Source of the DNA: Aurantiochytrium sp. KH105
Lineage: Eukaryota > Sar > Bigyra > Thraustochytrida > Thraustochytriidae
Reading direction: 5' to 3'
Assembly (NCBI GenBank): GCA_003116975.1
Contig: BGKB01000158.1
Location: 62,001-126,000 of the forward strand
DNA length: 64,000 nucleotides
Within the stretch, counting starts at the first letter, position 1; every line of letters starts with the position of its first letter. The notes under the pieces were generated by a model. The model was not told the DNA's origin. It saw nothing but the letters and a program-made list of their open reading frames with translations, and did no database searches. The position numbers and the translations under genes are program-made. This document shows, piece after piece, positions 1 to 64,000 of this stretch.

Positions 1-87
1 CAGGAGCAAGGCCCCCCTTCGGATCTCTTGTCGCGGCCCAATAGTGCGCTGCGCGACCTCTTTGAACGCGCAGGAATCTCGACCTAG
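1..87 (+). CDS. 3' end of a gene entering from the left, possibly an ABCC-type ABC transporter (partial)
   Basis: Frame 1 is open from the first base to a TAG at 85-87, giving 28 residues that end in LRDLFERAGIST. A tail with the pattern LLSRPxSxLRxLxExAG directly before the stop is typical of the C-terminus of ABCC/MRP transporters, after the second nucleotide-binding domain. Only this short tail is visible, so the family call is an inference from a weak motif. The fragment could also be a chance open frame. Confidence 0.4.
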   Translation, partial: QEQGPPSDLLSRPNSALRDLFERAGIST

Positions 88-417
88 GCTCCGAGCAAAT
101 CTTTTCACAAATGAACAAATTAGTTGGGAAATAGTTAAGTACATGAATAGATTACGAAGTTAAGGCACGGACGCTCGTGCTTCGGCACGCAGAGAGTCGA
201 TAATGTCAGAGGAATTTTCAAGTAATCGCGCTCTCTAGCATGACGTCCGGACTGTTCGCTAAGTATTGTGGAGAATTCATCCGCGCAGAGCCCAGCAGGA
301 AAGCGCAGCTGAGTTGTCGCCTAAAATAAACATTTCGAGGGTGGGATGGGGCGGGAGGTAAATAGAGTACAGGGGACGGCTTCAGAGCATGGAATGAGAC
401 ACGCCGAAGCGTGGGAA
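88..417. other. Intergenic, between convergent gene ends
   Basis: About 330 bases lie between the putative transporter stop and the stop of the minus-strand gene at 418. The stretch is less GC-rich than its surroundings and has no convincing frame. It presumably holds two 3' untranslated regions, for example the AATAAA-like run near 324-329 read on the plus strand. No structured RNA was recognised. Confidence 0.5.
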
Positions 418-1104
418 TCAGTGCGCAACCCAGTCGAGAATAGCCGCGTATCCGTAGATGTTGCGAAAAGGCTCGATTCGGCGTGAATTACTGTCGTAGC
501 GCTCGATGAGCTCCCGGGCCCATCGAGGCACAATGTTGAAGTCGATAAAGAGAATACCACCTCTGGCATCCAGGAAGACGTTGGAACGAGGCGCAACATC
601 GAGCATGATGTGCCCGTTGATCTCGAGCCAGGCATCGAGTTCCTCCATGCGAAACTTGTTGGCGAGCCGCTGGGGTTCAACGTTAGCGTGATGGTGCGCA
701 CGCTCCATCTCGATCTTGGTCCCGTCATACGAGAGGACGTCGGCGACAAAGGGCAAGCGAGAGTACATGTTTTTCCAGTGATGGTTTGTGTACTGCTGTT
801 TCCAGTAGCGCCATTTGCACGCCAGAACCTGGTGTGGGTCCGTGCAGGCGCGGGGAAGCTTGATGACCTTTTCGTCGAGAATACAGACTTGTTGTGCCGC
901 GGCTCCGTCCATAAGACCATCATCGCATGATGTATGAAGGTTTCGCTCTTTGCCACCCATGAGATTCACGGTAAGTATTTCATCGAGAAGAAGGATGCAC
1001 ACCAGGGTGGCAACACCGGCACAGAAGCACCAACCTGCGACGCCCATGTGCAGTCGCGAGGGCTTCTTTGGCGTTCCCATGGACCTGCTGGTCATGCCCA
1101 ACAT
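418..1104 (-). CDS. Short type II membrane protein with a degenerate protein-kinase-like catalytic core
   Basis: 228 residues starting at an ATG at 1104. Residues 20-42 form one hydrophobic segment, so the protein is probably signal-anchored with the rest lumenal or extracellular. Residues 165-190 read HIMLDVAPRSNVFLD then GGILFIDFN. This resembles a kinase catalytic loop (D169, N175) followed by a DFG-like motif (D188-F-N). That spacing recalls secretory-pathway kinases or pseudokinases such as the POMK and FAM69/DIPK groups. The protein is far shorter than a full kinase domain and no glycine loop is evident, so either an upstream exon is missing or this is a minimal kinase-like fold. The membrane anchor is directly visible. 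The kinase relationship is an inference from motif spacing, and the substrate is unknown. Confidence 0.6.
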   Translation of the reverse strand: MLGMTSRSMGTPKKPSRLHMGVAGWCFCAGVATLVCILLLDEILTVNLMGGKERNLHTSCDDGLMDGAAAQQVCILDEKVIKLPRACTDPHQVLACKWRYWKQQYTNHHWKNMYSRLPFVADVLSYDGTKIEMERAHHHANVEPQRLANKFRMEELDAWLEINGHIMLDVAPRSNVFLDARGGILFIDFNIVPRWARELIERYDSNSRRIEPFRNIYGYAAILDWVAH

Positions 1105-2590
1105 TTCAGCCCTCGACTGCTCGCCTCGTCGGGTGCATTTCAGGTTTGCTGCGTGCCGCGACGGCTATTCGTCTTTAGCTATGCATTTCAGTGCGACAGA
1201 AAGCTTTTTGCCCGAAGCAATTGGTCACTGAAGGACGAAGGTGCGTCCGTGGGCGCTGCACCAGCGGCCCACGGTGGCGAATTTCACGTGCTTTCGCCGA
1301 GACGGACACCGACGACGCACTGGCCGCTGCTGCAGCCAGCCCCTCAGGAACGTGTGAGCGCGATCACCCTCAAGTTTAGTCATCGAATGAAAGAAATGAA
1401 ACATGCGCGTCCCAGCCCGCCCGCCGGCCAGCTCGGGCGGGCGGGCACCTGTGTCCTCCGGCTGCCAGACCTGGTCGTCCTTGCAGGTCTTTTCGCTTCA
1501 GCTGCCCGCTGTTAGCCCGAGCGGCCGAGCCCGAGACGTTGCATGCTCCGTCATTCGCATGTCGGCAGCGGCCGAGCCGCAGCCGAGCCGAGGGTGGCTT
1601 CGCTGCTTCGCTGCTTCGCTTCATGGCTTCGCTCTTCCTCGAGCTGGCTGGAAGCAAGCCTGAGAGCGAAGGTGGTATAACGTTTCTTGTAGTAGGGCCT
1701 AGTAGCAGGCGTACTTCAGAACAGGTGAGTCCAGCGTACGTGTGTCCGTCTTCTAGCAACCAAGGGAAGAGGCCTTTCCTGCGACGCGTCGGGACGCTCT
1801 CTGTCGTCAACCATGGCAACGAACTCGGACTTGCCTGGCGGCTCGCAAGTCCTTGGTTGATTGGTTGACTGGCCGTCGAGGGTTGACCATGGTGAGTGAA
1901 TCGTAGACAGCTGATTGGTTGGATTGCTTTCTGCAGCCAGCACAGATGCGTGGACGCGGAAAGCGCAGCTGACGTCGAAGTGGCGGAAAGTCGTCACCAC
2001 TGGCGCTGGCACACAGTCTGTATATTATCCATACTACGCCGTAAAATCTCGGTCCTTGTTTGCGTCAGATGCCCGTGCGACGCAAACAGAGCGGCCCTGC
2101 ATCGCCGGTGCTACCGCGATGAGCCTGATCAGACTCACACACAGAGAACCCGGAGCTGTCAAGACTTCCTTCCTGCCAGCGACCAATGGCCGGCAAGCAC
2201 TGCAGAGTAAAGAAGCCAAGGGATGGAGAGGAAACCAAGAGGGGAAACAGAAAAAGGAGAGTTGGCTGAGCCTACTGACAAGGAATTGTCACCGGACACG
2301 CCTGTTAGCGGCGGCAGGAGTCACCACCCAAGCTAGCCACCCCTGGCTTTGCGCGACAGAGACCAGCCGCGTCTGCGCGCTGAGACGCTGCCGAGCTTCT
2401 CGAGTTCTTCGTCCCCTCCCTCCCGCCCCTCGTGCCGTCGCAGCGAGACGCTGAGCAGACGCGGGCGGGCGGCAGACCGCGCCCTGAGCCGGTGCGGCTG
2501 CGACGCCGCGGCGTGCCTCAGCGCAGAGCAGAGGACGCAGCCCGCGAGCTTCGCGCCGCGCACGTGCCGCGTCCACCCCACGGCAGCGGC

Positions 2591-2641
<51 letters not shown>
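2591..2641. repeat. (CAGG)n tetranucleotide microsatellite
   Basis: About 12-13 uninterrupted copies of a CAGG/GGCA unit. Frames crossing it give Cys-Leu-Pro-Ala or Arg-Gln-Ala-Gly tetrapeptide runs, an artefact that inflates apparent frames nearby. The same motif in degenerate form (CCTG/CCTA) occurs at about 19629-19677, upstream of the MFS transporter gene. Confidence 0.95.
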
Positions 2642-2778
2642 CGAGAGGGAGACGCACGACGGGCGGGAGACGGAGAGCGGCCGCGGCGACCGGGGTCTCC
2701 GAGGGTGAGCGCGGGAAAGGCGCCCTGGGTCCCCCCTCGCGCACACCCTGCGAGCTGGGCCGGAGGCGCTGCACGCGC

Positions 2779-2852
2779 TGGAGAAGCAGAAGCAGATGGA
2801 GAAGCAGATGGAGAAGCAGCCATGGCAGATGGAGAAGCAGACGGAGAAGGAG
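2779..2852. repeat. Degenerate 12-bp tandem repeat (GGAGAAGCAGAT)
   Basis: Four to five imperfect copies of a GGAGAAGCAGAT unit lie in a row. No gene assignment could be made for the frames that cross them. Confidence 0.8.
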
Positions 2853-3085
2853 CGCGGCGACAAGCCCGAAGGCGGCAAGCCCGAAGGCGCGCGGCAGCGG
2901 CGTCCGCGGGCTTGCAGCACGTGAATGCAGAGCAGCGCGCTGTGCAGAGCGCGGGCGAGCGTGCGGCGCGAGGACGGACGCGGAGAGCCCGGGATGCGGA
3001 CGCGGCGAGGCGAAGACGAAAGGAATGGATGGATGGATGGACGGCGGCAGGACGGGACGCGACGCGGCGCAGGGAGCGGCGGGCC

Positions 3086-3135
3086 TAGCCTGGCCTGGCT
3101 TAGCCTAGCCTGGCCTGGCCTGCGCGGGCCTGGCC
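3086..3135. repeat. (GGCCTA/GGCCTG)n short tandem repeat
   Basis: A run of 5-6 bp GGCCTG and AGCCTA units. A very similar GGCCT array lies at 38571-38607, just upstream of the phosphoesterase start on the other strand, so this sequence class recurs in gene-upstream DNA. Confidence 0.8.
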
Positions 3136-3437
3136 CGACGCGTCGCGCGCGCTCCGAAGCGACGAGGATGCGGAGCTTGGCCGACGAGCCGGCGCGCCGT
3201 CTTTCGTGGTTCTCGTGCGGTTCTTTGACGGCACCGATCGTGCGACGCAGCTGCGCCCGCCGCCTCGCGACCGCGCCGTCGGGAAACGAAGGCGCAACAG
3301 ACGGTCTAAGCGCAGATGGGCTGCAGGCGGGGCTCTCCTCGCTGGTCCCTTCTTCGCATGCATGTCCCAAACGCAGGACGCGGGAACCCGCCCAAGGCTT
3401 CGTTCGAGTTACATGCAGATGCAGGCTGTTTGTAAAG

Positions 3438-3480
3438 CACCTGCACCTGCACCTGCACCTGTACCTGCGCCTGCGCCTGC
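3438..3480. repeat. (ACCTGC)n hexanucleotide repeat
   Basis: About seven copies of ACCTGC with single-base variants (GTACCTGC, GCGCCTGC), about 180 bp upstream of the ATG at 3659. It is part of the repeat-rich 5' flank of that gene. Confidence 0.85.
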
Positions 3481-3658
3481 TCGCGCAGCTGCGCCTGAAC
3501 TCGGAGAACCAGGGTGTTCATTGCTGCGTTGTTGCGGACGCGTGTCGCGTTGACGAGAAGACTGCGCGCGGAGAAGGAGACGTCGATGATGACTTCGGTC
3601 GGGGTCGGGCAGCAGACCGCAATCGATTCGGAGAGAAAGAGAGAGGCAAGAGAGCGAG

Positions 3659-3982
3659 ATGGGATGCATTAATGACAAGATCGACGCGGATGTCCGCTCG
3701 CAAGCCCGCCCTGGTCGCAACACGAACATCCAGGCGAACCCTGATGCAGTCGCTACCGCCATGATTCCCGTCGCTAGCATCCCCAGGGTGTGGGACTTGG
3801 GCGTCTCTGCGGTAAAGGTGGACGCGCTTGTGGCCGCTGAGCGGAGGATTGATGAGCTTGAGGAGGAGCTCGAGGACGCCCAAGAACTGGCGCAATACCT
3901 CGTGCTGCAGAACGACAAGCTTATGACGGAAAAGGATGAGCTCTTGGCACAGCTCAACGCTGACGACGACGGCGACTGGTAG
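3659..3982 (+). CDS. Small coiled-coil protein with an N-terminal dual-acylation signal
   Basis: 107 residues, ATG at 3659. It starts MGCINDKI. Gly2 followed by Cys3 with Lys7 fits N-myristoylation plus palmitoylation, which would tether the protein to the inner face of a membrane. Residues from about 53 to 100 are charged and heptad-patterned (AERRIDELEEELEDAQEL and on), predicting a single coiled coil, and the tail is acidic (DDDGDW). The middle (about 30-50) is hydrophobic and proline-containing. No family was recognised. The frame is short, but its sensible start, even composition and AT-rich 3' flank support a real gene. Its partner and function are unknown; a membrane-tethered dimeric adaptor is one inference. 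Confidence 0.7.
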   Translation: MGCINDKIDADVRSQARPGRNTNIQANPDAVATAMIPVASIPRVWDLGVSAVKVDALVAAERRIDELEEELEDAQELAQYLVLQNDKLMTEKDELLAQLNADDDGDW

Positions 3983-4322
3983 TAGGCCTCCTACTTTTTG
4001 TAAGAACACCTGTAATTAAAAATTTATTCATTTATTTATTCTCGCACGCATTCGCATGCATGATCTTTGACTGAAGAAGGGCAGACGTCGTTGACGAACC
4101 GCTTTACCTTGTTTTGCCTTTCCATTTTCTACCTGATTTCCCCATTCTTTCCTGCCACTAGAATTTCCATGGTGGGCTTTTATAAATAAAACCATGAACA
4201 GACACTCTTCTTTTTATTTTCTAGGATTGACGCTTTTGCTTCAAGGCCGACCGATCAGTCATGTAGAAGATCAGAAAAAAAAAGAAGAGAAAATCAAAAA
4301 TTGCGCATGATTGAGTTTACGC
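3983..4322. other. AT-rich 3' flanks of two convergent genes
   Basis: This lies between the stop of the coiled-coil gene and the stop of OSGEP. It contains ATTAAAAATTTATT near 4014-4027, a run of TTTATTTATT, and TTTATAAATAAAACC at about 4180, which are plausible polyadenylation-signal contexts for both strands. No coding frame of note. Confidence 0.6.
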
Positions 4323-5468
4323 TCAGACTGAGTGGCTCTCGGGGGGGGAGCGCCATCTGGCAAGGACTTCATCCGTTCGGAAACGCTGCGTACAAACCGT
4401 CTCATCGAGCGCGAAACGATCTCCAGCCATATACTGCAAAATGCCCGCTTGAGCAATCATTGCACCATTGTCGATGCAAAAGCGCATATCCATACCGTAC
4501 ATTTTCGCACCGCGAGCCTCGCACATGGCTTGCATCATCTCCTGCAAACGCACATTGCAGCCGACGCCACCAACAATAATGACTTCGCTCGAGCGACAGT
4601 GCGCCATGGCGCGCTCCGTGACCTCTACCAACATTGCAAAGACGTGCTCTTGGAGCGAAAACGCCAAGTCTTCCTTTGTATACTCAACTTCGGCGCCCTT
4701 GGCTTCGCTCTGCTGCATCTTCTTGGCCAACTTTGTGATCGCAGAGAGAATGCCGCTGAAACTCATGTCCATGCCCTTGACTGTATACGGCAATGGGACA
4801 AGCTTGGTGCCCTTTTTCGCAAGCTGCTCAATGTTGTAACCCGGCGACGGTGCATTCGAAAGGTTCAAGACCCTTGCAAAGCGATCTAGTGCATTGCCAA
4901 GTGGCAGATCAATGGTCTCCCCCATAATTTGGTATCGCTGTGCCGAAAAGGCAATTACTTGGGTGTTCCCTCCAGAAACATAGAGCGAGATCGGATTGTC
5001 AGCCACAGCAATGGCGCGAGCCATTTCAATATGGCCGACACAGTGGTTAACGCCCACGAGCGGGACGTTCCACAGCAAGGACAACGTTCGCGCAGCCACG
5101 GCGCAGCTCGATAGTGGCGCGCCCATGCCGGGTCCCTTTGTGAAGCAAATGCAACTAATGTCCTTGGGCTCCAAGCCCGCCTCTTCAAGAGCAACGCGCA
5201 CGAGCGGGACCACGTGCGCCTGATGATGCCAGGCCGTGTCTCTTGGCAAGAATCCCTGGCCCGCAGGCGGCACGTACGTTTTGCGCGGGTTGGCCAGGAT
5301 CGAAAACTTGCCGCCGTCTCCGCACGCGTTGCCGCCTCCCTCGTACCTGATGATCCCCACGCCCACCTTGTTGGCAGAGCCCTCGATGCCCAGCGCCACG
5401 ACGCCCCGCGCGCCGCCCGCGGCCGCCGCCGCCTCGGCTTGGCCAGCCGCCATCGTCTCGCCGCCCAT
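4323..5468 (-). CDS. OSGEP: KEOPS subunit Kae1/OSGEP, tRNA N6-threonylcarbamoyltransferase
   Basis: 381 residues, the usual eukaryotic OSGEP/Kae1 length plus a short Ala/Gly-rich N-terminal extension. It transfers threonylcarbamoyl from threonylcarbamoyl-AMP to A37 of ANN-decoding tRNAs as the catalytic subunit of KEOPS. Visible landmarks are the ASKHA N-terminal strand ([18 protein letters not shown], about 23-40), [10 protein letters not shown] (about 110-119), the metal-binding [11 protein letters not shown] with His142 and His146, [22 protein letters not shown] and GGVGCN. It lacks a mitochondrial presequence, so it is the cytosolic Kae1 type rather than Qri7/OSGEPL1. It starts at ATG 5468, 253 bp from the divergent gene at 5722. 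The family assignment is secure. Confidence 0.96.
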
Positions 5469-5721
5469 CGCGGAGAGCGCGTCTCTCGCGCGACAGTCGC
5501 GCCTCGCGAGCGGGCGGCCCCGGTCTGCGCGCGGCTGCTGCGCGGCGAGGCGACTCGGCGCGCCCGCGGTCTCGGATCTGGTCGCAGTGCTCGTGCTCGC
5601 GCGCCTTGATCAGGGCCCGCGCGGTCAAGCGGGCCTTGCGGAGGGCAGCGCCCTCCTCCGCTCCACCAGCGGCGACGAGCAGCGCCAGAACCACTAGCCC
5701 GCCACGCTCGCCCCGCGCGGG
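5469..5721. promoter_or_regulatory. Short divergent intergenic region (OSGEP and sulfotransferase-like gene)
   Basis: Only 253 very GC-rich bases separate the two start codons, so both promoters and 5' untranslated regions must lie here or overlap the coding sequences. No TATA box is apparent. A shared bidirectional promoter is an inference from spacing. Confidence 0.5.
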
Positions 5722-7344
5722 ATGGAGCAGGCGGCCGCGCTGCGCAGCGCGCTGGGCGCCGCGCGCAAGCAACGCGCGGAGGCCGAACGCGCTGTCGAGG
5801 CTGCGCGGGAAAGCCTGCGGCAGGCGCTCGTGCGCGAGCAGGAAATCGAGAGCGACCTCGAAAAGGCCGTGCGCGACGAGGAGGACGAGGAGGGGGACCA
5901 GAACGAGGACCACGAGGACCACGAGGCGCACAATGCGGAAGGTGGAGACAGCGAGCACCGGCGGCGAAGTGGACAGGGAAAAGAAGGAGATGCGGGGGAG
6001 ACGCCAGAAGCAGAAGACTCCGAGGCGGCGCAGCGCGAGCGATGGGAGAAGCGCAAGGCAGAGACAGCCCTCGCACTCGAAGAGCAGCTCAAAATCGTCG
6101 AGGAAGGGCTCGCTCCGCCACGAGACCACCCCATCCGCTTCTTGGCTGAGAAAGATCCCAGAACCAGCCTCAGCAAACGCGTCGCACTTGCGAGCTACCC
6201 ACGGAGCGGAAATTCTCTTCTCCGAAGCATTGTCGAGCGCCTCACACACATTTACACTGGCAGCGACTGTGACCCTTTGCGACCGCTCAATAAACAACTC
6301 GTGCAGGCCGGAATGATGGGAGAAGGTTTTGTCAAGGACGTTGTCTTTGCTGTCAAGACGCACTTTCCAGAACGTCTTGGACGCTGCGCACTGTCCGCGA
6401 GTCGGGCCGTGCTCATCGTCCGCAATCCATTCGATGCTATCGTTTCCTACTTCAACATGGTGCTTACACAAACACACACGCACACGATTGAGGATGACGA
6501 GTTTATCAAATATGCCGACATTTGGGACGCCTTTGTGAGGGAGGAAATCTCCATTTGGAAACAGTTTCACGCCCATTGGCTCGATGAGCAAGTGAACAAA
6601 AAAGTTCCGCTTCTCCTTATTCGCTACGAAGATGTCATTCATCATCGCGAGGACGCCATGCTGCGAGTCGCGCGCTTCCTGTATCAGGAAAACCCTCTCG
6701 ACGACAACGAGCTGCACGCGCTTGTACAGGCCGCCTGCTCGACATCTCGCGATAGCTTGGGCGTCTATGCCCCACGCGACCTTTCGCAGAGAAACACAGA
6801 GCCAAAAGCGCAATCTGACAGCTCAGAAGCTGGCAAAGTCGCAGCCAGCACAGATGTTAGCCTAGGGTCTACGAAAGACGATCGACCAGATCAAAACGAA
6901 GAAGAGGCGACACCATCATGGGCGCCGCTGCCAGAGGATGCTCTTCGCAACCTGCGCTTCTTCAACAAACACCAGCAAGCGTATGTCTTTACTGTAGCAA
7001 AGTCCGAACTCGTTCGATTTGGGTACTGGGACAGCTTCTTTGAGGCAGCGCACGGGCCGAGCGGGGAGGACCGACGCCCAAACTCTTGCATCGTTTTGAA
7101 ACCAACCTCGCGCAAACGCCCCGGGTTCATGGGCTGCGAGCATTACCTCTTTCTCAATCAGCGCTACGCGCTCCGTCCGCTTACTGCCGATGATCCTTTT
7201 GGCCGTGGATTTGGCAAACGATGGCAGGCGGCGCTGGAAAAGCTGCCGCCTGTGCGCATTAAAGCAAAGCACGAAAAGGACTCGCCACCACGAAAACGAG
7301 AAAAAGTCCAGAATGATGAGGAACCCGTCAACTCAGCAAGCTAG
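5722..7344 (+). CDS. Sulfotransferase-like protein (WSCD/PAPS-dependent fold)
   Basis: 540 residues. Residues 1-150 are charged and predicted coiled coil plus an acidic disordered stretch (EEDEEGDQNEDHEDHE). The sulfotransferase domain starts near 150: ASYPRSGNSLLRSIVER (Y159 onward) matches the PAPS 5'-phosphosulfate loop as it appears in WSCD-type proteins, and VLIVRNPFDAIVSYFN (about 230-245) matches the 3'-phosphate-binding helix with its Arg and Ser. A 60-residue low-complexity insertion (about 355-400) precedes the C-terminal part of the domain. There is no WSC domain, signal peptide or transmembrane segment at the N-terminus, unlike Golgi sulfotransferases, so location and acceptor are unclear. 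The 3' end overlaps the end of the CENP-M gene on the other strand by 17 bp. Confidence 0.8.
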   Translation: MEQAAALRSALGAARKQRAEAERAVEAARESLRQALVREQEIESDLEKAVRDEEDEEGDQNEDHEDHEAHNAEGGDSEHRRRSGQGKEGDAGETPEAEDSEAAQRERWEKRKAETALALEEQLKIVEEGLAPPRDHPIRFLAEKDPRTSLSKRVALASYPRSGNSLLRSIVERLTHIYTGSDCDPLRPLNKQLVQAGMMGEGFVKDVVFAVKTHFPERLGRCALSASRAVLIVRNPFDAIVSYFNMVLTQTHTHTIEDDEFIKYADIWDAFVREEISIWKQFHAHWLDEQVNKKVPLLLIRYEDVIHHREDAMLRVARFLYQENPLDDNELHALVQAACSTSRDSLGVYAPRDLSQRNTEPKAQSDSSEAGKVAASTDVSLGSTKDDRPDQNEEEATPSWAPLPEDALRNLRFFNKHQQAYVFTVAKSELVRFGYWDSFFEAAHGPSGEDRRPNSCIVLKPTSRKRPGFMGCEHYLFLNQRYALRPLTADDPFGRGFGKRWQAALEKLPPVRIKAKHEKDSPPRKREKVQNDEEPVNSAS

Positions 7345-8443
7345 AAAATAGCGGGCTCACACCTTGTGGGCGTCGTGCTGCTTCGGCAGCACGCACGAGC
7401 GCTTCGCCGGCAGTGCTCTGCGCACAAGCGTCCAAACACGTTAGCGTATTGTACTCTTTTGGCTTTGTCAGGCGAATTTAAAAAGAAAAACGTACCAGAG
7501 CATCATTATCTTCCAGCGTACAGTACACCAAGGCCGTCCCGTAAATGTCTGCGAAATTTAGGGCCTCGTCTGAGCGGTCAAGAGCAGAATCAAAAGACAT
7601 TGCAAGAAAGTCAGCGTCCGTTCCCCAATCTTCTCTTGTCTTGTCTTCGCGTAACGAGAAAAGATGTGTCACCTATCTCGAACCAATTCGCATACTTACC
7701 AATCGCAAAGCTGAATTTGGCGGGCGTCTCTGCTGCGTACAGGCGTACATGATAAAGATGAACGCACCATGAGCCAGGCGCGTAGGTAGTATCTCACCGA
7801 TGTTAGTTATTCCGATTGAATCATTTTCGGATGTTTCCCATAGCCACAGGATTTCACTTACAATTGATGACCACGAGGGTAGACCTGCCAAGCGCAAAGT
7901 TGCAGTCCAAGTGGCCGACCGAGGCAGCTACGCGGTGCAGACTCAGTTTGCTCGCCATATCGATCATGAAAATTACATGATCAACACGCCGCGCAAAGGG
8001 CTCCTGCAGAGGAAGTGAGCTAAAGGTAAATCTGTACGCATCGCAACGATGTTTGCCAGAGTGAGTATGACAAGATCTGTCTTGATCCTCGTGTCTCTGG
8101 TGGGCACACTTACACGTCGAGTTCGATATCACGTGTCTTGGCGGCATCTACAATGGCGTCGCCAAGCTCTTTCTTGCCAATGCCGTCAATGCCAACGATC
8201 TTTTCTCGGTTTGTTTTTCATACATGCGCGTGCGCTCGCGCTGAGGTTAGATTCGTTCCTTCCCTTTCGACTGCCGCCTAACCGTCGAGCAGCTTGCAAG
8301 CTCATCGCCCCCACCACCCACCCCTCCGCCTTCTCCTCTCTCCCTTCGCAACGTACCATGACGCCAAGCCTTTCCTCAGGCGTCCGCACAGCCGACAGCG
8401 CTGAAGCTGCCGGCGTCGTCGTCGCCTCTGCCATCGTCGTCAT
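7328..8443 (-). CDS. CENPM: CENP-M, constitutive centromere-associated network subunit (six exons)
   Basis: Reconstructed from splice sites. Exons on the minus strand are 8443-8357, 8199-8114, 8019-7862, 7732-7700, 7569-7496 and 7417-7328; introns are about 78-157 bp, donors GTACGT or GTAAGT, acceptors ending AG. Phases agree throughout, giving 175 residues against about 180 in human CENP-M. Matching landmarks in order are a small-GTPase-like first strand (IVGIDGIGKKELGDAI), RRVDHVIFMIDMASKLSLH, VGHLDCNFALGRSTLVVIN, ALVYCTLE, and a tail with GVSPLFSSLLS. CENP-M is a GTPase-like pseudo-enzyme that scaffolds the CENP-H/I/K/M complex at kinetochores. Exon 1 is the least certain: an in-frame ATG also exists at 8500, and the first acceptor lacks a good pyrimidine tract. 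The stop lies inside the sulfotransferase-like CDS. Similarity was judged by eye against remembered family features. Confidence 0.85.
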
Positions 8444-8882
8444 GCTCGCTCGCGTCGCGTCGATTCGCGTTATGGGTCTTGCCGTCGCATCGTTTATCAT
8501 CTCATCTCATCTCACCTCGTTTCTCGCCGCGTTATGTTGCTGTTTCTTTCTTTATTCACAGTCATTCGTTTCATTGTCTCACTTGCAAGCGCGTCAAATT
8601 GACTTTCCCGCTGGCCGCAACAGGACGCAAGCGGAAAAGTCGACTTGCGCAGAGTTTAGCGAACTTTCGAAAGCCCCGTATTCTGCACTTGCGGAGTCCA
8701 CTTGCCTTGGACGCAGCCACGTGGACTTTCTGCGCGCGCAAAAGAAGAAAGAAGAAGGCGAAGGAGAAGGCGAAGAAGAAGAAGAAGAAGAAGGGCGACG
8801 CGTGGTCGGCGCGCGGACGCGGAAAGGGTCCTGAGGTCGGCGGGGAAGGAAGGCCCGCCCGGCGCAGCAAAGGCTCGAGACT
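8444..8882. promoter_or_regulatory. Divergent upstream region of CENPM and SRPRA
   Basis: 440 bases between divergent starts. It includes a T-rich/CT-rich part (about 8485-8580) and a purine-rich (GAA)n stretch at about 8746-8794 that would lie in the SRPRA 5' untranslated region. If CENP-M starts at the ATG at 8500, the first 57 bases are coding. No TATA box was identified. Confidence 0.45.
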
Positions 8883-10634
8883 ATGCTGGACGTTTTCATG
8901 ATCTTCTCCAAAAGCGGGCTCGTGCTCTTCAAGTACGAGCTCGCAACGCTCAAGGGCGACCCGGTGGACGCCCTGATCCGCACGGTGCTGCTAGAGAACA
9001 GGTCAACGACTGACACTGTCTTTAAGGTCGGCTCGTATGCGATCAAATGGAAGCTCGTCAACAAGTATGGCATCGTCTGTGTGGCCGTCTACCAGAGCTC
9101 CCTCGCGCTCACTTACGTCGACGACCTGCTCGAAAACGTCGCCACAGCCTTTCCACGCGCCTTCAAGGACGACATTGCTGACGCCACGGGCCCGCTCGAC
9201 TTTGGTACCAAGTTCGACACCCTTCTCTTCGAGGCCGAGGAGAACAGCCGCAGGTCAAACAGGCAGAACAGAGCAAAGAAACCTGCTGTCAAAACTTCGG
9301 GTCAGACCCCCGAAAACGACAATACCGACGATAACGACACGGGAGATGAGGCCGACGACGACGAATTTGCTCAATTCCGCTCCACGCGTCGTGGGGGCCC
9401 CCGCGGGTATCAAGGGCGCAAGAGCGGATCGCGCTCGCCAAAGTCTGGGGGAAAAGGTAGTGGCAATGCCACAAAGGCAAAACGCGCCTGGAACGAGAAA
9501 GAAGACATGACCGAGGAAGAGAGGATCGCTCTCGACGTGACTGGATCCAATGGCGCAAGCGCAGACGAAGTTGAGGCCGCGTACCTCCGCAAGGCAAAAG
9601 TTTACTTGCCCGACGAAGAGGGCGAAATGGCAGATCTCGACAAGGAGGCTGCCGAAGAGGACGGTAACGACGACGACGATGATGACGGCGGCTGGAACTT
9701 TGGGTCCTCGGCCGTTGGTAACTTTTTCCAGCGACTGACGGGACAAAAGCCGCTCACACGAGAAGACCTTTCGCTCCCTATCGAGACCATGCAAAAGCAG
9801 CTCCAGGCGCAGAACGTGTCCGCAGTGGCAGCTCGCGAGATTTGTGAAGCGGTCATGCAGGACTTGGAGGGCCAAAAGCTAGGAAGCATGACGCGCGGCG
9901 TGTCGACAGCTGTTCGCGAGTCGTGCGAAAAGGCGCTGCAGCGTCTGTTGGCACCCAAGCGTAGCATCGATGTTCTCCGCGAGGCGCGCGCCGCCAAGGC
10001 TGAGGGGCGGCCGTACACGATTGTCTTTATTGGAGTCAACGGCGTGGGCAAGTCCACGAGTCTCAGCAAGGTCTGCTATTACCTGAAAAACAACGGTCTC
10101 AAGGTCATGCTCTGTGCCTGTGACACCTTTCGATCTGGTGCCATTGAGCAGCTCAAGGTGCACTCCAAGAATCTTGGCGTTCCTGTCTTTGAGGCTGGCT
10201 ATAACAAGGACGCCGCTTCCGTGGCTGTCAATGGTATCAAGCAGGCGAAGGACACCGGCATGGACGTTGTTCTTATTGACACAGCTGGTCGCATGCAGAA
10301 CAACGAGCCGCTCATGCGCTCGCTCACCAAGCTTGTGGCCAAGACCAAGCCTGACCTTTGTGTCCAGGTTGTCGAAGCCCTTGCCGGCAACGATGCCACT
10401 GATCAGCTCGTGCACTTTGACAAGGCGCTCAAGGACTTTTCAGAAACCACCGTGCCTCGCACGATCGACGGCATGATCATGACAAAGTTTGACACCATTG
10501 GCGACAAGGTAGGAGGGGCCATCTCCCTGGTGCATGCCACCGGTCAGCCGATTATTTTCGTTGGCACGGGTCAAAAGTACACCAACATCAACAAACTCAA
10601 CGCCAAGAAAATTGTGCGCGTCCTGCTTCAGTAG
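8883..10634 (+). CDS. SRPRA: Signal recognition particle receptor subunit alpha
   Basis: 583 residues. The N-terminal SRX domain (MLDVFMIFSKSGLVLFKY, about 1-130), which binds the SR-beta GTPase, is followed by a long charged, disordered linker (about 130-300), as in other eukaryotic SR-alpha proteins. The NG domain starts near 300: G1 GVNGVGKSTSLSK (from residue 384), the DTFRSGAIEQL insertion-box region, G3 DTAGR (from 466), G4 TKFD (from 534) and the closing GTGQKYTNI element. It docks SRP-ribosome complexes at the ER and activates SRP54 GTPase reciprocally. Every expected motif is present, so the call is secure. It ends 110 bp from the stop of the convergent CPSF1 gene. Confidence 0.96.
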   Translation: MLDVFMIFSKSGLVLFKYELATLKGDPVDALIRTVLLENRSTTDTVFKVGSYAIKWKLVNKYGIVCVAVYQSSLALTYVDDLLENVATAFPRAFKDDIADATGPLDFGTKFDTLLFEAEENSRRSNRQNRAKKPAVKTSGQTPENDNTDDNDTGDEADDDEFAQFRSTRRGGPRGYQGRKSGSRSPKSGGKGSGNATKAKRAWNEKEDMTEEERIALDVTGSNGASADEVEAAYLRKAKVYLPDEEGEMADLDKEAAEEDGNDDDDDDGGWNFGSSAVGNFFQRLTGQKPLTREDLSLPIETMQKQLQAQNVSAVAAREICEAVMQDLEGQKLGSMTRGVSTAVRESCEKALQRLLAPKRSIDVLREARAAKAEGRPYTIVFIGVNGVGKSTSLSKVCYYLKNNGLKVMLCACDTFRSGAIEQLKVHSKNLGVPVFEAGYNKDAASVAVNGIKQAKDTGMDVVLIDTAGRMQNNEPLMRSLTKLVAKTKPDLCVQVVEALAGNDATDQLVHFDKALKDFSETTVPRTIDGMIMTKFDTIGDKVGGAISLVHATGQPIIFVGTGQKYTNINKLNAKKIVRVLLQ

Positions 10635-10744
10635 TCGACCGCATCCGATCGATTCCAATTAGGGTAGGGTAGTAGTCGTCAACACAAAAAATAAAAAAAG
10701 TTGTAAAATTCGTGGAAATCATCGCCCGACATAACAAGCTAGGC

Positions 10745-13700
10745 CTACAATGCGTACGAGAAGATTGCGCGGTCGATCTCAAAAAGATCTTGCAAAATGG
10801 TCTCCGGAGTCGTACCAATGAGACGCGCGAGCTGCCGCTGAGCGAGGGCGTCGAGGATTGGGAACTTGTAAAGCAGCGCACCATCGCAAATGTTTCTAGC
10901 GCGCTGTCTGCGCAGCGGCTCGTCATAGACGGCCAGGCGGAAGGCACGCGGATTGAGACCCGCGTTGCGCGGCACCAGCGCCGAGGTTGACATGGCCGCC
11001 TGCAACGCCAGCAAACGACGAAAAGTAGACTCGTGGCACGGAATAAGCGAACCAATTGCACCGTCGAGCGTGCCAAAGAGTGCAAGTGAGTGGTCGGGCG
11101 CGATTTGGAGACGGATCATGTGATTAATCGGTGCCCCCACATTGATTTCGCCCCGGTGGTCAAGGAAGCTCTTATTGTTGAACTGCTTGAGGTGAAGATT
11201 GCCGTTGTTGTCTGAAGCGACGATGCCGAGCTGGCGCTCGAGCTGCACAAAATCAGCCGCATACGTTTGCATAATCTGTGTGTCCTTGGCCAGCTGGCGA
11301 AATTCGCGCTCCTGTGTATGCCAATGAATGAACTGCACGGACTTGATCAGATCGCCGACCACAAGATAGTTCTTGATGCTGCGAATTGCAATAGCCGAAA
11401 AGGGAGTATCCACGAAGGAACGAGCCACAAATGTCGCCTGATTTGGGTCGTAATAAAAGATGCGCAGACTGCAAGGCGATGAGCCGAACGAGCACACGAG
11501 ATGACCATCAACGCTGCACACCGAGGTGACGGGTCCACGGATGTGTCGGCTCTCAATCTTGTTCCACAACTTGATTCGCTTCTTTTCCACCTCAAAAACC
11601 AGCACACGGCCTTTACAGCCAGCATCTTCGCCGTCTGGGCCGACAAATCCCGTGCCAACAGCGCAAAATTTGACATTCTTGGCGAAGGTGGCGCTTTGCG
11701 GCGACACATCAATCGTCACGCACGTTGCATTGATGCCCTTCTCGTAACGCTGCAATGTGTACTGGTCCAAAATGCGCAGCGTATCGGCGCAGAGCAGGCG
11801 AATGGATGATCGCGCACGAACCGCTAAATGCTGCTCCTCGGAGGGGTCATCCTCGTGGCAGAGCAAAAAGTGCGCACGCGAGCGCGGATCGTACTCAACC
11901 TTGGACACTGATGCTTGCAGAGGGACCTCGACCATGGGCAAGCTGCCTCCGTGGTCGACCCGCATGTGACGCAGCAGCTTGAAGCCCGCGTAGGCCATGA
12001 ATCGGGGCAGGCTGTCGCCGCTACCTGTGCGTGTCGACCCGCGCGTTGACGCGAGCATGAGCAGGCGGCCGCGGTTCACGGCCATGCTGTGCACAAGGTA
12101 GGCGTCTGTGTCAATGCGGAGTACAGAAATGGATCCCCGTGCGCCAACGACGCATGTCGAGGTGCCGAGGTTGGAGAACAAAAGAAAGCCGCAGAAGCCG
12201 TTCAGGTAGTCGAACGGGATGAGGCGGAGATGCGGACGTCGCATCGTGCGTCGAGTCTTGAGGCCTCCCGCACCCTCGCCGGCGACGTCTCGTCGTTCGC
12301 GCTTTTCGCCTACTTCGGCGGCTGGGTCTTCTACCTCCTCGAGCGGTTCCTTTTCCATATCCGCATCCTCCTCCTCCTCTTCACGCTGCTGCTGCTGTTG
12401 CTGCTGTTGCTGCTGCTGTTGTTGCTGTTGCTGTTGCTGCTGCCGAGATCGTTGGGAGATATTACGGTCGAGTCGGGTGATGACATCGTGCTGAACTCGA
12501 TGAAGACGATGCCAGTCGCCGTGCACCTTATAGAGTAAGAGATCGCCCGTTTGAAGTGCCAAGGCAAGGCAAAGCACAGGAGCGACCTTGTGGGCCGATG
12601 AATGCGGATCGGGGTCGACGCGGCCCACACGCGCCACGCAGAGACTGCTGACTCGTAGTTTTGCGAGAAGACCTTGGTGAGGCTCTAATGGCACAGATGG
12701 ACTCACATTATCCACGGTGGACTCGCCCACAGCGAGTGCATGACTTGACCGAAACTTGAGTACACCCTTGGCGATGTTGAAGAGCTCAAAGGCGCCAGCG
12801 CCCTTCTCGGACACTCCGCCGCGCACAAGGGCGCACATGAGTTGATCGCGATCGTCCTTGTAAAGAAAACCCGACACCACAGGAGCATCGGCGCTTCCCC
12901 CTTGATCGAAGTCGAAGGCCACCTCGGTGATTGTCGCAGGAGGGTGACCTTTTCTTGGTTTCCGATCGCGTGAAATGCGAAAGAGGATTGGCCGGCGGTC
13001 GCGTGTAAAGACGAGCACGTAGTCGTCGCATGCAAAGGCAGCGCGTATCTGGACCTCGTGCGAGGTCAAAGACTTGAGGGGTAACGCTCGTTCAAGCACA
13101 TAGAGGCCGTCAGGTGTGGCGCGCACAATCCAGTTTGCGTGTGCGGCGACCAAGAGAGTGGCCTGCTTGATTGTCTCGAAGGGTTCCGTGTCGTCTGAAG
13201 TGAGCATTGTCGTTTGAAACACACGATTGTCGCCAATGCAGCGATAGGCACTGAGACCATGCGCTGCGCTGGTAGCAAGCACGACTGATTCGGCACGATT
13301 ATCGTAGAGGTCAAACGCGAACATGTTCTGGCACGGTTCCTCAAGTTGGATGTCTTCGAGCAAGTCCACGTGCGCATCAAGACGCAGCCCAGGACAGAGC
13401 ACGCGGACGCCGCCATCGCGACCTCTTCCCGCCGTCGCAAAGATCTCCTTTGGTTTGCGGCGCTCCTTCTCCGCGTTGGTTACCTCTTGCAGCATGCGCG
13501 CTGCCTTAGAATGTTTGCCTTCCTTTTGCATTTTGGCAGCGATCTCCTTGGCGCGACGGACTTCTACGTCGTCGGCGCGAATCTCTGACACGGTGAGCCC
13601 GCCCACGGGCCCGCCTACGGGAAGCGCGTCCACGGCAAGGAGACGCAGCGCCGTGAAAGACTGGTACGGTTCTGGATTGCCACGATCGCTGGCATCAGGC

Positions 13701-15283
13701 CCAGCAAGCGAAGTTTGCCCGCCCTCCGTGGACCGCAACGCCATGGCCATCGATGATGAAGATGACAACAGAGCAGACGACGAGGAAGTAGAAGAAGAAG
13801 AAGAAGAATGGTCTGCACCCAAAGGTCCCTTGGCTGTCTCGAGAGCATTGGACTCCAAGGAGGAGGTAACAGGCTCGTACAATTCACGCTCCTCAGGATC
13901 GTCGACTAGTGCGCCGAGAAGGCCCGATTCCCCACGAGACGTGAGGAAAAGGCGAAACGACATGAGCACCGAGTCGGCGACGCGGGAACCAAAAAAGATG
14001 TGCCCATCTCCAAGAAGACACATACTCGAGCACTGGTTGGAGAGCGCACGATAAGGAAGCGTGAGCGAGTCGGGGCCAACGTCAAGAAGCACGAGCTGAC
14101 CGTAGTGCAGGGACATCAGGAGACGATGGTCGTCTAGCCAGACATAGCGCACTCCCTCGAGCGAGATCTCGAGCGGAGCACGATCGCTTGGCAACAGATC
14201 GATATCTGCTGTCGTGCGAGAAAATCCGTTCAGCTCGAGAACACGCTTGACCGATCCGCCAACAATGTGATGAATCGCATTCTGCGAGAGCACGAGAGCA
14301 TCACCCGTGGCGGTTGGCACAACCGCAAGAGCATCATGCGGGAGGCGCTTGACATTCCAGACAACGCTCACGTCTTCTTTACTAATGGTGATGGCCGTGA
14401 GCTGGGAGGTCCATCGGCCTACAACAAGGCGGCCTGTTCCCGTGCGAATGGGCCCAGCATGGAGAATGGCCAGCACGGGAAGACCGCGTTGATCGCGCAA
14501 AAACGCAGTATGCATGACCGATCCGCAGGGGATGCCAAGCTTGACGAGATCGATAAGAAAACATCCAGAAGGCATCTCCCACACGTCTTCGGCATCAATG
14601 GCGACCCGACGCACAGCACGCGCGAGACGGATTCCTGCTGCTTCCTCTTCCACCAAGAGATCCTCCTCCTCATCGGTACTGGCACCCATTCGCTGCTTCA
14701 GGGTCTGAAAGGGCATCACAGCGAGTTGGAAACCATTCAGATACATGATTGCGCAGCGGTTGAGAGGGTCGACCTCTGCGTATGCGCGCGAACCATAGCC
14801 GTGAATGCGAAAGTTTCCTGGAGAGTCTGCACGGAGATTCGAGCCGAGAGCTTCGCCTTCGAAATTGTAAAGCGCTACAGTACGGAGCTTGTGTGGTCCA
14901 AGATCGTCGCTCCAGCCCACGAGGCTTGCGCGTCCAGTGCCAAAGGTGAGCAGCAGGAGATCCAGCTCACCTGGTTTGCTCGCACAGATGGTGTTGACGC
15001 TTTCGAGGCGGCCATAGAGCTCAAAGCTACCGCACAGCCGAAGCGCACCTCGATCTGCGCTCTTCGTCGCCGCTGTACTCGCTGCTGCAGTCGGCGCGAC
15101 GGCAGCGGTGGCAGCGCCGTCGTCCTCGTCTCCGTTGTCCTCGTCGACATCGACAAGGTCGAACACGTGCAGCTCGCGGCCCCGCCCGACCACGAGCTGC
15201 GGTCTCTCGACCTGCGTGAAGCGCGCCTCCACGCACAGGTCGATCGTGCCGGAGACGCTGAGCTCGCGCAGACACGCGAACAT
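10745..15283 (-). CDS. CPSF1: Cleavage and polyadenylation specificity factor subunit 1 (CPSF160)
   Basis: 1512 residues from the ATG at 15283. The frame stays open to 15487, but the extra 68 codons are an A-rich, low-complexity stretch and Met69 (MFACLRELSVSGTIDLCVE) fits the family N-terminus, so 15283 is preferred. The protein has the three-propeller DDB1/SF3b130/CPSF160 architecture: an MMS1-type N-terminal propeller, a middle propeller and the C-terminal CPSF_A region (about 1020-1460, with FDYLNGFCGFLLFSNLG and GRVLVFEVEKK). In CPSF it binds CPSF30 and WDR33 and scaffolds AAUAAA recognition in mRNA 3'-end formation. A 19-residue polyglutamine tract followed by poly-Glu sits just ahead of CPSF_A. 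A TAGGCCTA octamer overlaps the stop codon. Confidence 0.9.
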   Translation of the reverse strand: MFACLRELSVSGTIDLCVEARFTQVERPQLVVGRGRELHVFDLVDVDEDNGDEDDGAATAAVAPTAAASTAATKSADRGALRLCGSFELYGRLESVNTICASKPGELDLLLLTFGTGRASLVGWSDDLGPHKLRTVALYNFEGEALGSNLRADSPGNFRIHGYGSRAYAEVDPLNRCAIMYLNGFQLAVMPFQTLKQRMGASTDEEEDLLVEEEAAGIRLARAVRRVAIDAEDVWEMPSGCFLIDLVKLGIPCGSVMHTAFLRDQRGLPVLAILHAGPIRTGTGRLVVGRWTSQLTAITISKEDVSVVWNVKRLPHDALAVVPTATGDALVLSQNAIHHIVGGSVKRVLELNGFSRTTADIDLLPSDRAPLEISLEGVRYVWLDDHRLLMSLHYGQLVLLDVGPDSLTLPYRALSNQCSSMCLLGDGHIFFGSRVADSVLMSFRLFLTSRGESGLLGALVDDPEERELYEPVTSSLESNALETAKGPLGADHSSSSSSTSSSSALLSSSSSMAMALRSTEGGQTSLAGPDASDRGNPEPYQSFTALRLLAVDALPVGGPVGGLTVSEIRADDVEVRRAKEIAAKMQKEGKHSKAARMLQEVTNAEKERRKPKEIFATAGRGRDGGVRVLCPGLRLDAHVDLLEDIQLEEPCQNMFAFDLYDNRAESVVLATSAAHGLSAYRCIGDNRVFQTTMLTSDDTEPFETIKQATLLVAAHANWIVRATPDGLYVLERALPLKSLTSHEVQIRAAFACDDYVLVFTRDRRPILFRISRDRKPRKGHPPATITEVAFDFDQGGSADAPVVSGFLYKDDRDQLMCALVRGGVSEKGAGAFELFNIAKGVLKFRSSHALAVGESTVDNVSPSVPLEPHQGLLAKLRVSSLCVARVGRVDPDPHSSAHKVAPVLCLALALQTGDLLLYKVHGDWHRLHRVQHDVITRLDRNISQRSRQQQQQQQQQQQQQQQQQQQREEEEEDADMEKEPLEEVEDPAAEVGEKRERRDVAGEGAGGLKTRRTMRRPHLRLIPFDYLNGFCGFLLFSNLGTSTCVVGARGSISVLRIDTDAYLVHSMAVNRGRLLMLASTRGSTRTGSGDSLPRFMAYAGFKLLRHMRVDHGGSLPMVEVPLQASVSKVEYDPRSRAHFLLCHEDDPSEEQHLAVRARSSIRLLCADTLRILDQYTLQRYEKGINATCVTIDVSPQSATFAKNVKFCAVGTGFVGPDGEDAGCKGRVLVFEVEKKRIKLWNKIESRHIRGPVTSVCSVDGHLVCSFGSSPCSLRIFYYDPNQATFVARSFVDTPFSAIAIRSIKNYLVVGDLIKSVQFIHWHTQEREFRQLAKDTQIMQTYAADFVQLERQLGIVASDNNGNLHLKQFNNKSFLDHRGEINVGAPINHMIRLQIAPDHSLALFGTLDGAIGSLIPCHESTFRRLLALQAAMSTSALVPRNAGLNPRAFRLAVYDEPLRRQRARNICDGALLYKFPILDALAQRQLARLIGTTPETILQDLFEIDRAIFSYAL
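12384..12440. repeat. CTG/TTG trinucleotide repeat encoding 19 Gln in CPSF1
   Basis: Nineteen consecutive CTG or TTG triplets on the plus strand read CAG/CAA in the CPSF1 frame. The mix of both glutamine codons indicates an old, interrupted repeat rather than a fresh expansion. It falls in the linker before the CPSF_A region. Confidence 0.95.
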
Positions 15284-16125
15284 CCTAGCTCCGTCAGCGC
15301 TGCTGCGCTCACCGTTGTTCTTTTTAGCTTTTGGTTGGATTGGGCCAGGACCAGAGGCAGGGGCAAGCGGAAAAAAAAAAACTGTGCCAAGAAAAAAGAA
15401 AAAAGATCGTTTGCTAGATGGTGATGCCGTGCTGTCCGTGACAGAGCGTTGGGTGATCAGGCCTAGTAAAGTGAACGTGGTTGGCAAGGGGTATTTGCAC
15501 GGGGCAATCTTTGCATTTTACTAGATATCACGAATGAAAGACGTGTGTCTGACAAATTTCCGTCTGAGATACTAGCAGTCAAAAACACCGGAGAGACTTT
15601 TCTGATTCCGGGAAAAAACCAAGCCTTGCGATTCTTCCCTGGGCATCATCATCATCACCACGCACTTTACTTTTTAGAATTTTGAATTTGAAGAGTATAG
15701 GCCTACCGTACACCATGGTACGTATCATCACTTTATATTTTTTATTTTTTGGTTGGGGTAATCAGAGAATGTATAAGGCCAAGGTGACCCGGGACCCGGA
15801 GACTTTGGCTCGCTCGCTGTGAGCAGATATGAGCAGCTGCGAGCCTGACATGACTTGTGCAAGGCAGAAAAGGTGTCCGCGCGCACGCATTGCAGGGACG
15901 CTGCAAAAAGAGAAAAAAAACTTGCAATAACTGCATGAGACCGAGGCATCGCGAGACGACCGACCAGTTCCAAGTACGAACGATCGGATCTTGTAACCTC
16001 GGCACAGTTCCATTGCAGTCCACAACCCTGAGGCGTGCACATACACACTCGCTCAAGGACGTGCGTCCCACGCACGGGAGGGAGTGTTGACGCATGAAGC
16101 GCGCAATGAGAAAGAGAAAGAGCGC
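15284..16125. other. CPSF1 upstream region and ABCE1 3' flank
   Basis: 840 bases between two minus-strand genes. An A-rich part at 15368-15405 probably belongs to the CPSF1 5' untranslated region. Two AGGCCTA motifs occur at 15459 and 15699 (the second is the full TAGGCCTA). A short CAT repeat lies near 15645. Frames of 90-117 codons overlap each other on the minus strand but show no family features and are not called. Confidence 0.5.
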
Positions 16126-18003
16126 TTAGTCGGAGACGTGGAAGTAAGTTCCAGCCTTCTTCTGCTGCGTGTCCATCTGCGAGCCGCCCTTGTTAATACG
16201 CGGGCGGTGGGACTCGTCATCACGGCGAAAGGTAATGTCGAGTTGCTTCAAGAACTGGTTCATGCCCTCGAGAAGAGACTTGGGCGGCGTGGCCGTGCAC
16301 TCAACACCGGGCGTACCTGTGTAGACAATGACGCGATCGGCAAGGTAGGTGCTCATGACAAAGTCGTGCTCGACAATAAAGGCAGAGCGCTTGGAGCTAA
16401 TGACAAACCTGCGAATAACCTTTGCGGCGACAATACGCTGCGAAGAGTCAAGGTAGGCCGAGGGCTCGTCAATGAGGTAGACGTTGCCGGGCGTACCGAG
16501 CGCGAGGACAATGGCGACGCGCTGAAGCTCACCGCCCGAGAGCTGCTGCAGCGGCTGATCGAGAAGCTCCTCAATCATCATCGGCTTGACGACCTCAGTC
16601 TGGAAGGTCGGGTGACCAAAGGCAGCCTTGATCTTCTTCATGAGGAGGGCACGTACAGGAACGTTGAGCTTGGGGCTAATCTTCTGTGGTTTGTAAGAGA
16701 TCGCGAGCTGCGGCACAGCGGGGTTCTCCTCGCCCTCTTCCTCGCCATCCGGGCGAAGCAGACCGGCAATCATACGAACAAGAGTGGTCTTGCCGCAACC
16801 GTTCTCACCAAGGAGAACAATGATCTGGGACTCGCTAAAGCCGCCGGCAGAGACGTTGAGCTTGAAAACCTGCTCGTTCGTCTTGCGCGCGTAAAGCGTC
16901 TTGGACATGGCGCGGTACTTGTGCGTCATGTCCTCCTTCTCGTAGCCAATCTCGCGCTCGTCGAGGCCCTGGGCCACCTTGAAGGAGAGCGCCGAGTCGC
17001 GGAAACGAAGGTTCTCGGTGGGCAAAAAGCCAGCGAGGAAAATGTTGATGCCATCGCGCACGTTGAAGGGCATGGTAACCACACCGTAGGCGCCGGGCGT
17101 GCCATAGAGGCAGCAGATAAAGTCGCTCATGTAATCGAGAATGGCGAGATCGTGCTCAATGACAGTGACAAAGGTGCCCTCACCAACATCGGTGAGCGAG
17201 CGGATGGTGCGCGCAGCGTTGAGGCGCTGGCGAATGTCCAGGTAACTGGACGGCTCATCGATGAGGTAGGCGTCAGCGCGCTGCACGCAGACAATGCAAA
17301 TCGCAAAGCGCTGGAGCTCACCACCGGAGAGCACATCAACATTGCGGTCGAGAACGTGGTCGAGATCGAGCGTCTTGGTGAGCTCCTTCATGACCTCTTC
17401 GCCGCGGTCGGCCTTGGACTTGAGCAACGTCGAGACCTTGCCCTTGGCCACTGCGCTGATCTTGTCGACCCACTGGATCTTGACAATGGCCTTGAGGTCA
17501 TCCTGCAGGATCTTGGTGAAATAGTTCTGGAGCTCGCTGCCACGGTACATGAGAAGGATCTCCTCCCAGTCAGGGGGGTCATCGTAGCGACCGAGGTTGG
17601 GCTTGAGCTTGCCGGCAAGAATTTTGACGGCAGTGGACTTGCCAATACCGTTCGTACCGACGAGGCCAAGGACCTGGCTGGGACGCGGCATGGGAAGGCG
17701 ATGGAGCTTGAACGAGTTGGGGCCATAGCGATGAGTGGTTTCCTTCTCGAGGTTCTTGGGGAGGTTGATAATCTGAATCGCCTTGAAGGGGCACCGCTTC
17801 ACGCAGATACCGCAACCGATGCAGAGCACCTCGGAGAGGTTGGCAACCTTCGAGTTGGGCGCGACCTCAATACAGGCCTTGCCCATACGGTTCACAGGGC
17901 AAAAGCTCTTGCATTCTTGCTGGCACTTGCGAGGCTTGCACTTTTCCGACTCAACGATGGCCACGCGGGTCAGCTTTTCATCCTTGTCCTTCTTGGGCGC
18001 CAT
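16126..18003 (-). CDS. ABCE1: ABCE1/Rli1, ribosome-recycling ABC ATPase
   Basis: 625 residues. The N-terminal 80 residues carry the two [4Fe-4S] cluster motifs (cysteines in [16 protein letters not shown] and [12 protein letters not shown]). Two ABC nucleotide-binding domains follow: Walker [10 protein letters not shown] at 116-124, first signature [11 protein letters not shown], second Walker [10 protein letters not shown] and second signature [11 protein letters not shown], each followed by [10 protein letters not shown] or [10 protein letters not shown]. It splits post-termination ribosomes with eRF1 or Pelota and also acts in initiation. The [14 protein letters not shown] start and full length leave no doubt. 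The strongly patterned antisense frame over the same interval is a shadow. A divergent gene starts 684 bp upstream. Confidence 0.97.
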
Positions 18004-18687
18004 CTTCTTTCCTTACTGCTGCGCGCGAAGGATAGATGGATAGAATGGCAAGCAAAAGCACGACAAGAAAAGGCCCACCAACGAAGATCTCCCTCCTCCT
18101 GCACGTCGCTCGCTGTCCGCTCACGCGCGGAGACGGGCGCGGGCGGGCGGTCTGCGGGTGCGCGGGCGGGCTGCGGCAAGTGGGTCGCTGAGGCGGCCGT
18201 CGGGGCCGCGTCCGGGGCGCGACACGCGGAGGACGCTCGTGAAGGATTGGCGCTCTGCTTCGGCCGCCTCTAATTCGGCACGCGGCCGCGTCGCCTCGCG
18301 CCCCCAACGTAGACACCAACGTTCACAATGATCCATCAAGCCCGACCCTTGTCGACGTGCCCCGCCCGCCCTGGTCGGGCCGTCCTAGCAGTAGGGAGTA
18401 GCAGTCCCGAGTGAGGCGCTGCAGGCTCGCGTCGCTTGGCCTCGCGCGAGCCAACCCGCGAGCGGAGGCCGGCCGCAGCGAGCGCGAAGGCGCGTTCGCG
18501 TGCGTGCGACGGGAGGTTCGAGGCGTGCTTGTCTTTTGAGCAGGCTCGCATCGCCAAGGACTGGCTCGGAGGTGGAGGCTGCTTTACTTGCCGTCTCGCT
18601 GGGCCAACGCGAGTCGAGTCCCGGGGTGGGGAGGCGCGGGATACATATACTCTGCTGGAGCGAGGAGATACGCACAAAAGACCCATC
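18004..18687. promoter_or_regulatory. Divergent upstream region of ABCE1 and a four-helix membrane protein gene
   Basis: 684 GC-rich bases. A TATA-like ATACATATAC lies at 18641-18650, about 40 bases before the plus-strand ATG at 18688, and is the best core-promoter candidate in the window. The upstream open extension of the plus frame (18436-18687) is Arg-rich and probably untranslated. Nothing else was recognised. Confidence 0.5.
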
Positions 18688-19347
18688 ATGATGGCTGCGG
18701 CGGCAGGAGTCGGGGTCACTTCGGGGCTGTTTGTGCTCTGCGCGTCAGCTTTGGCGGCGCTCGTAACGAAATGGATCAGTGATCGAGACTCCAAAGATGC
18801 ATCGACTGTCCAACTCGCCAATTCCATCGCAACAGCATTCAACGTCGGTATTGGGGCTTGCTTCCTCGCATACGTTTTCTATGTGCACATCTCGTTAATG
18901 AGCGAGAATGCTAGTCTTTGGCGTAAAGGGATTGCAGCAGACACTTCGCCGCCGCCCTTGGCTTCAGAACGCATTGACGAGGAAAACCAGCTGCTACGCG
19001 ACGCACAACGGGAGCAACAGACGATTGAATTTGCCAACAAACTTCGTCTTGCCCGTCATCTCACCATGGCCTCTGCAATATATCTCCTGGTGTCGTCATG
19101 GCTTACCGTTAGTGCATTATTGCACAAATTATCCCTTGCCCTGGCCCTTTTGGCTGGCCTCGTATTGATCATGCCTCTCGGCTTGAGCGTCAAGGCGTGG
19201 TGTGTGCACACAGGTCGCGATACAGCCACAGCTCCGGAGCTGCAGCCGATTTTACAACGTCAGCAGGATCGTCAGGATACGGCTCATCAAGTACAGCGAC
19301 CCATAGTTCTCGAGGGTTACGAGGATTCGAACACTGCAGTTCTCTAG
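18688..19347 (+). CDS. Four-helix transmembrane protein of unknown function
   Basis: 219 residues from the ATG at 18688 (a second ATG follows directly). The frame is open from 18436, but that extension is Arg-rich and non-hydrophobic, and the first transmembrane helix begins just after this ATG. Four hydrophobic segments are visible: about 10-30, 48-74, 125-150 and 153-175, paired as two hairpins with a polar loop (about 75-120: DEENQLLRDAQREQQTIEF) between them. The tail is hydrophilic and Gln-rich. No family was recognised. The layout resembles small four-span proteins of internal membranes, but no function can be assigned. Confidence 0.7.
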   Translation: MMAAAAGVGVTSGLFVLCASALAALVTKWISDRDSKDASTVQLANSIATAFNVGIGACFLAYVFYVHISLMSENASLWRKGIAADTSPPPLASERIDEENQLLRDAQREQQTIEFANKLRLARHLTMASAIYLLVSSWLTVSALLHKLSLALALLAGLVLIMPLGLSVKAWCVHTGRDTATAPELQPILQRQQDRQDTAHQVQRPIVLEGYEDSNTAVL

Positions 19348-19702
19348 CTTTTGAATTATAGCATAATTATACTGACTTCGGACACTCTGCTGACGAAACG
19401 AATTGTAAGTTCAGACCTCATCGTCAACTCTTGTCCTCACTCCCAGTCAAGAGCTTTCGAAGAAGATCCGAGGTTTTTATATAGATGTTTGAGCGGTTTT
19501 GAGTCGTTTTGCGAGCAGAGCAAGCAAAACGAAAATGCAATGAAAGATTGCAGGGAGCACTAACGAGGTTGCCACCGAACCGTTCGGCCGGCTCTGTATA
19601 CCTTACCACTGCGACAGCGACTCTGCCGGCCTACCTACCTGCCTGTCGCCCTGCCTACCTGCCTGCCGCCCTGCCAGCTCCTCTTGCAACGAGAGCAGGT
19701 TG
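19348..19702. other. Intergenic, with degenerate CCTG repeat and a TATA-like run
   Basis: It holds the 3' flank of the four-helix gene (AT-rich, 19348-19410), a TTTTTATATAG run near 19474-19484, and a degenerate CCTAC/CCTGC array at about 19629-19677 directly before the MFS transporter start. No gene seen. Confidence 0.5.
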
Positions 19703-21205
19703 ATGACGGCCTCGACGTCGACGAACATGTCGTCAACAGCACAGTGCAGCACAGCAACCTGGGGTTGCTGCGCAAGTAGTAACAACGTAGCGGCTACAGA
19801 GACGACAGTGAGCACAGGTGCAGCTGCGGTATGGGCAGAAGAGATTCTCGAGCGCGAAGTTGGAGTCGGAAAAATGCAATGGGCAATGCTTGCGGTGTGT
19901 GGCGGGACACAATTTTCGGATGCCCTCGAGCTCATTCTCTTGCCCTTGCTCGCGAGCGCGCTGACCGAGGAGCCAGAATCATCCCCTATGCGACTGCGCA
20001 CGGCGCAAGACGGCTGGCTTTTAAGCTTTTGCGTCTTTGCGGGTATGCTCGTAGGAGCACCCGCATGGGGCTGGGTTGCTGACAAATTTGGACGGCGCGT
20101 TGGCACCTTTGGGACAGCAGCGCTCGTCGGCGTTGCGGGCTTTGGTAGCTCGCTCGCTTCGAGCCTCGCAGAGCTCTTCACTGCACGTTTTTTTGTTGGT
20201 TGCGGGCTTGGCGGCGCAAGTTGCGCTCTTGCTTGGTTTTCAGAAAGTTTGCCGCCTCGCAAGCGTGAACCCTGGCTCGTGGGATTCTTCTTGTTCTTTT
20301 CAGTAGGTAGTGTGGCATGCGCTGGTCTTGCATGGGCGACGCTGGGTGGAACAGGTGATTGGCGTCTCTTTTTGCGCCTTGCGTCCATGCCAAGCCTCGT
20401 CGTTGCTGGCCTAAGTCTCGCTTTGCCGGAGAGCGCTGTCTTTGTAGCAACGCGAGGTGACCGCGTTCAGGCATCCGAGATTCTTCAGGGCATGGGCCAG
20501 GTGAATGGCAGACAGATTGGCCTCGAGGCTGATGCGACGCGCGTAGAAACCACCTCGTTCATCACTCGGGAAATCGATTGCGATGCCAGGAGAGATGACG
20601 CAAAGGATAAGAGCACCAAGCCTATTTTGGCGCTGTGCGGACTTTTTGCGGTCATGGCAATTGTATATTATGCGCTCGTTGAGCTCAGTGTCATGTATCT
20701 TTGGCCCGAAGATGGAGATGGCCTGTCCGATTCTACCTTTTTACAGATTCTCATTGTCAATGCCGCTGAGTTGCCTGGACTCTTTGGCGCGTTACACATT
20801 GTCAAGCGACGTGGCTCGCGCATTTCTGTGGCACTCATGTTTGCCATCTGCGGCGGTTTTTGTCTTGCTATGGCAACGATTGCTTTTGTCTTTCCAGCAC
20901 CAGGCAAATTTCTCGAGACCTTGTTGCTCTTTGGAGCAAGGGCTTCAGCGCTTGGGTTCAACCAAAGTCTTTGGATCTACAGCTCTACGTACTTTACTGC
21001 GCAACATCGTGCTCTGGGCGTTGGCGCGGTGACTGCATTTGCTCGCATTGGAGGTCTCATCAGCCCTATTGTGGGTCAGCTTCTCTTCGATCGTTCGCCG
21101 GGGACTGCTTTGATCAGTTGCGCTGCTCTCTGCGCAGCTGCTGCTCTTGCAAGTCTTGGCGTCTTGCCTGACGTTTCACAGCGGCAAGACTGGGAAACAA
21201 GCTGA
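19703..21205 (+). CDS. Major facilitator superfamily transporter (SV2/organic-ion or sugar-transporter type)
   Basis: 500 residues from the ATG at 19703. After about 65 Ser/Thr/Ala-rich residues the chain shows the MFS pattern of twelve helices in two sixes. The signature between helices 2 and 3 is clear (GWVADKFGRRVGTFG), helix 4-5 carries ARFFVGCGLGGASCALAWFSE, and a polar central loop (about 245-300) separates the halves. This fits the SV2/organic-cation group of proton- or ion-coupled carriers. The substrate cannot be read from the sequence. The equivalent loop in the second half (VKRRGSRISVALMFAICGG) is degenerate, as is common. Convergent with the cyclin gene. Confidence 0.85.
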   Translation: MTASTSTNMSSTAQCSTATWGCCASSNNVAATETTVSTGAAAVWAEEILEREVGVGKMQWAMLAVCGGTQFSDALELILLPLLASALTEEPESSPMRLRTAQDGWLLSFCVFAGMLVGAPAWGWVADKFGRRVGTFGTAALVGVAGFGSSLASSLAELFTARFFVGCGLGGASCALAWFSESLPPRKREPWLVGFFLFFSVGSVACAGLAWATLGGTGDWRLFLRLASMPSLVVAGLSLALPESAVFVATRGDRVQASEILQGMGQVNGRQIGLEADATRVETTSFITREIDCDARRDDAKDKSTKPILALCGLFAVMAIVYYALVELSVMYLWPEDGDGLSDSTFLQILIVNAAELPGLFGALHIVKRRGSRISVALMFAICGGFCLAMATIAFVFPAPGKFLETLLLFGARASALGFNQSLWIYSSTYFTAQHRALGVGAVTAFARIGGLISPIVGQLLFDRSPGTALISCAALCAAAALASLGVLPDVSQRQDWETS

Positions 21206-21584
21206 CAACGCACTCCATCCTGATAAGTTGAGATTGAGATCTGCCTTGAAATATAAGCTCCTCCTCAAAAGTTTCCAGCAAAAGCCTCTGATCTTCTTCG
21301 GTCGATATCTCATCTTTAAAGGGAGAGAGAGAGAGCGCGAGCGCGCGTATACGGGATGTCTGTAGCGACCTCTGGACCCTCATGTTCTTTTAGATGTCTG
21401 TAAGTGTGCGTTTCCTTGGAACATTTCACAACTCAAGCTCGCTTGAATCTACAATATACAAAATCCATTTTCGACATTATTGACGTTGTCGTCGTCCTTG
21501 ATTACGGTTCGTAGTGTGCGTAGCTCAGCGTGCATCAAAGCTCGAGAGCGCGACATATTTTCGATGATCCTTTCGAAGTCTAGC
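21206..21584. other. 3' flanks of convergent MFS and cyclin genes
   Basis: 379 bases with a (GA)n run (about 21320-21340) grading into GAGCGCGAGCGCGCG. No frame with protein character; presumably two 3' untranslated regions back to back. Confidence 0.5.
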
Positions 21585-22928
21585 CTAGTCAATAACAAAG
21601 CGGCACGAAGATCGATGAGGCCCAGCGTCAGAGTTTGAGCGACGCAAATAGCGAGAAGGAGGGAGAGGAACGGTCGCGCTGGAAACACTCGAATCGCCAC
21701 CGCAAGTGTTTGCAGGATCGGCAAATTCACCTGCAAACGACAGCGAAGACCCGTCTGCAGCTCCTGCCGCAGGCGGAGTCGTTGCGGGATTGGAAGCTCC
21801 ACTGTGCTGCAAAAGATGTTTTGTACGCTTCTCCATTGTTGCGGTGAGCGCCTCAAGTTTCGTGGCCTTGGCAACATCGAGTTCCTTTTGCGGGAGGCCC
21901 TCGAATCCTGCGGTCTGCGCCTGGTTGCGAAGCTCAAAATACAGCTGCGCGTACTGTGAGGCACTGACTCTCACGTTGAATTGAACGCAGGTTAGAAACT
22001 GGGACTCCCATCGGTTGACTTGCTCCAGAGAATATGGCATGAAAATGCTAAAATCCTCGTTGACCATGCTCAGGTCGTCCCATACCTTGCTGGCAAGAAG
22101 CAAGGCGGTCATGACAATGGCTTTCCAGTTGTAAGGGTTGAAGGCCTCAGGACGGTCCGCGCATTCAATGAGACGCTCAACGTACAAGAGGCAAATGATA
22201 TTGCATTCCTCCGAGCATTGTGCGGTGACGAACATGTTGCGAATATACTCGCGCAGGATGGCCGGGGATGGTTTCGGGACGTACGGCAGCTGGCACTGAG
22301 GCTGCCGCACGTGGTCTTTCAGAGTATCGCGCAGGCTGATCTTACGCATCGCATGAACGAGATCGTTCTTTTCGGCGGTGGAAAACTCTGTCAGTACACC
22401 TCTGGGGCGGGCCTGGAGAGCAGAGGCTGGTGCCACATCAGACCTCGTCTCCATTGTGGAGATGCGGAAGCAGTTTTCGTCCTTTTCCTTTTCCTCCTCT
22501 TCCTCTTCGCTATCTCCAGACCTCTGATTCTCGTGATGCGCACCATTGCTCGGGCCAACATCGACGAGCGAGGCATATTCGTCATCGTCTTCGGGATCGT
22601 ATTCGTCCTCGCTTTCGCTATCGCTAAACTCGTGCGTGAGAGCTGTAGCGACCTTGTACGTTGGCTCATTGAAGCAGTCCAAACTAGGCTTGCCGAGCGA
22701 GCGAGGACGGGTGCTCTTGTCATTGTACGCATCCGTGGTGGCCATCATGGCGCAAAGACGGCGCGCGATCATCTCCATGGTTGCGTCCTGGTTTGGGTGG
22801 GCCATGGTGGTATCGACCTTGACGGTGGAAGTCGAATTGTGTCGGCCGTATCGTCGCCGACTCGCAATTATCGCGTCGAGCTGGCGCATTTCTTCTTCGT
22901 CTTCTTGTTGTTGGTGTTGTTGGTGTTG

Positions 22929-22959
<31 letters not shown>

Positions 22960-23159
22960 TCAGAGAACTGCTCCTCGGCGGTGGCGTCTCGCGTCGCCGT
23001 TTTCGAGGGAAGAGGCGGAGGTGCCGGCGGCAAAAAGACCTCGTCCTCCTCGTCGGACTCGAACTCGGACGTGGAGGCGGCTTTCTCCTCCTCTACCTTT
23101 CGGGCGCTGCCAGGCGCCTCTGCTGCTGCTGCAAAGTAGTCATCGGCACCGTCGTCCAT
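21585..23159 (-). CDS. CCNY: Cyclin Y-like protein
   Basis: 524 residues, ATG at 23159. The first 280 residues are disordered and acidic with a polyglutamine/Gln-His tract (about 65-85). The cyclin box begins near 300: YVERLIECADRPEAFNPYNW, then KAIVMTALLLASKVWDDLSM, then WESQFLTCVQFNVRVSASQYAQLYFELR. The ASKVWDD motif, the following hydrophobic core and the YAxxYFELR end match cyclin Y (partner of CDK14/CDK16 at the plasma membrane) better than Pho80-type or cell-cycle cyclins. A Ser-rich RRSNSDAG near the C-terminus resembles the 14-3-3-binding phosphosite region of cyclin Y. The N-myristoylation signal of animal cyclin Y is absent here (it starts MDDGADD), so membrane targeting would differ. 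Confidence 0.85.
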
Positions 23160-24226
23160 CTCCGCCCCCCTCCCTTTTTAAATCTCCGCAAGAACAACGA
23201 GTAGAGCCCAAGTCCACGTCACGCCCAAGGGTCACGCCACGTCAAGCCAAGACTTGCTCCGCTCCGTGCAATTTATGGGGTCCGTCTGATCTGCGCGCCT
23301 CCGTGCCTTGTCCGCCTCGCTTCGGACCACGCCACCTTTCCCGTAAGACCTCCCAAGGTCCCGGACCGCGCCGCTCGCTGCCAAGACAGACAATTCTACT
23401 TTCGCCGCCGCTTCAGCCAGCCGCTCGCGCCGCTCGCGTTGCAGCTCTGCAGGCCCGCGCCCGGGCCGCCGCGCGGGGCTGGGGCTGCCGAGCTTCGAGG
23501 GCACTGCACCGCCCGACGGACCTGAGAGCGCTCACTGCGACTCGAGACGGCCCGGCACGATGAAACCGCGCAGGGACACACGCGCAGAGTCCCTCCCGGC
23601 AAGATGGCGGTCTTTCATTCGCACTCGTTCGTTCGTCCCTCGCTCGTCGCCGCCACTGATCGATCGATCCTTCTGAACTGATCGATCGGTCTGGGCGCGC
23701 GCGACTCGGGAGCCAGCCGGCCCGCCGGAGTCTCGGGCGCGCGGGACTTGCATGTTGGTTGCTCTTGGCAGAGCGGAGAACGGAGTCGGCAAGCAGAGGA
23801 GGGAGGAGGGAGACAGAAAAGCGCCGCGAGGCGAGAACGAAACGACTGAAACGAAACGACAGAAACGCACTGCCATGCCCACACTTCGCCGAGAACCCGC
23901 GCGCGCCGCGATCGGAAAAGAGAGGAGAGAGGGAGGGGGAAGAAGCCGCACTGATTCGTGCGACTTGCTTGCTTGCTTGCCTGGTCGCTGAGAAAAAGAG
24001 TTGCGCAAGGTTCCGGTATTAGTGTCTACTGTGAGGCAAAGAGGCAGGCAGGTTTGATGCACACTGAGTCGTTGGAGTGCAATGTGCCCATGTCAATTAA
24101 CGTCCACTTTCAGTCCAGTCCGAACCCTGCTTGACACTCTTCATCACTAACAGTAAAACATGTTTTTAATGATGATATGTCCAACAGGATGCGCCAGACC
24201 TTGACAAATCTCAAATTGGGCGCGCG
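23160..24226. other. 1.07 kb divergent upstream region (cyclin Y-like and 7TM genes)
   Basis: GC-rich near the cyclin start, then purine-rich (23780-23960). GATCGATCGATC-type repeats lie at about 23655-23690. Overlapping frames on both strands are Arg/Ser/Pro-rich and lack family features. No gene called. Confidence 0.5.
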
Positions 24227-25192
24227 ATGAGCTTTTTTGATCAGTTCGTTCGCAATGAGACAACGACCATTATCATCGACGACGCCTTTGTCGCCACGGA
24301 TACCTTTGTGCGTGTGCGCGTAGCGCAAAGATGGCTCAATAGCATCTTTCTCGCGATTTTGGCAGTGGTTTGGGTAGTTTTGTTGACCGCGAACCGTCGA
24401 CCTGACATAGTCGGGCCCCAAAAAAACATGATGCGAGTTCTTCTGGGGTTCACGGCGTTCTTGACTACCTGTACGATCTCCACGCTGGTTATGGCTTATG
24501 TCTACTTTGACAAGTCGGATTGGAGGATATGCGCCAACCTTGCGGCTATCCCTACGGTCTTTTACATTTCGTCGCAGGGATTTGCGTATGCGATCTTTCT
24601 TCGACGCTCAAGGGTTTCTTTTGGTGTGGAAGGCAGGTTTTTGCATGCTATGCGGTACATTGCTCGCATGAGTATCATAAGCACGCCCGGAGTTGTCATC
24701 GCCATCGCCATAAGCACAAGAGGAGTTCTGCTACCGAATAGCGTTTGTGTGCAATCCTATTATTGGGTGATTGGGGTTGTTTCGATGATGGCCAACTTCG
24801 TCATCTCGTGCGCATTCTTGTCGCTCTTTGTGGTTCCTGTTCTTGAGCACACAAGGAAGGATGTTTCGGCATCTGAAAGCACGCAAAAAATGGCGCGGAC
24901 ACTCAAAAAACATTTCTTCTACTCTTCGTTTGGCATCGTGACATCAACTGTCTTTCTAGGGTCATCGTCGGCATTACAAATGTACTCGCAACTTTATGGT
25001 GTCGGCGCTGACTATCATCTTCTCCTCCTTGACTTTGCAATGGGTCCTTGTGATGCGTTTTGTAATTTAATCAGCATTCTCGGCATCACAGCCGCTGTTT
25101 GGCGACGGCCTGCACCCCGCTTGACAATCGTTCGATCATCAAATCTTACACGACCCCAGCAGCAGAACAGGCGCACGATTCGGTCACCATAA
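24227..25192 (+). CDS. Seven-transmembrane receptor-like protein, tandem copy 1
   Basis: 321 residues. A hydrophilic N-terminus (about 1-37) is followed by seven hydrophobic helices: about 38-60, 72-98, 105-130, 143-165, 178-205, 230-258 and 270-298, with a short polar tail ending RTIRSP. The topology is GPCR-like. It is paralogous to the next gene: shared blocks include FVRNETTTIIIDDAFV before helix 1, TRGVLLPNSVCVQS between helices 4 and 5, and CDAFCNLISILGIT in helix 7. Classical class A DRY or NPxxY motifs are not seen, nor did I recognise class E/cAMP-type signatures, so ligand and G-protein coupling are unknown. The IIIDDAFV block is the best-conserved piece and probably functional. Confidence 0.75.
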   Translation: MSFFDQFVRNETTTIIIDDAFVATDTFVRVRVAQRWLNSIFLAILAVVWVVLLTANRRPDIVGPQKNMMRVLLGFTAFLTTCTISTLVMAYVYFDKSDWRICANLAAIPTVFYISSQGFAYAIFLRRSRVSFGVEGRFLHAMRYIARMSIISTPGVVIAIAISTRGVLLPNSVCVQSYYWVIGVVSMMANFVISCAFLSLFVVPVLEHTRKDVSASESTQKMARTLKKHFFYSSFGIVTSTVFLGSSSALQMYSQLYGVGADYHLLLLDFAMGPCDAFCNLISILGITAAVWRRPAPRLTIVRSSNLTRPQQQNRRTIRSP

Positions 25193-25833
25193 GCAGCTAC
25201 TAACCATGTTGAACCTTCACGTAATCTGGATTTCTCGTGCAAACACCTTCAGGGACCAGAAAGATGGAGAGGTCAGCCAAGGCTTATCTCCGCTAAAGTT
25301 GACGGTGAAAATAAAAGGAGACAAAGCGGATGCAGCCGCAGATTTAGACAACACATGCGACGCGTCCCCAACTTTACCTTGCCTTTCTCCTGACCATAGT
25401 TCGCATCCTCGGCTCTGAAAAAAGGTCTAACTGTAAGTCATTTTTCAAGTTGTTTCCGGGCTCAGACCAGGAACCTTTTTATTTTCTTCTCTCCTTTCTT
25501 CACACTGCGCCCATAGAGCGGGGAAAACGCAGCGTGGTTTTGTCTGTTGAATCTTTGTCGGGTGCCCCTGGCCCGGCGGCGGGCGGCTGAGCTGAGCTGA
25601 GCTCAACTTCCTAGGCCAAGGCCTAACTTTAAGCAGTCAAACTTCGGACAAAGAGCAGAAGTCAGAGTCAAGCAAGCTTCGCTTACATAGGAGCCTTTAC
25701 CTGAAAAATAATCAACCGTGTGGGAAGCGATTTGGTTGGAACGGTACATGGATACTACCTATCCGTGGCGGGGCATCAGTCCACGTGAGCGGCTTCGTGG
25801 ACGAACGCGCCGGGCGTCTTCGTGGAGGACGTC
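25193..25833. other. Intergenic between the two 7TM paralogues
   Basis: 640 bases. An AGCTG repeat ending in a palindromic AGCTGAGCTCA lies near 25586-25605, and an AGGCCTA motif follows at 25619. The longest frame (25206-25418, 70 codons) shows no family features. Longer 5' flank of copy 2 than a duplicated unit alone would need. Confidence 0.5.
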
Positions 25834-26883
25834 ATGGGATGGCTCTATGACGACCTGGTCCGCAACAAGACAAACACTATCATTGTCGACGATGCCTTCG
25901 TGGAAACTGAGACGTTTAGGCGCATGCGAATCGCGCAACAGCTTCTTTCGTGCGTACTTTTGGTGGTTCTTGTCGTAGCTCTGCAAATTTTGGTTGCCGC
26001 GAGCATGAAACAGCTGCTTCCGAAACCCAAGAGGAGCATGTTGAGGATTCTCATTACGAATGTTGCCATTATGACAGCATGTGCAGCTTCCACGCTCTTC
26101 CTCAGCTTTGCCAAGTTTGAAGAAACAAGTTGGAAATCATGCGCGAATTTTGCAGCATTGCCAACGTCTTTTTTCATTGCATCACAGAGTCTCTCATATC
26201 TCATTTTTCTTCAGCGTTCCCGCCTTGCAGACGACAATACGGGGTGGCCCTTCCGAATGATGCGGGCCATTGCAAGTGCGAGCATTTATAGCTCCCCATT
26301 TCTGATCACTACAGCTGCGTTAGGAACGCGTGGGGTCCTATTACCAAATGGTGTATGCGTACAATCGTTTCCTTGGGTATTCGGCATAATGTCCTTGCTC
26401 GCCAACCTTGGAATTTCATCTGCCTTTCTTGGATTGTTTTACTTTCCGATGCGCAAATACTCGACCGCGAAATTTAAATCGGTATCGGCAGCCGCAAGTA
26501 CAATAACAATGGCAAGAACCCTCAGGTTTCACTTTCGCCTCTCGCTCCTTAGTATTTGCACGACGTCGATCTCCATGGGAGTCTTTGCTAGTCTTCATCT
26601 TTACATCACTTTTCATGGGGGCAAGACCATCTATCATCTTCGTTTAGTCGACTATTTGATTGGTGCCTGCGATGCTTTCTGCAACTTGTTTAGTATACTT
26701 GGCATTACAAGTGCCGCATGGAGACAGTCTCTATCATCGCGTCGCGTGACACATCTTCGAAGCCAGCGCTATACTAGCAAGATTAACAGCAAGAATCACA
26801 GTAGGGGAAACCGCAACAGGACGCGGATCCGATCCTTGCCGTCGGCGGAAGCGACACAGAGCAGTATGACGACAAGCAGTTAG
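25834..26883 (+). CDS. Seven-transmembrane receptor-like protein, tandem copy 2
   Basis: 349 residues from the ATG at 25834 (MGWLYDDLVRNKTNTIIVDD). The frame also contains a GTG four codons earlier, but only the ATG aligns with copy 1. Seven hydrophobic segments lie at positions equivalent to copy 1, and the blocks IIVDDAFVETETF, SQSLSYLIFLQRSRLAD, TRGVLLPNGVCVQSF and GACDAFCNLFSILGIT line up. The tail is longer and very basic/Ser-rich (about 300-349), a plausible phosphorylation and scaffold region. Divergence between the copies is considerable, so the duplication is not recent. The function is unknown; receptor-like topology is the only support for a signalling role. Confidence 0.75.
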   Translation: MGWLYDDLVRNKTNTIIVDDAFVETETFRRMRIAQQLLSCVLLVVLVVALQILVAASMKQLLPKPKRSMLRILITNVAIMTACAASTLFLSFAKFEETSWKSCANFAALPTSFFIASQSLSYLIFLQRSRLADDNTGWPFRMMRAIASASIYSSPFLITTAALGTRGVLLPNGVCVQSFPWVFGIMSLLANLGISSAFLGLFYFPMRKYSTAKFKSVSAAASTITMARTLRFHFRLSLLSICTTSISMGVFASLHLYITFHGGKTIYHLRLVDYLIGACDAFCNLFSILGITSAAWRQSLSSRRVTHLRSQRYTSKINSKNHSRGNRNRTRIRSLPSAEATQSSMTTSS

Positions 26884-27558
26884 CTCTTTCAATGTTCTCC
26901 ATGTGACAAGATGCTCGAAGAGATACATGGGCAAGATGCATTCACTGTCAGCAATGAACCGACTGAGTGCCCCGCTCACCTTCCCGTCTCATCTGAATAT
27001 CATCAAGTGTTTTGTCTGGCCTCGTAGCGCGTCCGCGACCCAGCTCGGGTTCTACGATCCCATTGCCACTTGAACATGGACTGCGCGAAATCGTTCAGTC
27101 CAATTTTTTTTCCATGTCCACATCCCAAATGATAGAAGGACAAGACTGCTCTCTGTTGACTGTGTTGCGGGGGGGGCAGCGCACGCTGACGCTCGCGGCC
27201 CAAGTCCCGCGCCTCGGACGCTCGCATCACTGCAATCTGCATCGCTGACTCTCCCCGTTCGAAGTGTGACCAACGCGGAGGCGAGTTAACATGTAAGATG
27301 GCGACCATCATCGACGCGGCACACAGAACCCTAGCCCACCCCCTGCGAGCCGTGCGCTGATATGTAGTCTGAATTTCTAATGCGGCAGTATATGAGTCCG
27401 TATCCGCACCGACTGAAAGACCTCACAGTCAAGTGGGCGGAGGCGAGGCGAGGCGAGGCAAACACGCAAGCCCAAGTCCAGCCAAGCAAGCAGCTGCAGG
27501 TCGGCAACCGGCCGGCTTGCTGCTCGCGCGCGGCTGAACAGGGCGGAGGCAGGTCGCC
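26884..27558. other. Intergenic with a GGCGA repeat before the next gene
   Basis: 675 bases. A (GGCGA)n run at about 27438-27459 lies about 100 bp before the ATG at 27559. Short open frames on both strands have no protein-family character. Confidence 0.5.
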
Positions 27559-28608
27559 ATGGAGTCGCGACGCTATCTGTGCGCCTTCTGTCTGTCTCTG
27601 CTAGCGACAGTGCTCACGGTATGGGTTTGGAACGAGGACGTCACTGGCGCACGCGACGGACGAACTGATGCGCTCCGTGACGACCTCTTGCCGGCCGACA
27701 CGGTCGAGCTCGATCTCAACATCAAATTGACAACCATCCTCGATGACGACGAGAGAGAAGCGAATGAGGCATCCGACCTCATCGAGGAAGACGCGCCGTG
27801 GTTGCTTGTGCGATCATACAATCCATCGCAAGCAGCGTGTAAGCGAATGGTTGAATGGGCTCTCCAAGTGCACGGGCACGCCTCTGGAATGACCATCAGC
27901 CTTGACATTACACTGATGGAGCAAGGCGTCGCGGCGCAGCGCCTGTGGGATGCAGGGCTTCCTTCGTGGGTCGAAATTCATGAATGGAGGGATGCCGAGG
28001 TGAAGGAAATGTACCCTGTCTTTGAAGAAGACGTCTTGCAGAAGCACAGCTGGAAGCGAGTCACTAAAAAGAGGGCGCTCAGTCTTGGCTGGGCGTTTCA
28101 TGCCTCTGCTACCAATGCCTGGTACCAGAAGATTCAAGGTAAGCGTCCATCGTACGTCTGGGTTTTTGAAGACGACGTTGGCTTTTCCGGTGATCTTTCC
28201 GTACTCTTCGCAGCAATGAAAGAGTCAAAAGCAGATCTTCTTGCGCACAACTTCCACCCATTGGATCCTTCGTTCTTCTGGCGTCGCATGGTGAGCGATG
28301 CTTTTAATCAGGCAATTCCCTTAAAGAAGCGCTTGTACGTGCGCGAGCACGTGGAGCGTTTCTCTGCCCGCTTTCTTGATGGTTTACATGACCAAGCAGC
28401 TAATCATGGTATTGTGGCTTGGTCGGAGGTTTCCATTCCTTCCATTTGTCAATACCTCAACATGACGATTGGCCAAATTGACAAGAACTACATCTCCGTG
28501 CAGAACTACGGCAACGCAGTGCGCATCACGGAGAGTGAATGGAACGCGATTCTCACCAAAAATTCGACTGAAGGGCGTAATAAGTTGTACCATGCCTTGA
28601 AATACTAG
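27559..28608 (+). CDS. Type II membrane, glycosyltransferase-like protein
   Basis: 349 residues, ATG at 27559. A signal-anchor helix (about 6-23) follows a short RR-containing cytosolic tip, the layout of Golgi glycosyltransferases. The catalytic-looking core has KRALSLGWAFHASATNAWYQ then YVWVFEDDVGFSGD, where E-D205-D206 sits at the end of a hydrophobic strand, as the metal-binding DxD does in GT-A fold enzymes. A later WSEVSIPSICQYLN block and a conserved-looking C-terminus complete a domain of about 270 residues. I could not assign it to a named GT family. The donor and acceptor are unknown, but Golgi location and a GT-A fold are reasonable inferences. Confidence 0.65.
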   Translation: MESRRYLCAFCLSLLATVLTVWVWNEDVTGARDGRTDALRDDLLPADTVELDLNIKLTTILDDDEREANEASDLIEEDAPWLLVRSYNPSQAACKRMVEWALQVHGHASGMTISLDITLMEQGVAAQRLWDAGLPSWVEIHEWRDAEVKEMYPVFEEDVLQKHSWKRVTKKRALSLGWAFHASATNAWYQKIQGKRPSYVWVFEDDVGFSGDLSVLFAAMKESKADLLAHNFHPLDPSFFWRRMVSDAFNQAIPLKKRLYVREHVERFSARFLDGLHDQAANHGIVAWSEVSIPSICQYLNMTIGQIDKNYISVQNYGNAVRITESEWNAILTKNSTEGRNKLYHALKY

Positions 28609-29236
28609 ATGAACTGAATGAACGAAATTGACTTTTCTTCCAACCATCCATCACCTTGGTGTCAGGGCTCCAGACGAGCCAAGGGTAGACACTTTGGGTG
28701 CGAGTGGGTTTTTGATTTTTCTGTCGATTGAAATTGAACTCCAAGTGCATGCATTACCTACGTGTTCATCATGGAGTGATCTGCACAGTTTACGCTCATT
28801 TTGGTTTTTTCAACGAGGTTTTCCTTTTCCAAAGCGAGTTCAGCCAAGGCCAAAAAGCAAAAAAAATCACTCCACTTTTTTTTTGGCATCATGCAAAGCT
28901 ACCACGTCACAGTCAAGTGTTGATGTGGACGATTTTGCAAAGTCTAATATCCCCTGATTAAAACTAAGTTAGTGTGTAAAACTGCGTTCTTTGTTGGTTT
29001 CGAAAACTTTCTAACCCAAACCTTGGGTTTAAAAAACTACAAAGTTCATCGATAGGCCTACTAGGCCTACTACTTTCAATACAGTGGGAGATCGTGCAAT
29101 GCGTGCGAGGCGATGCTAACCGTGGCACCGCAAACCTTGAAACGCGCGCTTTCATTTGCCCAAACTTCTGGGTTCGTGGGCGCAGAAGAAGTGGCGCGAG
29201 GGCGGTGCGCGGGAGCCCCCCCTTCCGGTTCATCAC
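28609..29236. other. Intergenic left of the transposable element, with two TAGGCCTA octamers
   Basis: AT-rich for this window. A near-palindrome AACCCAAACCTTGGGTT lies at 29013-29029, TTTAAA sites lie at about 29028-29033, and two TAGGCCTA octamers at 29053-29060 and 29062-29069. The left end of the piggyBac-like element should be here, but no terminal inverted repeat could be proven. The longest frames are shadows or start at TTG. Confidence 0.5.
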
Positions 29237-30829
29237 ATGTCTTACCACCACGGCGGCCGCGGTGGCGGAGGACGGGGCAGTGGTCATGGAGCTGCTCAAG
29301 GCACGACTCGTCCAAGGCGGAGCACATTCTCGAAGAGCTCAGACGCTTCTTCCGAGGACAGCGAGGAAGTGCATAGGAGCAAGCGTCAGCGCTCGTCTTC
29401 CTCGTCGCGTGAACGCTCGTCTCAGTCAACGCAAAGTCAAGGGGAGGCTGTCGAGCAACCTAACCACCAACCACCTTCACATCGACAAAACCCTTCAACG
29501 TCCCCAGACCCGGCGTCTCGACCAAAGTCATGCAAATGTGGAAGCACAACGCACTCCCGAACGAACCATCTCGACTGTCCATACAACCAAGGTCGCTCCA
29601 ACAGTCAAAGAGGCCATGTACGAGGGGCAACATTGCCCTCCAAGCTTAAGTGGACTGCGAACCCTGTTCCGGACGTGTACCATCTTGAATTCTTGGAGGA
29701 CGCACGAGATGAGATGTTTTTGAATGCCATGAAAATGCACTGCGAAGACATTGTTGCAACTCTGAAAGCGCAGCTCGAGAGTGTACCTGGGTTTACTCAA
29801 CGGAAGCCCTCATCGTCGCTCGACTGGATCTTTCCAGTTTTCTTTGTGCTTGCAAAAGACACAATAAACCAGCTGGTGGATTGGACAAAGACTCGCCTTT
29901 GCCAATCGGATTGTGAGCCGATTGACACCACAGAAATGCTCATCTTTCTGGGAGCGTTTCTCACCACGCAACTTCATGGCATCACTTTGGAAGAGAGCAT
30001 GAAAATTTATAACAAACCGACAGTCAACATTCACATCAGCCTCGATGGTTCAGAACGATCGCCCACGCAGTACATCAGAAAGCCCAAGTTGGAAACCAGC
30101 CGCTTTAGGGACATTCTACGTCACCTCAGTGCTGTCGACCCCGAGTTGAGCGTCGGGCACCCATCGCATACTTTCTCCAACACCACTAACATTGTGGATA
30201 ATATGCGCGCGTTCGAATCCCACTTGTTTCGTACCTCGCGCATGATTGCTACGTCTGCGCACCAACACATCGTGATTGACGATGAACTCGTGGGATCCCG
30301 GTCGGCCGGTGTTCAGAAACGAGAACAGAGTCTGCGCAAAGCTGGAAAGGGCGGGGTTAAGAACGATTGTGCAGCCGACGCTCTCTTTCACATCATGTAC
30401 GCTGTGCGCCATTGTGCTCGTGAGTACAACCAAACTTCTGCTGTCCGAGCTCTTCTCAATGAATGTGACGAGCCATTCAACGAACCTGGCGCACTTCGTC
30501 AATGTCCTATCACTGCTGATCGTGGTTACAGCAAGCTCGAGCTGTGGAAGGACGTCATGGCGAAAAGCGCTTCATTCATTATGACTTCGAATTCAAGCTC
30601 AGACCCGTTCATGTCTCTGGACACACAGCTGAGAAAGACGAAACGGCGCGAACGTAACAAGAGGGTGACTGGCCAGTCCTCTAATTTTGTGGCCACAGTA
30701 GAGTCCGTTGCCCAGCGAGCCGCCCGAGCTGGCTTGAATTTTGAGAACTCGATCATCATTGATGACAACGCACGTCTTGGTCGCGAAATTTTCACAGCAA
30801 CAGCCCTCGACCGTTCTCTCGATATCTGA
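29237..30829 (+). CDS. PiggyBac-like transposase, N-terminal and DDE part (5' fragment of a larger gene)
   Basis: 530 residues from the ATG at 29237; the frame opens at 29156 with a TTG that is unlikely to be used. Residues 1-95 are Gly- then Ser/Arg-rich. A zinc knuckle CKCGSTTHSRTNHLDCP starts at residue 99. The piggyBac-type fold follows: a helical N-terminal domain (about 160-330), an acidic pair in VIDDELVGSR (D348, D349) at the first catalytic position, and ITADRGYSKLELW (D428) at the second. The final residues (IIDDNARLGREIFTATA) are typical of mid-protein sequence, not of a natural C-terminus, and the stop comes two codons after the inferred inversion breakpoint. The third catalytic acid was not identified. 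Confidence 0.75.
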   Translation: MSYHHGGRGGGGRGSGHGAAQGTTRPRRSTFSKSSDASSEDSEEVHRSKRQRSSSSSRERSSQSTQSQGEAVEQPNHQPPSHRQNPSTSPDPASRPKSCKCGSTTHSRTNHLDCPYNQGRSNSQRGHVRGATLPSKLKWTANPVPDVYHLEFLEDARDEMFLNAMKMHCEDIVATLKAQLESVPGFTQRKPSSSLDWIFPVFFVLAKDTINQLVDWTKTRLCQSDCEPIDTTEMLIFLGAFLTTQLHGITLEESMKIYNKPTVNIHISLDGSERSPTQYIRKPKLETSRFRDILRHLSAVDPELSVGHPSHTFSNTTNIVDNMRAFESHLFRTSRMIATSAHQHIVIDDELVGSRSAGVQKREQSLRKAGKGGVKNDCAADALFHIMYAVRHCAREYNQTSAVRALLNECDEPFNEPGALRQCPITADRGYSKLELWKDVMAKSASFIMTSNSSSDPFMSLDTQLRKTKRRERNKRVTGQSSNFVATVESVAQRAARAGLNFENSIIIDDNARLGREIFTATALDRSLDI

Positions 30830-31480
30830 GGTGCTTGTGATTCGACTCGGCGCTCCTACAACAACAACATCCCCCAGCTCTTGCGTGTTTTCATCCTCAC
30901 TATCGGTGTCTTCGCCAATGCTGTTCCCGTCAGAGTTGATGTCGTCCTCACAATCGTTGTCAGGTGGCTCGTCGAGCTTCGCATCTTTGGGCGCAGTTGA
31001 TTTTTCACCATCGTCGTCATCCTCTTCGTCGTTGTCTTCAGTGCTGCTGTTGTTATTGTTGTTGCAAGCTTCGTTCTCACCGGACCCCCCCACGACGTTC
31101 TCTACGAGTAGCGCTCGGGCCCGAGGATTCCGTCGAGCAATCGCGCCGCCAGTTGTTCCAGTGATAGTGAAAGTGCGCAAGATGAACCAACAGGCAGTAC
31201 GTTGAGAACACGTGAGCGGAAGAACGCCGCGTTCCCTCAGGTCTTTCTCTACTTTCACACGTTTCAGGCTTGGCCTGTTCGATGGAAAGAAAAGGACAGA
31301 TGCCGAATGGTTCAAACTTTTTGGAATCTTCTGCTTTTCCATGCAAATGTGACTGGCTAATTTTGCCGGAAAAGAAGTGTTGAACTCGACGAACCGGATT
31401 ACTCGAGAGACGCTGTCCACAACTTTGCCCTGATAGTCCCGGAAAGCGATGGCATTTAGCGTTTTGCGTTGACCCTCAAC
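30824..31480 (-). pseudogene. Inverted middle segment of the transposase-nuclease gene
   Basis: The minus strand is open across the whole segment (the frame continues past both ends as shadow of the flanking frames). Reading from 31480 downward it begins VEGQRKTLNAIAFRDYQGK, passes SQRTACWFILRTFTITGT (about 31216-31150), then an Asn/Asp/Glu-rich linker (about 31080-30880), and ends near SRITSTSD. The Q-R-x(2)-W-x(2)-R-x(3)-IT pattern is the N-terminal hallmark of YqaJ-type nucleases, whose remaining part is encoded in the opposite direction at 31496-32953. It has no ATG in a suitable place and no sensible end of its own, so it is best read as part of a disrupted gene. Confidence 0.7.
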
Positions 31481-32953
31481 ATCAACTTGGACCTCATGGG
31501 CTCGTGGTTCTTCACTCGCGGGGTAGTGACGAAAGACATGGAGACTGGCGCTTTGAATGAGCGAAACTTGTTCAATAAGATGCAAAATCAAGACTGGTGC
31601 AAAGAGCTGTACGAGGTAGGTCTTCTGGCACGTGTAGACTACCCTTTCCTTGCAGTTTCAGCGGACGCAGTCGCCAAAGTACGGCGACCGAATACAACCC
31701 CAAGCAGTATGGATCTGCAAGAGAACATCATCGCCAGCGTCGAATTCAAAACCAGATGCAGCAAGGATGCCATTTCTCGGGCGCGGAATGTGCGGGAAAC
31801 ACATGGTCGATATTTTTCGTCAACGGTCGGGGATTCTGTTTGGTGGAAGGCAGTCCCTGCATCATGTCGAGGTCAGGTCATCCACCAGGCTATGGTCCTC
31901 AACGTTGACTTCGTTCTTTACACAGAAGGGACGGTGAAAGAACTTCTCTACGTTTGCCTCGTTTGCGTCCCGTCTGAGGCCCGATCAACTTACATGACTT
32001 CGCTTCTTGCTTATCGTGATCTATTCACTTGGGCGTACGATACGCTGCAGATCGACGCTAAACCCCCGGAGCCCCCTGCTGATGTATTTGTCCTGGAGAG
32101 TGACAGGGTCATTCTTTCGTCGCATCTAAGATTGTGGCGAGCAGTCCGTCGTCACGTGCACGAAAAAGGTGTCTTACCACCCATCCGGATCTTCAAGTCC
32201 AGGGCACAGGTTGCATACAATTCATGCAAGCAGGGTCTTGATGGCCACAGCCACCATGTTGCTGCAATCACTCATACAGGCGTATTCAAGCTCAAATTCG
32301 AACAAAAGCTATGCACAAGAGGCATCCTTCAACTTGTTGCCAATTCGTTCTCCTTTTACAGGATTCTTTGGGCTTGCACCAACGAAAATGGAGACTTTGA
32401 GTTCCCGTTTACATCGATTGCGGCATTCAGGAAGGCGTGCAATGGTGTTCGAACTCTCAGATCCTTTGCTTTTGCTCTGTCTGAAGCCCTCTCTCGAGGA
32501 CCGAACACAGTTCATCGCAGCCCACGAAACGCCTCGGGAGCAACTTCGTCACACGGTTCTAATGTGCAACAACCAACGTCCTGCTCAGATGTGCAACAAC
32601 CAACGTCCTTCTCAGAAGCAACCCTTTCTCCTACGTTAAGTGAGGAAGATGCGAGGCGCATTGCAGAACAATGCCCGTCAAAATACGCACATAAGCGATG
32701 CATATATTTTGACACGCCCACGCTTAGGGCGATCCGTCTCAATCGCAATTTTAGTCATCGCATAGAATTCATTGGAAAGTCAAGAAACGGCCGTCCCAAG
32801 CAGCAGCCTTGCGCGTTTTGCAGAGACTCCGGAAAGAGGACCCAGACATTCTGCAGCACCTGCTGTGTCCCACTTCACAATGTTGTATCCGGAAATGACA
32901 AATCCTGCGCGCAGAAATGGCATAGCCTGCAAACTTTAAAACCCCACCACTAA
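31481..32953 (+). pseudogene. YqaJ-like nuclease core and Cys-rich C-terminus (3' fragment of the transposon gene)
   Basis: Coding potential runs from about 31481; the first ATG is at 31496 (MGSWFFTRGVVTKDMETG), giving 485 residues if translated alone. The PD-(D/E)XK nuclease signature is present: YPFLAVSADAV with Asp at 31664-31666, and ASVEFKT with Glu at 31742-31744 and Lys at 31748-31750. A helical region follows, then a 27-bp tandem duplication (VQQPTS repeated, about 32560-32612), and a C-terminal CAFC-x12-CSTC-x15-C-x4-H finger like the cysteine-rich domain of piggyBac transposases. Alone it lacks the nuclease N-terminus. It may still be expressed as a separate protein, so 'pseudogene' is a judgement. 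Confidence 0.65.
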
Positions 32954-33601
32954 ATGAAATAATCTCAAAAGTGATCTTGCCTGCGAACGGGCATTCCGAA
33001 GACCATGGTGTTCTGCCTGAAAAGTATAAGTTTTCCAGCTTCCAAAAAGACTTTCAACCAAGGGGAGACACTTACCATGTGTCTCTATAAATTGGTATGG
33101 GACATTGGCAAAGAACGCAGTTTCATTGCGCAAGTTTTTAGCTTCTATCATTTATATGGAGCCCCATTTATTAGGAATAAGCAGTACCTTGCAGTTTAAA
33201 CTGCAATTTTGTCTGAGATAGGGTTACTGGCCTCCTGGGGAAAAGGTGTCCTTTTCCTCTTTCACCTTTATACTAGTGTTTTGACTATGAAAGACGTAAG
33301 AGATTGCTCAACGGTCTTCTGCCTTGTTGCGTCAGGTCTCGAGGACGGCGAATCAGACTTGCGCGTGCGACGCCTTGACGGTGCGGACGAAGTTGAGAAA
33401 GGCAGGCAAAGCAAAGCCGAGCACTTCTCGCCGCTGCGCATATCGCAATTGCGAACCGCGGCCGGCGAGAAAGAGTCCGCGTCGAAAGGGAGAGAGAGCG
33501 CCGGCACGGGTCTTGTGTCTCGTCAAGGCTCAACGGCACGCAAGAACCCGGCGTCGCGCGCAAAGACACTTTGCGAGCTCGACGAAAGAGCGCACGACAC
33601 G
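32954..33601. other. Right flank of the transposon and 5' flank of the WD40 gene
   Basis: It contains an 18-bp perfect palindrome at 33189-33206 (separate entry), a TTTATACTA run at 33268-33276 and an AGGCAAAGCAAAGC run near 33402-33415. The WD40 frame is open through 33209-33601, but that stretch lacks an ATG giving a sensible N-terminus and is Arg/Ser-rich, so it is treated as 5' untranslated. Confidence 0.5.
33189..33206. repeat. 18-bp perfect palindrome with a central TTTAAA
   Basis: TTGCAGTTTAAACTGCAA is its own reverse complement. It contains TTAA (33196-33199), the piggyBac target sequence, about 240 bp after the transposon stop, so it could mark the right element boundary. It could equally be an unrelated regulatory palindrome. 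Confidence 0.6.
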
Positions 33602-34696
33602 ATGAGCGACGCAGGTCTGTCGAAGCGGCTGGTGCCGCTCTTCACGGTAAGCGACAACCCAAGCGAAGTTTTCTCGACGCGATTCTCGCCGGACGGCAAG
33701 CTCCTGGCAGCCGGCTGCGGTGACGGCACCGTGCGCGTGTACAATGCCAGTACGGGCAGACTTGCGTACGAACTCAAGAATGGCAAGGGCCGAGAAGCCA
33801 TGCCCGTGACAGGAATTCGCTTTCGGCCTCTGGGCGCATCTAAGACCAAGAACGTGCTCCTTGCCGTGAACGCCGATGGCTCGGTGTCGCATTGGCACGT
33901 GACCTCGGGAAAATGCCTTCACACCATCAAGCACGAGGATAACCAGCTCTTTTGCGTGGACTACAGACCGGACGGTGCCGTCTTTGCTACGGCTGGCAAG
34001 GATTTTACGGTCCGCGTGTATGATGAGGCGACGAAGACGCTCATGACCGAAATGCGCTCCGGCGTTGGGCTCACCACGCCAGGTCACTCAAACCGTGTGT
34101 TTTCTTTAAAATTCAACCCGACCGATCCAAACACGCTCATTTCCGGTGGCTGGGACAACACAGTGCAGATTTGGGATCTTCGTGTCGAGCAGGCTGTTCG
34201 CTCCATCTACGGCCCACACGTTTGCGGCGATGCCGTCGACATTTATGACAACACCATTGTGACTGGTTCGTGGCGAACCAAGAATCAGCTCGAGCTTTGG
34301 GACTATGGCTCGGGCGAGCGCAAGTGCGAGATTCCCTGGAATCAGAGTGTCGTGCACAGCACCACGCCCGCGATGCTGTACTGCGCCCAATTTAGCAAGG
34401 GCAGCGCCAACCTCATTGCTGCAGGTGGCACTGGGTCCAACGAGGCCAAAGTATTCGACCGTTCCGCCGGCAACAAGCTCATTGGCACCGTCGCCGGTCT
34501 TTCGCGCGGCGTCTTTACGGTGGACTTTGATCCCTTTGGTACCCGCCTTGCGGTCGCTGGCGGCGATACGGCCGTTCGAGTTCTTGGTATTGAGACCAAG
34601 CAGGGTGACGTTGGCGGCCCTGCTGGATACGGCGATGTCGATCGTTCGTACGAGGGTAAGGATGCAGGTCCTATCGAAGGCAAGGACTATGCTTAG
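33602..34696 (+). CDS. WD40-repeat beta-propeller protein of unknown role
   Basis: 364 residues from ATG 33602 (MSDAGLSKRLVPLF). Seven WD-type units fill almost the whole length: TRFSPDGKLLAAGCGDGTVRVYN, IRFRPLG...VSHWHV, VDYRPDGAVFATAGKDFTVRVYD, LKFNPTDPNTLISGGWDNTVQIWD, a DIYDNTIVTGSW...LELWDY unit, CAQFSKGSANLIAAGGTGSNEAKVFD (counted without intervening residues) and VDFDPFGTRLAVAGGDTAVRVLG. The protein is therefore a stand-alone propeller, presumably a scaffold. Strong GC-biased codons and the tidy repeat pattern suggest a well-expressed gene. I recognise no diagnostic insert linking it to a named WD40 protein. Confidence 0.85.
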   Translation: MSDAGLSKRLVPLFTVSDNPSEVFSTRFSPDGKLLAAGCGDGTVRVYNASTGRLAYELKNGKGREAMPVTGIRFRPLGASKTKNVLLAVNADGSVSHWHVTSGKCLHTIKHEDNQLFCVDYRPDGAVFATAGKDFTVRVYDEATKTLMTEMRSGVGLTTPGHSNRVFSLKFNPTDPNTLISGGWDNTVQIWDLRVEQAVRSIYGPHVCGDAVDIYDNTIVTGSWRTKNQLELWDYGSGERKCEIPWNQSVVHSTTPAMLYCAQFSKGSANLIAAGGTGSNEAKVFDRSAGNKLIGTVAGLSRGVFTVDFDPFGTRLAVAGGDTAVRVLGIETKQGDVGGPAGYGDVDRSYEGKDAGPIEGKDYA

Positions 34697-35218
34697 CTGT
34701 GCTGTTCACAAAGAGAAACTAGGAATAGAGGATTTCTTTACTTTTATGATGATGATGATGATGATGATGGTAATGGGACCCCCGGGTCGTTTTCTTTTTC
34801 TCGATGATCTTTTGCTTTGAACTAGGCCTAGGCCTAGTCTTGGGAAAGCAGTAACAGAGCAATAGGCCTAGCTTGGGACGATTTCTTTGCTTGTCTCTGG
34901 CGCGTTCTAATCTACGTCCATTATTTTTTTTTATCGATAATTTTTCCCTTTGAGAGTTTTTTTTTTTTTTTTTCAATCGATGCCAAACGATGCCAAAGCA
35001 GAAAAATTCAAAGCAAAGCAAAGCAAAGCAGATCGGGCTAGCGCCCTGAGGTCTTGGCTTGAGAAAGCCACGCTTGCGCGGCAAGCTACGCCGGGCCGCA
35101 TCGCAATTCGCTCTGTACGAGAGACCTTTCGCAACTACCGTTTCCTACACGAACGCGTGTGTTGTGAGTATACTCGACGCGCTCGCCTACGGTTAGAAGA
35201 CCACTGCACTGCAAGCTC
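34697..35218. other. Intergenic rich in simple repeats and TAGGCCTA octamers
   Basis: (GAT)n at 34747-34769, then overlapping TAGGCCTA octamers at 34823-34830 and 34829-34836, another at 34863-34870, a poly-T run of about 16 at 34958-34973, and a (CAAAG)n run at 35013-35031. It includes the WD40 3' flank and the upstream region of the gene at 35219. No frame of note. Confidence 0.6.
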
Positions 35219-35869
35219 ATGGCTGGCCTCGACGAAGACGTTCGAGACGAAGCCGTGCTGCACAGCCTGCGACGCAGACTGTGCAGAGTGCTGGGCCCCA
35301 AGGCTGTCGGTGACGAGGAGCGACTTGCTGACATTTTACATAGAATTGCCGATGGCAAGGTGGCAGGCCCAGGATTGACGCCTCACCAGACCGCTCAAGA
35401 GGTCATCCGAGCTCTTGCAAGCATTGCAGGTGCCGTACGCGCCCTGCAGGATCAATCGAATGAAGAGGAGAACGAAGCTTGCGTGCCGATAAAGAATGCT
35501 GCGAAAGCATGCGTCCAGACAGACGAGCGCGTCTCGTCAACGCCCACTGTTTCAAAAGTCTACAAAAAACGCAAGCGGATTTTTCCATCTCACAGCACTG
35601 TCACAAGACCGCGATCAACAATGCCGACAACCAGCGACATCTGTTCTGGAGAAGAACAACGAGGATCTCCTTTTCCTTCTGATACAGTCGCTCCGATGCC
35701 GTTGTCCCGGTCGAAGCCGCGCCAGCACCGTGAAATCCGATGCGATGCGGCCAAGGTCTCGCGTCGCGCGACCATTGACGCTTCCGAGCTTGACAAGCTC
35801 CGCGAGCTATACAGCCAGGTGGACCGAGAGCCTCTGGCGGTGGTTTCCCAGGAGACCACCTCGGCGTGA
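35219..35869 (+). CDS. Hypothetical protein with a helical N-terminus and basic Ser/Pro-rich middle
   Basis: 216 residues, ATG at 35219. Residues 1-80 are helical and regular (VLHSLRRRLCRVLGPKAVGD, then AQEVIRALASIAGAVRALQD) and could form a small helical bundle. The middle (about 95-180) is basic, Ser/Thr/Pro-rich and probably disordered, with a possible nuclear-localisation cluster KKRKRIF. The last 35 residues form a predicted amphipathic helix (SELDKLRELYSQVDREPL). No known domain was recognised. The (CAAAG)n repeat about 190 bp upstream resembles those before other genes here. Confidence 0.55.
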   Translation: MAGLDEDVRDEAVLHSLRRRLCRVLGPKAVGDEERLADILHRIADGKVAGPGLTPHQTAQEVIRALASIAGAVRALQDQSNEEENEACVPIKNAAKACVQTDERVSSTPTVSKVYKKRKRIFPSHSTVTRPRSTMPTTSDICSGEEQRGSPFPSDTVAPMPLSRSKPRQHREIRCDAAKVSRRATIDASELDKLRELYSQVDREPLAVVSQETTSA

Positions 35870-36106
35870 ACGTTTAGTAAATTGAAAAGAATCAGGCCTT
35901 GCGCCGCTTGAGCTCGTATTCCCAAGCTTGTTGCCAGTTCCTCGCCTGTCAGTCACGGCGCGCTTCTGCCAATGGCACCTCTGTTTTGCGGAAGTCGAAT
36001 GAATGCTTGCAAAGCAGCGATCGCAAAGCGGCAATCGAAAGCGATGCAAAGCAAAATCTTGGCAGAGCGGACGAGGCGCGCCAACCAGGTCGAGACCGCA
36101 GGGGGG

Positions 36107-37090
36107 ATGGAGACCTTTGCGTACGTGCCGCCCGGCGGGGGCTACCCCACGCGCGTGTCCACGGGTCCCGAGTCTGAGCGACCGCGCTCGAGCGGCGGGG
36201 ATCAAGGCGCGGGCAGCCTTGGTGAAGCTATGCAGGCGGCGAGCGCCATGGCTACCGATGCCAAGCGGCGCTTCGTCGACGCGTGCAACACGATCGGGAG
36301 CCAGACGAGCATCTCGGTGAGCAATTACACTGGCGTCTCGTACGCGCTCACGCTCGAGGTCGGTGGCATCGTGTACCAGCGTGAGACGCTGCCTGCAAAT
36401 GATGCACTGGTGGCGCAGGAGGACGACGCCGGGGCCCCGCTCACGGGAAGGAGCGGGAGCGCCAAAGACTTTGTGGGCGCCAATTTTGCCGTGGTTAAAT
36501 TCAAGTGCGGCTACGTCTTCTATTCTATATCGGCCACACCAATTGTCGACGATGGCCTCTCGCATTCCCCCGTCCAGGGCTCGCGCACGATTCACTTTGT
36601 CTATGGTGGATCCAAGGTTTCGCTCCGTTCAGATCTGCGGGATCCACGCGGATTTAGGCTTGTCAACGAGACCACAGAGATCGGCGGTAACGAAATGTCC
36701 GATGACCTCGAGCTCACTCTCGAAGTGACGCGTGAATCGGCTCGCCACGTTAAAGATACCTATCTGGACCCTGCCATTGCCAAAGTGCGCACCACATTGC
36801 AGAGCTCCATGTCGGGTCGGAACATGGGCAATAGTACAAACGGTGCTACCGGATCTAGCGCTTTTGGATCCCAGATTTATGACGATTATGGCGTGCAGTC
36901 GCCATCGCAGGCAAGACGACAAGAACAAATGCAAAAGAAACGCCAGGAAGAAACCGCCGCCGCCGCCACCACCTCTAAGCAGCAGGCCGAGGAGCCAGAA
37001 CCAAATTTGTTTGGATTTGAGGAGATCAATGAGGACCCGCGAGATCGTTACTACGCGCCTGTGTCGTCCTCAGCGAGCGACGATGTCTGA
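36107..37090 (+). CDS. Hypothetical protein with a beta-rich domain and a C-terminal adaptor-like tail
   Basis: 327 residues from the ATG at 36107 (METFAYVPPGGGYPTRV). An in-frame ATG at 35972 would add 45 residues, but that stretch has the GCAAAGC repeats typical of 5' flanks here, so the downstream start is preferred. Residues about 60-215 alternate hydrophobic strands (SISVSNYTGVSYALTLEVGG, NFAVVKFKCGYVFYSISATP, RTIHFVYGGSKVSLR, LELTLEVTRES), suggesting a beta-sandwich. The remainder is Gln/Ser-rich with a helical, charged stretch, and an acidic EPEPNLFGFEEINED segment near the end resembles short linear motifs in trafficking adaptors. No family was recognised. Convergent with the phosphoesterase gene, 92 bp away. 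Confidence 0.6.
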   Translation: METFAYVPPGGGYPTRVSTGPESERPRSSGGDQGAGSLGEAMQAASAMATDAKRRFVDACNTIGSQTSISVSNYTGVSYALTLEVGGIVYQRETLPANDALVAQEDDAGAPLTGRSGSAKDFVGANFAVVKFKCGYVFYSISATPIVDDGLSHSPVQGSRTIHFVYGGSKVSLRSDLRDPRGFRLVNETTEIGGNEMSDDLELTLEVTRESARHVKDTYLDPAIAKVRTTLQSSMSGRNMGNSTNGATGSSAFGSQIYDDYGVQSPSQARRQEQMQKKRQEETAAAATTSKQQAEEPEPNLFGFEEINEDPRDRYYAPVSSSASDDV

Positions 37091-37182
37091 CGGCCTTGGG
37101 CTTGCTAAAATCACCCATACGCACACGCACACACAAAATTCATAATCTGAAAATACGTTTTGTTAGAATTCTTTCGACGGGC

Positions 37183-38568
37183 CTAGTTGAGAAGCTCATA
37201 GTTCATGTCACTGCTATATGTGCCAGGTCCAGCGCTGTGGCAGACAAGAACGCCGTCGGGAACGACGGCCTTGACATGTCCTCCGTTTTCGAGACGATAG
37301 CCAAGCTCGGGATGATCTTCCACCACAAAGGCATATTCAGTCCCGTCCTTGAGATGGCCTCGAATACAAGTCTCTTGTGGGGTGACCACGACCTCGCACA
37401 CGACTTGGCCGCGGGTGTCAGCCGCCTCAGGGTCAGAATACGAGGTGTCAGCAGTGATGACGACCAGCTCCGGGTCGTCGCTTCGTCGAATGACCGTGGG
37501 GGTCTCACCATGAGGCCGATGGCCCGAAACCACACGTCGAATACCTCCGCGGTGCAAAAAGCCTGCCACACTTTGCGGAATCGACGCTGGAATAGTGTCG
37601 TCATCCTCAAGCCAATCATTGTACACTACCCCGCGCCCCTCAATCCCTCCAGGACGACTATAATCCATGACAAGATCGCCGTTGGCGTTCGGCGAACGGA
37701 CTTCTGGGTTGGCGGCCCACTCCGCGAGCTGGTCCGCGTAAAATTCATTCAAGCGACTAATCCAGGCTCGCGGTTCGTCCATGTAAAAGCCGTCTCGTCG
37801 CGTCGTTGGCACAAAGCCAAGACCGCCAGCTGGCACTGCTCCGTGTACAAAGAGTGTGTCTCCCACAAGCGCTCCTAGCTGCGCGGCCTCAAGGTACGAT
37901 ATCATATACCCGCCAGGTCGCATGGCATCGCAAAAGGAGGCGACGACGTCGACATCACTGGCTGGATTTCCATTCATTTCGGTGAGCTCTTGTCGCCTCG
38001 ACTCAAAGGCGTTGGGCGAGCCCATGGTGCGCTGCAGCATCATTTTCAGGAAATTGACAGCAGCCGTGGGATCCTTGTCAAAGCGGCGCCAGAGTTCCGA
38101 GCTGAGGCGGAGTTTGTTGATGTCGCGATTGCCTGCGAGAATGAAAACGCGATCAGGATAACGATTTTTAAGGTCCACGAGCGCGCGAGATACGCGAATG
38201 TCGCCCGGACCGTGGTCGCAGACATCGCCTCCGTATACGAAGCTGGCGTCCGCGTCCTTGAACTCGAGCTTCACGGCTGAAGACGAGCGCTCGGTCAGCT
38301 CGAGCACGCTCGAGAACTGCACGCTACGGCAGAAAAAGTCAAGATGGCCCTCCACGTCCGTCAGGTACCCCACGCGCTTGCCGCGGGGCAACGACGTTGA
38401 AGACGGCGAACAAGACTTGGACGAAGAGGTGGTCGTCGTCGTCGTCAAGTGTCGCTGCCATGGGTCGCCTGCTCGCCGCCTCAACAACGGCGAGCTTGCC
38501 GACGTCGGCGTCCGGCGGCAGTGCGAACCCCGCAGGGCGCAGACGAAGCCCGCGACCGCGGCACGCAT
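37183..38568 (-). CDS. Calcineurin-like metallophosphoesterase, probably mitochondrial
   Basis: 461 residues from the ATG at 38568; the frame continues upstream only from a GTG. The first about 50 residues are Arg/Ala/Ser-rich without acidic residues (MRAAVAGFVCALRGSHCRR), typical of a mitochondrial presequence. The metallophosphatase core shows YLTDVEGHLDFF (first metal block, D-x-x-G-H), VYGGDVCDHGPGD (second, GD-x-x-DHG), LAGNRD (third, GNRD) and a late VSGHRPHGETP (GH-x-H). All metal ligands of the PPP-like fold are therefore present. A long insertion between GNRD and the final His motif is unusual for bacterial-type phosphoesterases. The substrate is unknown. Confidence 0.8.
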   Translation of the reverse strand: MRAAVAGFVCALRGSHCRRTPTSASSPLLRRRAGDPWQRHLTTTTTTSSSKSCSPSSTSLPRGKRVGYLTDVEGHLDFFCRSVQFSSVLELTERSSSAVKLEFKDADASFVYGGDVCDHGPGDIRVSRALVDLKNRYPDRVFILAGNRDINKLRLSSELWRRFDKDPTAAVNFLKMMLQRTMGSPNAFESRRQELTEMNGNPASDVDVVASFCDAMRPGGYMISYLEAAQLGALVGDTLFVHGAVPAGGLGFVPTTRRDGFYMDEPRAWISRLNEFYADQLAEWAANPEVRSPNANGDLVMDYSRPGGIEGRGVVYNDWLEDDDTIPASIPQSVAGFLHRGGIRRVVSGHRPHGETPTVIRRSDDPELVVITADTSYSDPEAADTRGQVVCEVVVTPQETCIRGHLKDGTEYAFVVEDHPELGYRLENGGHVKAVVPDGVLVCHSAGPGTYSSDMNYELLN

Positions 38569-39028
38569 GCTGGCTTGGCCTGGCCCGGCCTGGCCTGGCC
38601 TGCCCCCTGGCAGCCGCCGCGCGCAGCTCCAAGACTGAGTGTCTCTCTCGGTCTCTCTGCCAGTACCTCGAGGGCCGCTCGCACTCGCCGCCTCAAAGGC
38701 AGCGCAGGAACCCTTCGAGCCGCGTCTGCGCGCGGGCGTGGCGCGCGCGCACCAAGGGGCCACTTGCCAGCGGCATCGGCGTCGTGGACGTGACGTCGTT
38801 CACCGTGGGCATCGACATTGGGCAAGAGGCGACAGCGGCCTGGCCGGCTGGGACTTGGGCTATTGGATACGACTCGTGCTTCTTGACAGAACGAAGCGGC
38901 GAACGCGAGGCGAACGCACGCAAAAAGGGGGCTCGAGGCGGGAAGACGGGCGAGCGGGCGAGCGGGCGGGCGGGCGAGCAGCGATCGAGAAGCAGAAGCA
39001 TAGATACCTTGATCACTCACACTGCGCG
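38569..39028. promoter_or_regulatory. Divergent upstream region with GGCCT repeat
   Basis: 460 GC-rich bases between the phosphoesterase start and the ATG at 39029. A (GGCCT)n run lies at 38571-38607, immediately upstream of the phosphoesterase ATG, and a (GAGCGGGC)n run near 38950-38975. The plus-strand frame is open from a GTG at 38639, but that part is Arg-rich and treated as untranslated. Confidence 0.5.
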
Positions 39029-40630
39029 ATGTCCGCGATTCCTGACGGACAGCATCTTGACTGGGACAACGACGAACGCGATTTACTTCGGGGGATCGCT
39101 CATGGCATCGAAGCGGAATTGCAGGATGAGGGGTCCGTCGCTCAACCCGATCTGATCATGAAGGCATTCGGCAGGGCGAAAAAGATCATTGAAGGCAGAA
39201 ATCGCTGTTTCTACAAAAACACGGCAGGATCCATTTATTGGGCGATGCGAGATGCTTTCCAGGTGGACGACCCCGTGGCACTGCAAGAGGCCATCGACTT
39301 TTACCGGATGGAGCTTGCCACGATTGCTGGCGTCCTCACGTCGATTGCGGAGTGTTCACAAGACTCGAGGATTCCATTCTCCATCGTTGAATCGAAGCGA
39401 TTGCGCTCGCTCACGGGTTGGTTCATCGCAGGTTTGGCGGGCTCGGTCTTACCTGGTGTGATGAAGCCGTCTGAGATCATTCTGGATGTGTTATCGCCTC
39501 ACGCCGTGTGGTCGTCCAATTGCGCAAGCCATGCATTGACAGCCTTTGAGCTCGATGTGCATTTTCTGCTCATAACTGCTCGACGTTTCGGTAAAATTGA
39601 TAGCGTCAATATCAGAATAGAGAATGTGCACAAAGATCTCCAAGAGGCAGTCGCAGTCGCCATCGAAAAGGCAACACATGAGAAGCTACTTGAATGCCGC
39701 AGCGTCTCCATTGCCTTCCCTGGAGATTTTGGCAGACGCGTGTTAAAAGCGCTTTTTGGTCGACGAAAAGGGGGTGGTGCTTACACCATTACCATCAGGC
39801 ACAGTCTACTCGCTCAAGACATCGAAGTTCTCCGTGCGGCGCTAACCAGGAGAAATTGCTCGGGCGTCTTAACGCTGTCATTGACTCTTGCAAGGTCTAG
39901 CCTGTTTGTCAGTGAACGTTTTCGTAAATTGGTCTCAAGCAAGTGGTGCTATTCTAGCACGGTCATCATCACTTTCAGACGCTCTCTGAATGACGGGCAG
40001 CAGATATCATTTGCACCAGACGAGGAGGATGCGTTCATCGATGCGATGGTTGCTGGTGATAATATTCATAGCCTGCAAGTGTCGTCAATTTCTCCCGAGT
40101 TTCAAATGCGCATCGCGCGTGTGTGTCACTTTAAAAGTGTCCTTGTCGACGCTGTCAAGGTCGTACGAAGAGCATCACGCTATCATCGATATCGAGACTG
40201 GTGCTTGACGGTCTGGCGCATTGGTTTCAGGCATCTTAAGTCTAACTTTTCCGGACCATACTTCACCAGAGCCGAGGCGTTCGTCTCCTATTGGACGATG
40301 TCTAGCACAGCAATCCATCGCGATGTTGCAGCATTGATGAAGCACGATCGCCAATCGGGAAGCAAAATTGCGAAGGCTCTCACCATCGTTCGCGAACTGT
40401 CCATCGCATACAAACTTTTCACGTCGAGCCTTCCGGTATTGATCCAAGACTTTGTTGATGTTGCAGGCATCATTGAGTACACTCTATGGCATCCCAGATC
40501 CGTCATGTCATGGTACCACAATGACAACTTACCAACTCCCAAATCAATGCCAAAAGTGAAGCATATCGCAGCATTCAAGACACATCCCAGAAAATCTAAG
40601 CGTCTCAGGAAATCCAATTGGCAATTTTGA
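39029..40630 (+). CDS. Orphan protein of 533 residues, no recognised family
   Basis: ATG at 39029 (MSAIPDGQHLDWDNDERDLL). The sequence has a normal globular composition with no low complexity, no signal peptide and no clear transmembrane helix. The N-terminal 150 residues look helical (GIAHGIEAELQDEG, DLIMKAFGRAKKIIEGRN, EAIDFYRMELATIAGVLTSI). Residues about 220-360 alternate strands and helices, including VSIAFPGDFGRRVLKALFGR and three VxTIxIRHSL/LTLSLTLARSSL-like strands that could be repeats. The C-terminus is very basic (KTHPRKSKRLRKSNWQF), suggesting nucleic-acid or nuclear association. Its AT-richer codon use than its neighbours may mean a lineage-specific or mobile-element-derived gene. 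No function can be assigned. Confidence 0.65.
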   Translation: MSAIPDGQHLDWDNDERDLLRGIAHGIEAELQDEGSVAQPDLIMKAFGRAKKIIEGRNRCFYKNTAGSIYWAMRDAFQVDDPVALQEAIDFYRMELATIAGVLTSIAECSQDSRIPFSIVESKRLRSLTGWFIAGLAGSVLPGVMKPSEIILDVLSPHAVWSSNCASHALTAFELDVHFLLITARRFGKIDSVNIRIENVHKDLQEAVAVAIEKATHEKLLECRSVSIAFPGDFGRRVLKALFGRRKGGGAYTITIRHSLLAQDIEVLRAALTRRNCSGVLTLSLTLARSSLFVSERFRKLVSSKWCYSSTVIITFRRSLNDGQQISFAPDEEDAFIDAMVAGDNIHSLQVSSISPEFQMRIARVCHFKSVLVDAVKVVRRASRYHRYRDWCLTVWRIGFRHLKSNFSGPYFTRAEAFVSYWTMSSTAIHRDVAALMKHDRQSGSKIAKALTIVRELSIAYKLFTSSLPVLIQDFVDVAGIIEYTLWHPRSVMSWYHNDNLPTPKSMPKVKHIAAFKTHPRKSKRLRKSNWQF

Positions 40631-41398
40631 GGTCTACCACGGGTTTTCCTTTTTCTTTTTTCTTTTCTTTTCATTTCTGTCTTTTTTTCTTTGTATTTTG
40701 GGGTTCTTGGTTTTTCGGTTGCAGTTCCGTTCTCAATTATTACCTTTGTAGGCCTATTTCGATTTGTTTGTTTGCTTCTTCGCTTGCTTGATTACTTGCT
40801 TGTTTGATTCTAAGACGCTAACGGTGAACTGAAAATGAACATTGACACTAACTTGTTTAGCAAAGTAGGTCCAGAAAACATCAGTGCAGGTCGAAAATCA
40901 TGATGATCTCGCCAAGCTGTGCAACGGCACAATATCTGCAAAGCTCTCCATTTTGTCGTACTACTTCGCACTCCCACCGCCGGCAAAATTCGAGAATCTT
41001 TCGAAGAGAACCTGCGATCCTGGGAACTCAGTCGGATCATCAAGCTTGCATGCGTCCCGATTTCGGTCGGCCAATCGTGGGTGGAATATGTCACACAATT
41101 TTTTTAGAATTTTAATTTTTAAAAAGCCTTCTAACTGTAAATCTGCACCTCGTGATCACTCGCAATGCTTTAAGGGAAGAGATCCAGCGCCATTGGAAAA
41201 CTAACTGGCGTTCGGTTCTAAGGAAACAGTGCCTTGTGCCGCAGATCCCAGAGATGTTGCTGCAGCATCATGTCACCATGGTCTGGTGTGCTGAGATGAA
41301 GTCCATTGCGCATTCCTGCCCAGGTAATGGAGCAAGTCCACTATCGACATCGCACCATGCAGAATCTTCAAGGTGTTGATGTCCACCGCATCGAGATG
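40631..41398. other. Low-GC stretch with T-rich run and no firm gene
   Basis: A pyrimidine-rich (TTTTC)n section at 40646-40690 follows the orphan gene, then a TAGGCCTA octamer at 40749-40756. Short frames on the plus strand (to 106 codons) have mixed composition and no family features. On the minus strand, sequence before the pseudogene stop at 41399 continues with protein-like fragments (e.g. VDINTLKILHGAMS near 41320-41380). Confidence 0.45.
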
Positions 41399-41654
41399 CT
41401 ATTGCGCGTTCTCATATTTGGTCGCTGAACGCTGGCTTGCAACGGCCAAGCACGCAGCCACGGCGCGCCGCCACATAGGGTGCTTCGTCTCGATCATGCG
41501 CCGAATGTTGGTCACTATATCCGCAAAGGTCGTTCGGCAGTCATGGAAGGTCATCTGGTCGACTTTTCTCGCGCACATGGCCGTCTCGCCGTAAAAGCCC
41601 CCCCTTCTTCAGCCAAGGCAATAAGCTCGACGTTGTGCATTCCAGCGTGCCATA
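41399..41654 (-). pseudogene. Truncated, frameshifted minus-strand coding fragment abutting an assembly gap
   Basis: Reading minus from the N at 41655, one frame gives GMHNVELIALAEEGG. After the run of seven G (plus-strand C-run 41598-41604) coherent coding continues in another frame: MCARKVDQMTFHDCRTTFAD, then NIRRMIETKHPMWRRAVAAC, ending at a stop at 41399-41401. One extra base in the homopolymer would restore a single frame. The upstream part is lost at the N. Because the indel is in a homopolymer 50 bp from a gap, sequencing error is as likely as real decay. No family was recognised. Confidence 0.45.
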
Positions 41655-41655
41655 N
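41655..41655. other. Single ambiguous base (N), probable contig join
   Basis: This is the only N in the window. Base composition changes abruptly here, from moderate GC on the left to extremely GC-rich low-complexity sequence on the right, and a coding fragment on the left is cut off. A one-base N is often a placeholder for a gap of unknown size. Confidence 0.8.
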
Positions 41656-42073
41656 TGCGCGGCTCGCGCGCGCGGCTTGCTTGCGCGGCCCGCCTGCGCG
41701 GCCTGCGCGGCTCGCGCGCGGGGCCCGGTCGCGCGCGGCGCGGCCCTGCAGAGGCGCGCCTGCAGACGGACGCCGCGAACGAGGAGGAAGAGATCGCGAG
41801 CCCTCCTTCTCGTCCTTCTTCTTGCTGCTGCTTCTCGTCGATCTCCCTGCCTTCTCGACGCGCGCGACCGCGTGCGCGCGCGCGCGCGGGCGCGGGCGCG
41901 CGGGCGGGCGGGGTGCCCGCGCCGCTGCGAGGACGGGCCGCCTCGCGGAAGGAAGACCCCGGCGAGCGGCGGCAGCGGCGGCAGCTGAAAGCGCTGTGAA
42001 CTGGGATCTATCTCCCAGCTTGCGAGCTTGCTCAGCGAACCCAGCACGCGCGGGCGCGGCGCGGGCAGCGGCC
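41656..42073. other. Extremely GC-rich low-complexity 5' flank
   Basis: Dominated by GCGCG and CGCGGC units (for example 41870-41915). Frames on all strands stay open because stop codons are rare at this GC content, so open reading here is not evidence of coding. It is presumably the upstream region of the gene at 42074. Confidence 0.6.
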
Positions 42074-42580
42074 ATGACGGCCTCCACGACGGGCGGCGGC
42101 GTGCCCGGGGGCCGCGCCGGCGTGAAGCGCGAGAGCGAGGACACCGGGCCAAGCTCTCTGATGGACTTGTTCGCGGCGTGCGTGGGGTGCGGGAAGAAAA
42201 GAAGCAAGGAAACGGCGCAGCCAGCGTCGGCTTCAAGAGCCGAGGCGACGACGACCACGACCACGACAAGGTCGGGGCAAGAACCCGGGCAGGCGGGAGG
42301 CCATCCGCCAGAGGTCACGACGCCGCTTTCATCGGACACGCCGGCAGATGCGAAGGCCGAAGCGGTTCTCGCCGAGGAAATGGCCAAAGCCAAGGAAGCT
42401 CACGCACGATTAAAGCGCCTTCGGGAGGAGAGAGCCCGCAGGGAGGCCGCGCTCAAGGAAAAACAGAAACTTCTGGATAAAGCACGCCTTCACGTATCAA
42501 AACGCGAGGTAAGTGTTCGGGAGATGAGGCAAAAGGCTCTGCAGAGCAAGGACAACCTTGTATCAACCACAATAATCTGA
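42074..42580 (+). CDS. Small protein with a C-terminal coiled coil
   Basis: 168 residues from the ATG at 42074 (MTASTTGGGVPGGRAG); the frame is open far upstream only because of extreme GC content. Residues 28-45 (SSLMDLFAACVGCGKKRSKE) form a short hydrophobic, Cys-containing segment before a basic patch. Residues 45-95 are Ser/Thr/Pro-rich, including a Thr run. Residues about 98-155 are a strongly heptad-patterned, charged coiled coil (EEMAKAKEAHARLKRLREER, EALKEKQKLLDKARLHV-like). The gene is probably real from the shape of the coiled coil and the compositional change at its end. No family was recognised. Confidence 0.55.
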   Translation: MTASTTGGGVPGGRAGVKRESEDTGPSSLMDLFAACVGCGKKRSKETAQPASASRAEATTTTTTTRSGQEPGQAGGHPPEVTTPLSSDTPADAKAEAVLAEEMAKAKEAHARLKRLREERARREAALKEKQKLLDKARLHVSKREVSVREMRQKALQSKDNLVSTTII

Positions 42581-43439
42581 GCCGTCGGCTATGTCCGTGT
42601 CTGTATGCACTCAAACATCCAAACAATCTAAGACCTCGGAGGAGAATCAACTCAAATCAGTGCATTCTCTCCAAACTGCCTTATCCACCGACGTATATAC
42701 CTAGAGCCCAAATCCATGTTCTGTTCAATTTGCGTCTTAGAAGTCAAACTCACATGATTCCTCCCCCATCCCTCTTGATGTGACTTGGATTTACGAATCT
42801 ACCTCATCTCATTTCATCCATCATCTTATTACTTTCGACTGTAGGCCTTGGCCAAGCACGCAGTCCATATTTCATCATAGAATTACAATCACCACCTGGT
42901 AGTCGGGAAACGCTCACATGCGCAAAGGGAATCAATGGATCCCTTAGCTTGCGTGCGCTCTCAGCATCCGACGTCTTTTCGACGAGACGTTGCATAACAC
43001 GCAAACGTCCTTGACTACAAGATATACATCCATGAAAAAATAGCCCTCGTTCATCATCTCTTGTTAGTGGTGAAGAGCTCGACAGGCTTTCTGATCTGGT
43101 AGAAAAACTGACTTGTTCCGAAATTATATAAAAAAAGAACTTTGTGCTAGGATGAACTACCATTGCTTTTGTTTGCTTTGAAAACCAAAATAAGTAATTT
43201 GACTAGACCTAGGCCCACCGAAATGCATCGGATTGAATGCAGGCTGGTCGAAACGACTCGACAAGTGATCCGTTTTCCGAATCACGCACACAAGAACCTT
43301 CCATCAATCCTTGCATATTATTTCTTTCATCTTTGCACCAGAGTCTTCGGTCAATCTTCTTGCACACTTATCACGACTGGTGGCCTCAGGCCGTAGGCCT
43401 ATTCTAAAGGTCTTTTCTTCACCAGAAATACTCAGGACG
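42581..43439. other. Intergenic; possible unassigned minus-strand exon
   Basis: 860 AT-richer bases, containing a minus-strand frame 43163-42804 (119 codons, ATG start) with a normal composition and ending VESNKMMDEMR. It has no recognised domain and could be an exon of an unrecognised gene or chance. A CTAGACCTAGGCCCA tract lies near 43203-43217 and a TAGGCCTA octamer at 43394-43401, close to the DHHC gene stop. Confidence 0.4.
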
Positions 43440-44498
43440 CTAAGGATAAAATTCGCGCTTGGGCACGGTGCAAAAGGAGCACGGCGTACACGCGCCGCAA
43501 GCAGGCTCGCGCTCGAGGTCTGTGGCAACAAGGCTACTCCCGCGACGAGCCATTGGCACACAGCAAAAGATGCGGTACACACACATACCACAATCGCCGA
43601 GCATATCAAAGTAGGCGAGAAACCAAAAGCCGGCCGAGGCCACCGCGACAACAACAAACAAGATGCCAAAGGCATGCGCGGAAATCTCCACTGCCGGCGA
43701 AAAGGAACCGTCAAAGCCACTCGACGTCGAAAGCGTCGTACAAATTGCAATGTAGACAATGGCCGTGACGAGACTCCAAAACGACATCATATAGTAGAAA
43801 AAGAGCATCATAAAGTGCACCTTGTTTCGCGCTCCAATGCACGTGCCCGTAACGCCACAATGATGATCCAGCTCCCGCACGCAAGCATTGCAAAAGCTGC
43901 AGTGACGCTGATTGTCATCTTGGTACACATTGCAAGTGTTGCAGAACCGGCGACTTGGATCTGGCGTTGTCCCGCGATCGGGCTGCGGCGTCACCACGCC
44001 TGGGTCCGTGCATCCCGTGAGCATAAACGCGGTAAAGTCCAAAGCAATAAAGACCAGCGGCATCGCTGCAAACAAGGGGAAGAACTCAAACAAAAGGAAG
44101 CCCGAGAGCAGCGCATACGCGATGGTCACGAGTACGAAGACGCCAATCATGAGCCGCTGGAAATCGCAGTCCTCCTCTGCTGGGCCCGTGACGCACCTCC
44201 CGCCGCAATGAAACGTGTGGTTCGACTCGTTCACGTCGAGCTCCGTGCCCACCTCGTCGGCATCCGCGTTGCCCACGGCCCGAGAGCTCTTCCTGGCGTC
44301 CCTGCTGGCTCGTGCCGGCTTGGGCGCGCCGCCGGCCGAGGAGGGCGACGAGGCCCCGCCGAGGATCGGCCGCAGCTCCCCCTGGTCCGCGCGCGCCGCC
44401 GCAGCGCCCTGCGCCGCGCCCGCGCCGCCCGCGCCGCCCGCGCCGCCCGCGCCGCCCGCCTGGGCCCCCGCGGGCGCGCGGCCCCGCGCCGCCAGCAT
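43440..44498 (-). CDS. DHHC-type protein S-acyltransferase (palmitoyltransferase)
   Basis: 352 residues from the ATG at 44498. The frame continues upstream into antisense of the neighbouring gene, and the 44498 start leaves room for a 178-bp divergent promoter. After about 110 Ala/Gly/Pro-rich residues come two helices (LMIGVFVLVTIAYALLSGF; AAMPLVFIALDFTAFML), the zinc-binding Cys-rich domain (RFCNTCNVYQDDNQRHCSFC) ending in LDHHCGVTGTCIGARN, and two more helices. DHHC is intact, so the catalytic Cys is present; the usual PWVNNC is replaced by GVTGTC. It acylates cytosolic cysteines of membrane proteins, most often at the Golgi or endosomes. A C-terminal Cys cluster (ACGACTPCSFC) might itself be acylated. 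Confidence 0.88.
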   Translation of the reverse strand: MLAARGRAPAGAQAGGAGGAGGAGGAGAAQGAAAARADQGELRPILGGASSPSSAGGAPKPARASRDARKSSRAVGNADADEVGTELDVNESNHTFHCGGRCVTGPAEEDCDFQRLMIGVFVLVTIAYALLSGFLLFEFFPLFAAMPLVFIALDFTAFMLTGCTDPGVVTPQPDRGTTPDPSRRFCNTCNVYQDDNQRHCSFCNACVRELDHHCGVTGTCIGARNKVHFMMLFFYYMMSFWSLVTAIVYIAICTTLSTSSGFDGSFSPAVEISAHAFGILFVVVAVASAGFWFLAYFDMLGDCGMCVYRIFCCVPMARRGSSLVATDLEREPACGACTPCSFCTVPKREFYP

Positions 44499-44676
44499 GG
44501 CCTCGCCCGGCGAGCTCGCGCTGGCTGGCACGGCGACGAGGTGCACGGGATGCGCTTTTGCTGCTTCGTGCTGCTCGCAGGCTTCTTTCTCCTCGCTTCT
44601 GCTACTTCGCCGGCCGCGTTCCGTCGTAGAGCGCCAAGCCGGACCCGGCCGGACGCGCCGGCGCTCGGCGGCGACC
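44499..44676. promoter_or_regulatory. Very short divergent intergenic region
   Basis: 178 bases between the starts of the DHHC gene and the GDP-hexose phosphorylase gene, with no TATA box visible. A bidirectional promoter is inferred from the spacing alone. The exact size depends on the chosen starts, since both frames stay open across it. Confidence 0.45.
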
Positions 44677-45771
44677 ATGCAGGCGCGGCTGGCCGCGGCC
44701 TGGCGGGCGGGGCCCGTCGCCGCGCGCGCCAGAGACTTCCTCGCGGACGTGCGCGTGCGCGAGTTCGTGTTTGAGCCCGGGATGGGGAGCGAGGACGCCG
44801 CCGTCGAAAAGGGCGACGACGATGAGGAGGACGACCCTCGAGAAAAGCTGGAGGACGAGCCGCGGCTACAAGGAGTCGGGGTCGATGCTGATGCTGATGC
44901 TGATGCCGTGGAAGCGCGCATCAAAGTGGTCTTTAATCCGAAGCGGAAAACAGAAAAACGCAAGGCAAGCCCAGACCATGTCTTGGTTCGCGGACCATGG
45001 GTGGAGTCCGCCTTTAACTTTTTCAAGGTACCGGACACCGAGGTTGTCCTACAGAATGAGACAGTTCGCGTCGTATTCAATGTTTTTCCCATCTGCGATC
45101 ACCACTTTCTCGTACACAGCCAGCGTCCTCTTGCGCAGAACTTTGCCGACGCCGACTCGTTGCCATTTCTCATTTTCTCTTTGCAAATGGCCATGGAACT
45201 GCGACCAGATCGCTGGCTCTTGGGATTCAACTCCTTTGGCTCCTTTGCAAGCGTCAATCACTTGCACACTCACATCATGCCACACCCAATTCAAGGAAAT
45301 GGACTCAGCGTCTTGGAGGCCGCCGCAGTGACGCCCTTTGCCGAGTACGAATGGGGCACAGTTCTTGCGCCATCGCGCGCGGGGCCAAAGCACACTATCG
45401 AGTGCATAGTTTTTGAGCTCAGTGAAGACGACGAGCAGCTGGAAAGCTTTGCGGAAGCGCTCCGTTTGTTTCTGGGTGCGCTTGCGCAAGAGAATATTGC
45501 ACACAACTTTTTGTCGCTTGATGTTCCGCGTCGCCCGCTTCGCATCGTAATTTTCCCACGTGCAAAAGTATCATTTCCCAAGGAAGACGCGCGCGTCGTG
45601 CCTGGAGGCTTCGAGATCTTTGGCATGCCCATCGTCTTTGATCATGACTTCTTTGAATCTTTCTCTTCTCAAGACTACATGGACCTTCGTCGCGGGTGCG
45701 AGATGGATAGGACCCAGCTCGAGGACCTTTTGCAACTCATGCTACGGGTTTGGGCAGACGCAAGTCCGTGA
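44677..45771 (+). CDS. GDP-hexose phosphorylase (GDPGP1/VTC2 family, HIT superfamily)
   Basis: 364 residues from the ATG at 44677. Residues 30-75 are acidic/disordered and include an (Asp-Ala)n stretch from a GATGCT repeat (about 44884-44905). The core matches GDP-D-glucose phosphorylase and plant GDP-L-galactose phosphorylase: FNVFPICDHHFLVHS, LLGFNSFGSFASVNHLHTHIM and a conserved AFAEALRLF-like helix. The histidines of NHLHTH form the HIT-type active site through which GMP is transferred to phosphate. In plants the reaction feeds ascorbate synthesis. In animals GDPGP1 is thought to remove mis-made GDP-glucose. Which substrate is used here cannot be told from the sequence. Its stop lies 66 bp from the stop of the convergent ArfGAP gene. 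Confidence 0.82.
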   Translation: MQARLAAAWRAGPVAARARDFLADVRVREFVFEPGMGSEDAAVEKGDDDEEDDPREKLEDEPRLQGVGVDADADADAVEARIKVVFNPKRKTEKRKASPDHVLVRGPWVESAFNFFKVPDTEVVLQNETVRVVFNVFPICDHHFLVHSQRPLAQNFADADSLPFLIFSLQMAMELRPDRWLLGFNSFGSFASVNHLHTHIMPHPIQGNGLSVLEAAAVTPFAEYEWGTVLAPSRAGPKHTIECIVFELSEDDEQLESFAEALRLFLGALAQENIAHNFLSLDVPRRPLRIVIFPRAKVSFPKEDARVVPGGFEIFGMPIVFDHDFFESFSSQDYMDLRRGCEMDRTQLEDLLQLMLRVWADASP

Positions 45772-45837
45772 ACAGCTATAATGAATGTAATGAGCAATAC
45801 CTACGGTACGAATGAATAAGATTGGCTCTCTCCAAAA

Positions 45838-48171
45838 CTAAAAGAGGTCAAAAGGATTGCCCTCTGCTTCTTCTTTTTCTTGACTTGGTGCCTGCTGCGA
45901 GGCCTGCTGACTTGCTTGAGCATAAGGATTCGAAACTTGCGGCACTTGCTGACCACTCGTCGACGAAAGAGACGCGAAGGGATCCTGGCTACCTCCGGAC
46001 CCCTGAAATTGACCAAATGGATCCTGCGCGGCAGAACCTCCGGAAGAAAATGATCCTTGCTGTTGCAATTGTGCACCTTGCCCTGGCTGCTGCACTGGAA
46101 AGCTCTGTGAGGATCCTTCAAAGTCCCCGAAATCAGCATCTGAATTGCCGTTTGCACCCGTATGCTGCTGCTGCTGATACGGCTGTGGCTGCTGATACTG
46201 CTGTGGCTGCGTCCCCGAAAAGGACGACTGTTGCGAAGACGAAGGCTGCTGCATGCTTGGAAACGTTTGCGATGAGCCCTGAAAGTCGCCAAAGTCTCCA
46301 AAGTCTCCGTCGTCACTTGATTGCTTTTGCTGTGGCTGTGTGTTTGGAAAAGACGGCTGCTGCGTCGACGAGGGCTGCTGCATGCTTGAAAACGGCTGTG
46401 CCGAGCCTTGAAAGTCGCCAAAGTCTCCGAAACCCCCGTCGTCACTTGACTGTTGTTGCTGTGGCTGTGTGCCCGAAACAGACGGCTGTTGCGTTGACGA
46501 GGGCTGCTGCATGTTTGAAAACGTTTGCGACGAGCCCTGAAAGTTGCCAAAGTCCCCACCGTCAGCTGACTGGTGTTGCTGTGGCTGTGTGCCCGGATAA
46601 GACGGCTGCATTCCCTGAAATCCTTCTAGTGACGACTTGTCCTGATGTTGCGGTTGTTGTTGCGGTTGCTGATGCTGATGCTGCTGGTATTGCTGATGTT
46701 GCGGATTCGGAAATGACGATGAAGGACCTTGCATTTGACCCGAGGTAGAATCATTGTGGGTATTGATGTCGTTGCTGTACTGTTGCGATGGCAATTGTTG
46801 TTGAGGATGCTGCTGATACTGCTGCTGGTGTTGAAACGGAGGGTATTGCGGAGGAGCCTGTGACTGAGTTTCTTGCATGTTCTGAAATCCACCCAAGGCG
46901 TCATTACTTGTTTGTCGCTGAAATGGTTGCTGTTGTGCACCTGGATGAGCTTCAAACGATCCAGTTGCAATGCCATTTTGCATGACGTGGGGATCCCCCC
47001 CTTGATATTGGTGAGTGCCTGCCTGCAAGCCGCTGGCTGAATCCGAAGGTGCGGTACTTGACGTCGTCTCAAAAGACAAAGCTGCGAAAGGATCGTCCAA
47101 TGATGTTGCACCTTGTCCCATGGCATTGTTCTGCGACGACGTAGACGCCATCTGCGATGCACCGAAGCCATCACTCGGCCCGGATTGTCCCTGAGGTTGC
47201 TGTAGATGCTGCTGATGCTGCTGAAGCTGCGACGGAAAAGACTCCATCTGCGCCGACGGTGGCTGGGTAGAGTTGTGAAAAGCATCGGGCTGCCCTGGAT
47301 TGAAAGCCTGTGGGGACGAGAAGTCTCCCCAGTCATCATCGTCATTGCTCTCATGAACGCCTGCTGAAGCGGATGCCCCATTACCCTGCCCGAAAGGAGC
47401 AGAGGGCTGCGTCATGTGCGGTCTTGACACTGGCGCCGAAGGCCCGCTTGAGTACAGATCAAAACCGAACATGTCATCTACTGGAGCAGACTTTTTGGGA
47501 GCAGCATCGCCAACCACAAGACGAGGTGCATTGGGCATGATCTCGTTAATGTTTCGCGTCGGAGGAGGCGCAGAAAAGCCCGTCTCGACGTCGGAGTCGG
47601 AGGAGCTCGAGTCCTCGTCGCCAGCGGTTTTGGATTTGCGCTTCTTTAACTTCTTTTTCTCCTTCTTTGCCGCCTTTTTTGCAGCCTTCTTGCGGGCCTT
47701 GGCCTCGGCGCGACGGCGTTCCTCTTCCGAATCGGTCGAGTCACTCGAGGACGAAGAGTCTTCTTCCGAAGATGATTCCGCCGCGGCTGCCTTTTTCTTA
47801 CCCCCGCTGCTTTTGCACCAGCGTCGATCCTGATACTTGTACATGATAAACTTGCGAATACGATCGCGCTGACCAGGTGTCGGCTCTGGAAAGTCCTTTT
47901 CTTTATATTTTGCGAGCCAGATTTTGCGGGCAATTGCATTGCCTCCGTTGCGAATGCTTTGCATCTCCTCGTCGGTAAAGGTGCTCATACTGATGCCCTT
48001 GACCCGATAGCTGAACTCTCGCAGAATGCCACTGCAGCTCGTGCACACGAACGTGTTGAAGTTGAGGCAAATGTAGCTCGGTCCACGCTCGCCACACTCG
48101 AAGCAGAGTTTGTTGGCCTTGCTCTTTCGCTGCATGCCCCGCAGGATCTTCACATTGCGGTCGTCCGCCAT
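45838..48171 (-). CDS. ArfGAP of the AGFG type with clathrin/EH-adaptor motifs
   Basis: 777 residues, ATG at 48171. Residues 1-125 are an ArfGAP domain: zinc finger CFECGERGPSYICLNFNTFV then CTSC, followed by the arginine in LREFSYRVKGISM and WLAKYKEKDFP. The CFECGxRGPxYxxLxxxxFVCTxCSGIxRE form is characteristic of AGFG1/Hrb-like ArfGAPs. The rest is disordered: a Ser/Glu/Lys-rich linker, then Gln-rich sequence with DPFAAL, DPFGQF and DPFASL motifs (AP-2/adaptor-like), repeated FGDFQGS units (43-residue tandem repeat) and a C-terminal NPFDLF (EH-domain plus clathrin-box-like). Together these suggest an endocytic cargo adaptor that also regulates Arf. The ArfGAP call is firm; the endocytic role is inferred from motifs. 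Confidence 0.88.
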   Translation of the reverse strand: MADDRNVKILRGMQRKSKANKLCFECGERGPSYICLNFNTFVCTSCSGILREFSYRVKGISMSTFTDEEMQSIRNGGNAIARKIWLAKYKEKDFPEPTPGQRDRIRKFIMYKYQDRRWCKSSGGKKKAAAAESSSEEDSSSSSDSTDSEEERRRAEAKARKKAAKKAAKKEKKKLKKRKSKTAGDEDSSSSDSDVETGFSAPPPTRNINEIMPNAPRLVVGDAAPKKSAPVDDMFGFDLYSSGPSAPVSRPHMTQPSAPFGQGNGASASAGVHESNDDDDWGDFSSPQAFNPGQPDAFHNSTQPPSAQMESFPSQLQQHQQHLQQPQGQSGPSDGFGASQMASTSSQNNAMGQGATSLDDPFAALSFETTSSTAPSDSASGLQAGTHQYQGGDPHVMQNGIATGSFEAHPGAQQQPFQRQTSNDALGGFQNMQETQSQAPPQYPPFQHQQQYQQHPQQQLPSQQYSNDINTHNDSTSGQMQGPSSSFPNPQHQQYQQHQHQQPQQQPQHQDKSSLEGFQGMQPSYPGTQPQQHQSADGGDFGNFQGSSQTFSNMQQPSSTQQPSVSGTQPQQQQSSDDGGFGDFGDFQGSAQPFSSMQQPSSTQQPSFPNTQPQQKQSSDDGDFGDFGDFQGSSQTFPSMQQPSSSQQSSFSGTQPQQYQQPQPYQQQQHTGANGNSDADFGDFEGSSQSFPVQQPGQGAQLQQQGSFSSGGSAAQDPFGQFQGSGGSQDPFASLSSTSGQQVPQVSNPYAQASQQASQQAPSQEKEEAEGNPFDLF
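46180..46610. repeat. 129-bp tandem repeat inside the ArfGAP gene
   Basis: About three and a third copies of a 129-bp (43-codon) unit; the anchor CATGCTTG/CATGTTTG occurs at 46252, 46381 and 46510, exactly 129 bp apart. Each unit encodes FGDFQGS, a Met-Gln-Gln-Pro-Ser-Ser stretch and a TQPQQ stretch. High similarity between copies suggests recent expansion. Confidence 0.85.
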
Positions 48172-49061
48172 GACGGCGAGTCAATCAAATGGGTGCACCA
48201 CGTGAGCCAAGCCAACCCGCGTCGCAAGGGAGGGAAAAAGGTAAACGCGCCCGGCGTCGCGAGGCCCAAATCAACCCGATCGTTCGGAAAAGTTGTCGCA
48301 GCCTCTGTAAGGAAGGCCTCGCAGCCGCCTGCCAGTCCTCTGTCGGCGCAGTTGCGACGCGCCTGCTCTCCACCTCTCCCTGCCTGCCTCCCTCCGTGTC
48401 TCTCCCTCACGCGCGCGCCACGCGCCGTCGCTGCCCTGGCTGCGACTCAGGCCCGAGAGAGGCTTGTTCGTTTCTCGATTTGTTTGCTTGGGCCTGCCTG
48501 CCAGCATACCGCGCCGTGAAACGGAACGGCATAAATAGAACAACCCCGCCGGCGAGTCGAGTTTCACTTATACATGTCAGCGCAGCGAAATAAGCCAGTA
48601 TTGGCGGCCAATGCTTGCTTTCTGCACGGCGTAACCTGGCTGCAAGAAGCTACTATCGTCTTTGCCGAACCTTGGAAAGGGATACATCGCGGTAAGAATT
48701 ACAACACATTCGCAAAATGCACAGTGAACATAGTTTCGGAGATAAACATACCTATACTTGGTCGCTGCATCGTTGATTACTTTCAAAGAACAGCTGTGCG
48801 CGATCAATCCGATCGCCCAGCCAGACCTGCTTTTCCAGCCCGCCCGCTAATGCCCTGCCCGAGCTTAAGATTCGGGGAAGAGGGAAGAACAACCCATTTT
48901 TGGACAACCCATTTCCAGAACAACCCAATCTTGGGTGGTCCTGGCATGACTGGCGGCGGGGCGGGCGGTGGCAGAACTGCAAGCGGGGAGCTCTGCGCCG
49001 CGCGTCGTGGGCAGGGCTTGTTGCGGACGGGGCTGCGGCGTCGCGCAAGAGGGTTGGCACG
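48172..49061. promoter_or_regulatory. Divergent upstream region of the ArfGAP and NOC2 genes
   Basis: 890 bases. GCATAAATAGAAC near 48528-48540 is TATA-like but far from either ATG. AACAACCCATTT-like blocks at 48889-48929 form short direct repeats upstream of NOC2. The NOC2 frame is open back to 48900, but that part begins at a TTG. No separate gene seen. Confidence 0.45.
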
Positions 49062-51692
49062 ATGGGCCGCAAGCAGACGAAGAAGCTCATTCAGAAGTTT
49101 GTCAAGAAGCAAAAGGTTTCCGGCAAGTCCGCTGCCGTCTCGGGGGTCAAGTCCTCGAGCCTGGCCAAGACCAGCAAGGGCGCCAGGGCCATCGACAGCG
49201 CCAGAAAGAAGTCTGGCGGGCCCACGGTGCAGTCCTTGATTGCCAAGGAGTTCAAGAAGCGCAAGCGCGCTGGCGGTGACCCTGTTCCCGCAAAGGACGC
49301 CAAAACCGATGCCGAAAAGACGGCAAAGCGCAAACTCTTTGACGGCGAGACCGGCAAGGCTGTAGCAAAGGCCACCGCCAATGGAAACGACGATGACGAC
49401 GTGGAAGAGGGCCCCTCGGCCATCAACGGCGCCATGAGCATCGAGGATTTTCTTGCCGGCGGCTTCAAGGCCGACCCAGGAAGTGACGAGGATGATGAGG
49501 ATGATGAGGATGATGCGGCTCAGCTCGACGACGACGACGACGACGAAGAAGAAGAAGAAGAAGAAGAAGAAGAAGACGCGCCAAAGTCGGATGGCGCGAA
49601 AACGGCCAAGACCAAGACTGGCAAGACCAAGTCCGACGAGGAATCCGACGAGGAGGATGACGACGACGAGGAGGACGAGGACGAATCAGATGACGAAGAA
49701 GCCGCGGAGCGCCACAAGGCAGAACTCGAGGCTCTCAAGGAAAAAGATCCCGAGTTCTACAAATATCTTCAGCAAGAAAATGCCGAGCTTCTCAAGTTCG
49801 GTGAAAGCGACGATGAAGATGAAGATGAAGATGCGGACAAAGCGACCGAGGGTGAAAACGACGCAGAAAAGCCCCAAAAGGATGGCAAGACCGTGGTCTC
49901 CTTTGTCTACCTTCGCAAGCTAGAAAAGGAGCTCAAGGACGCACCGAGCCTCAAGACCATCAAGACCATGGTGCGCATCTTTGCCACGGTCGAGAGCGAA
50001 CTCAGCACTCCCGAAGGCGAAGAGAAGGCAGAGTCTAACTTTCGCGTTCCTAACGAACTTGCCAAGGAGCGCGTTCTCCGCGTCGCAATGACGCGGCTCG
50101 CTACGGCCTTTGATACCTTTCTTTCGCTGCAGCGTCCCAAGATTGATGGACGGCGCAAGATCGTCTCGTCACACAAGCGTTGGTCGAAATTGAGCCCGGT
50201 GGCCTCGTCGTTCCTGGGTGCAGTTGTTCGACTCATGTCAGCGACCATCCCCGAGGATCTTCAGAGTTTTGTTCTCCGTCATCTTTTGCCATACGGCATT
50301 TACATTTGCGGGTTGCCACCCAAGGTGCTTCGCAAATTTGTCAAGGTGCTCACCACCATTTGGGGCAATTCTCGCACTGCTGACCGCGCCCGTCTTCTGG
50401 CGTTCTCTTGTCTGAGGCGCCTCGCGACAGAGTGCGGGACTGGGCCGTTGCCCGATATCCTCAAGCCTGTCTATCTCGAGTTTGTGCGCGGTTCCAAGCA
50501 CAGCAATGCTCAGGAGTCTGGCCGTATTGCCATGCAGGCCAAGTGTCTTGTGGACCTTTTTGGCATTGATCTTAGCGTGACGTACCAATTGGCCTTTGTC
50601 TACATTCGCCAGCTGGCTCTGCACTTGCGCGCAGCCATCATCTCGAAGACTTCCGAGTCCACGCGGGGCGTGTACGGCTGGCAATTTGTGCATTGTCTCC
50701 GCCTCTGGGGCGTCGTACTCAGCTCGTACCCGGGTACTCCCAAGGCTGACGAAAAGGGCGCCGCCGCGACTGCCGACGACCATCAGCTTCGTTCCCTAAT
50801 TTACCCGCTCATCCAGGTGATCACCGGCACCATTCGTCTGGCGCCCGCCGCGCGCAACTTTCCCGTGCGTTTCCATTGTGTCGCAATCCTGAACAATCTC
50901 ACTCGCTCGTCGCGTTTTTACATTCCGTGCGCGCCCCTCCTGCTCGACGTACTCGCCTGCAAAGAGCTCCAGGAGAGACCTTCGCAAGCAACGATGGTCA
51001 AGGAGCCCAAGCTCGAAGATATTCTCTCGTTGAACAAGAACGCGCTTGCGATGGCACCCACACAGATTGCTCTTGTGCGCCGCACCACCGAGCTTCTCGA
51101 GGACTTTCTTGATAGTAATCGCTTTTCCATCGCCTTTCCCGAGGTTGCCTTTCCTGTTGCCGCTGCGCTGCGATCGTTCCGGCGCAAATGCAAGGTGCCG
51201 CGAGCGCGCGAGGAGGTCAAAGCTCTCATTTCCAAAATCGATGGCTGGATCGAGTCGATCAAGCAGAAACGCGAAAAGTCAGATTTTGCGCCAAACAACG
51301 TCGCCCGGATGAACGCCTTTCTCAGCGAGGAGGAAGAAGCTGCTCGTGCTCAGCGCGCGATTGAAAAGGCTGCTGCCTTGTCGGCTGCCGAAAGTACCGC
51401 TCTTCATCCTGAGAATCTTGAAGCCGCTGCTGCCGAGGTCGACGATGAGGATGATGATGACGAGGTCGAAGATTCTGCAGAGGCCGAGGATGACCAGGAT
51501 GACAACGAAGACGCCGAAGCGAACGATGAAAGCAGTGACGAGGAGGATGAAGAGGAGACACCAGCCCCTAAGACCAAGAAATCAGCCAAGAAGCCCACAT
51601 CCAAAAAGGCTGCCGTAGCAAAGAAGGACATTGGCGACGAGGATGAAGGTGATCTCGTCGAAGACATGGAGATGTCCTCGGACGAAGAGTAA
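49062..51692 (+). CDS. NOC2: Nucleolar complex protein 2 (NOC2) homologue
   Basis: 876 residues from the ATG at 49062 (MGRKQTKKLIQKFVKKQK). The basic N-terminus resembles nucleolar localisation sequence. Residues about 100-260 carry two long Asp/Glu runs. The conserved Noc2 core begins near 225: DPEFYKYLQQENAELLKF, then the HEAT-like helical region with FVYIRQLALHLRAA, YGWQFVHCLRLWGVVLS and RSLIYPLIQVITGTIRLAPA, and ends near 740 (IPCAPLLLDVLACKEL). A second acidic region and Lys-rich tail follow. Noc2 pairs with Noc1 and then Noc3 to mature and export pre-60S ribosomal particles. Length and motif order fit the family well, with longer acidic tracts than usual. Confidence 0.9.
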   Translation: MGRKQTKKLIQKFVKKQKVSGKSAAVSGVKSSSLAKTSKGARAIDSARKKSGGPTVQSLIAKEFKKRKRAGGDPVPAKDAKTDAEKTAKRKLFDGETGKAVAKATANGNDDDDVEEGPSAINGAMSIEDFLAGGFKADPGSDEDDEDDEDDAAQLDDDDDDEEEEEEEEEEDAPKSDGAKTAKTKTGKTKSDEESDEEDDDDEEDEDESDDEEAAERHKAELEALKEKDPEFYKYLQQENAELLKFGESDDEDEDEDADKATEGENDAEKPQKDGKTVVSFVYLRKLEKELKDAPSLKTIKTMVRIFATVESELSTPEGEEKAESNFRVPNELAKERVLRVAMTRLATAFDTFLSLQRPKIDGRRKIVSSHKRWSKLSPVASSFLGAVVRLMSATIPEDLQSFVLRHLLPYGIYICGLPPKVLRKFVKVLTTIWGNSRTADRARLLAFSCLRRLATECGTGPLPDILKPVYLEFVRGSKHSNAQESGRIAMQAKCLVDLFGIDLSVTYQLAFVYIRQLALHLRAAIISKTSESTRGVYGWQFVHCLRLWGVVLSSYPGTPKADEKGAAATADDHQLRSLIYPLIQVITGTIRLAPAARNFPVRFHCVAILNNLTRSSRFYIPCAPLLLDVLACKELQERPSQATMVKEPKLEDILSLNKNALAMAPTQIALVRRTTELLEDFLDSNRFSIAFPEVAFPVAAALRSFRRKCKVPRAREEVKALISKIDGWIESIKQKREKSDFAPNNVARMNAFLSEEEEAARAQRAIEKAAALSAAESTALHPENLEAAAAEVDDEDDDDEVEDSAEAEDDQDDNEDAEANDESSDEEDEEETPAPKTKKSAKKPTSKKAAVAKKDIGDEDEGDLVEDMEMSSDEE

Positions 51693-52013
51693 AAGTAAAC
51701 AATTCAATGAATCATCTTGACGAGACAATTAAGAGAATGTTCGTACACTTTGCTTCATTATACACCTCTTTTTCGCAAGCTTGAAGTGGCGTCTTGCTCG
51801 CTTTGAGCAGCCACCTAAAAGGGAAGGCACCGGCCCCAAAAAAAACGTCAAGCTTGACTCTCAGTGAGGGATGGCGCAGGAGCGGCCACAGCAGCCACCA
51901 CTTGTCACGACAGCTAAAAGAGGCAAGAGCTCAGAGCTCAAACTCCCTTCAGACATCGCCAAGGGTCGGCGCGCAGCTGGCTGAGACGCAGGACCTTTCT
52001 TCCTCCCTGCGCC
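51693..52013. other. Intergenic between NOC2 and DPH7
   Basis: 321 bases holding the NOC2 3' flank and the DPH7 5' flank. An A-rich run at about 51836-51847 is the only simple feature. No frame with protein character. Confidence 0.5.
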
Positions 52014-53201
52014 ATGGCAACAACAGTCCCAGCCGCAGAGCTAGAGCTCACGAAAGACAACCTTGGAGAGGCCCACATCGTGGCCCTCGCCAAGTGCGGC
52101 GACTGCGCGGAACGACGACCCCTCCAAGAAGAAGGCGTACCCGCAGACGGCACGACTGTCGCGCTGGCGCTTGCAACATACGAGCTCGACAAAACCACAA
52201 ACAAACGGAAAGGACAGATTGTGCCTTGTACGGTTGCTATTGCCCAAGACAGCGCGTGCGATCAAAGTCCTAAATACAAACTTTGTCCGCAGACCGACGT
52301 CGCGGATCTCGCCGGAGTCTTTGACATCAAATGGAGTGCCGACGGAAACATGCTCGCATCCGCGCACGCAGACGGAACCTGCCAGGTTCGTACAGTAGCA
52401 AGTTTGCACGAGGCCACACCCCTCGCTGCTGATCAGCTACAGACAAAAGACGATGAGGAGGAGGTTGAGGCAAGCGAATCTTGCTTTTGCCTTTCGCTTG
52501 ACTGGAACGACCGCGCAGGCTGCGCACCAGGCGAAGCCAAGTTGGCGGTCAGCCGCTCGGATGGCAAGTTGTCGGTACTGGCAATGCGCTCTGATGGCCT
52601 AGAAGCTGTGCACACGTGGGACGCCCATGCCTACCCTGGTCCAGCGCCAGCCGAGGTGTGGATCACTGCTTTCGACTGCTTCGATCCCCAGGTTCTCATA
52701 AGCGGCGCCGACGAGGCCAAACTCAAATTGTGGGACCAACGCGTCGGCACCGACATGCCTCTCGGGGTTTGCAACGTGCACGACGCTGGGGTGTGCAGTG
52801 CTCAGTTCCATCCACGCAAACCAAATATTTTCGCCACCGGATCCTACGATAGCCATGTTCGTATTTGGGACAAGCGCAATCTCAAAAAACCGACCCTGGA
52901 ACCCCTTGACACGAGCGGCGGCGTCTGGCGCGTCAAGTGGCACCCAACCGATGATGATAGGCTGCTGGTTGCAGCCATGCGCTCAGGTTTTATTGAAACG
53001 AAAATCTCGACGTCAAACGCGAAACTTGAGCCGCTTCGATTTTACCGAGACAACTTCGAACCCGGCCGCTGGGAGGCTCTAGGCTACGGTGTAGACTGGC
53101 TGCGAGTCAGGGGCCAACCAGCTGACCTTGTTGTGGGAGCCTCCTTCTACGATCGCAAGGGATACCTATTTTCTCCAACTCGATGCACAGCTGTTCAATA
53201 A
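52014..53201 (+). CDS. DPH7: Diphthine methyltransferase, WD40 protein DPH7 (WDR85/RRT2)
   Basis: 395 residues, ATG at 52014. A WD40 propeller with the DPH7-specific blocks LISGADEAKLKLWDQRV, FATGSYDSHVRIWDKRNLKK, and GGVWRVKWHPTDDDRLLVAAM with the following RSGF, the last being the most diagnostic. DPH7 removes a methyl group from the methylated diphthine intermediate so that DPH6 can amidate it, completing diphthamide on the translocation factor eEF2. The N-terminal blades are less regular and interrupted by an acidic loop (KDDEEEVEASESC). Together with OSGEP, NOC2 and ABCE1 it makes this window rich in translation-related genes, although their proximity need not be meaningful. Confidence 0.88.
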   Translation: MATTVPAAELELTKDNLGEAHIVALAKCGDCAERRPLQEEGVPADGTTVALALATYELDKTTNKRKGQIVPCTVAIAQDSACDQSPKYKLCPQTDVADLAGVFDIKWSADGNMLASAHADGTCQVRTVASLHEATPLAADQLQTKDDEEEVEASESCFCLSLDWNDRAGCAPGEAKLAVSRSDGKLSVLAMRSDGLEAVHTWDAHAYPGPAPAEVWITAFDCFDPQVLISGADEAKLKLWDQRVGTDMPLGVCNVHDAGVCSAQFHPRKPNIFATGSYDSHVRIWDKRNLKKPTLEPLDTSGGVWRVKWHPTDDDRLLVAAMRSGFIETKISTSNAKLEPLRFYRDNFEPGRWEALGYGVDWLRVRGQPADLVVGASFYDRKGYLFSPTRCTAVQ

Positions 53202-53365
53202 CTATGCCGCTTAGCGTTGATGAAAATTAGGAGAAAATCCTCTTCATATTGTATTATCATGATTACGTGAACAAGCCATCATTTCCACAAAGTGTATTAT
53301 ACATTCTTCTTTATCCATCTGAACCTGGACCTATTCCAAGGCTGGGCCTAGTTGGCTGGTCTAGC

Positions 53366-56300
53366 TTAGTACTCGTCGAGCTCATCGAGCAGGCGTCGGA
53401 GCTTGGCATGCTGGCGGACTTCAAGTTGCTCCTTCTTCACCCGCTCCGACTGAGCCGGCCCTGGTCGACCAGGGCGATGCTGCTTGTTGATGTCGCACTT
53501 ACGACGCAAAATGTGCTCGATTTGCTGCAAACGCCGCTGCAGCTCATGGTTGTCCACAATGTAGTTGATGGCTCGGCTCGAGTCAGAGCAAAAGTAGTCA
53601 AGGAGAGCGAGCGCCTTGGCGAAAATGCGAACCTGGTCGCGAAACATTTGCATCAGGTCCAAAATGGAGCTGGCGCTCGCCTCCTTGTTCGCAAAGAGGC
53701 GCTCGTAGTTGCGGGGCCGGTCTTGCTTTGCGACTTGCAACAGAATCTGCAAGGCGATCTCCAGCAGCTTCATATGCGGCAGACTCCGGTTGCATGAGTG
53801 AACCAGTGCAAAGAGCACGTCGCTCGCAGTTGAGTCGAGAAAGGCCTCGGCCATGGTCGGGTACCGTGTAGATACCTGGAGCGTTTCGCACGCATTACGA
53901 ATAGCACCCAGGTTCTTGCTTTCGAGAAGCCACGCGAGCGCAGACTTGGTGCGAGCCCCGAGAGTCATGTCGTCCGTGGCCTTTGCACGTGCCGCGGCGA
54001 GACGGCGCTGAATCCGTGCCAATTCCTTGGAGCGTGCCGCGCGCACCTTCCAGCCGCGGTAAATTGCTTGCAGCTTGCAAAAGCCGCGCATTTGCGCAAG
54101 GTGAGCCAGGCAGTACTTTTTCGCAAAGCATTGAATCTTGCATGCCGCGTCGCGCTGGGAGACAAACCTGCGACGCGCTTGACGCATGCGCACCCAGCTC
54201 TGGGCGAGAGTAATGTCTCGCGTGAAGCCTCGAAGGCTCTCTCGCACCAGCCAACCCCTGCAAATCGCTTGCGTTTTGACCACAGCTCGCTGTCGCTCCA
54301 TGGCCACGCGCCTCGCCAAGATCATGCGCCCAAGCGACTGCATCACAACAACTGCGCGACGCGTTGCCGCTACTTGGCGACGAGCCGCAGCTCCTCGTGA
54401 CAGCGCCTGAAGACATACCACGGCACGACGCTCAACCGCCAAGCGTTGCAAGACAAGGGACCGTCGCCAGAGGGACTGAATGCGGACCACAGCCTGACGC
54501 CGCTTGCAGGACACCACACGCGCCTGCAGTCTGCGCACCGCAGCTTGTGCCATAATAATCTGTCGCAGCGAGCGCTGGAACTCCATACGGGCAACAACCA
54601 TGCGGCCACACGAGGAAATCTTGGTTGCAGCTGCATGCTGCAGACGCAAATCATTGCGTGCAGAAGCGCCGCGGAAGGCTGCCTGGATGAGCGTCGCCTT
54701 GTCCACAGTTGCACGAAAAGCATTTGTGGCCTGTACGGCCCTTGTCCAAGCCTGCAGGCGCGTGGCGCACGCATGCTGAAGCGCAATGTGCTTCCGTACT
54801 GCGCGTCCACGCCATGCCGCCTGCACTTGCAACGCACTCTGGCGCTGCATCTTGTAGCGACTTTGCTCGGCCCACATGCGGGCACACGACTGCACTGTCA
54901 CCGTTGACCTGCGAACGACGAGCCAAATTTCGCGCATTTCGAACGCGCGGAAGAACGCCTGGATCTTGACAGTGCTGGTGCGGATCCGAGAAAAGTGCTG
55001 TTGAGCTGCGTGTCTGCGCCAGGCCGTCTGAATCTTGTTACAAGCCTGCCGTTGCTCGGCGAGCTCACGTTGGCAGATCCACATGCGGGCCACGGCTTGA
55101 ATGACAGTGCCAGCATGGCGGGAAACAGCAAGCTTGCTGCGGGCTTGCGAAGCTCGAAACGCAGTCTGTACCGTCACAGCCGCAAGCTTGGCATTTCGAA
55201 GCTCCTCCTCGGCTCGCACGCGACGTGCGAGCGCTTGTAGCTTGAGGATGGCGGCGCGGCGCGAGTTTGCAGCTGCACGAGCGCAAATGCCACGAGCGAG
55301 GCTCTGAATCGTGACGATGGCGTAGCGGTGCTGCTCGGCCAAACGTGTTGCCTGCTGGGTCCGGGCAATGCTTTGCAGCTTGATCACCGCGGTCCGAATG
55401 CGTAAAAATTGCATGCGTTCAAGCGCTGTGCGCGCAAACGCTTGCACTTCGAGAATGGCGACGCGTCGAGATTTTGCAGCTGTACGAGCGCAAATGCCAC
55501 GAGCGAAGCTCTGGATCGTGACAATAGCACAGCGGTGCTGCTGAGCCAAGCGTGTTGCCTGCTGGGTGCGAGAGACACTCTGCAGCTTGATTACCGCAGC
55601 TCGAGTGCGCAAAAAGCACACTCGCGCAAGCACTGTGCGTGCAAACGCTTGTACCTCGACAACGGCGGCGCGACGTGCATCTGCGGCTGACCGAGCGCAA
55701 ATGCCACGAGCCAGGCTCTGGATCGTAAGGACAGCGCAGCGGTGCTGTTCGGCCAAACGCGTCGCTTGCTGGGTGCGTGCGATACTCTGCAACTTGACCA
55801 CAGCGGCCCGCGTGCGCAGATACTGCATGCGTCCAAGTGCTGCTCGCGTAAACGCCTGCGTCTTTGTGACACAAGCAACCTTGGCAGAGAATTCACGCTG
55901 TGCATTCATGCGGCGCGCGTGGGCTTGAGCAAACACCGCAGCTCGCTTGGCCTTGAGCAGCGTTTGCTGCGCCACTCGAGCACGAAAGAGACTTTGCACG
56001 GTAACGATGCTCTTGCGCTCTCGAAGAAAGCGCTTGCGTTCGAGAAGCGTCCGAGCAGCGGCCTGTGCCTGGACGATCTGGGCCAGCTTACTGGCACATA
56101 CGCGCCGCGTCTGATGCCTGCGGGCATTGCTCTGGCAAAAGATGGCGACCTTTCGAGCGCGGAGGAGGTGCTGCTGGGCCTGGTGGGCGCGAACAGAGCT
56201 CTGGACTGCGATGGCGGCATTGCGCTTGGTCAAGAATTCCTTTCGAGCAAGAAGAGCACGTACGCCAGCCTGAACCTGAACGACTTGGGCAAATTTCTCG

Positions 56301-59300
56301 TCAAAGGCACGCTGAGCCTGGATTCTCCGGGCGTGAGATTGCGCAAAGAGAGCGACTTGCTTTGCCCCAAGGAACCGTTTCCGCGAAAGAAGCATGCGGA
56401 CCTGTGCTTCGACGCGAAGCGCGGCATTGCGCTGGATCAAAAGCATGTGAGATGCGCGCCACATGCGCGCCATCGCCTGCAGTTGAATTGCTGCGTCCTG
56501 CGCCTGGTGCAAGTTATGAACAGCTGCGCATTTGCGTACCCATGATTGGATGCGCACCGTCGCTGTGCGAATGTAGAGGAACTGCGTGCGGATAACGTGC
56601 ATGCGGAGAACGCTTTCGAGCTTGACTGCGGCCGTTGTCTGCTTTGCCAGAGCGTGACGTGCCGCCCAAGCCCGTGCGAGAGACTGAACCTTGACAATGC
56701 GACGCCGGGTGAGTGCGACTTGGCAGCAGGCACGATGGCGGCGCGCGAGAGATTGAACACGGGTAATGTCGCGAATCTGTGCGCGGCACATGGAACGAGC
56801 ATGCGCACCTCGTACGGCTGCCTGGATAGCCGTCGCTGCTGTATGACGCACGGTCAGCTGCGAACGTACCTGGCATCCCCGCCATGCTGCCTGAATCTCG
56901 ATAATGGATTCCCGAACGAAGCGATACATGCCGCGAATTCGGTCCTGACGAACACAAGCCTGAATTGTGATGGCTGCGCGGGTCATCTCCTGGTAGTGCG
57001 TCTGCGCGAGAGCCATGCGCAAAAAGGCTTGCACCTTGATGCAGGCATCTTCAGCTGCAGCGAAGCGTTTTCGTGCAAAATAAGCGCGCATTGCATTCTG
57101 CAAGACAATTGTCTTCTCCTGCAGCATCGTGTATCGGGTCATATGGTGACGCTGACGTGCCATGGCTTGCAGACGAATCGATGCAGAACGAATTTGCAAC
57201 CACGATATTTCAGCGGCATGGCGGCGCCACACCGTTTGCAGACGAAGTGCCGCGCCTTGCATGCATCTCATCTGCCGACGTACTGCTACTCCACGCGAGA
57301 GAGCCTGCATTGCGATGGCGTGATCTTTCAGCGTGAGGAAGCCGCGACGCACAAGGACGGATCCTCGAACAAAAGCTTGCATGTGCACAACAGCAATCTT
57401 GGAGCGTTGCTGCCAGCGCCGGTCCAGAAACCCGCGAACAAGCGACTGGATCGTCACCGCAGCGGACATCTCGTACAAGAGGTTCATACGCTGGTTGTGG
57501 CCGCGTACAAACGCCTGAATGGCGACCGCGGCAGTCTCCTTGGCGCGAAGGGTTCGCGTCCGAATGCAGGCCTGGTGACGCCGCACGACAGCCTGGACTT
57601 GCACAATCATGCTCAACACAGCGTTATAGATCTCGTACGTAGCACGGCAGCGGAAAAAGGCTTGCAAAGTGATTGCCGCATCGCGCAAATCACAATAGGC
57701 AAGACGCATCGGGTAGCCGCGCGCAAAGGCCTGCAGTTTGCGGGCCATGCGATCCTTGCGAAGAAATTGTCGCGCAAGCAGCCCCCTCGTGTACTTTTGA
57801 ATGACGAGAGCAGCGTCCAGAGACCTCTCTCCGAGTTCGCGCAGGTACCTGCCGCGGTAATGCTGGCGCCAAACGGCCTGGATCCGCGTCGCGGCAGCAA
57901 TTTCATCGCGCGATACGAGCAAACGTGACGAAAGATACGTGACAAAGAGAAGCATCATCTTCTCCTCGGGGACATTCTCGGTATCGAATTGGGGAAGGAG
58001 CACCGGGACGGATCCCAACGCGGTGGCGCACTCGTTGACGAGCTGAAAGTTTGCTCGCTCGTTTTCGAGGCTTCGACGGTACTCTGATCGCGGCATGTCC
58101 TGCACGTTGTGCACAGCCCAGTCGAGATCTGCAGCATAGCTTTCTGGGTGTCTTGCACGGCACACGTCGACGGTGGTCTCGCGAATGGACTCACGCGGAA
58201 GAAGACCCGGATGGTAGTGGTGGATGAGCAGGCAGAGCGCGCGGCCAGAGGCCATGGAGGTCGTAAAGTTGGCCACACGCATGCCATGATGCGCGCAGAT
58301 GCTCTGGCACCAGCGCAATAGAACGTCCATGGCGGCCTCCGTATGCTCAGTCTCTTGGTTTTCTTCTGCGGTGGCCTCTCCGCGCTGCGCCCGCACTTGC
58401 ATCTTGTGATGTTTGGCGAGCTCCTCAGACTTGGCCATGATGCGGGAGGCGGTCTTTCCATGCATGGTACGCACGCGTGATGTCTCGTCACAAAGTGCTT
58501 CCTCTGGGAGGACGCCATCGAGCTTCCACTTGAGGATCATCTTCCACAGCAACGCAAGAGTCTTGCGCCTGTCGCCGTCGACAATGTCGCGGTTGCTGAT
58601 CGTTTCCGGTTTGACGGGCATTTGCGCGCGCGCCAATCCGGCCGCCGTGTTGTGGGAAAATACCAGGCTTACGCCCTGGCGTTCGAGCTCCTTGAGGGCC
58701 ACGTCCGTGTTGTGCAGCTTTTGCAGACGACTGACAGCCGGAGCGCGCATGAGCTCTGACAATGTGCGGTCTCTGTTGTCTGTGAGAAGCTCTACAGCAC
58801 GCGAGAGCCGCAAGCCGTCGCGCAGATCGACAGCCAAATTTGTGACGCGAAAGTCAAACTCGTCGAGTTTGCGCTGTTCGTGGTGCAGCGTGTAGGCGCA
58901 TGAGTTTTGAAGGTGTCGGAGGACATTGCCCTCGCCCGCAAGAAACTCTTTGGCAAAGTTGATGAGCATGTCTGCAGAGGACTTGATCGGGGAGTCCACG
59001 CGAAAGAGGCAGCTTGGGTGATCGATGAGGCTTGCCTGCTTGGCACGGTCCAGGAAGATGACAAGTTTGAGGAAGCGACGCAGGGTGCGCCGGCGCATCT
59101 CTTGCTTGTATTCGGGGTTTTCGTCAAAGAGTCCCTTCTTTGTCGCGCGGTACTCCTCGTCGAGCTCGGGGTCTCCGAGAAAGTATGTCGTCGCGAAACG
59201 CTTCATGGAGCGACGCGCCGCGTGGTGTTGGAGAGTGTGCCCTCCAAGGACGGTGTCGAGACCGATGCGCAGCCATGCATCTTGGTAGCAGAACAGCATG

Positions 59301-60502
59301 TCGAGCACCATGCGCCGCAGCCCGAGATCTTTGAACATGTCGCGATCAGCTCGAATGGAGATGCCTCCGCTCGCAATTTCGCGGTCGATTTGGAGGCTTG
59401 TGGCCTCCATCTCAGGGCTGTGCATGACTACAAAGGCACGTCGCTGCAACGCAGCGTGTCGCTGCTTGCGTGCAAGTTCTGCGAGCGCGAGCCGAGGCAC
59501 CGCCTCGGTCTGCGCCTCTTCACTGACATCGGACATTTCTGGGTCCATGACAAAGTTGAGCCATGCTGCAAAGCCCTTTTCTTGCTTTTCCATCCAGCGC
59601 TCGTCGTAGGACACCTGTCGCATTTTCAGGTCCCGGTGACCAACATTGGTGAGCGTGGTCGACTTTTGTGCATTGGGCTGTCTCCGAAGGCGCAGCGAAG
59701 CAGCTGGGCGGGCAGACTGCGATGTCGTTCGCGATTTTGAGCCGGTTAACGCCGGTTTGGACACATTTGCGTCACGGTCTGCGTTAGTTCTTGCGAGGGA
59801 GTTGTGTGGCCGATTTGCCTTGTCTGACACCCCGAGAGGCGCTTTGTTGACACCACGCGATGAGTTTTCTGTGCCCTTGAATCGGTGCAGAGGTTTCGGG
59901 CCGCCGCCGGTGCTTGCATGGCGCGCTGCCCTCGGTTTGCCTCCGAGGCGGAGTTTCTTATTGTCTGCTGTCTTGGCGACACCGCACACGAAAGCGCCAA
60001 CGCGAATGCGGCGGCGCTGTGCGTTGAGGAGGCTGAAAGAAATGCTCTGACGCACACCGCCAGCGGATGCTGGCCGCCATGCAATCGAGCAGATCGCGGT
60101 GCTTTCGGGGGGGATCTCGTATAGGGCTTCGCCGCCACTTGCATTGAGGATCTCGAAGCCGTTGCGCGTGCTAAAGCGTTCTGCACGGACGGCGACGAGC
60201 TCCGTGGCGTTATTCCGAAGCACAAACTCGCCAACGTAGGGTTCCGCATCCGAAGACTCGAGAACGTTTCGCGAGCCGAAGTCGAGCATGGACTGTTGCT
60301 GCACGTTTTGCAGGACCACTTCCACGCGCGTGGGCTCGTTACCGGCAGCATGCTTTGACTCATCTTCGCCGCGAATGGCAATGTCAAAATTTTCTGGTTC
60401 CTCGTCCAGTCCGAACTCGCTTAGTTCCTGGCTCTCCTCATCCAAGACGCGCACCGCCGGTGGTGGTGTCCATTGGATTTCGAACGCTGTGCCTTTACTC
60501 AT
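53366..60502 (-). CDS. ASPM: ASPM-like spindle-pole protein with about 1250 residues of IQ motifs
   Basis: 2378 residues in one frame. Order: an N-terminal ASH (ASPM-SPD2-Hydin) immunoglobulin-like domain (about 35-165), a linker, two calponin-homology domains (about 530-665 and 720-865), a long array of IQ calmodulin-binding motifs (about 870-2125, with IQxxxR-type cores such as IQAVWRQHYRGRYLR) and a C-terminal Armadillo-like region (about 2150-2350). This is the complete animal ASPM architecture. ASPM focuses microtubule minus ends at spindle poles with katanin and calmodulin. Three 69-residue IQ blocks near the middle of the array are nearly identical (separate entry). The last residues (LRRLLDELDEY) are acidic. 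The architecture call is secure. One frame of this length without introns is notable. Confidence 0.95.
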   Translation of the reverse strand: MSKGTAFEIQWTPPPAVRVLDEESQELSEFGLDEEPENFDIAIRGEDESKHAAGNEPTRVEVVLQNVQQQSMLDFGSRNVLESSDAEPYVGEFVLRNNATELVAVRAERFSTRNGFEILNASGGEALYEIPPESTAICSIAWRPASAGGVRQSISFSLLNAQRRRIRVGAFVCGVAKTADNKKLRLGGKPRAARHASTGGGPKPLHRFKGTENSSRGVNKAPLGVSDKANRPHNSLARTNADRDANVSKPALTGSKSRTTSQSARPAASLRLRRQPNAQKSTTLTNVGHRDLKMRQVSYDERWMEKQEKGFAAWLNFVMDPEMSDVSEEAQTEAVPRLALAELARKQRHAALQRRAFVVMHSPEMEATSLQIDREIASGGISIRADRDMFKDLGLRRMVLDMLFCYQDAWLRIGLDTVLGGHTLQHHAARRSMKRFATTYFLGDPELDEEYRATKKGLFDENPEYKQEMRRRTLRRFLKLVIFLDRAKQASLIDHPSCLFRVDSPIKSSADMLINFAKEFLAGEGNVLRHLQNSCAYTLHHEQRKLDEFDFRVTNLAVDLRDGLRLSRAVELLTDNRDRTLSELMRAPAVSRLQKLHNTDVALKELERQGVSLVFSHNTAAGLARAQMPVKPETISNRDIVDGDRRKTLALLWKMILKWKLDGVLPEEALCDETSRVRTMHGKTASRIMAKSEELAKHHKMQVRAQRGEATAEENQETEHTEAAMDVLLRWCQSICAHHGMRVANFTTSMASGRALCLLIHHYHPGLLPRESIRETTVDVCRARHPESYAADLDWAVHNVQDMPRSEYRRSLENERANFQLVNECATALGSVPVLLPQFDTENVPEEKMMLLFVTYLSSRLLVSRDEIAAATRIQAVWRQHYRGRYLRELGERSLDAALVIQKYTRGLLARQFLRKDRMARKLQAFARGYPMRLAYCDLRDAAITLQAFFRCRATYEIYNAVLSMIVQVQAVVRRHQACIRTRTLRAKETAAVAIQAFVRGHNQRMNLLYEMSAAVTIQSLVRGFLDRRWQQRSKIAVVHMQAFVRGSVLVRRGFLTLKDHAIAMQALSRGVAVRRQMRCMQGAALRLQTVWRRHAAEISWLQIRSASIRLQAMARQRHHMTRYTMLQEKTIVLQNAMRAYFARKRFAAAEDACIKVQAFLRMALAQTHYQEMTRAAITIQACVRQDRIRGMYRFVRESIIEIQAAWRGCQVRSQLTVRHTAATAIQAAVRGAHARSMCRAQIRDITRVQSLARRHRACCQVALTRRRIVKVQSLARAWAARHALAKQTTAAVKLESVLRMHVIRTQFLYIRTATVRIQSWVRKCAAVHNLHQAQDAAIQLQAMARMWRASHMLLIQRNAALRVEAQVRMLLSRKRFLGAKQVALFAQSHARRIQAQRAFDEKFAQVVQVQAGVRALLARKEFLTKRNAAIAVQSSVRAHQAQQHLLRARKVAIFCQSNARRHQTRRVCASKLAQIVQAQAAARTLLERKRFLRERKSIVTVQSLFRARVAQQTLLKAKRAAVFAQAHARRMNAQREFSAKVACVTKTQAFTRAALGRMQYLRTRAAVVKLQSIARTQQATRLAEQHRCAVLTIQSLARGICARSAADARRAAVVEVQAFARTVLARVCFLRTRAAVIKLQSVSRTQQATRLAQQHRCAIVTIQSFARGICARTAAKSRRVAILEVQAFARTALERMQFLRIRTAVIKLQSIARTQQATRLAEQHRYAIVTIQSLARGICARAAANSRRAAILKLQALARRVRAEEELRNAKLAAVTVQTAFRASQARSKLAVSRHAGTVIQAVARMWICQRELAEQRQACNKIQTAWRRHAAQQHFSRIRTSTVKIQAFFRAFEMREIWLVVRRSTVTVQSCARMWAEQSRYKMQRQSALQVQAAWRGRAVRKHIALQHACATRLQAWTRAVQATNAFRATVDKATLIQAAFRGASARNDLRLQHAAATKISSCGRMVVARMEFQRSLRQIIMAQAAVRRLQARVVSCKRRQAVVRIQSLWRRSLVLQRLAVERRAVVCLQALSRGAAARRQVAATRRAVVVMQSLGRMILARRVAMERQRAVVKTQAICRGWLVRESLRGFTRDITLAQSWVRMRQARRRFVSQRDAACKIQCFAKKYCLAHLAQMRGFCKLQAIYRGWKVRAARSKELARIQRRLAAARAKATDDMTLGARTKSALAWLLESKNLGAIRNACETLQVSTRYPTMAEAFLDSTASDVLFALVHSCNRSLPHMKLLEIALQILLQVAKQDRPRNYERLFANKEASASSILDLMQMFRDQVRIFAKALALLDYFCSDSSRAINYIVDNHELQRRLQQIEHILRRKCDINKQHRPGRPGPAQSERVKKEQLEVRQHAKLRRLLDELDEY
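55190..55812. repeat. 207-bp higher-order repeat in the ASPM IQ array
   Basis: Three consecutive near-identical copies of a 207-bp unit (69 codons, two to three IQ motifs). The anchor block encoding RTQQATRLA recurs at about 55331-55361, 55538-55570 and 55745-55775. Similarity between copies is much higher than between other IQ motifs of the gene, indicating a recent internal duplication. Confidence 0.85.
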
Positions 60503-61806
60503 CGTACCGTTTAAAGTCGATGTTTATGTTTGTGTTGCTTTCTTTACCTTTGCTTTGGGAAAGCAAGTCGCGAAGGAGAAAGATGAATGGGCCGCGCTGA
60601 GCTGCTGATGGCGACGTCTAGTCTTGGCTTGCCGTGTTTGCTTCGTGCGCTCGCCCGAATTGTAGGCAGCGCCGACGTAATCGCTCGCGAGGTGAGGACT
60701 GTTTCGTCTGTTTTCTGGGATGAATGAAGGCGAATTTGCAACAGCCCAAAGTCCCCCTGTGTCTTTGCTCTTGCAAGACAAGGCAATGCAAAGCAAAGCA
60801 GTGTAGGGCAAGGCCACCGCCGCCGCCACGCGCTAGCTTGTTGGTCCCGCCCGGTCTTTGAGGCCTCCTCTCCTCCGTTCTAGCCCGAGGGTGGGTCCCG
60901 GCGAGGGTGCTCGGCGATCGCGGCTGCGCGAGTGTGGCCTGTCACGTAAATCGAATTGGTTGCAGATCTGGCTGGGCCTGCTTTTCCCTTACCTGCCAGT
61001 TATTTCTCCTCCTCCGGCTCCTCCTCCTCCTCCTCCTCCTTCTCTTGCGGCGTCGTCGTCGCTTTGCCGCTCGCCGTCTCGCTCTCGAGCCCCGTTTGCG
61101 CGGTCGTTTCGGGCAAGAACTCGGATAACCGTTTTCCGCTCGGCCGCCGCACCGGACCCGGCGACATATCCGCTACCGCCGTGGGTCTGTGTCCTCGTTT
61201 CCGGTACGGGGATAAGATATACCGGACCCCGCGCACGCTTTGAACAGCGGAGCACAGTGGGACGCACTTTTACGACCAAATCAGTCGCGTGGTCGATCAA
61301 TCAGCCAGCCCAAGATGCACGGACGCGAGTCGTTCCAAGTTGCGCGAGAAGACGTCTGTCTTCTCCGAGGATGCGCGCTAGCCCCACTGCACAAAGCAAG
61401 AAAAGAAAGGGAGGAGGATGCGGGCCTGCTGAGAGCAGGCCGGTGCCCGACAGCAAGCTTTCGAGATGGCGACGACCAGATGGAAAAAATAAATGAAGGC
61501 ATGCACAGAGAAATTGGAGAGCGAGAGACTGACAACCTGGGTCGGCAGGTGATGAACGGCAAGCACCTTTGGCAAGCTTGTGAACGTCCTCCTCCTTCCC
61601 TCCTTTCTTTCCATTCTCCTGGCATCGGAATCCCGCTTCTCGAGCTGGGTGGCCGGGCGTGTGGTCGCAGTCCCTGTCCTCGGGGTTCCATGGTTGTAAT
61701 GTGACGGGAGATCATCGAAGGCCGGGCCTGTTGTATACCTGACAGTGAGTATAGGTCGGTATAGGCTACTAGTAAACTCCGAAGATTGGAAAGAATCGAT
61801 GACAAG
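60503..61806. promoter_or_regulatory. 1.3 kb divergent upstream region of ASPM and the GH47 gene
   Basis: It contains an AATGCAAAGCAAAGC run near 60784-60798 (about 290 bp from the ASPM start), a CTCCTCCTC stretch at 61010-61045, and GTATAGG repeats at 61749-61766 before the GH47 start. Overlapping frames here (to about 300 codons on the minus strand) are Ser/Arg-rich and partly antisense to the GH47 gene. None is called. Confidence 0.5.
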
Positions 61807-63753
61807 ATGAGCGACTTGCGATCGCGAGGGGCCGCGACGGCCTCCGGGCGCCCGCCTGCAGCCATGGCGTCCTCCTCGAGCGTGCCCTGGACAATGGCGG
61901 CCGACTGCGCAAACGGCGAGAGCTTGCGGGCAACAACACTCTTCGTCGATAGCAGCAGCAATAGCAGCAGCAGCAACAGCGGCAATGGCGGCATGAACAG
62001 CGACACGTTGCTTGGGAGTACGCGCGACCTGCCACGCTCAGAGAGCGACGCGGACAAGCGGATGGCCAGGATGCATGCACACCAGAACAGACCACGAAGT
62101 ATGGCCGAACTTCTTGGATTCGCCGTCTGTTTCTCAGTCTGTCTGCTGGCGGCTGTCCACCTTGCCACTGTCGCTCGAGATCTCATCGCCCCTTCTCTTC
62201 AAGCTCCATTCAGTCGACGAGGCTCCTTTCGTTCCAACAGTCTCGACTTTTCCGCCAATGCTGCCGACGGCGATGATGACGCAGTTGGCGAAGCGGCACC
62301 CGTCACTGAGCCACATCTGGATGCGGAAGCTGAAGCGCTTGCCAGATCGCGGCAAACTGCGGTCCGCGATGCGTTTTTGCACGCTTGGCGCGGGTACAAA
62401 ACGTACGCCTGGGGCAAGGACTCGCTGCATCCTAAAACAAAACGTGGCAGCGATGATTTCCTTGGCATGGCCATTTCCATTCTGGACAGCATGGACACGG
62501 CTCTCATCATGAATCTTGATGATGTTTTTGAGGAACAGTACGCATGGGTCGTGCAAGAGCTCAAGTTTGGCCATCAAGAAGACATTAACGTTTTTGAAAC
62601 GACAATTCGCGTGGTGGGAGGCCTGCTCAGTGCGTACGCGCTGTCTGGCCGCACGCCGTTGTTGGATCTGGCCGATGATTTAGGGCAAAGACTATTACCT
62701 GCATTTGACAGCAAGACTGGAATCCCGTACGGCACGCTGGGTCTCAAGACAGGGAAAAAGTACAATCCGAGCTGGGTGAGCCAAGCCAGCTCCGTAGCTG
62801 AAGCCGGAACGCTCCAGATGGAGTTTCGGTATTTGGCCAAGCTCACGGGCAAACGCGAGTACCGAAATAAGGTGGACCGCGTCTTGCACTTTTTCGAAAA
62901 GCAGATGCGCACAGGATCGAGCTCCGACGTTTACGACGGACTCTTTCCAATGTATGTCCATCCCGAGACAGGCCGCGCAACGGGAGAACCCATTATTACA
63001 TTTGGCGCGCGGGGTGACAGCCTCTACGAGTATTTTCTGAAGTCTTATCTGCAATCAGACCGCAGCGAGCAGTGGCTTTTGCAAATGTATGAAATATCCA
63101 TGACGGGCATGACAAATCATCTCTTGCATCAGACGAGTGGTCCCGAGCGTTACACCTATCTTGCCGAGCTCAATATGAAGAAACCTTATGATCCCATCAA
63201 AAAAATGGATCACCTCGTGTGTTTCGTGCCGGGCATGTTAGCGCTCGGGTCTGTGCGTGGCGCGGGTTCCAAAGTGGCCCATGATCGGGCCAGGAGCCAC
63301 TTGGCCATTGCAGAGCGCCTCATGCGAACCTGTTATTCCATGTACTCTACCACAGCGACAGGTCTCGCCCCGGAAATCGCGCACATGGACCAGCCTTCGT
63401 CGCCGGAGCTTATGCCCAAGAATGGCGCCAAGCACTCGCTCCTTCGGCCGGAGACTGTCGAGTCGCTCTTTATCCTTTGGCGCGTCACCAAGAAGCAGAG
63501 ATACCGCGACTGGGGCTGGGAAATCTTTCGTGCCATTGAGAACCACGCCCGGGTTTCCTCGGGTGGCTACAGTGGCATCGCCGACGTCACGCAGGTCCCG
63601 CCCAAACTGAACGACAAGATGGACTCGTTTTTCCTCGCCGAGACACTCAAGTACCTCTACTTGCTTTACGCCCCGGACGATTTAGTTCCGCTTGACAAGT
63701 ACGTCTTCTCTACGGAGGCGCATCCCCTGCCTGTCTTTCAATGGGACGAATAA
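61807..63753 (+). CDS. Class I alpha-1,2-mannosidase, glycoside hydrolase family 47
   Basis: 648 residues from the ATG at 61807; the frame opens seven codons earlier at a TTG. It is a type II membrane protein: a Ser-rich cytosolic part with a polyserine stretch (about 45-57), a signal anchor (about 103-125) and a stem. The catalytic domain begins near 175 (AVRDAFLHAWRGYKTYAWGK) and contains FLGMAISILDSMDTALIMNL, VFETTIRVVGGLLSAYALSG, GLAPEIAHM, LLRPETVESLFILWRVT and a final FSTEAHPLP, where the Thr coordinates calcium. These acidic and calcium motifs are intact. Such enzymes trim Man9GlcNAc2 N-glycans in the ER or Golgi. From the motifs alone I cannot say whether it is the ER or Golgi subtype. 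Confidence 0.93.
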   Translation: MSDLRSRGAATASGRPPAAMASSSSVPWTMAADCANGESLRATTLFVDSSSNSSSSNSGNGGMNSDTLLGSTRDLPRSESDADKRMARMHAHQNRPRSMAELLGFAVCFSVCLLAAVHLATVARDLIAPSLQAPFSRRGSFRSNSLDFSANAADGDDDAVGEAAPVTEPHLDAEAEALARSRQTAVRDAFLHAWRGYKTYAWGKDSLHPKTKRGSDDFLGMAISILDSMDTALIMNLDDVFEEQYAWVVQELKFGHQEDINVFETTIRVVGGLLSAYALSGRTPLLDLADDLGQRLLPAFDSKTGIPYGTLGLKTGKKYNPSWVSQASSVAEAGTLQMEFRYLAKLTGKREYRNKVDRVLHFFEKQMRTGSSSDVYDGLFPMYVHPETGRATGEPIITFGARGDSLYEYFLKSYLQSDRSEQWLLQMYEISMTGMTNHLLHQTSGPERYTYLAELNMKKPYDPIKKMDHLVCFVPGMLALGSVRGAGSKVAHDRARSHLAIAERLMRTCYSMYSTTATGLAPEIAHMDQPSSPELMPKNGAKHSLLRPETVESLFILWRVTKKQRYRDWGWEIFRAIENHARVSSGGYSGIADVTQVPPKLNDKMDSFFLAETLKYLYLLYAPDDLVPLDKYVFSTEAHPLPVFQWDE

Positions 63754-63952
63754 TTTGGGGTTTTTTCGAGCTTTTATGTATCGATCGATCGGTCGATTCT
63801 ACATTGATCTCTTTCTCATGCAGTGCTACGCCTTCCTACCGTTTACTACTACGGCACAAGAAATCGGGATTTTGGGCCAAGCCAAACAAACACCAGGCTC
63901 CAAGGACGGCCCGGCTGCGAAGACGCGTACAGCGCGAGAGCAGCGAGTCACC

Positions 63953-64000
63953 ATGCAAGCGCTGATGAACTTCGCCAACAAGGTGGCAACCGGCACGCTA
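63953..64000 (+). CDS. Start of a gene running off the right edge (partial)
   Basis: ATG at 63953 in a strong initiation context (GTCACCATG) opens a frame of 16 codons (MQALMNFANKVATGTL) that runs to the window edge without a stop. About 200 bases separate it from the mannosidase stop, which contain a GATCGATCGGTCGAT repeat at 63781-63796. Too little is present to identify a family. Confidence 0.4.
   Translation, partial: MQALMNFANKVATGTL

What the first reader, a model, noticed from the sequence alone, without database searches (positions are those of the whole stretch)
29237..32953. A transposon gene is split into three pieces by an internal inversion that would restore one continuous frame if reversed
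Two plus-strand frames flank a minus-strand frame, and each looks like part of one protein. If 30824-31480 (657 bp, divisible by 3) is reversed in place, the left frame, the middle and the right frame join in phase at both junctions. That leaves one open frame of 1239 codons from the ATG at 29237 to the stop at 32951-32953. The left junction is at GAT (30821-30823) and the right at ATC (31481-31483), which share a 3-bp microhomology. The two halves of a YqaJ nuclease (N-terminal QR..W..R motif on minus, D and E-x-K on plus) end up in the right order. It may be a simple inactivating rearrangement, an invertible switch, or a misassembly.
Basis: partly seen in the sequence, partly recalled or inferred. 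Interest (0 to 1): 0.85.

Follow-up and report, generated by a model that had tools for sequence, protein, structure and literature searches.

The report
Haplotype-specific inversion inside a transposon gene
A short stretch in the middle of a large jumping-gene protein is flipped on one of two near-identical genome copies of what is probably a marine protist, while the other copy still reads straight through, so this is an ordinary breakage inside a little-described kind of jumping gene.

Summary
The window (contig C158) is collinear with a second contig, C84, over nearly its whole length. One block of about 684 bp (window 30806-31489, ambiguous by 2 bp of end complementarity) lies in reverse. 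C84 carries it unflipped inside one natural open frame of 1,260 codons.

No inverted repeats above chance, lost bases or assembly gaps lie at the breakpoints, and no other family copy found shows the flip. Best reading: a haplotype-specific inversion by break and rejoin that disables this copy. A switch is improbable; an assembly error is unlikely but untested, because no reads are held.

The gene belongs to a family in this genome, probably a thraustochytrid, that joins a piggyBac-like transposase, a YqaJ-like nuclease and a cysteine-rich domain in one chain. Where readable, ends are CCC...GGG with an ATAT duplication. Two internally deleted copies have an empty counterpart contig, so such copies moved recently. 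This architecture is the more interesting part. Both alleles look decayed: C84 has lost the glutamate of the nuclease E-x-K motif. The nuclease assignment rests on two sibling members near the Pfam cut-off and on motif order.

The parts
28951..33223 (+). Whole element, about 4.27 kb: CCCC at 28951 to GGG at 33223
   Evidence: 5' ATAT|CCCC and 3' CTGAGATAGGG resemble the terminal inverted repeats of the C73 copy; the C84 allele has ATATCCCCATCTCAGAG at the same place. The 3' flank reads TTAC in both alleles, not ATAT, so no target duplication is visible here.
28979..28993 (+). Subterminal inverted repeat, left arm (AAACTGCGTTCTTTG)
   Evidence: 15 nt, 100% complementary to 33109-33123
33109..33123 (+). 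Subterminal inverted repeat, right arm
29237..30829 (+). Left frame: N-terminal part with a CxC..H..C motif and a piggyBac/IS4-type DDE domain; family residues end at 30805, then 7 codons read from flipped DNA and the stop TGA
   Evidence: Frame; PF01609 26.6 bits (cut-off 23), PF13843 17.3 bits (cut-off 22.4); D codons at 30278-30283, 30518-30520 and 30761-30766 match residues invariant in the 5 members of alignment A2
30806..31489 (-). Inverted block, 684 bp (can be written as 682-686 because of 2 bp of end complementarity); holds the linker, the QR..W..R start of the YqaJ-like domain (QR codons at 31199-31204) and an acidic stretch
   Evidence: Reverse match to C84; no stops in the minus frame
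31490..32953 (+). Right frame: rest of the YqaJ-like domain (D at 31664-31666, E-F-K at 31742-31750) and C-terminal cysteine-rich domain (about 32810-32938)
   Evidence: Frame; 96% DNA identity to C84; motif columns in alignment A1

Best explanation
The window holds one haplotype's copy of an old piggyBac-like DNA transposon whose single large protein joins a piggyBac-type transposase, a YqaJ-like nuclease and a C-terminal cysteine-rich domain. On this haplotype about 684 bp in the middle of the gene was flipped, most likely by two breaks rejoined in reverse (or an equivalent template switch) with only 2 bp of end complementarity and no bases gained or lost. The flip stops the frame after the transposase domain and separates it from the nuclease and cysteine-rich parts. 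The other haplotype keeps the unflipped order. Shown: the difference between the two contigs, the ancestral order, the breakpoints, the lack of repeats. Inferred: break-and-rejoin as the cause, loss of function, and that the two contigs are haplotypes rather than homeologs.
For: C84 copy unflipped with one 1260-codon frame. Window collinear with C84:55156-119961 apart from a stretch of about 240 bp at window 2860-3102 and the flip, 3.54% substitutions over 62,415 aligned bases of the plus-strand blocks; one reversed block. The 20 bp printed outside each breakpoint are identical, nothing gained or lost. Longest inverted match around the two breakpoints is 6 nt; 94% of 500 random position pairs do as well or better. 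In one search (58 matches, lower bound) four matches besides the C84 allele itself run collinearly through both breakpoints (C103, C84:199305, C85, C184; two allelic pairs), and 16 of 16 other multi-piece copies keep all pieces on one strand. The 9 natural frames chosen for alignment A1 align in the same order. Two genome copies: RPB2-type genes give 6 hits in 3 pairs; three other element pairs match through their flanks.
Against: No reads are held, so the flip rests on the assembly alone. The left (P 0.04) and right (0 of 2000 simulations) pieces differ less in amino acids between the alleles than a neutral simulation predicts, though the middle does not (18 nonsynonymous against 19.8 expected, P 0.29); an element dead throughout would not show this. 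Of 68 amino-acid differences, relatives place 15 on the flipped allele and 22 on the unflipped one (2 fit both, 29 unresolved), so the flip has not visibly accelerated decay.
Confidence: 0.84

Rival explanations
1. Assembly artefact: the block was put in backwards when contig C158 was built.
For: Only the assembly is available. The window does hold one N at 41655, where C84 has about 1 kb that the window lacks, so the assembly is not gap-free.
Against: No N within 10 kb of the breakpoints and no repeat there to cause a false join. The block carries its own differences to C84 (28 substitutions in 684 aligned bases plus a 30-bp length difference), so it is not a stray copy of the other contig.
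Confidence: 0.1
2. Programmed invertible switch that turns the transposase-nuclease fusion on and off.
For: Phase is kept in either orientation (684 = 3 x 228).
Against: No inverted repeats above chance at the ends; no other copy shows the flip.
Confidence: 0.02
3. C84 and C158 are hybrid subgenomes or a large duplication rather than alleles; the inversion is then a difference between homeologs (not exclusive of the break-and-rejoin mechanism).
For: The pair differs by 3.5% in substitutions, which is high for alleles.
Against: Pairing is general: RPB2-type genes come as 3 pairs and three element pairs continue into their flanks. This speaks against a merely local duplication but not against a hybrid.
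Confidence: 0.3
4. The locus is a host-retained (domesticated) gene and the flipped haplotype is a heterozygous null.
For: dN/dS between the alleles is 0.44, 0.53 and 0.33 for the three pieces; left and right are below neutral simulation.
Against: Recognisable transposon ends remain; the unflipped allele has lost the E of the nuclease E-x-K motif (K844) and carries 22 polarised deviations from relatives; the flanking WD40 gene is far more constrained (dN 0).
Confidence: 0.08

Closest known systems
piggyBac superfamily (PF13843 DDE_Tnp_1_7, C-terminal cysteine-rich domain)
   Same: Sub-threshold PF13843 match in the window's left piece and matches over the cut-off in three sibling places; three conserved D positions in the closest members; C-terminal CxxC...CxxC..LH..C..WH domain; CCC...GGG ends and a 4-bp AT-only palindromic target duplication.
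   Different: Target duplication ATAT rather than the TTAA usually given for piggyBac (TTAA recalled); a YqaJ-like nuclease lies between the DDE domain and the cysteine-rich domain; frames of about 1,170-1,350 codons; the IS4-type model PF01609 scores better than PF13843 on the window's left piece.
ISL2EU (PHIS superfamily) transposons
   Same: A DDE transposase transposon that also encodes a YqaJ nuclease (PMC4482050, passages read).
   Different: In ISL2EU the YqaJ protein is a separate second ORF and the transposase has THAP and HTH domains; here it is one chain with a piggyBac-like transposase.
YqaJ / lambda-exonuclease-type viral recombinase nucleases (PF09588)
   Same: Motif order QR..W..R, N-E, S.D, E-x-K, Q..HQ; two siblings over the Pfam cut-off when neighbouring stretches are counted.
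   Different: Fused into a transposase; the window's own pieces and the C84 frame are not found by the Pfam model; a small profile-profile test was inconclusive.

Membership tests
piggyBac superfamily | PF13843 domain | tested here: inconclusive
   Window left piece 17.3 bits, below the cut-off 22.4; sibling places C184 23.4, C85 22.5 (an allelic pair) and C65 22.6 with neighbours pass; 4 of 11 aligned rows match at E<=1
piggyBac superfamily | DDD catalytic residues | tested here: met
   D346/D347, D426 and D507/D508 (C84 protein numbering) invariant in 5 of 5 closest members; not all kept in the more divergent rows L048 and L049. The equation with the piggyBac triad is by position and recall; PMC9942806 (passages) gives DDD as typical.
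piggyBac superfamily | C-terminal cysteine-rich zinc-binding domain | tested here: met
   C1200, C1203, C1214, C1217, H1222, C1232, H1237 nearly invariant in alignment A1; zinc binding itself not tested
piggyBac superfamily | TTAA target-site duplication | tested here: not met
   Filled site on C1 against empty C26 gives ATAT, with one mismatch in the adjoining base; C73/C18 fits ATAT plus a 5-bp repeat; the C242 copy reads ATAT left and TTAT right; the window's own flanks are ATAT and TTAC. TTAA as the rule is recalled.
piggyBac superfamily | Terminal inverted repeats beginning CCC | tested here: met
   C73 and C83 copies ATATCCC...GGGATAT; C1/C242 CCCTAAC...GTTAGGG. CCC as the rule is recalled.
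YqaJ nuclease (PF09588) | Pfam model match | tested here: inconclusive
   C270 21.9 (23.7 with neighbours) and C24 21.4 (24.0 with neighbours) against cut-off 22; 1 of 11 aligned rows at E 0.0019; window pieces and C84 frame none
YqaJ nuclease (PF09588) | D and E-x-K metal-binding residues | tested here: inconclusive
   Present in the window right piece (EFK); the C84 allele reads KFK; present in some but not all aligned members
YqaJ nuclease (PF09588) | Fold | not tested
   Structure prediction machine busy at all five attempts
ISL2EU | Separate YqaJ ORF and THAP-bearing PIF/Harbinger-like transposase | tested here: not met
   Single chain in the 9 natural frames aligned; no THAP or Harbinger family among the 14 families matched by 11 rows
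Recombinase-driven invertible element | Inverted repeats at both ends of the flipped block | tested here: not met
   Longest inverted match 6 nt within 60 bp of the ends, not above random positions

The most novel reading that the evidence does not exclude
A lineage of piggyBac-like transposons in a thraustochytrid-like protist has built a YqaJ/lambda-exonuclease-type nuclease into the transposase chain, inserts at ATAT, and has been active recently enough to move deleted copies on one haplotype only; the nuclease would process or protect ends during excision or integration, in parallel with the separate YqaJ protein of ISL2EU.
Probability: 0.5. Interest if true: 0.6.

Novelty: new variant of a known kind. 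Interest (0 to 1): 0.4.

Why it matters
The flip itself is an ordinary kind of mutation, though its precision and the availability of both orientations in one assembly make it a clean example. The wider family matters more. A transposase and an exonuclease-type domain in one chain, with the same pairing known as two ORFs in ISL2EU, would suggest that some cut-and-paste transposons gain from their own end-processing nuclease. Copies with empty counterparts in the same assembly make the target site and mobility directly testable.

Tried and rejected
Solved-structure searches with two family profiles gave one weak hit each, of unrelated proteins (E 0.68 and 0.41). A profile-profile comparison with a YqaJ set (5 phage proteins and the host's own C11 protein) was weak (E 0.046, probability 1.2%) although it paired the S.D, E-x-K and Q..Q columns; the control comparison with the DDE half scored about the same (E 0.068), so it does not discriminate. 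One viral-contig scan and a phage-record search found no relative of the right-hand piece. Naming the organism by rRNA failed (unanswered; no match). Rejected: that C84 is the rearranged copy (relatives share its order); that the C84 locus is a transposed copy elsewhere (its surroundings are collinear with the window).

One search prints an 'open frame' of 1270 aa for C158 and 1260 for C85 and C184; direct reading gives 562 and 497 codons in the window, 612 for C85 and 1210 for C184, so I used direct readings.
Full report
What was checked. The window is G000:C158:62001-126000 of an unnamed eukaryote assembly of 76.03 Mb in 367 contigs. The left piece (29237-30820), the middle (30824-31480, minus) and the right piece (31481-33000) each have one second place at 92-96% identity, all on contig C84 and there all on the plus strand in the order left, middle, right. 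The C84 copy is one natural frame of 1260 codons stop to stop. A third, degenerate relative on C132 matches parts of the left and right pieces at 73-82%.

Not a transposed copy but the homologous region. The window is collinear with C84:55156-119961 in four plus-strand blocks (1-2859, 3103-30806, 31489-41654, 41656-64000), with 2207 substitutions in 62,415 aligned bases (3.54%). One reversed block in collinear position was found at E 1e-6 or better. The assembly holds two genome copies: RNA polymerase second-largest-subunit genes give six hits in three pairs of equal or near-equal score, and other element copies pair up with their flanks included (C85/C184 95.4% over 7 kb; C103/C84:199305 95.4% and 88.0% in two blocks; C32/C241 91.5%). 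I read C84 and C158 as haplotypes; hybrid subgenomes are not excluded.

Breakpoints. Against C84 the 20 bp printed to the left of 30806 and to the right of 31489 are identical, with nothing gained or lost at the joins. Because 2 bp are complementary across the ends (one inside, one outside), the block can be written as 682, 684 or 686 bp. The longest inverted match between the 120-bp surroundings of the two breakpoints is 6 nt; 94% of 500 random position pairs reach that. The only N in the window is at 41655, 10 kb away.

Which state is derived. A protein search with the natural C84 frame gave 58 matches in this genome, a lower bound. Besides the C84 allele itself, four matches run collinearly through both breakpoints (C103, C84:199305, C85, C184; two allelic pairs). 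Of the copies that are broken into several matches, 16 of 16 others keep all pieces on one strand; C158 alone does not. Nine natural frames plus the window's left and right pieces as separate rows align in the order transposase, YqaJ-like, cysteine-rich. Of 12 loci read for long frames, 9 have one of at least 1,173 codons (two of these run off the fetched stretch) and 3 have shorter ones (612, 722, 782). So the flip is the derived state and was found here alone.

What the gene is. The left piece matches PF01609 (26.6 bits, over its cut-off of 23) and PF13843, the piggyBac model, below its cut-off (17.3 against 22.4). With PF13843 the family members on C184, C85 and C65 pass, narrowly. The YqaJ model PF09588 finds two members, C270 and C24, over its cut-off of 22 when neighbouring stretches are counted (23.7 and 24.0), but not the window pieces or the C84 frame. 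Motif columns fit: QR..W..R, then N-E, S.D, E-I/F-K and Q..HQ (compare the YqaJ set). The nuclease assignment is therefore likely but not settled.

The transposon. The C73 copy has 17-nt perfect terminal repeats ATATCCCTATCTCAGAG...CTCTGAGATAGGGATAT. It is internally deleted: its protein match starts at query residue 614. Its flank also occurs on C18 at 99% without the element; the site fits an ATAT duplication plus a 5-bp repeat on the right. A second, shorter relative occurs on C242 and C1 at 99.6% identity over 1986 bp with different surroundings, and the C26 counterpart of C1 is empty, giving an ATAT duplication with one mismatch in the adjoining base; the C242 copy reads ATAT on the left and TTAT on the right. 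That relative has no match to query residues 442-1154. So recent movement is shown for deleted copies only, not for full-length ones. In the window the ends are CCCC at 28951 and GGG at 33223, with flanks ATAT and TTAC and subterminal 15-nt repeats at 28979-28993 and 33109-33123. Both contigs carry the insertion, so it is older than their split.

State of the two alleles. dN/dS between window and C84 is 0.44 (left), 0.53 (middle) and 0.33 (right), against 0.28 for the upstream gene and 0 for the downstream WD40 gene. Compared with neutral simulation using the observed transition bias, nonsynonymous changes are fewer than expected on the left (29 against 34.8, P 0.04) and right (26 against 37.6, 0 of 2000), not in the middle (18 against 19.8, P 0.29). 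Of 68 amino-acid differences, relatives place 15 on the window and 22 on C84, 2 fit both and 29 are unresolved; the C84 changes include loss of the E of E-x-K. So both alleles look decayed, some constraint acted for part of the time, and the flip leaves no extra decay, which fits a recent event.

Host. Four places, in two pairs, exceed the cut-off of the pfaD-type enoyl reductase model, inside open frames of 1845-2152 codons as printed by the tool. With my recollection that thraustochytrids carry such PUFA synthases in large proteins, I take the host to be a thraustochytrid; no call names it.

Literature. ISL2EU transposons carry a YqaJ protein as a second ORF, of unknown role (PMC4482050, passages read). 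PMC9942806 (passages) gives the DDD triad and C-terminal cysteine-rich domain as typical of piggyBac homologs. Searches for piggyBac with YqaJ (3 papers), YqaJ with transposase and transposon (16), piggyBac with thraustochytrid (0), YqaJ with ISL2EU (2), piggyBac with labyrinthulomycetes (2), and two broader ones (2 and 6 papers) gave no paper whose title or abstract start describes a piggyBac-YqaJ fusion. Apart from the two papers named I saw listings only, and the library lacks most subscription journals.

Verdict. The split gene is real in the assembly, and is best read as a haplotype-specific, repeat-free inversion inside an old piggyBac-like transposon. The flip is ordinary; the one-chain transposase-nuclease architecture with an ATAT target is a new variant of a known kind and the part worth following.

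Noticed in passing
window 41655: A single N in the window marks an assembly gap: C84 has about 1 kb here that the window lacks, beside a GCGCGGCTCG-type repeat, so it is probably missing sequence and not a real deletion.
   Followed up: partly
L043 (C73:78015-81205 approx.) and L052 (C18): An internally deleted family copy with perfect terminal repeats is present on one contig and absent from its counterpart.
   Followed up: yes
L044 (C242) and L045 (C1); empty site L059 (C26): A 1986-bp relative, 99.6% identical at two unrelated places, has an ATAT target duplication at C1 and no match to residues 442-1154 of the C84 protein.
   Followed up: yes
L049 (C69) and L050 (C23): Long open frames of the family (1,173 codons, and at least 1,209) in which the E-x-K and some DDE residues are not conserved; the search also hits C133 and C296 with similar scores. 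These are candidates for host-retained genes.
   Followed up: no
L006 (C132:162918-164127, minus): A degenerate relative made of four adjoining pieces of the element with three internal stretches missing.
   Followed up: no
window 46199-46608 and 55232-55818: Tandem arrays with units of 129 and 207 bp, both divisible by 3.
   Followed up: no
G000 C193:25715-26917 and C261:24287-25489: Paired matches over the full piggyBac model PF13843 (104.9 and 103.8 bits) in open frames of about 1545 codons as printed by the tool.
   Followed up: no
window 2860-3102: About 240 bp of the window have no counterpart in the plus-strand blocks of C84, and the block to the left is less similar (87%) than the rest.
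   Followed up: no
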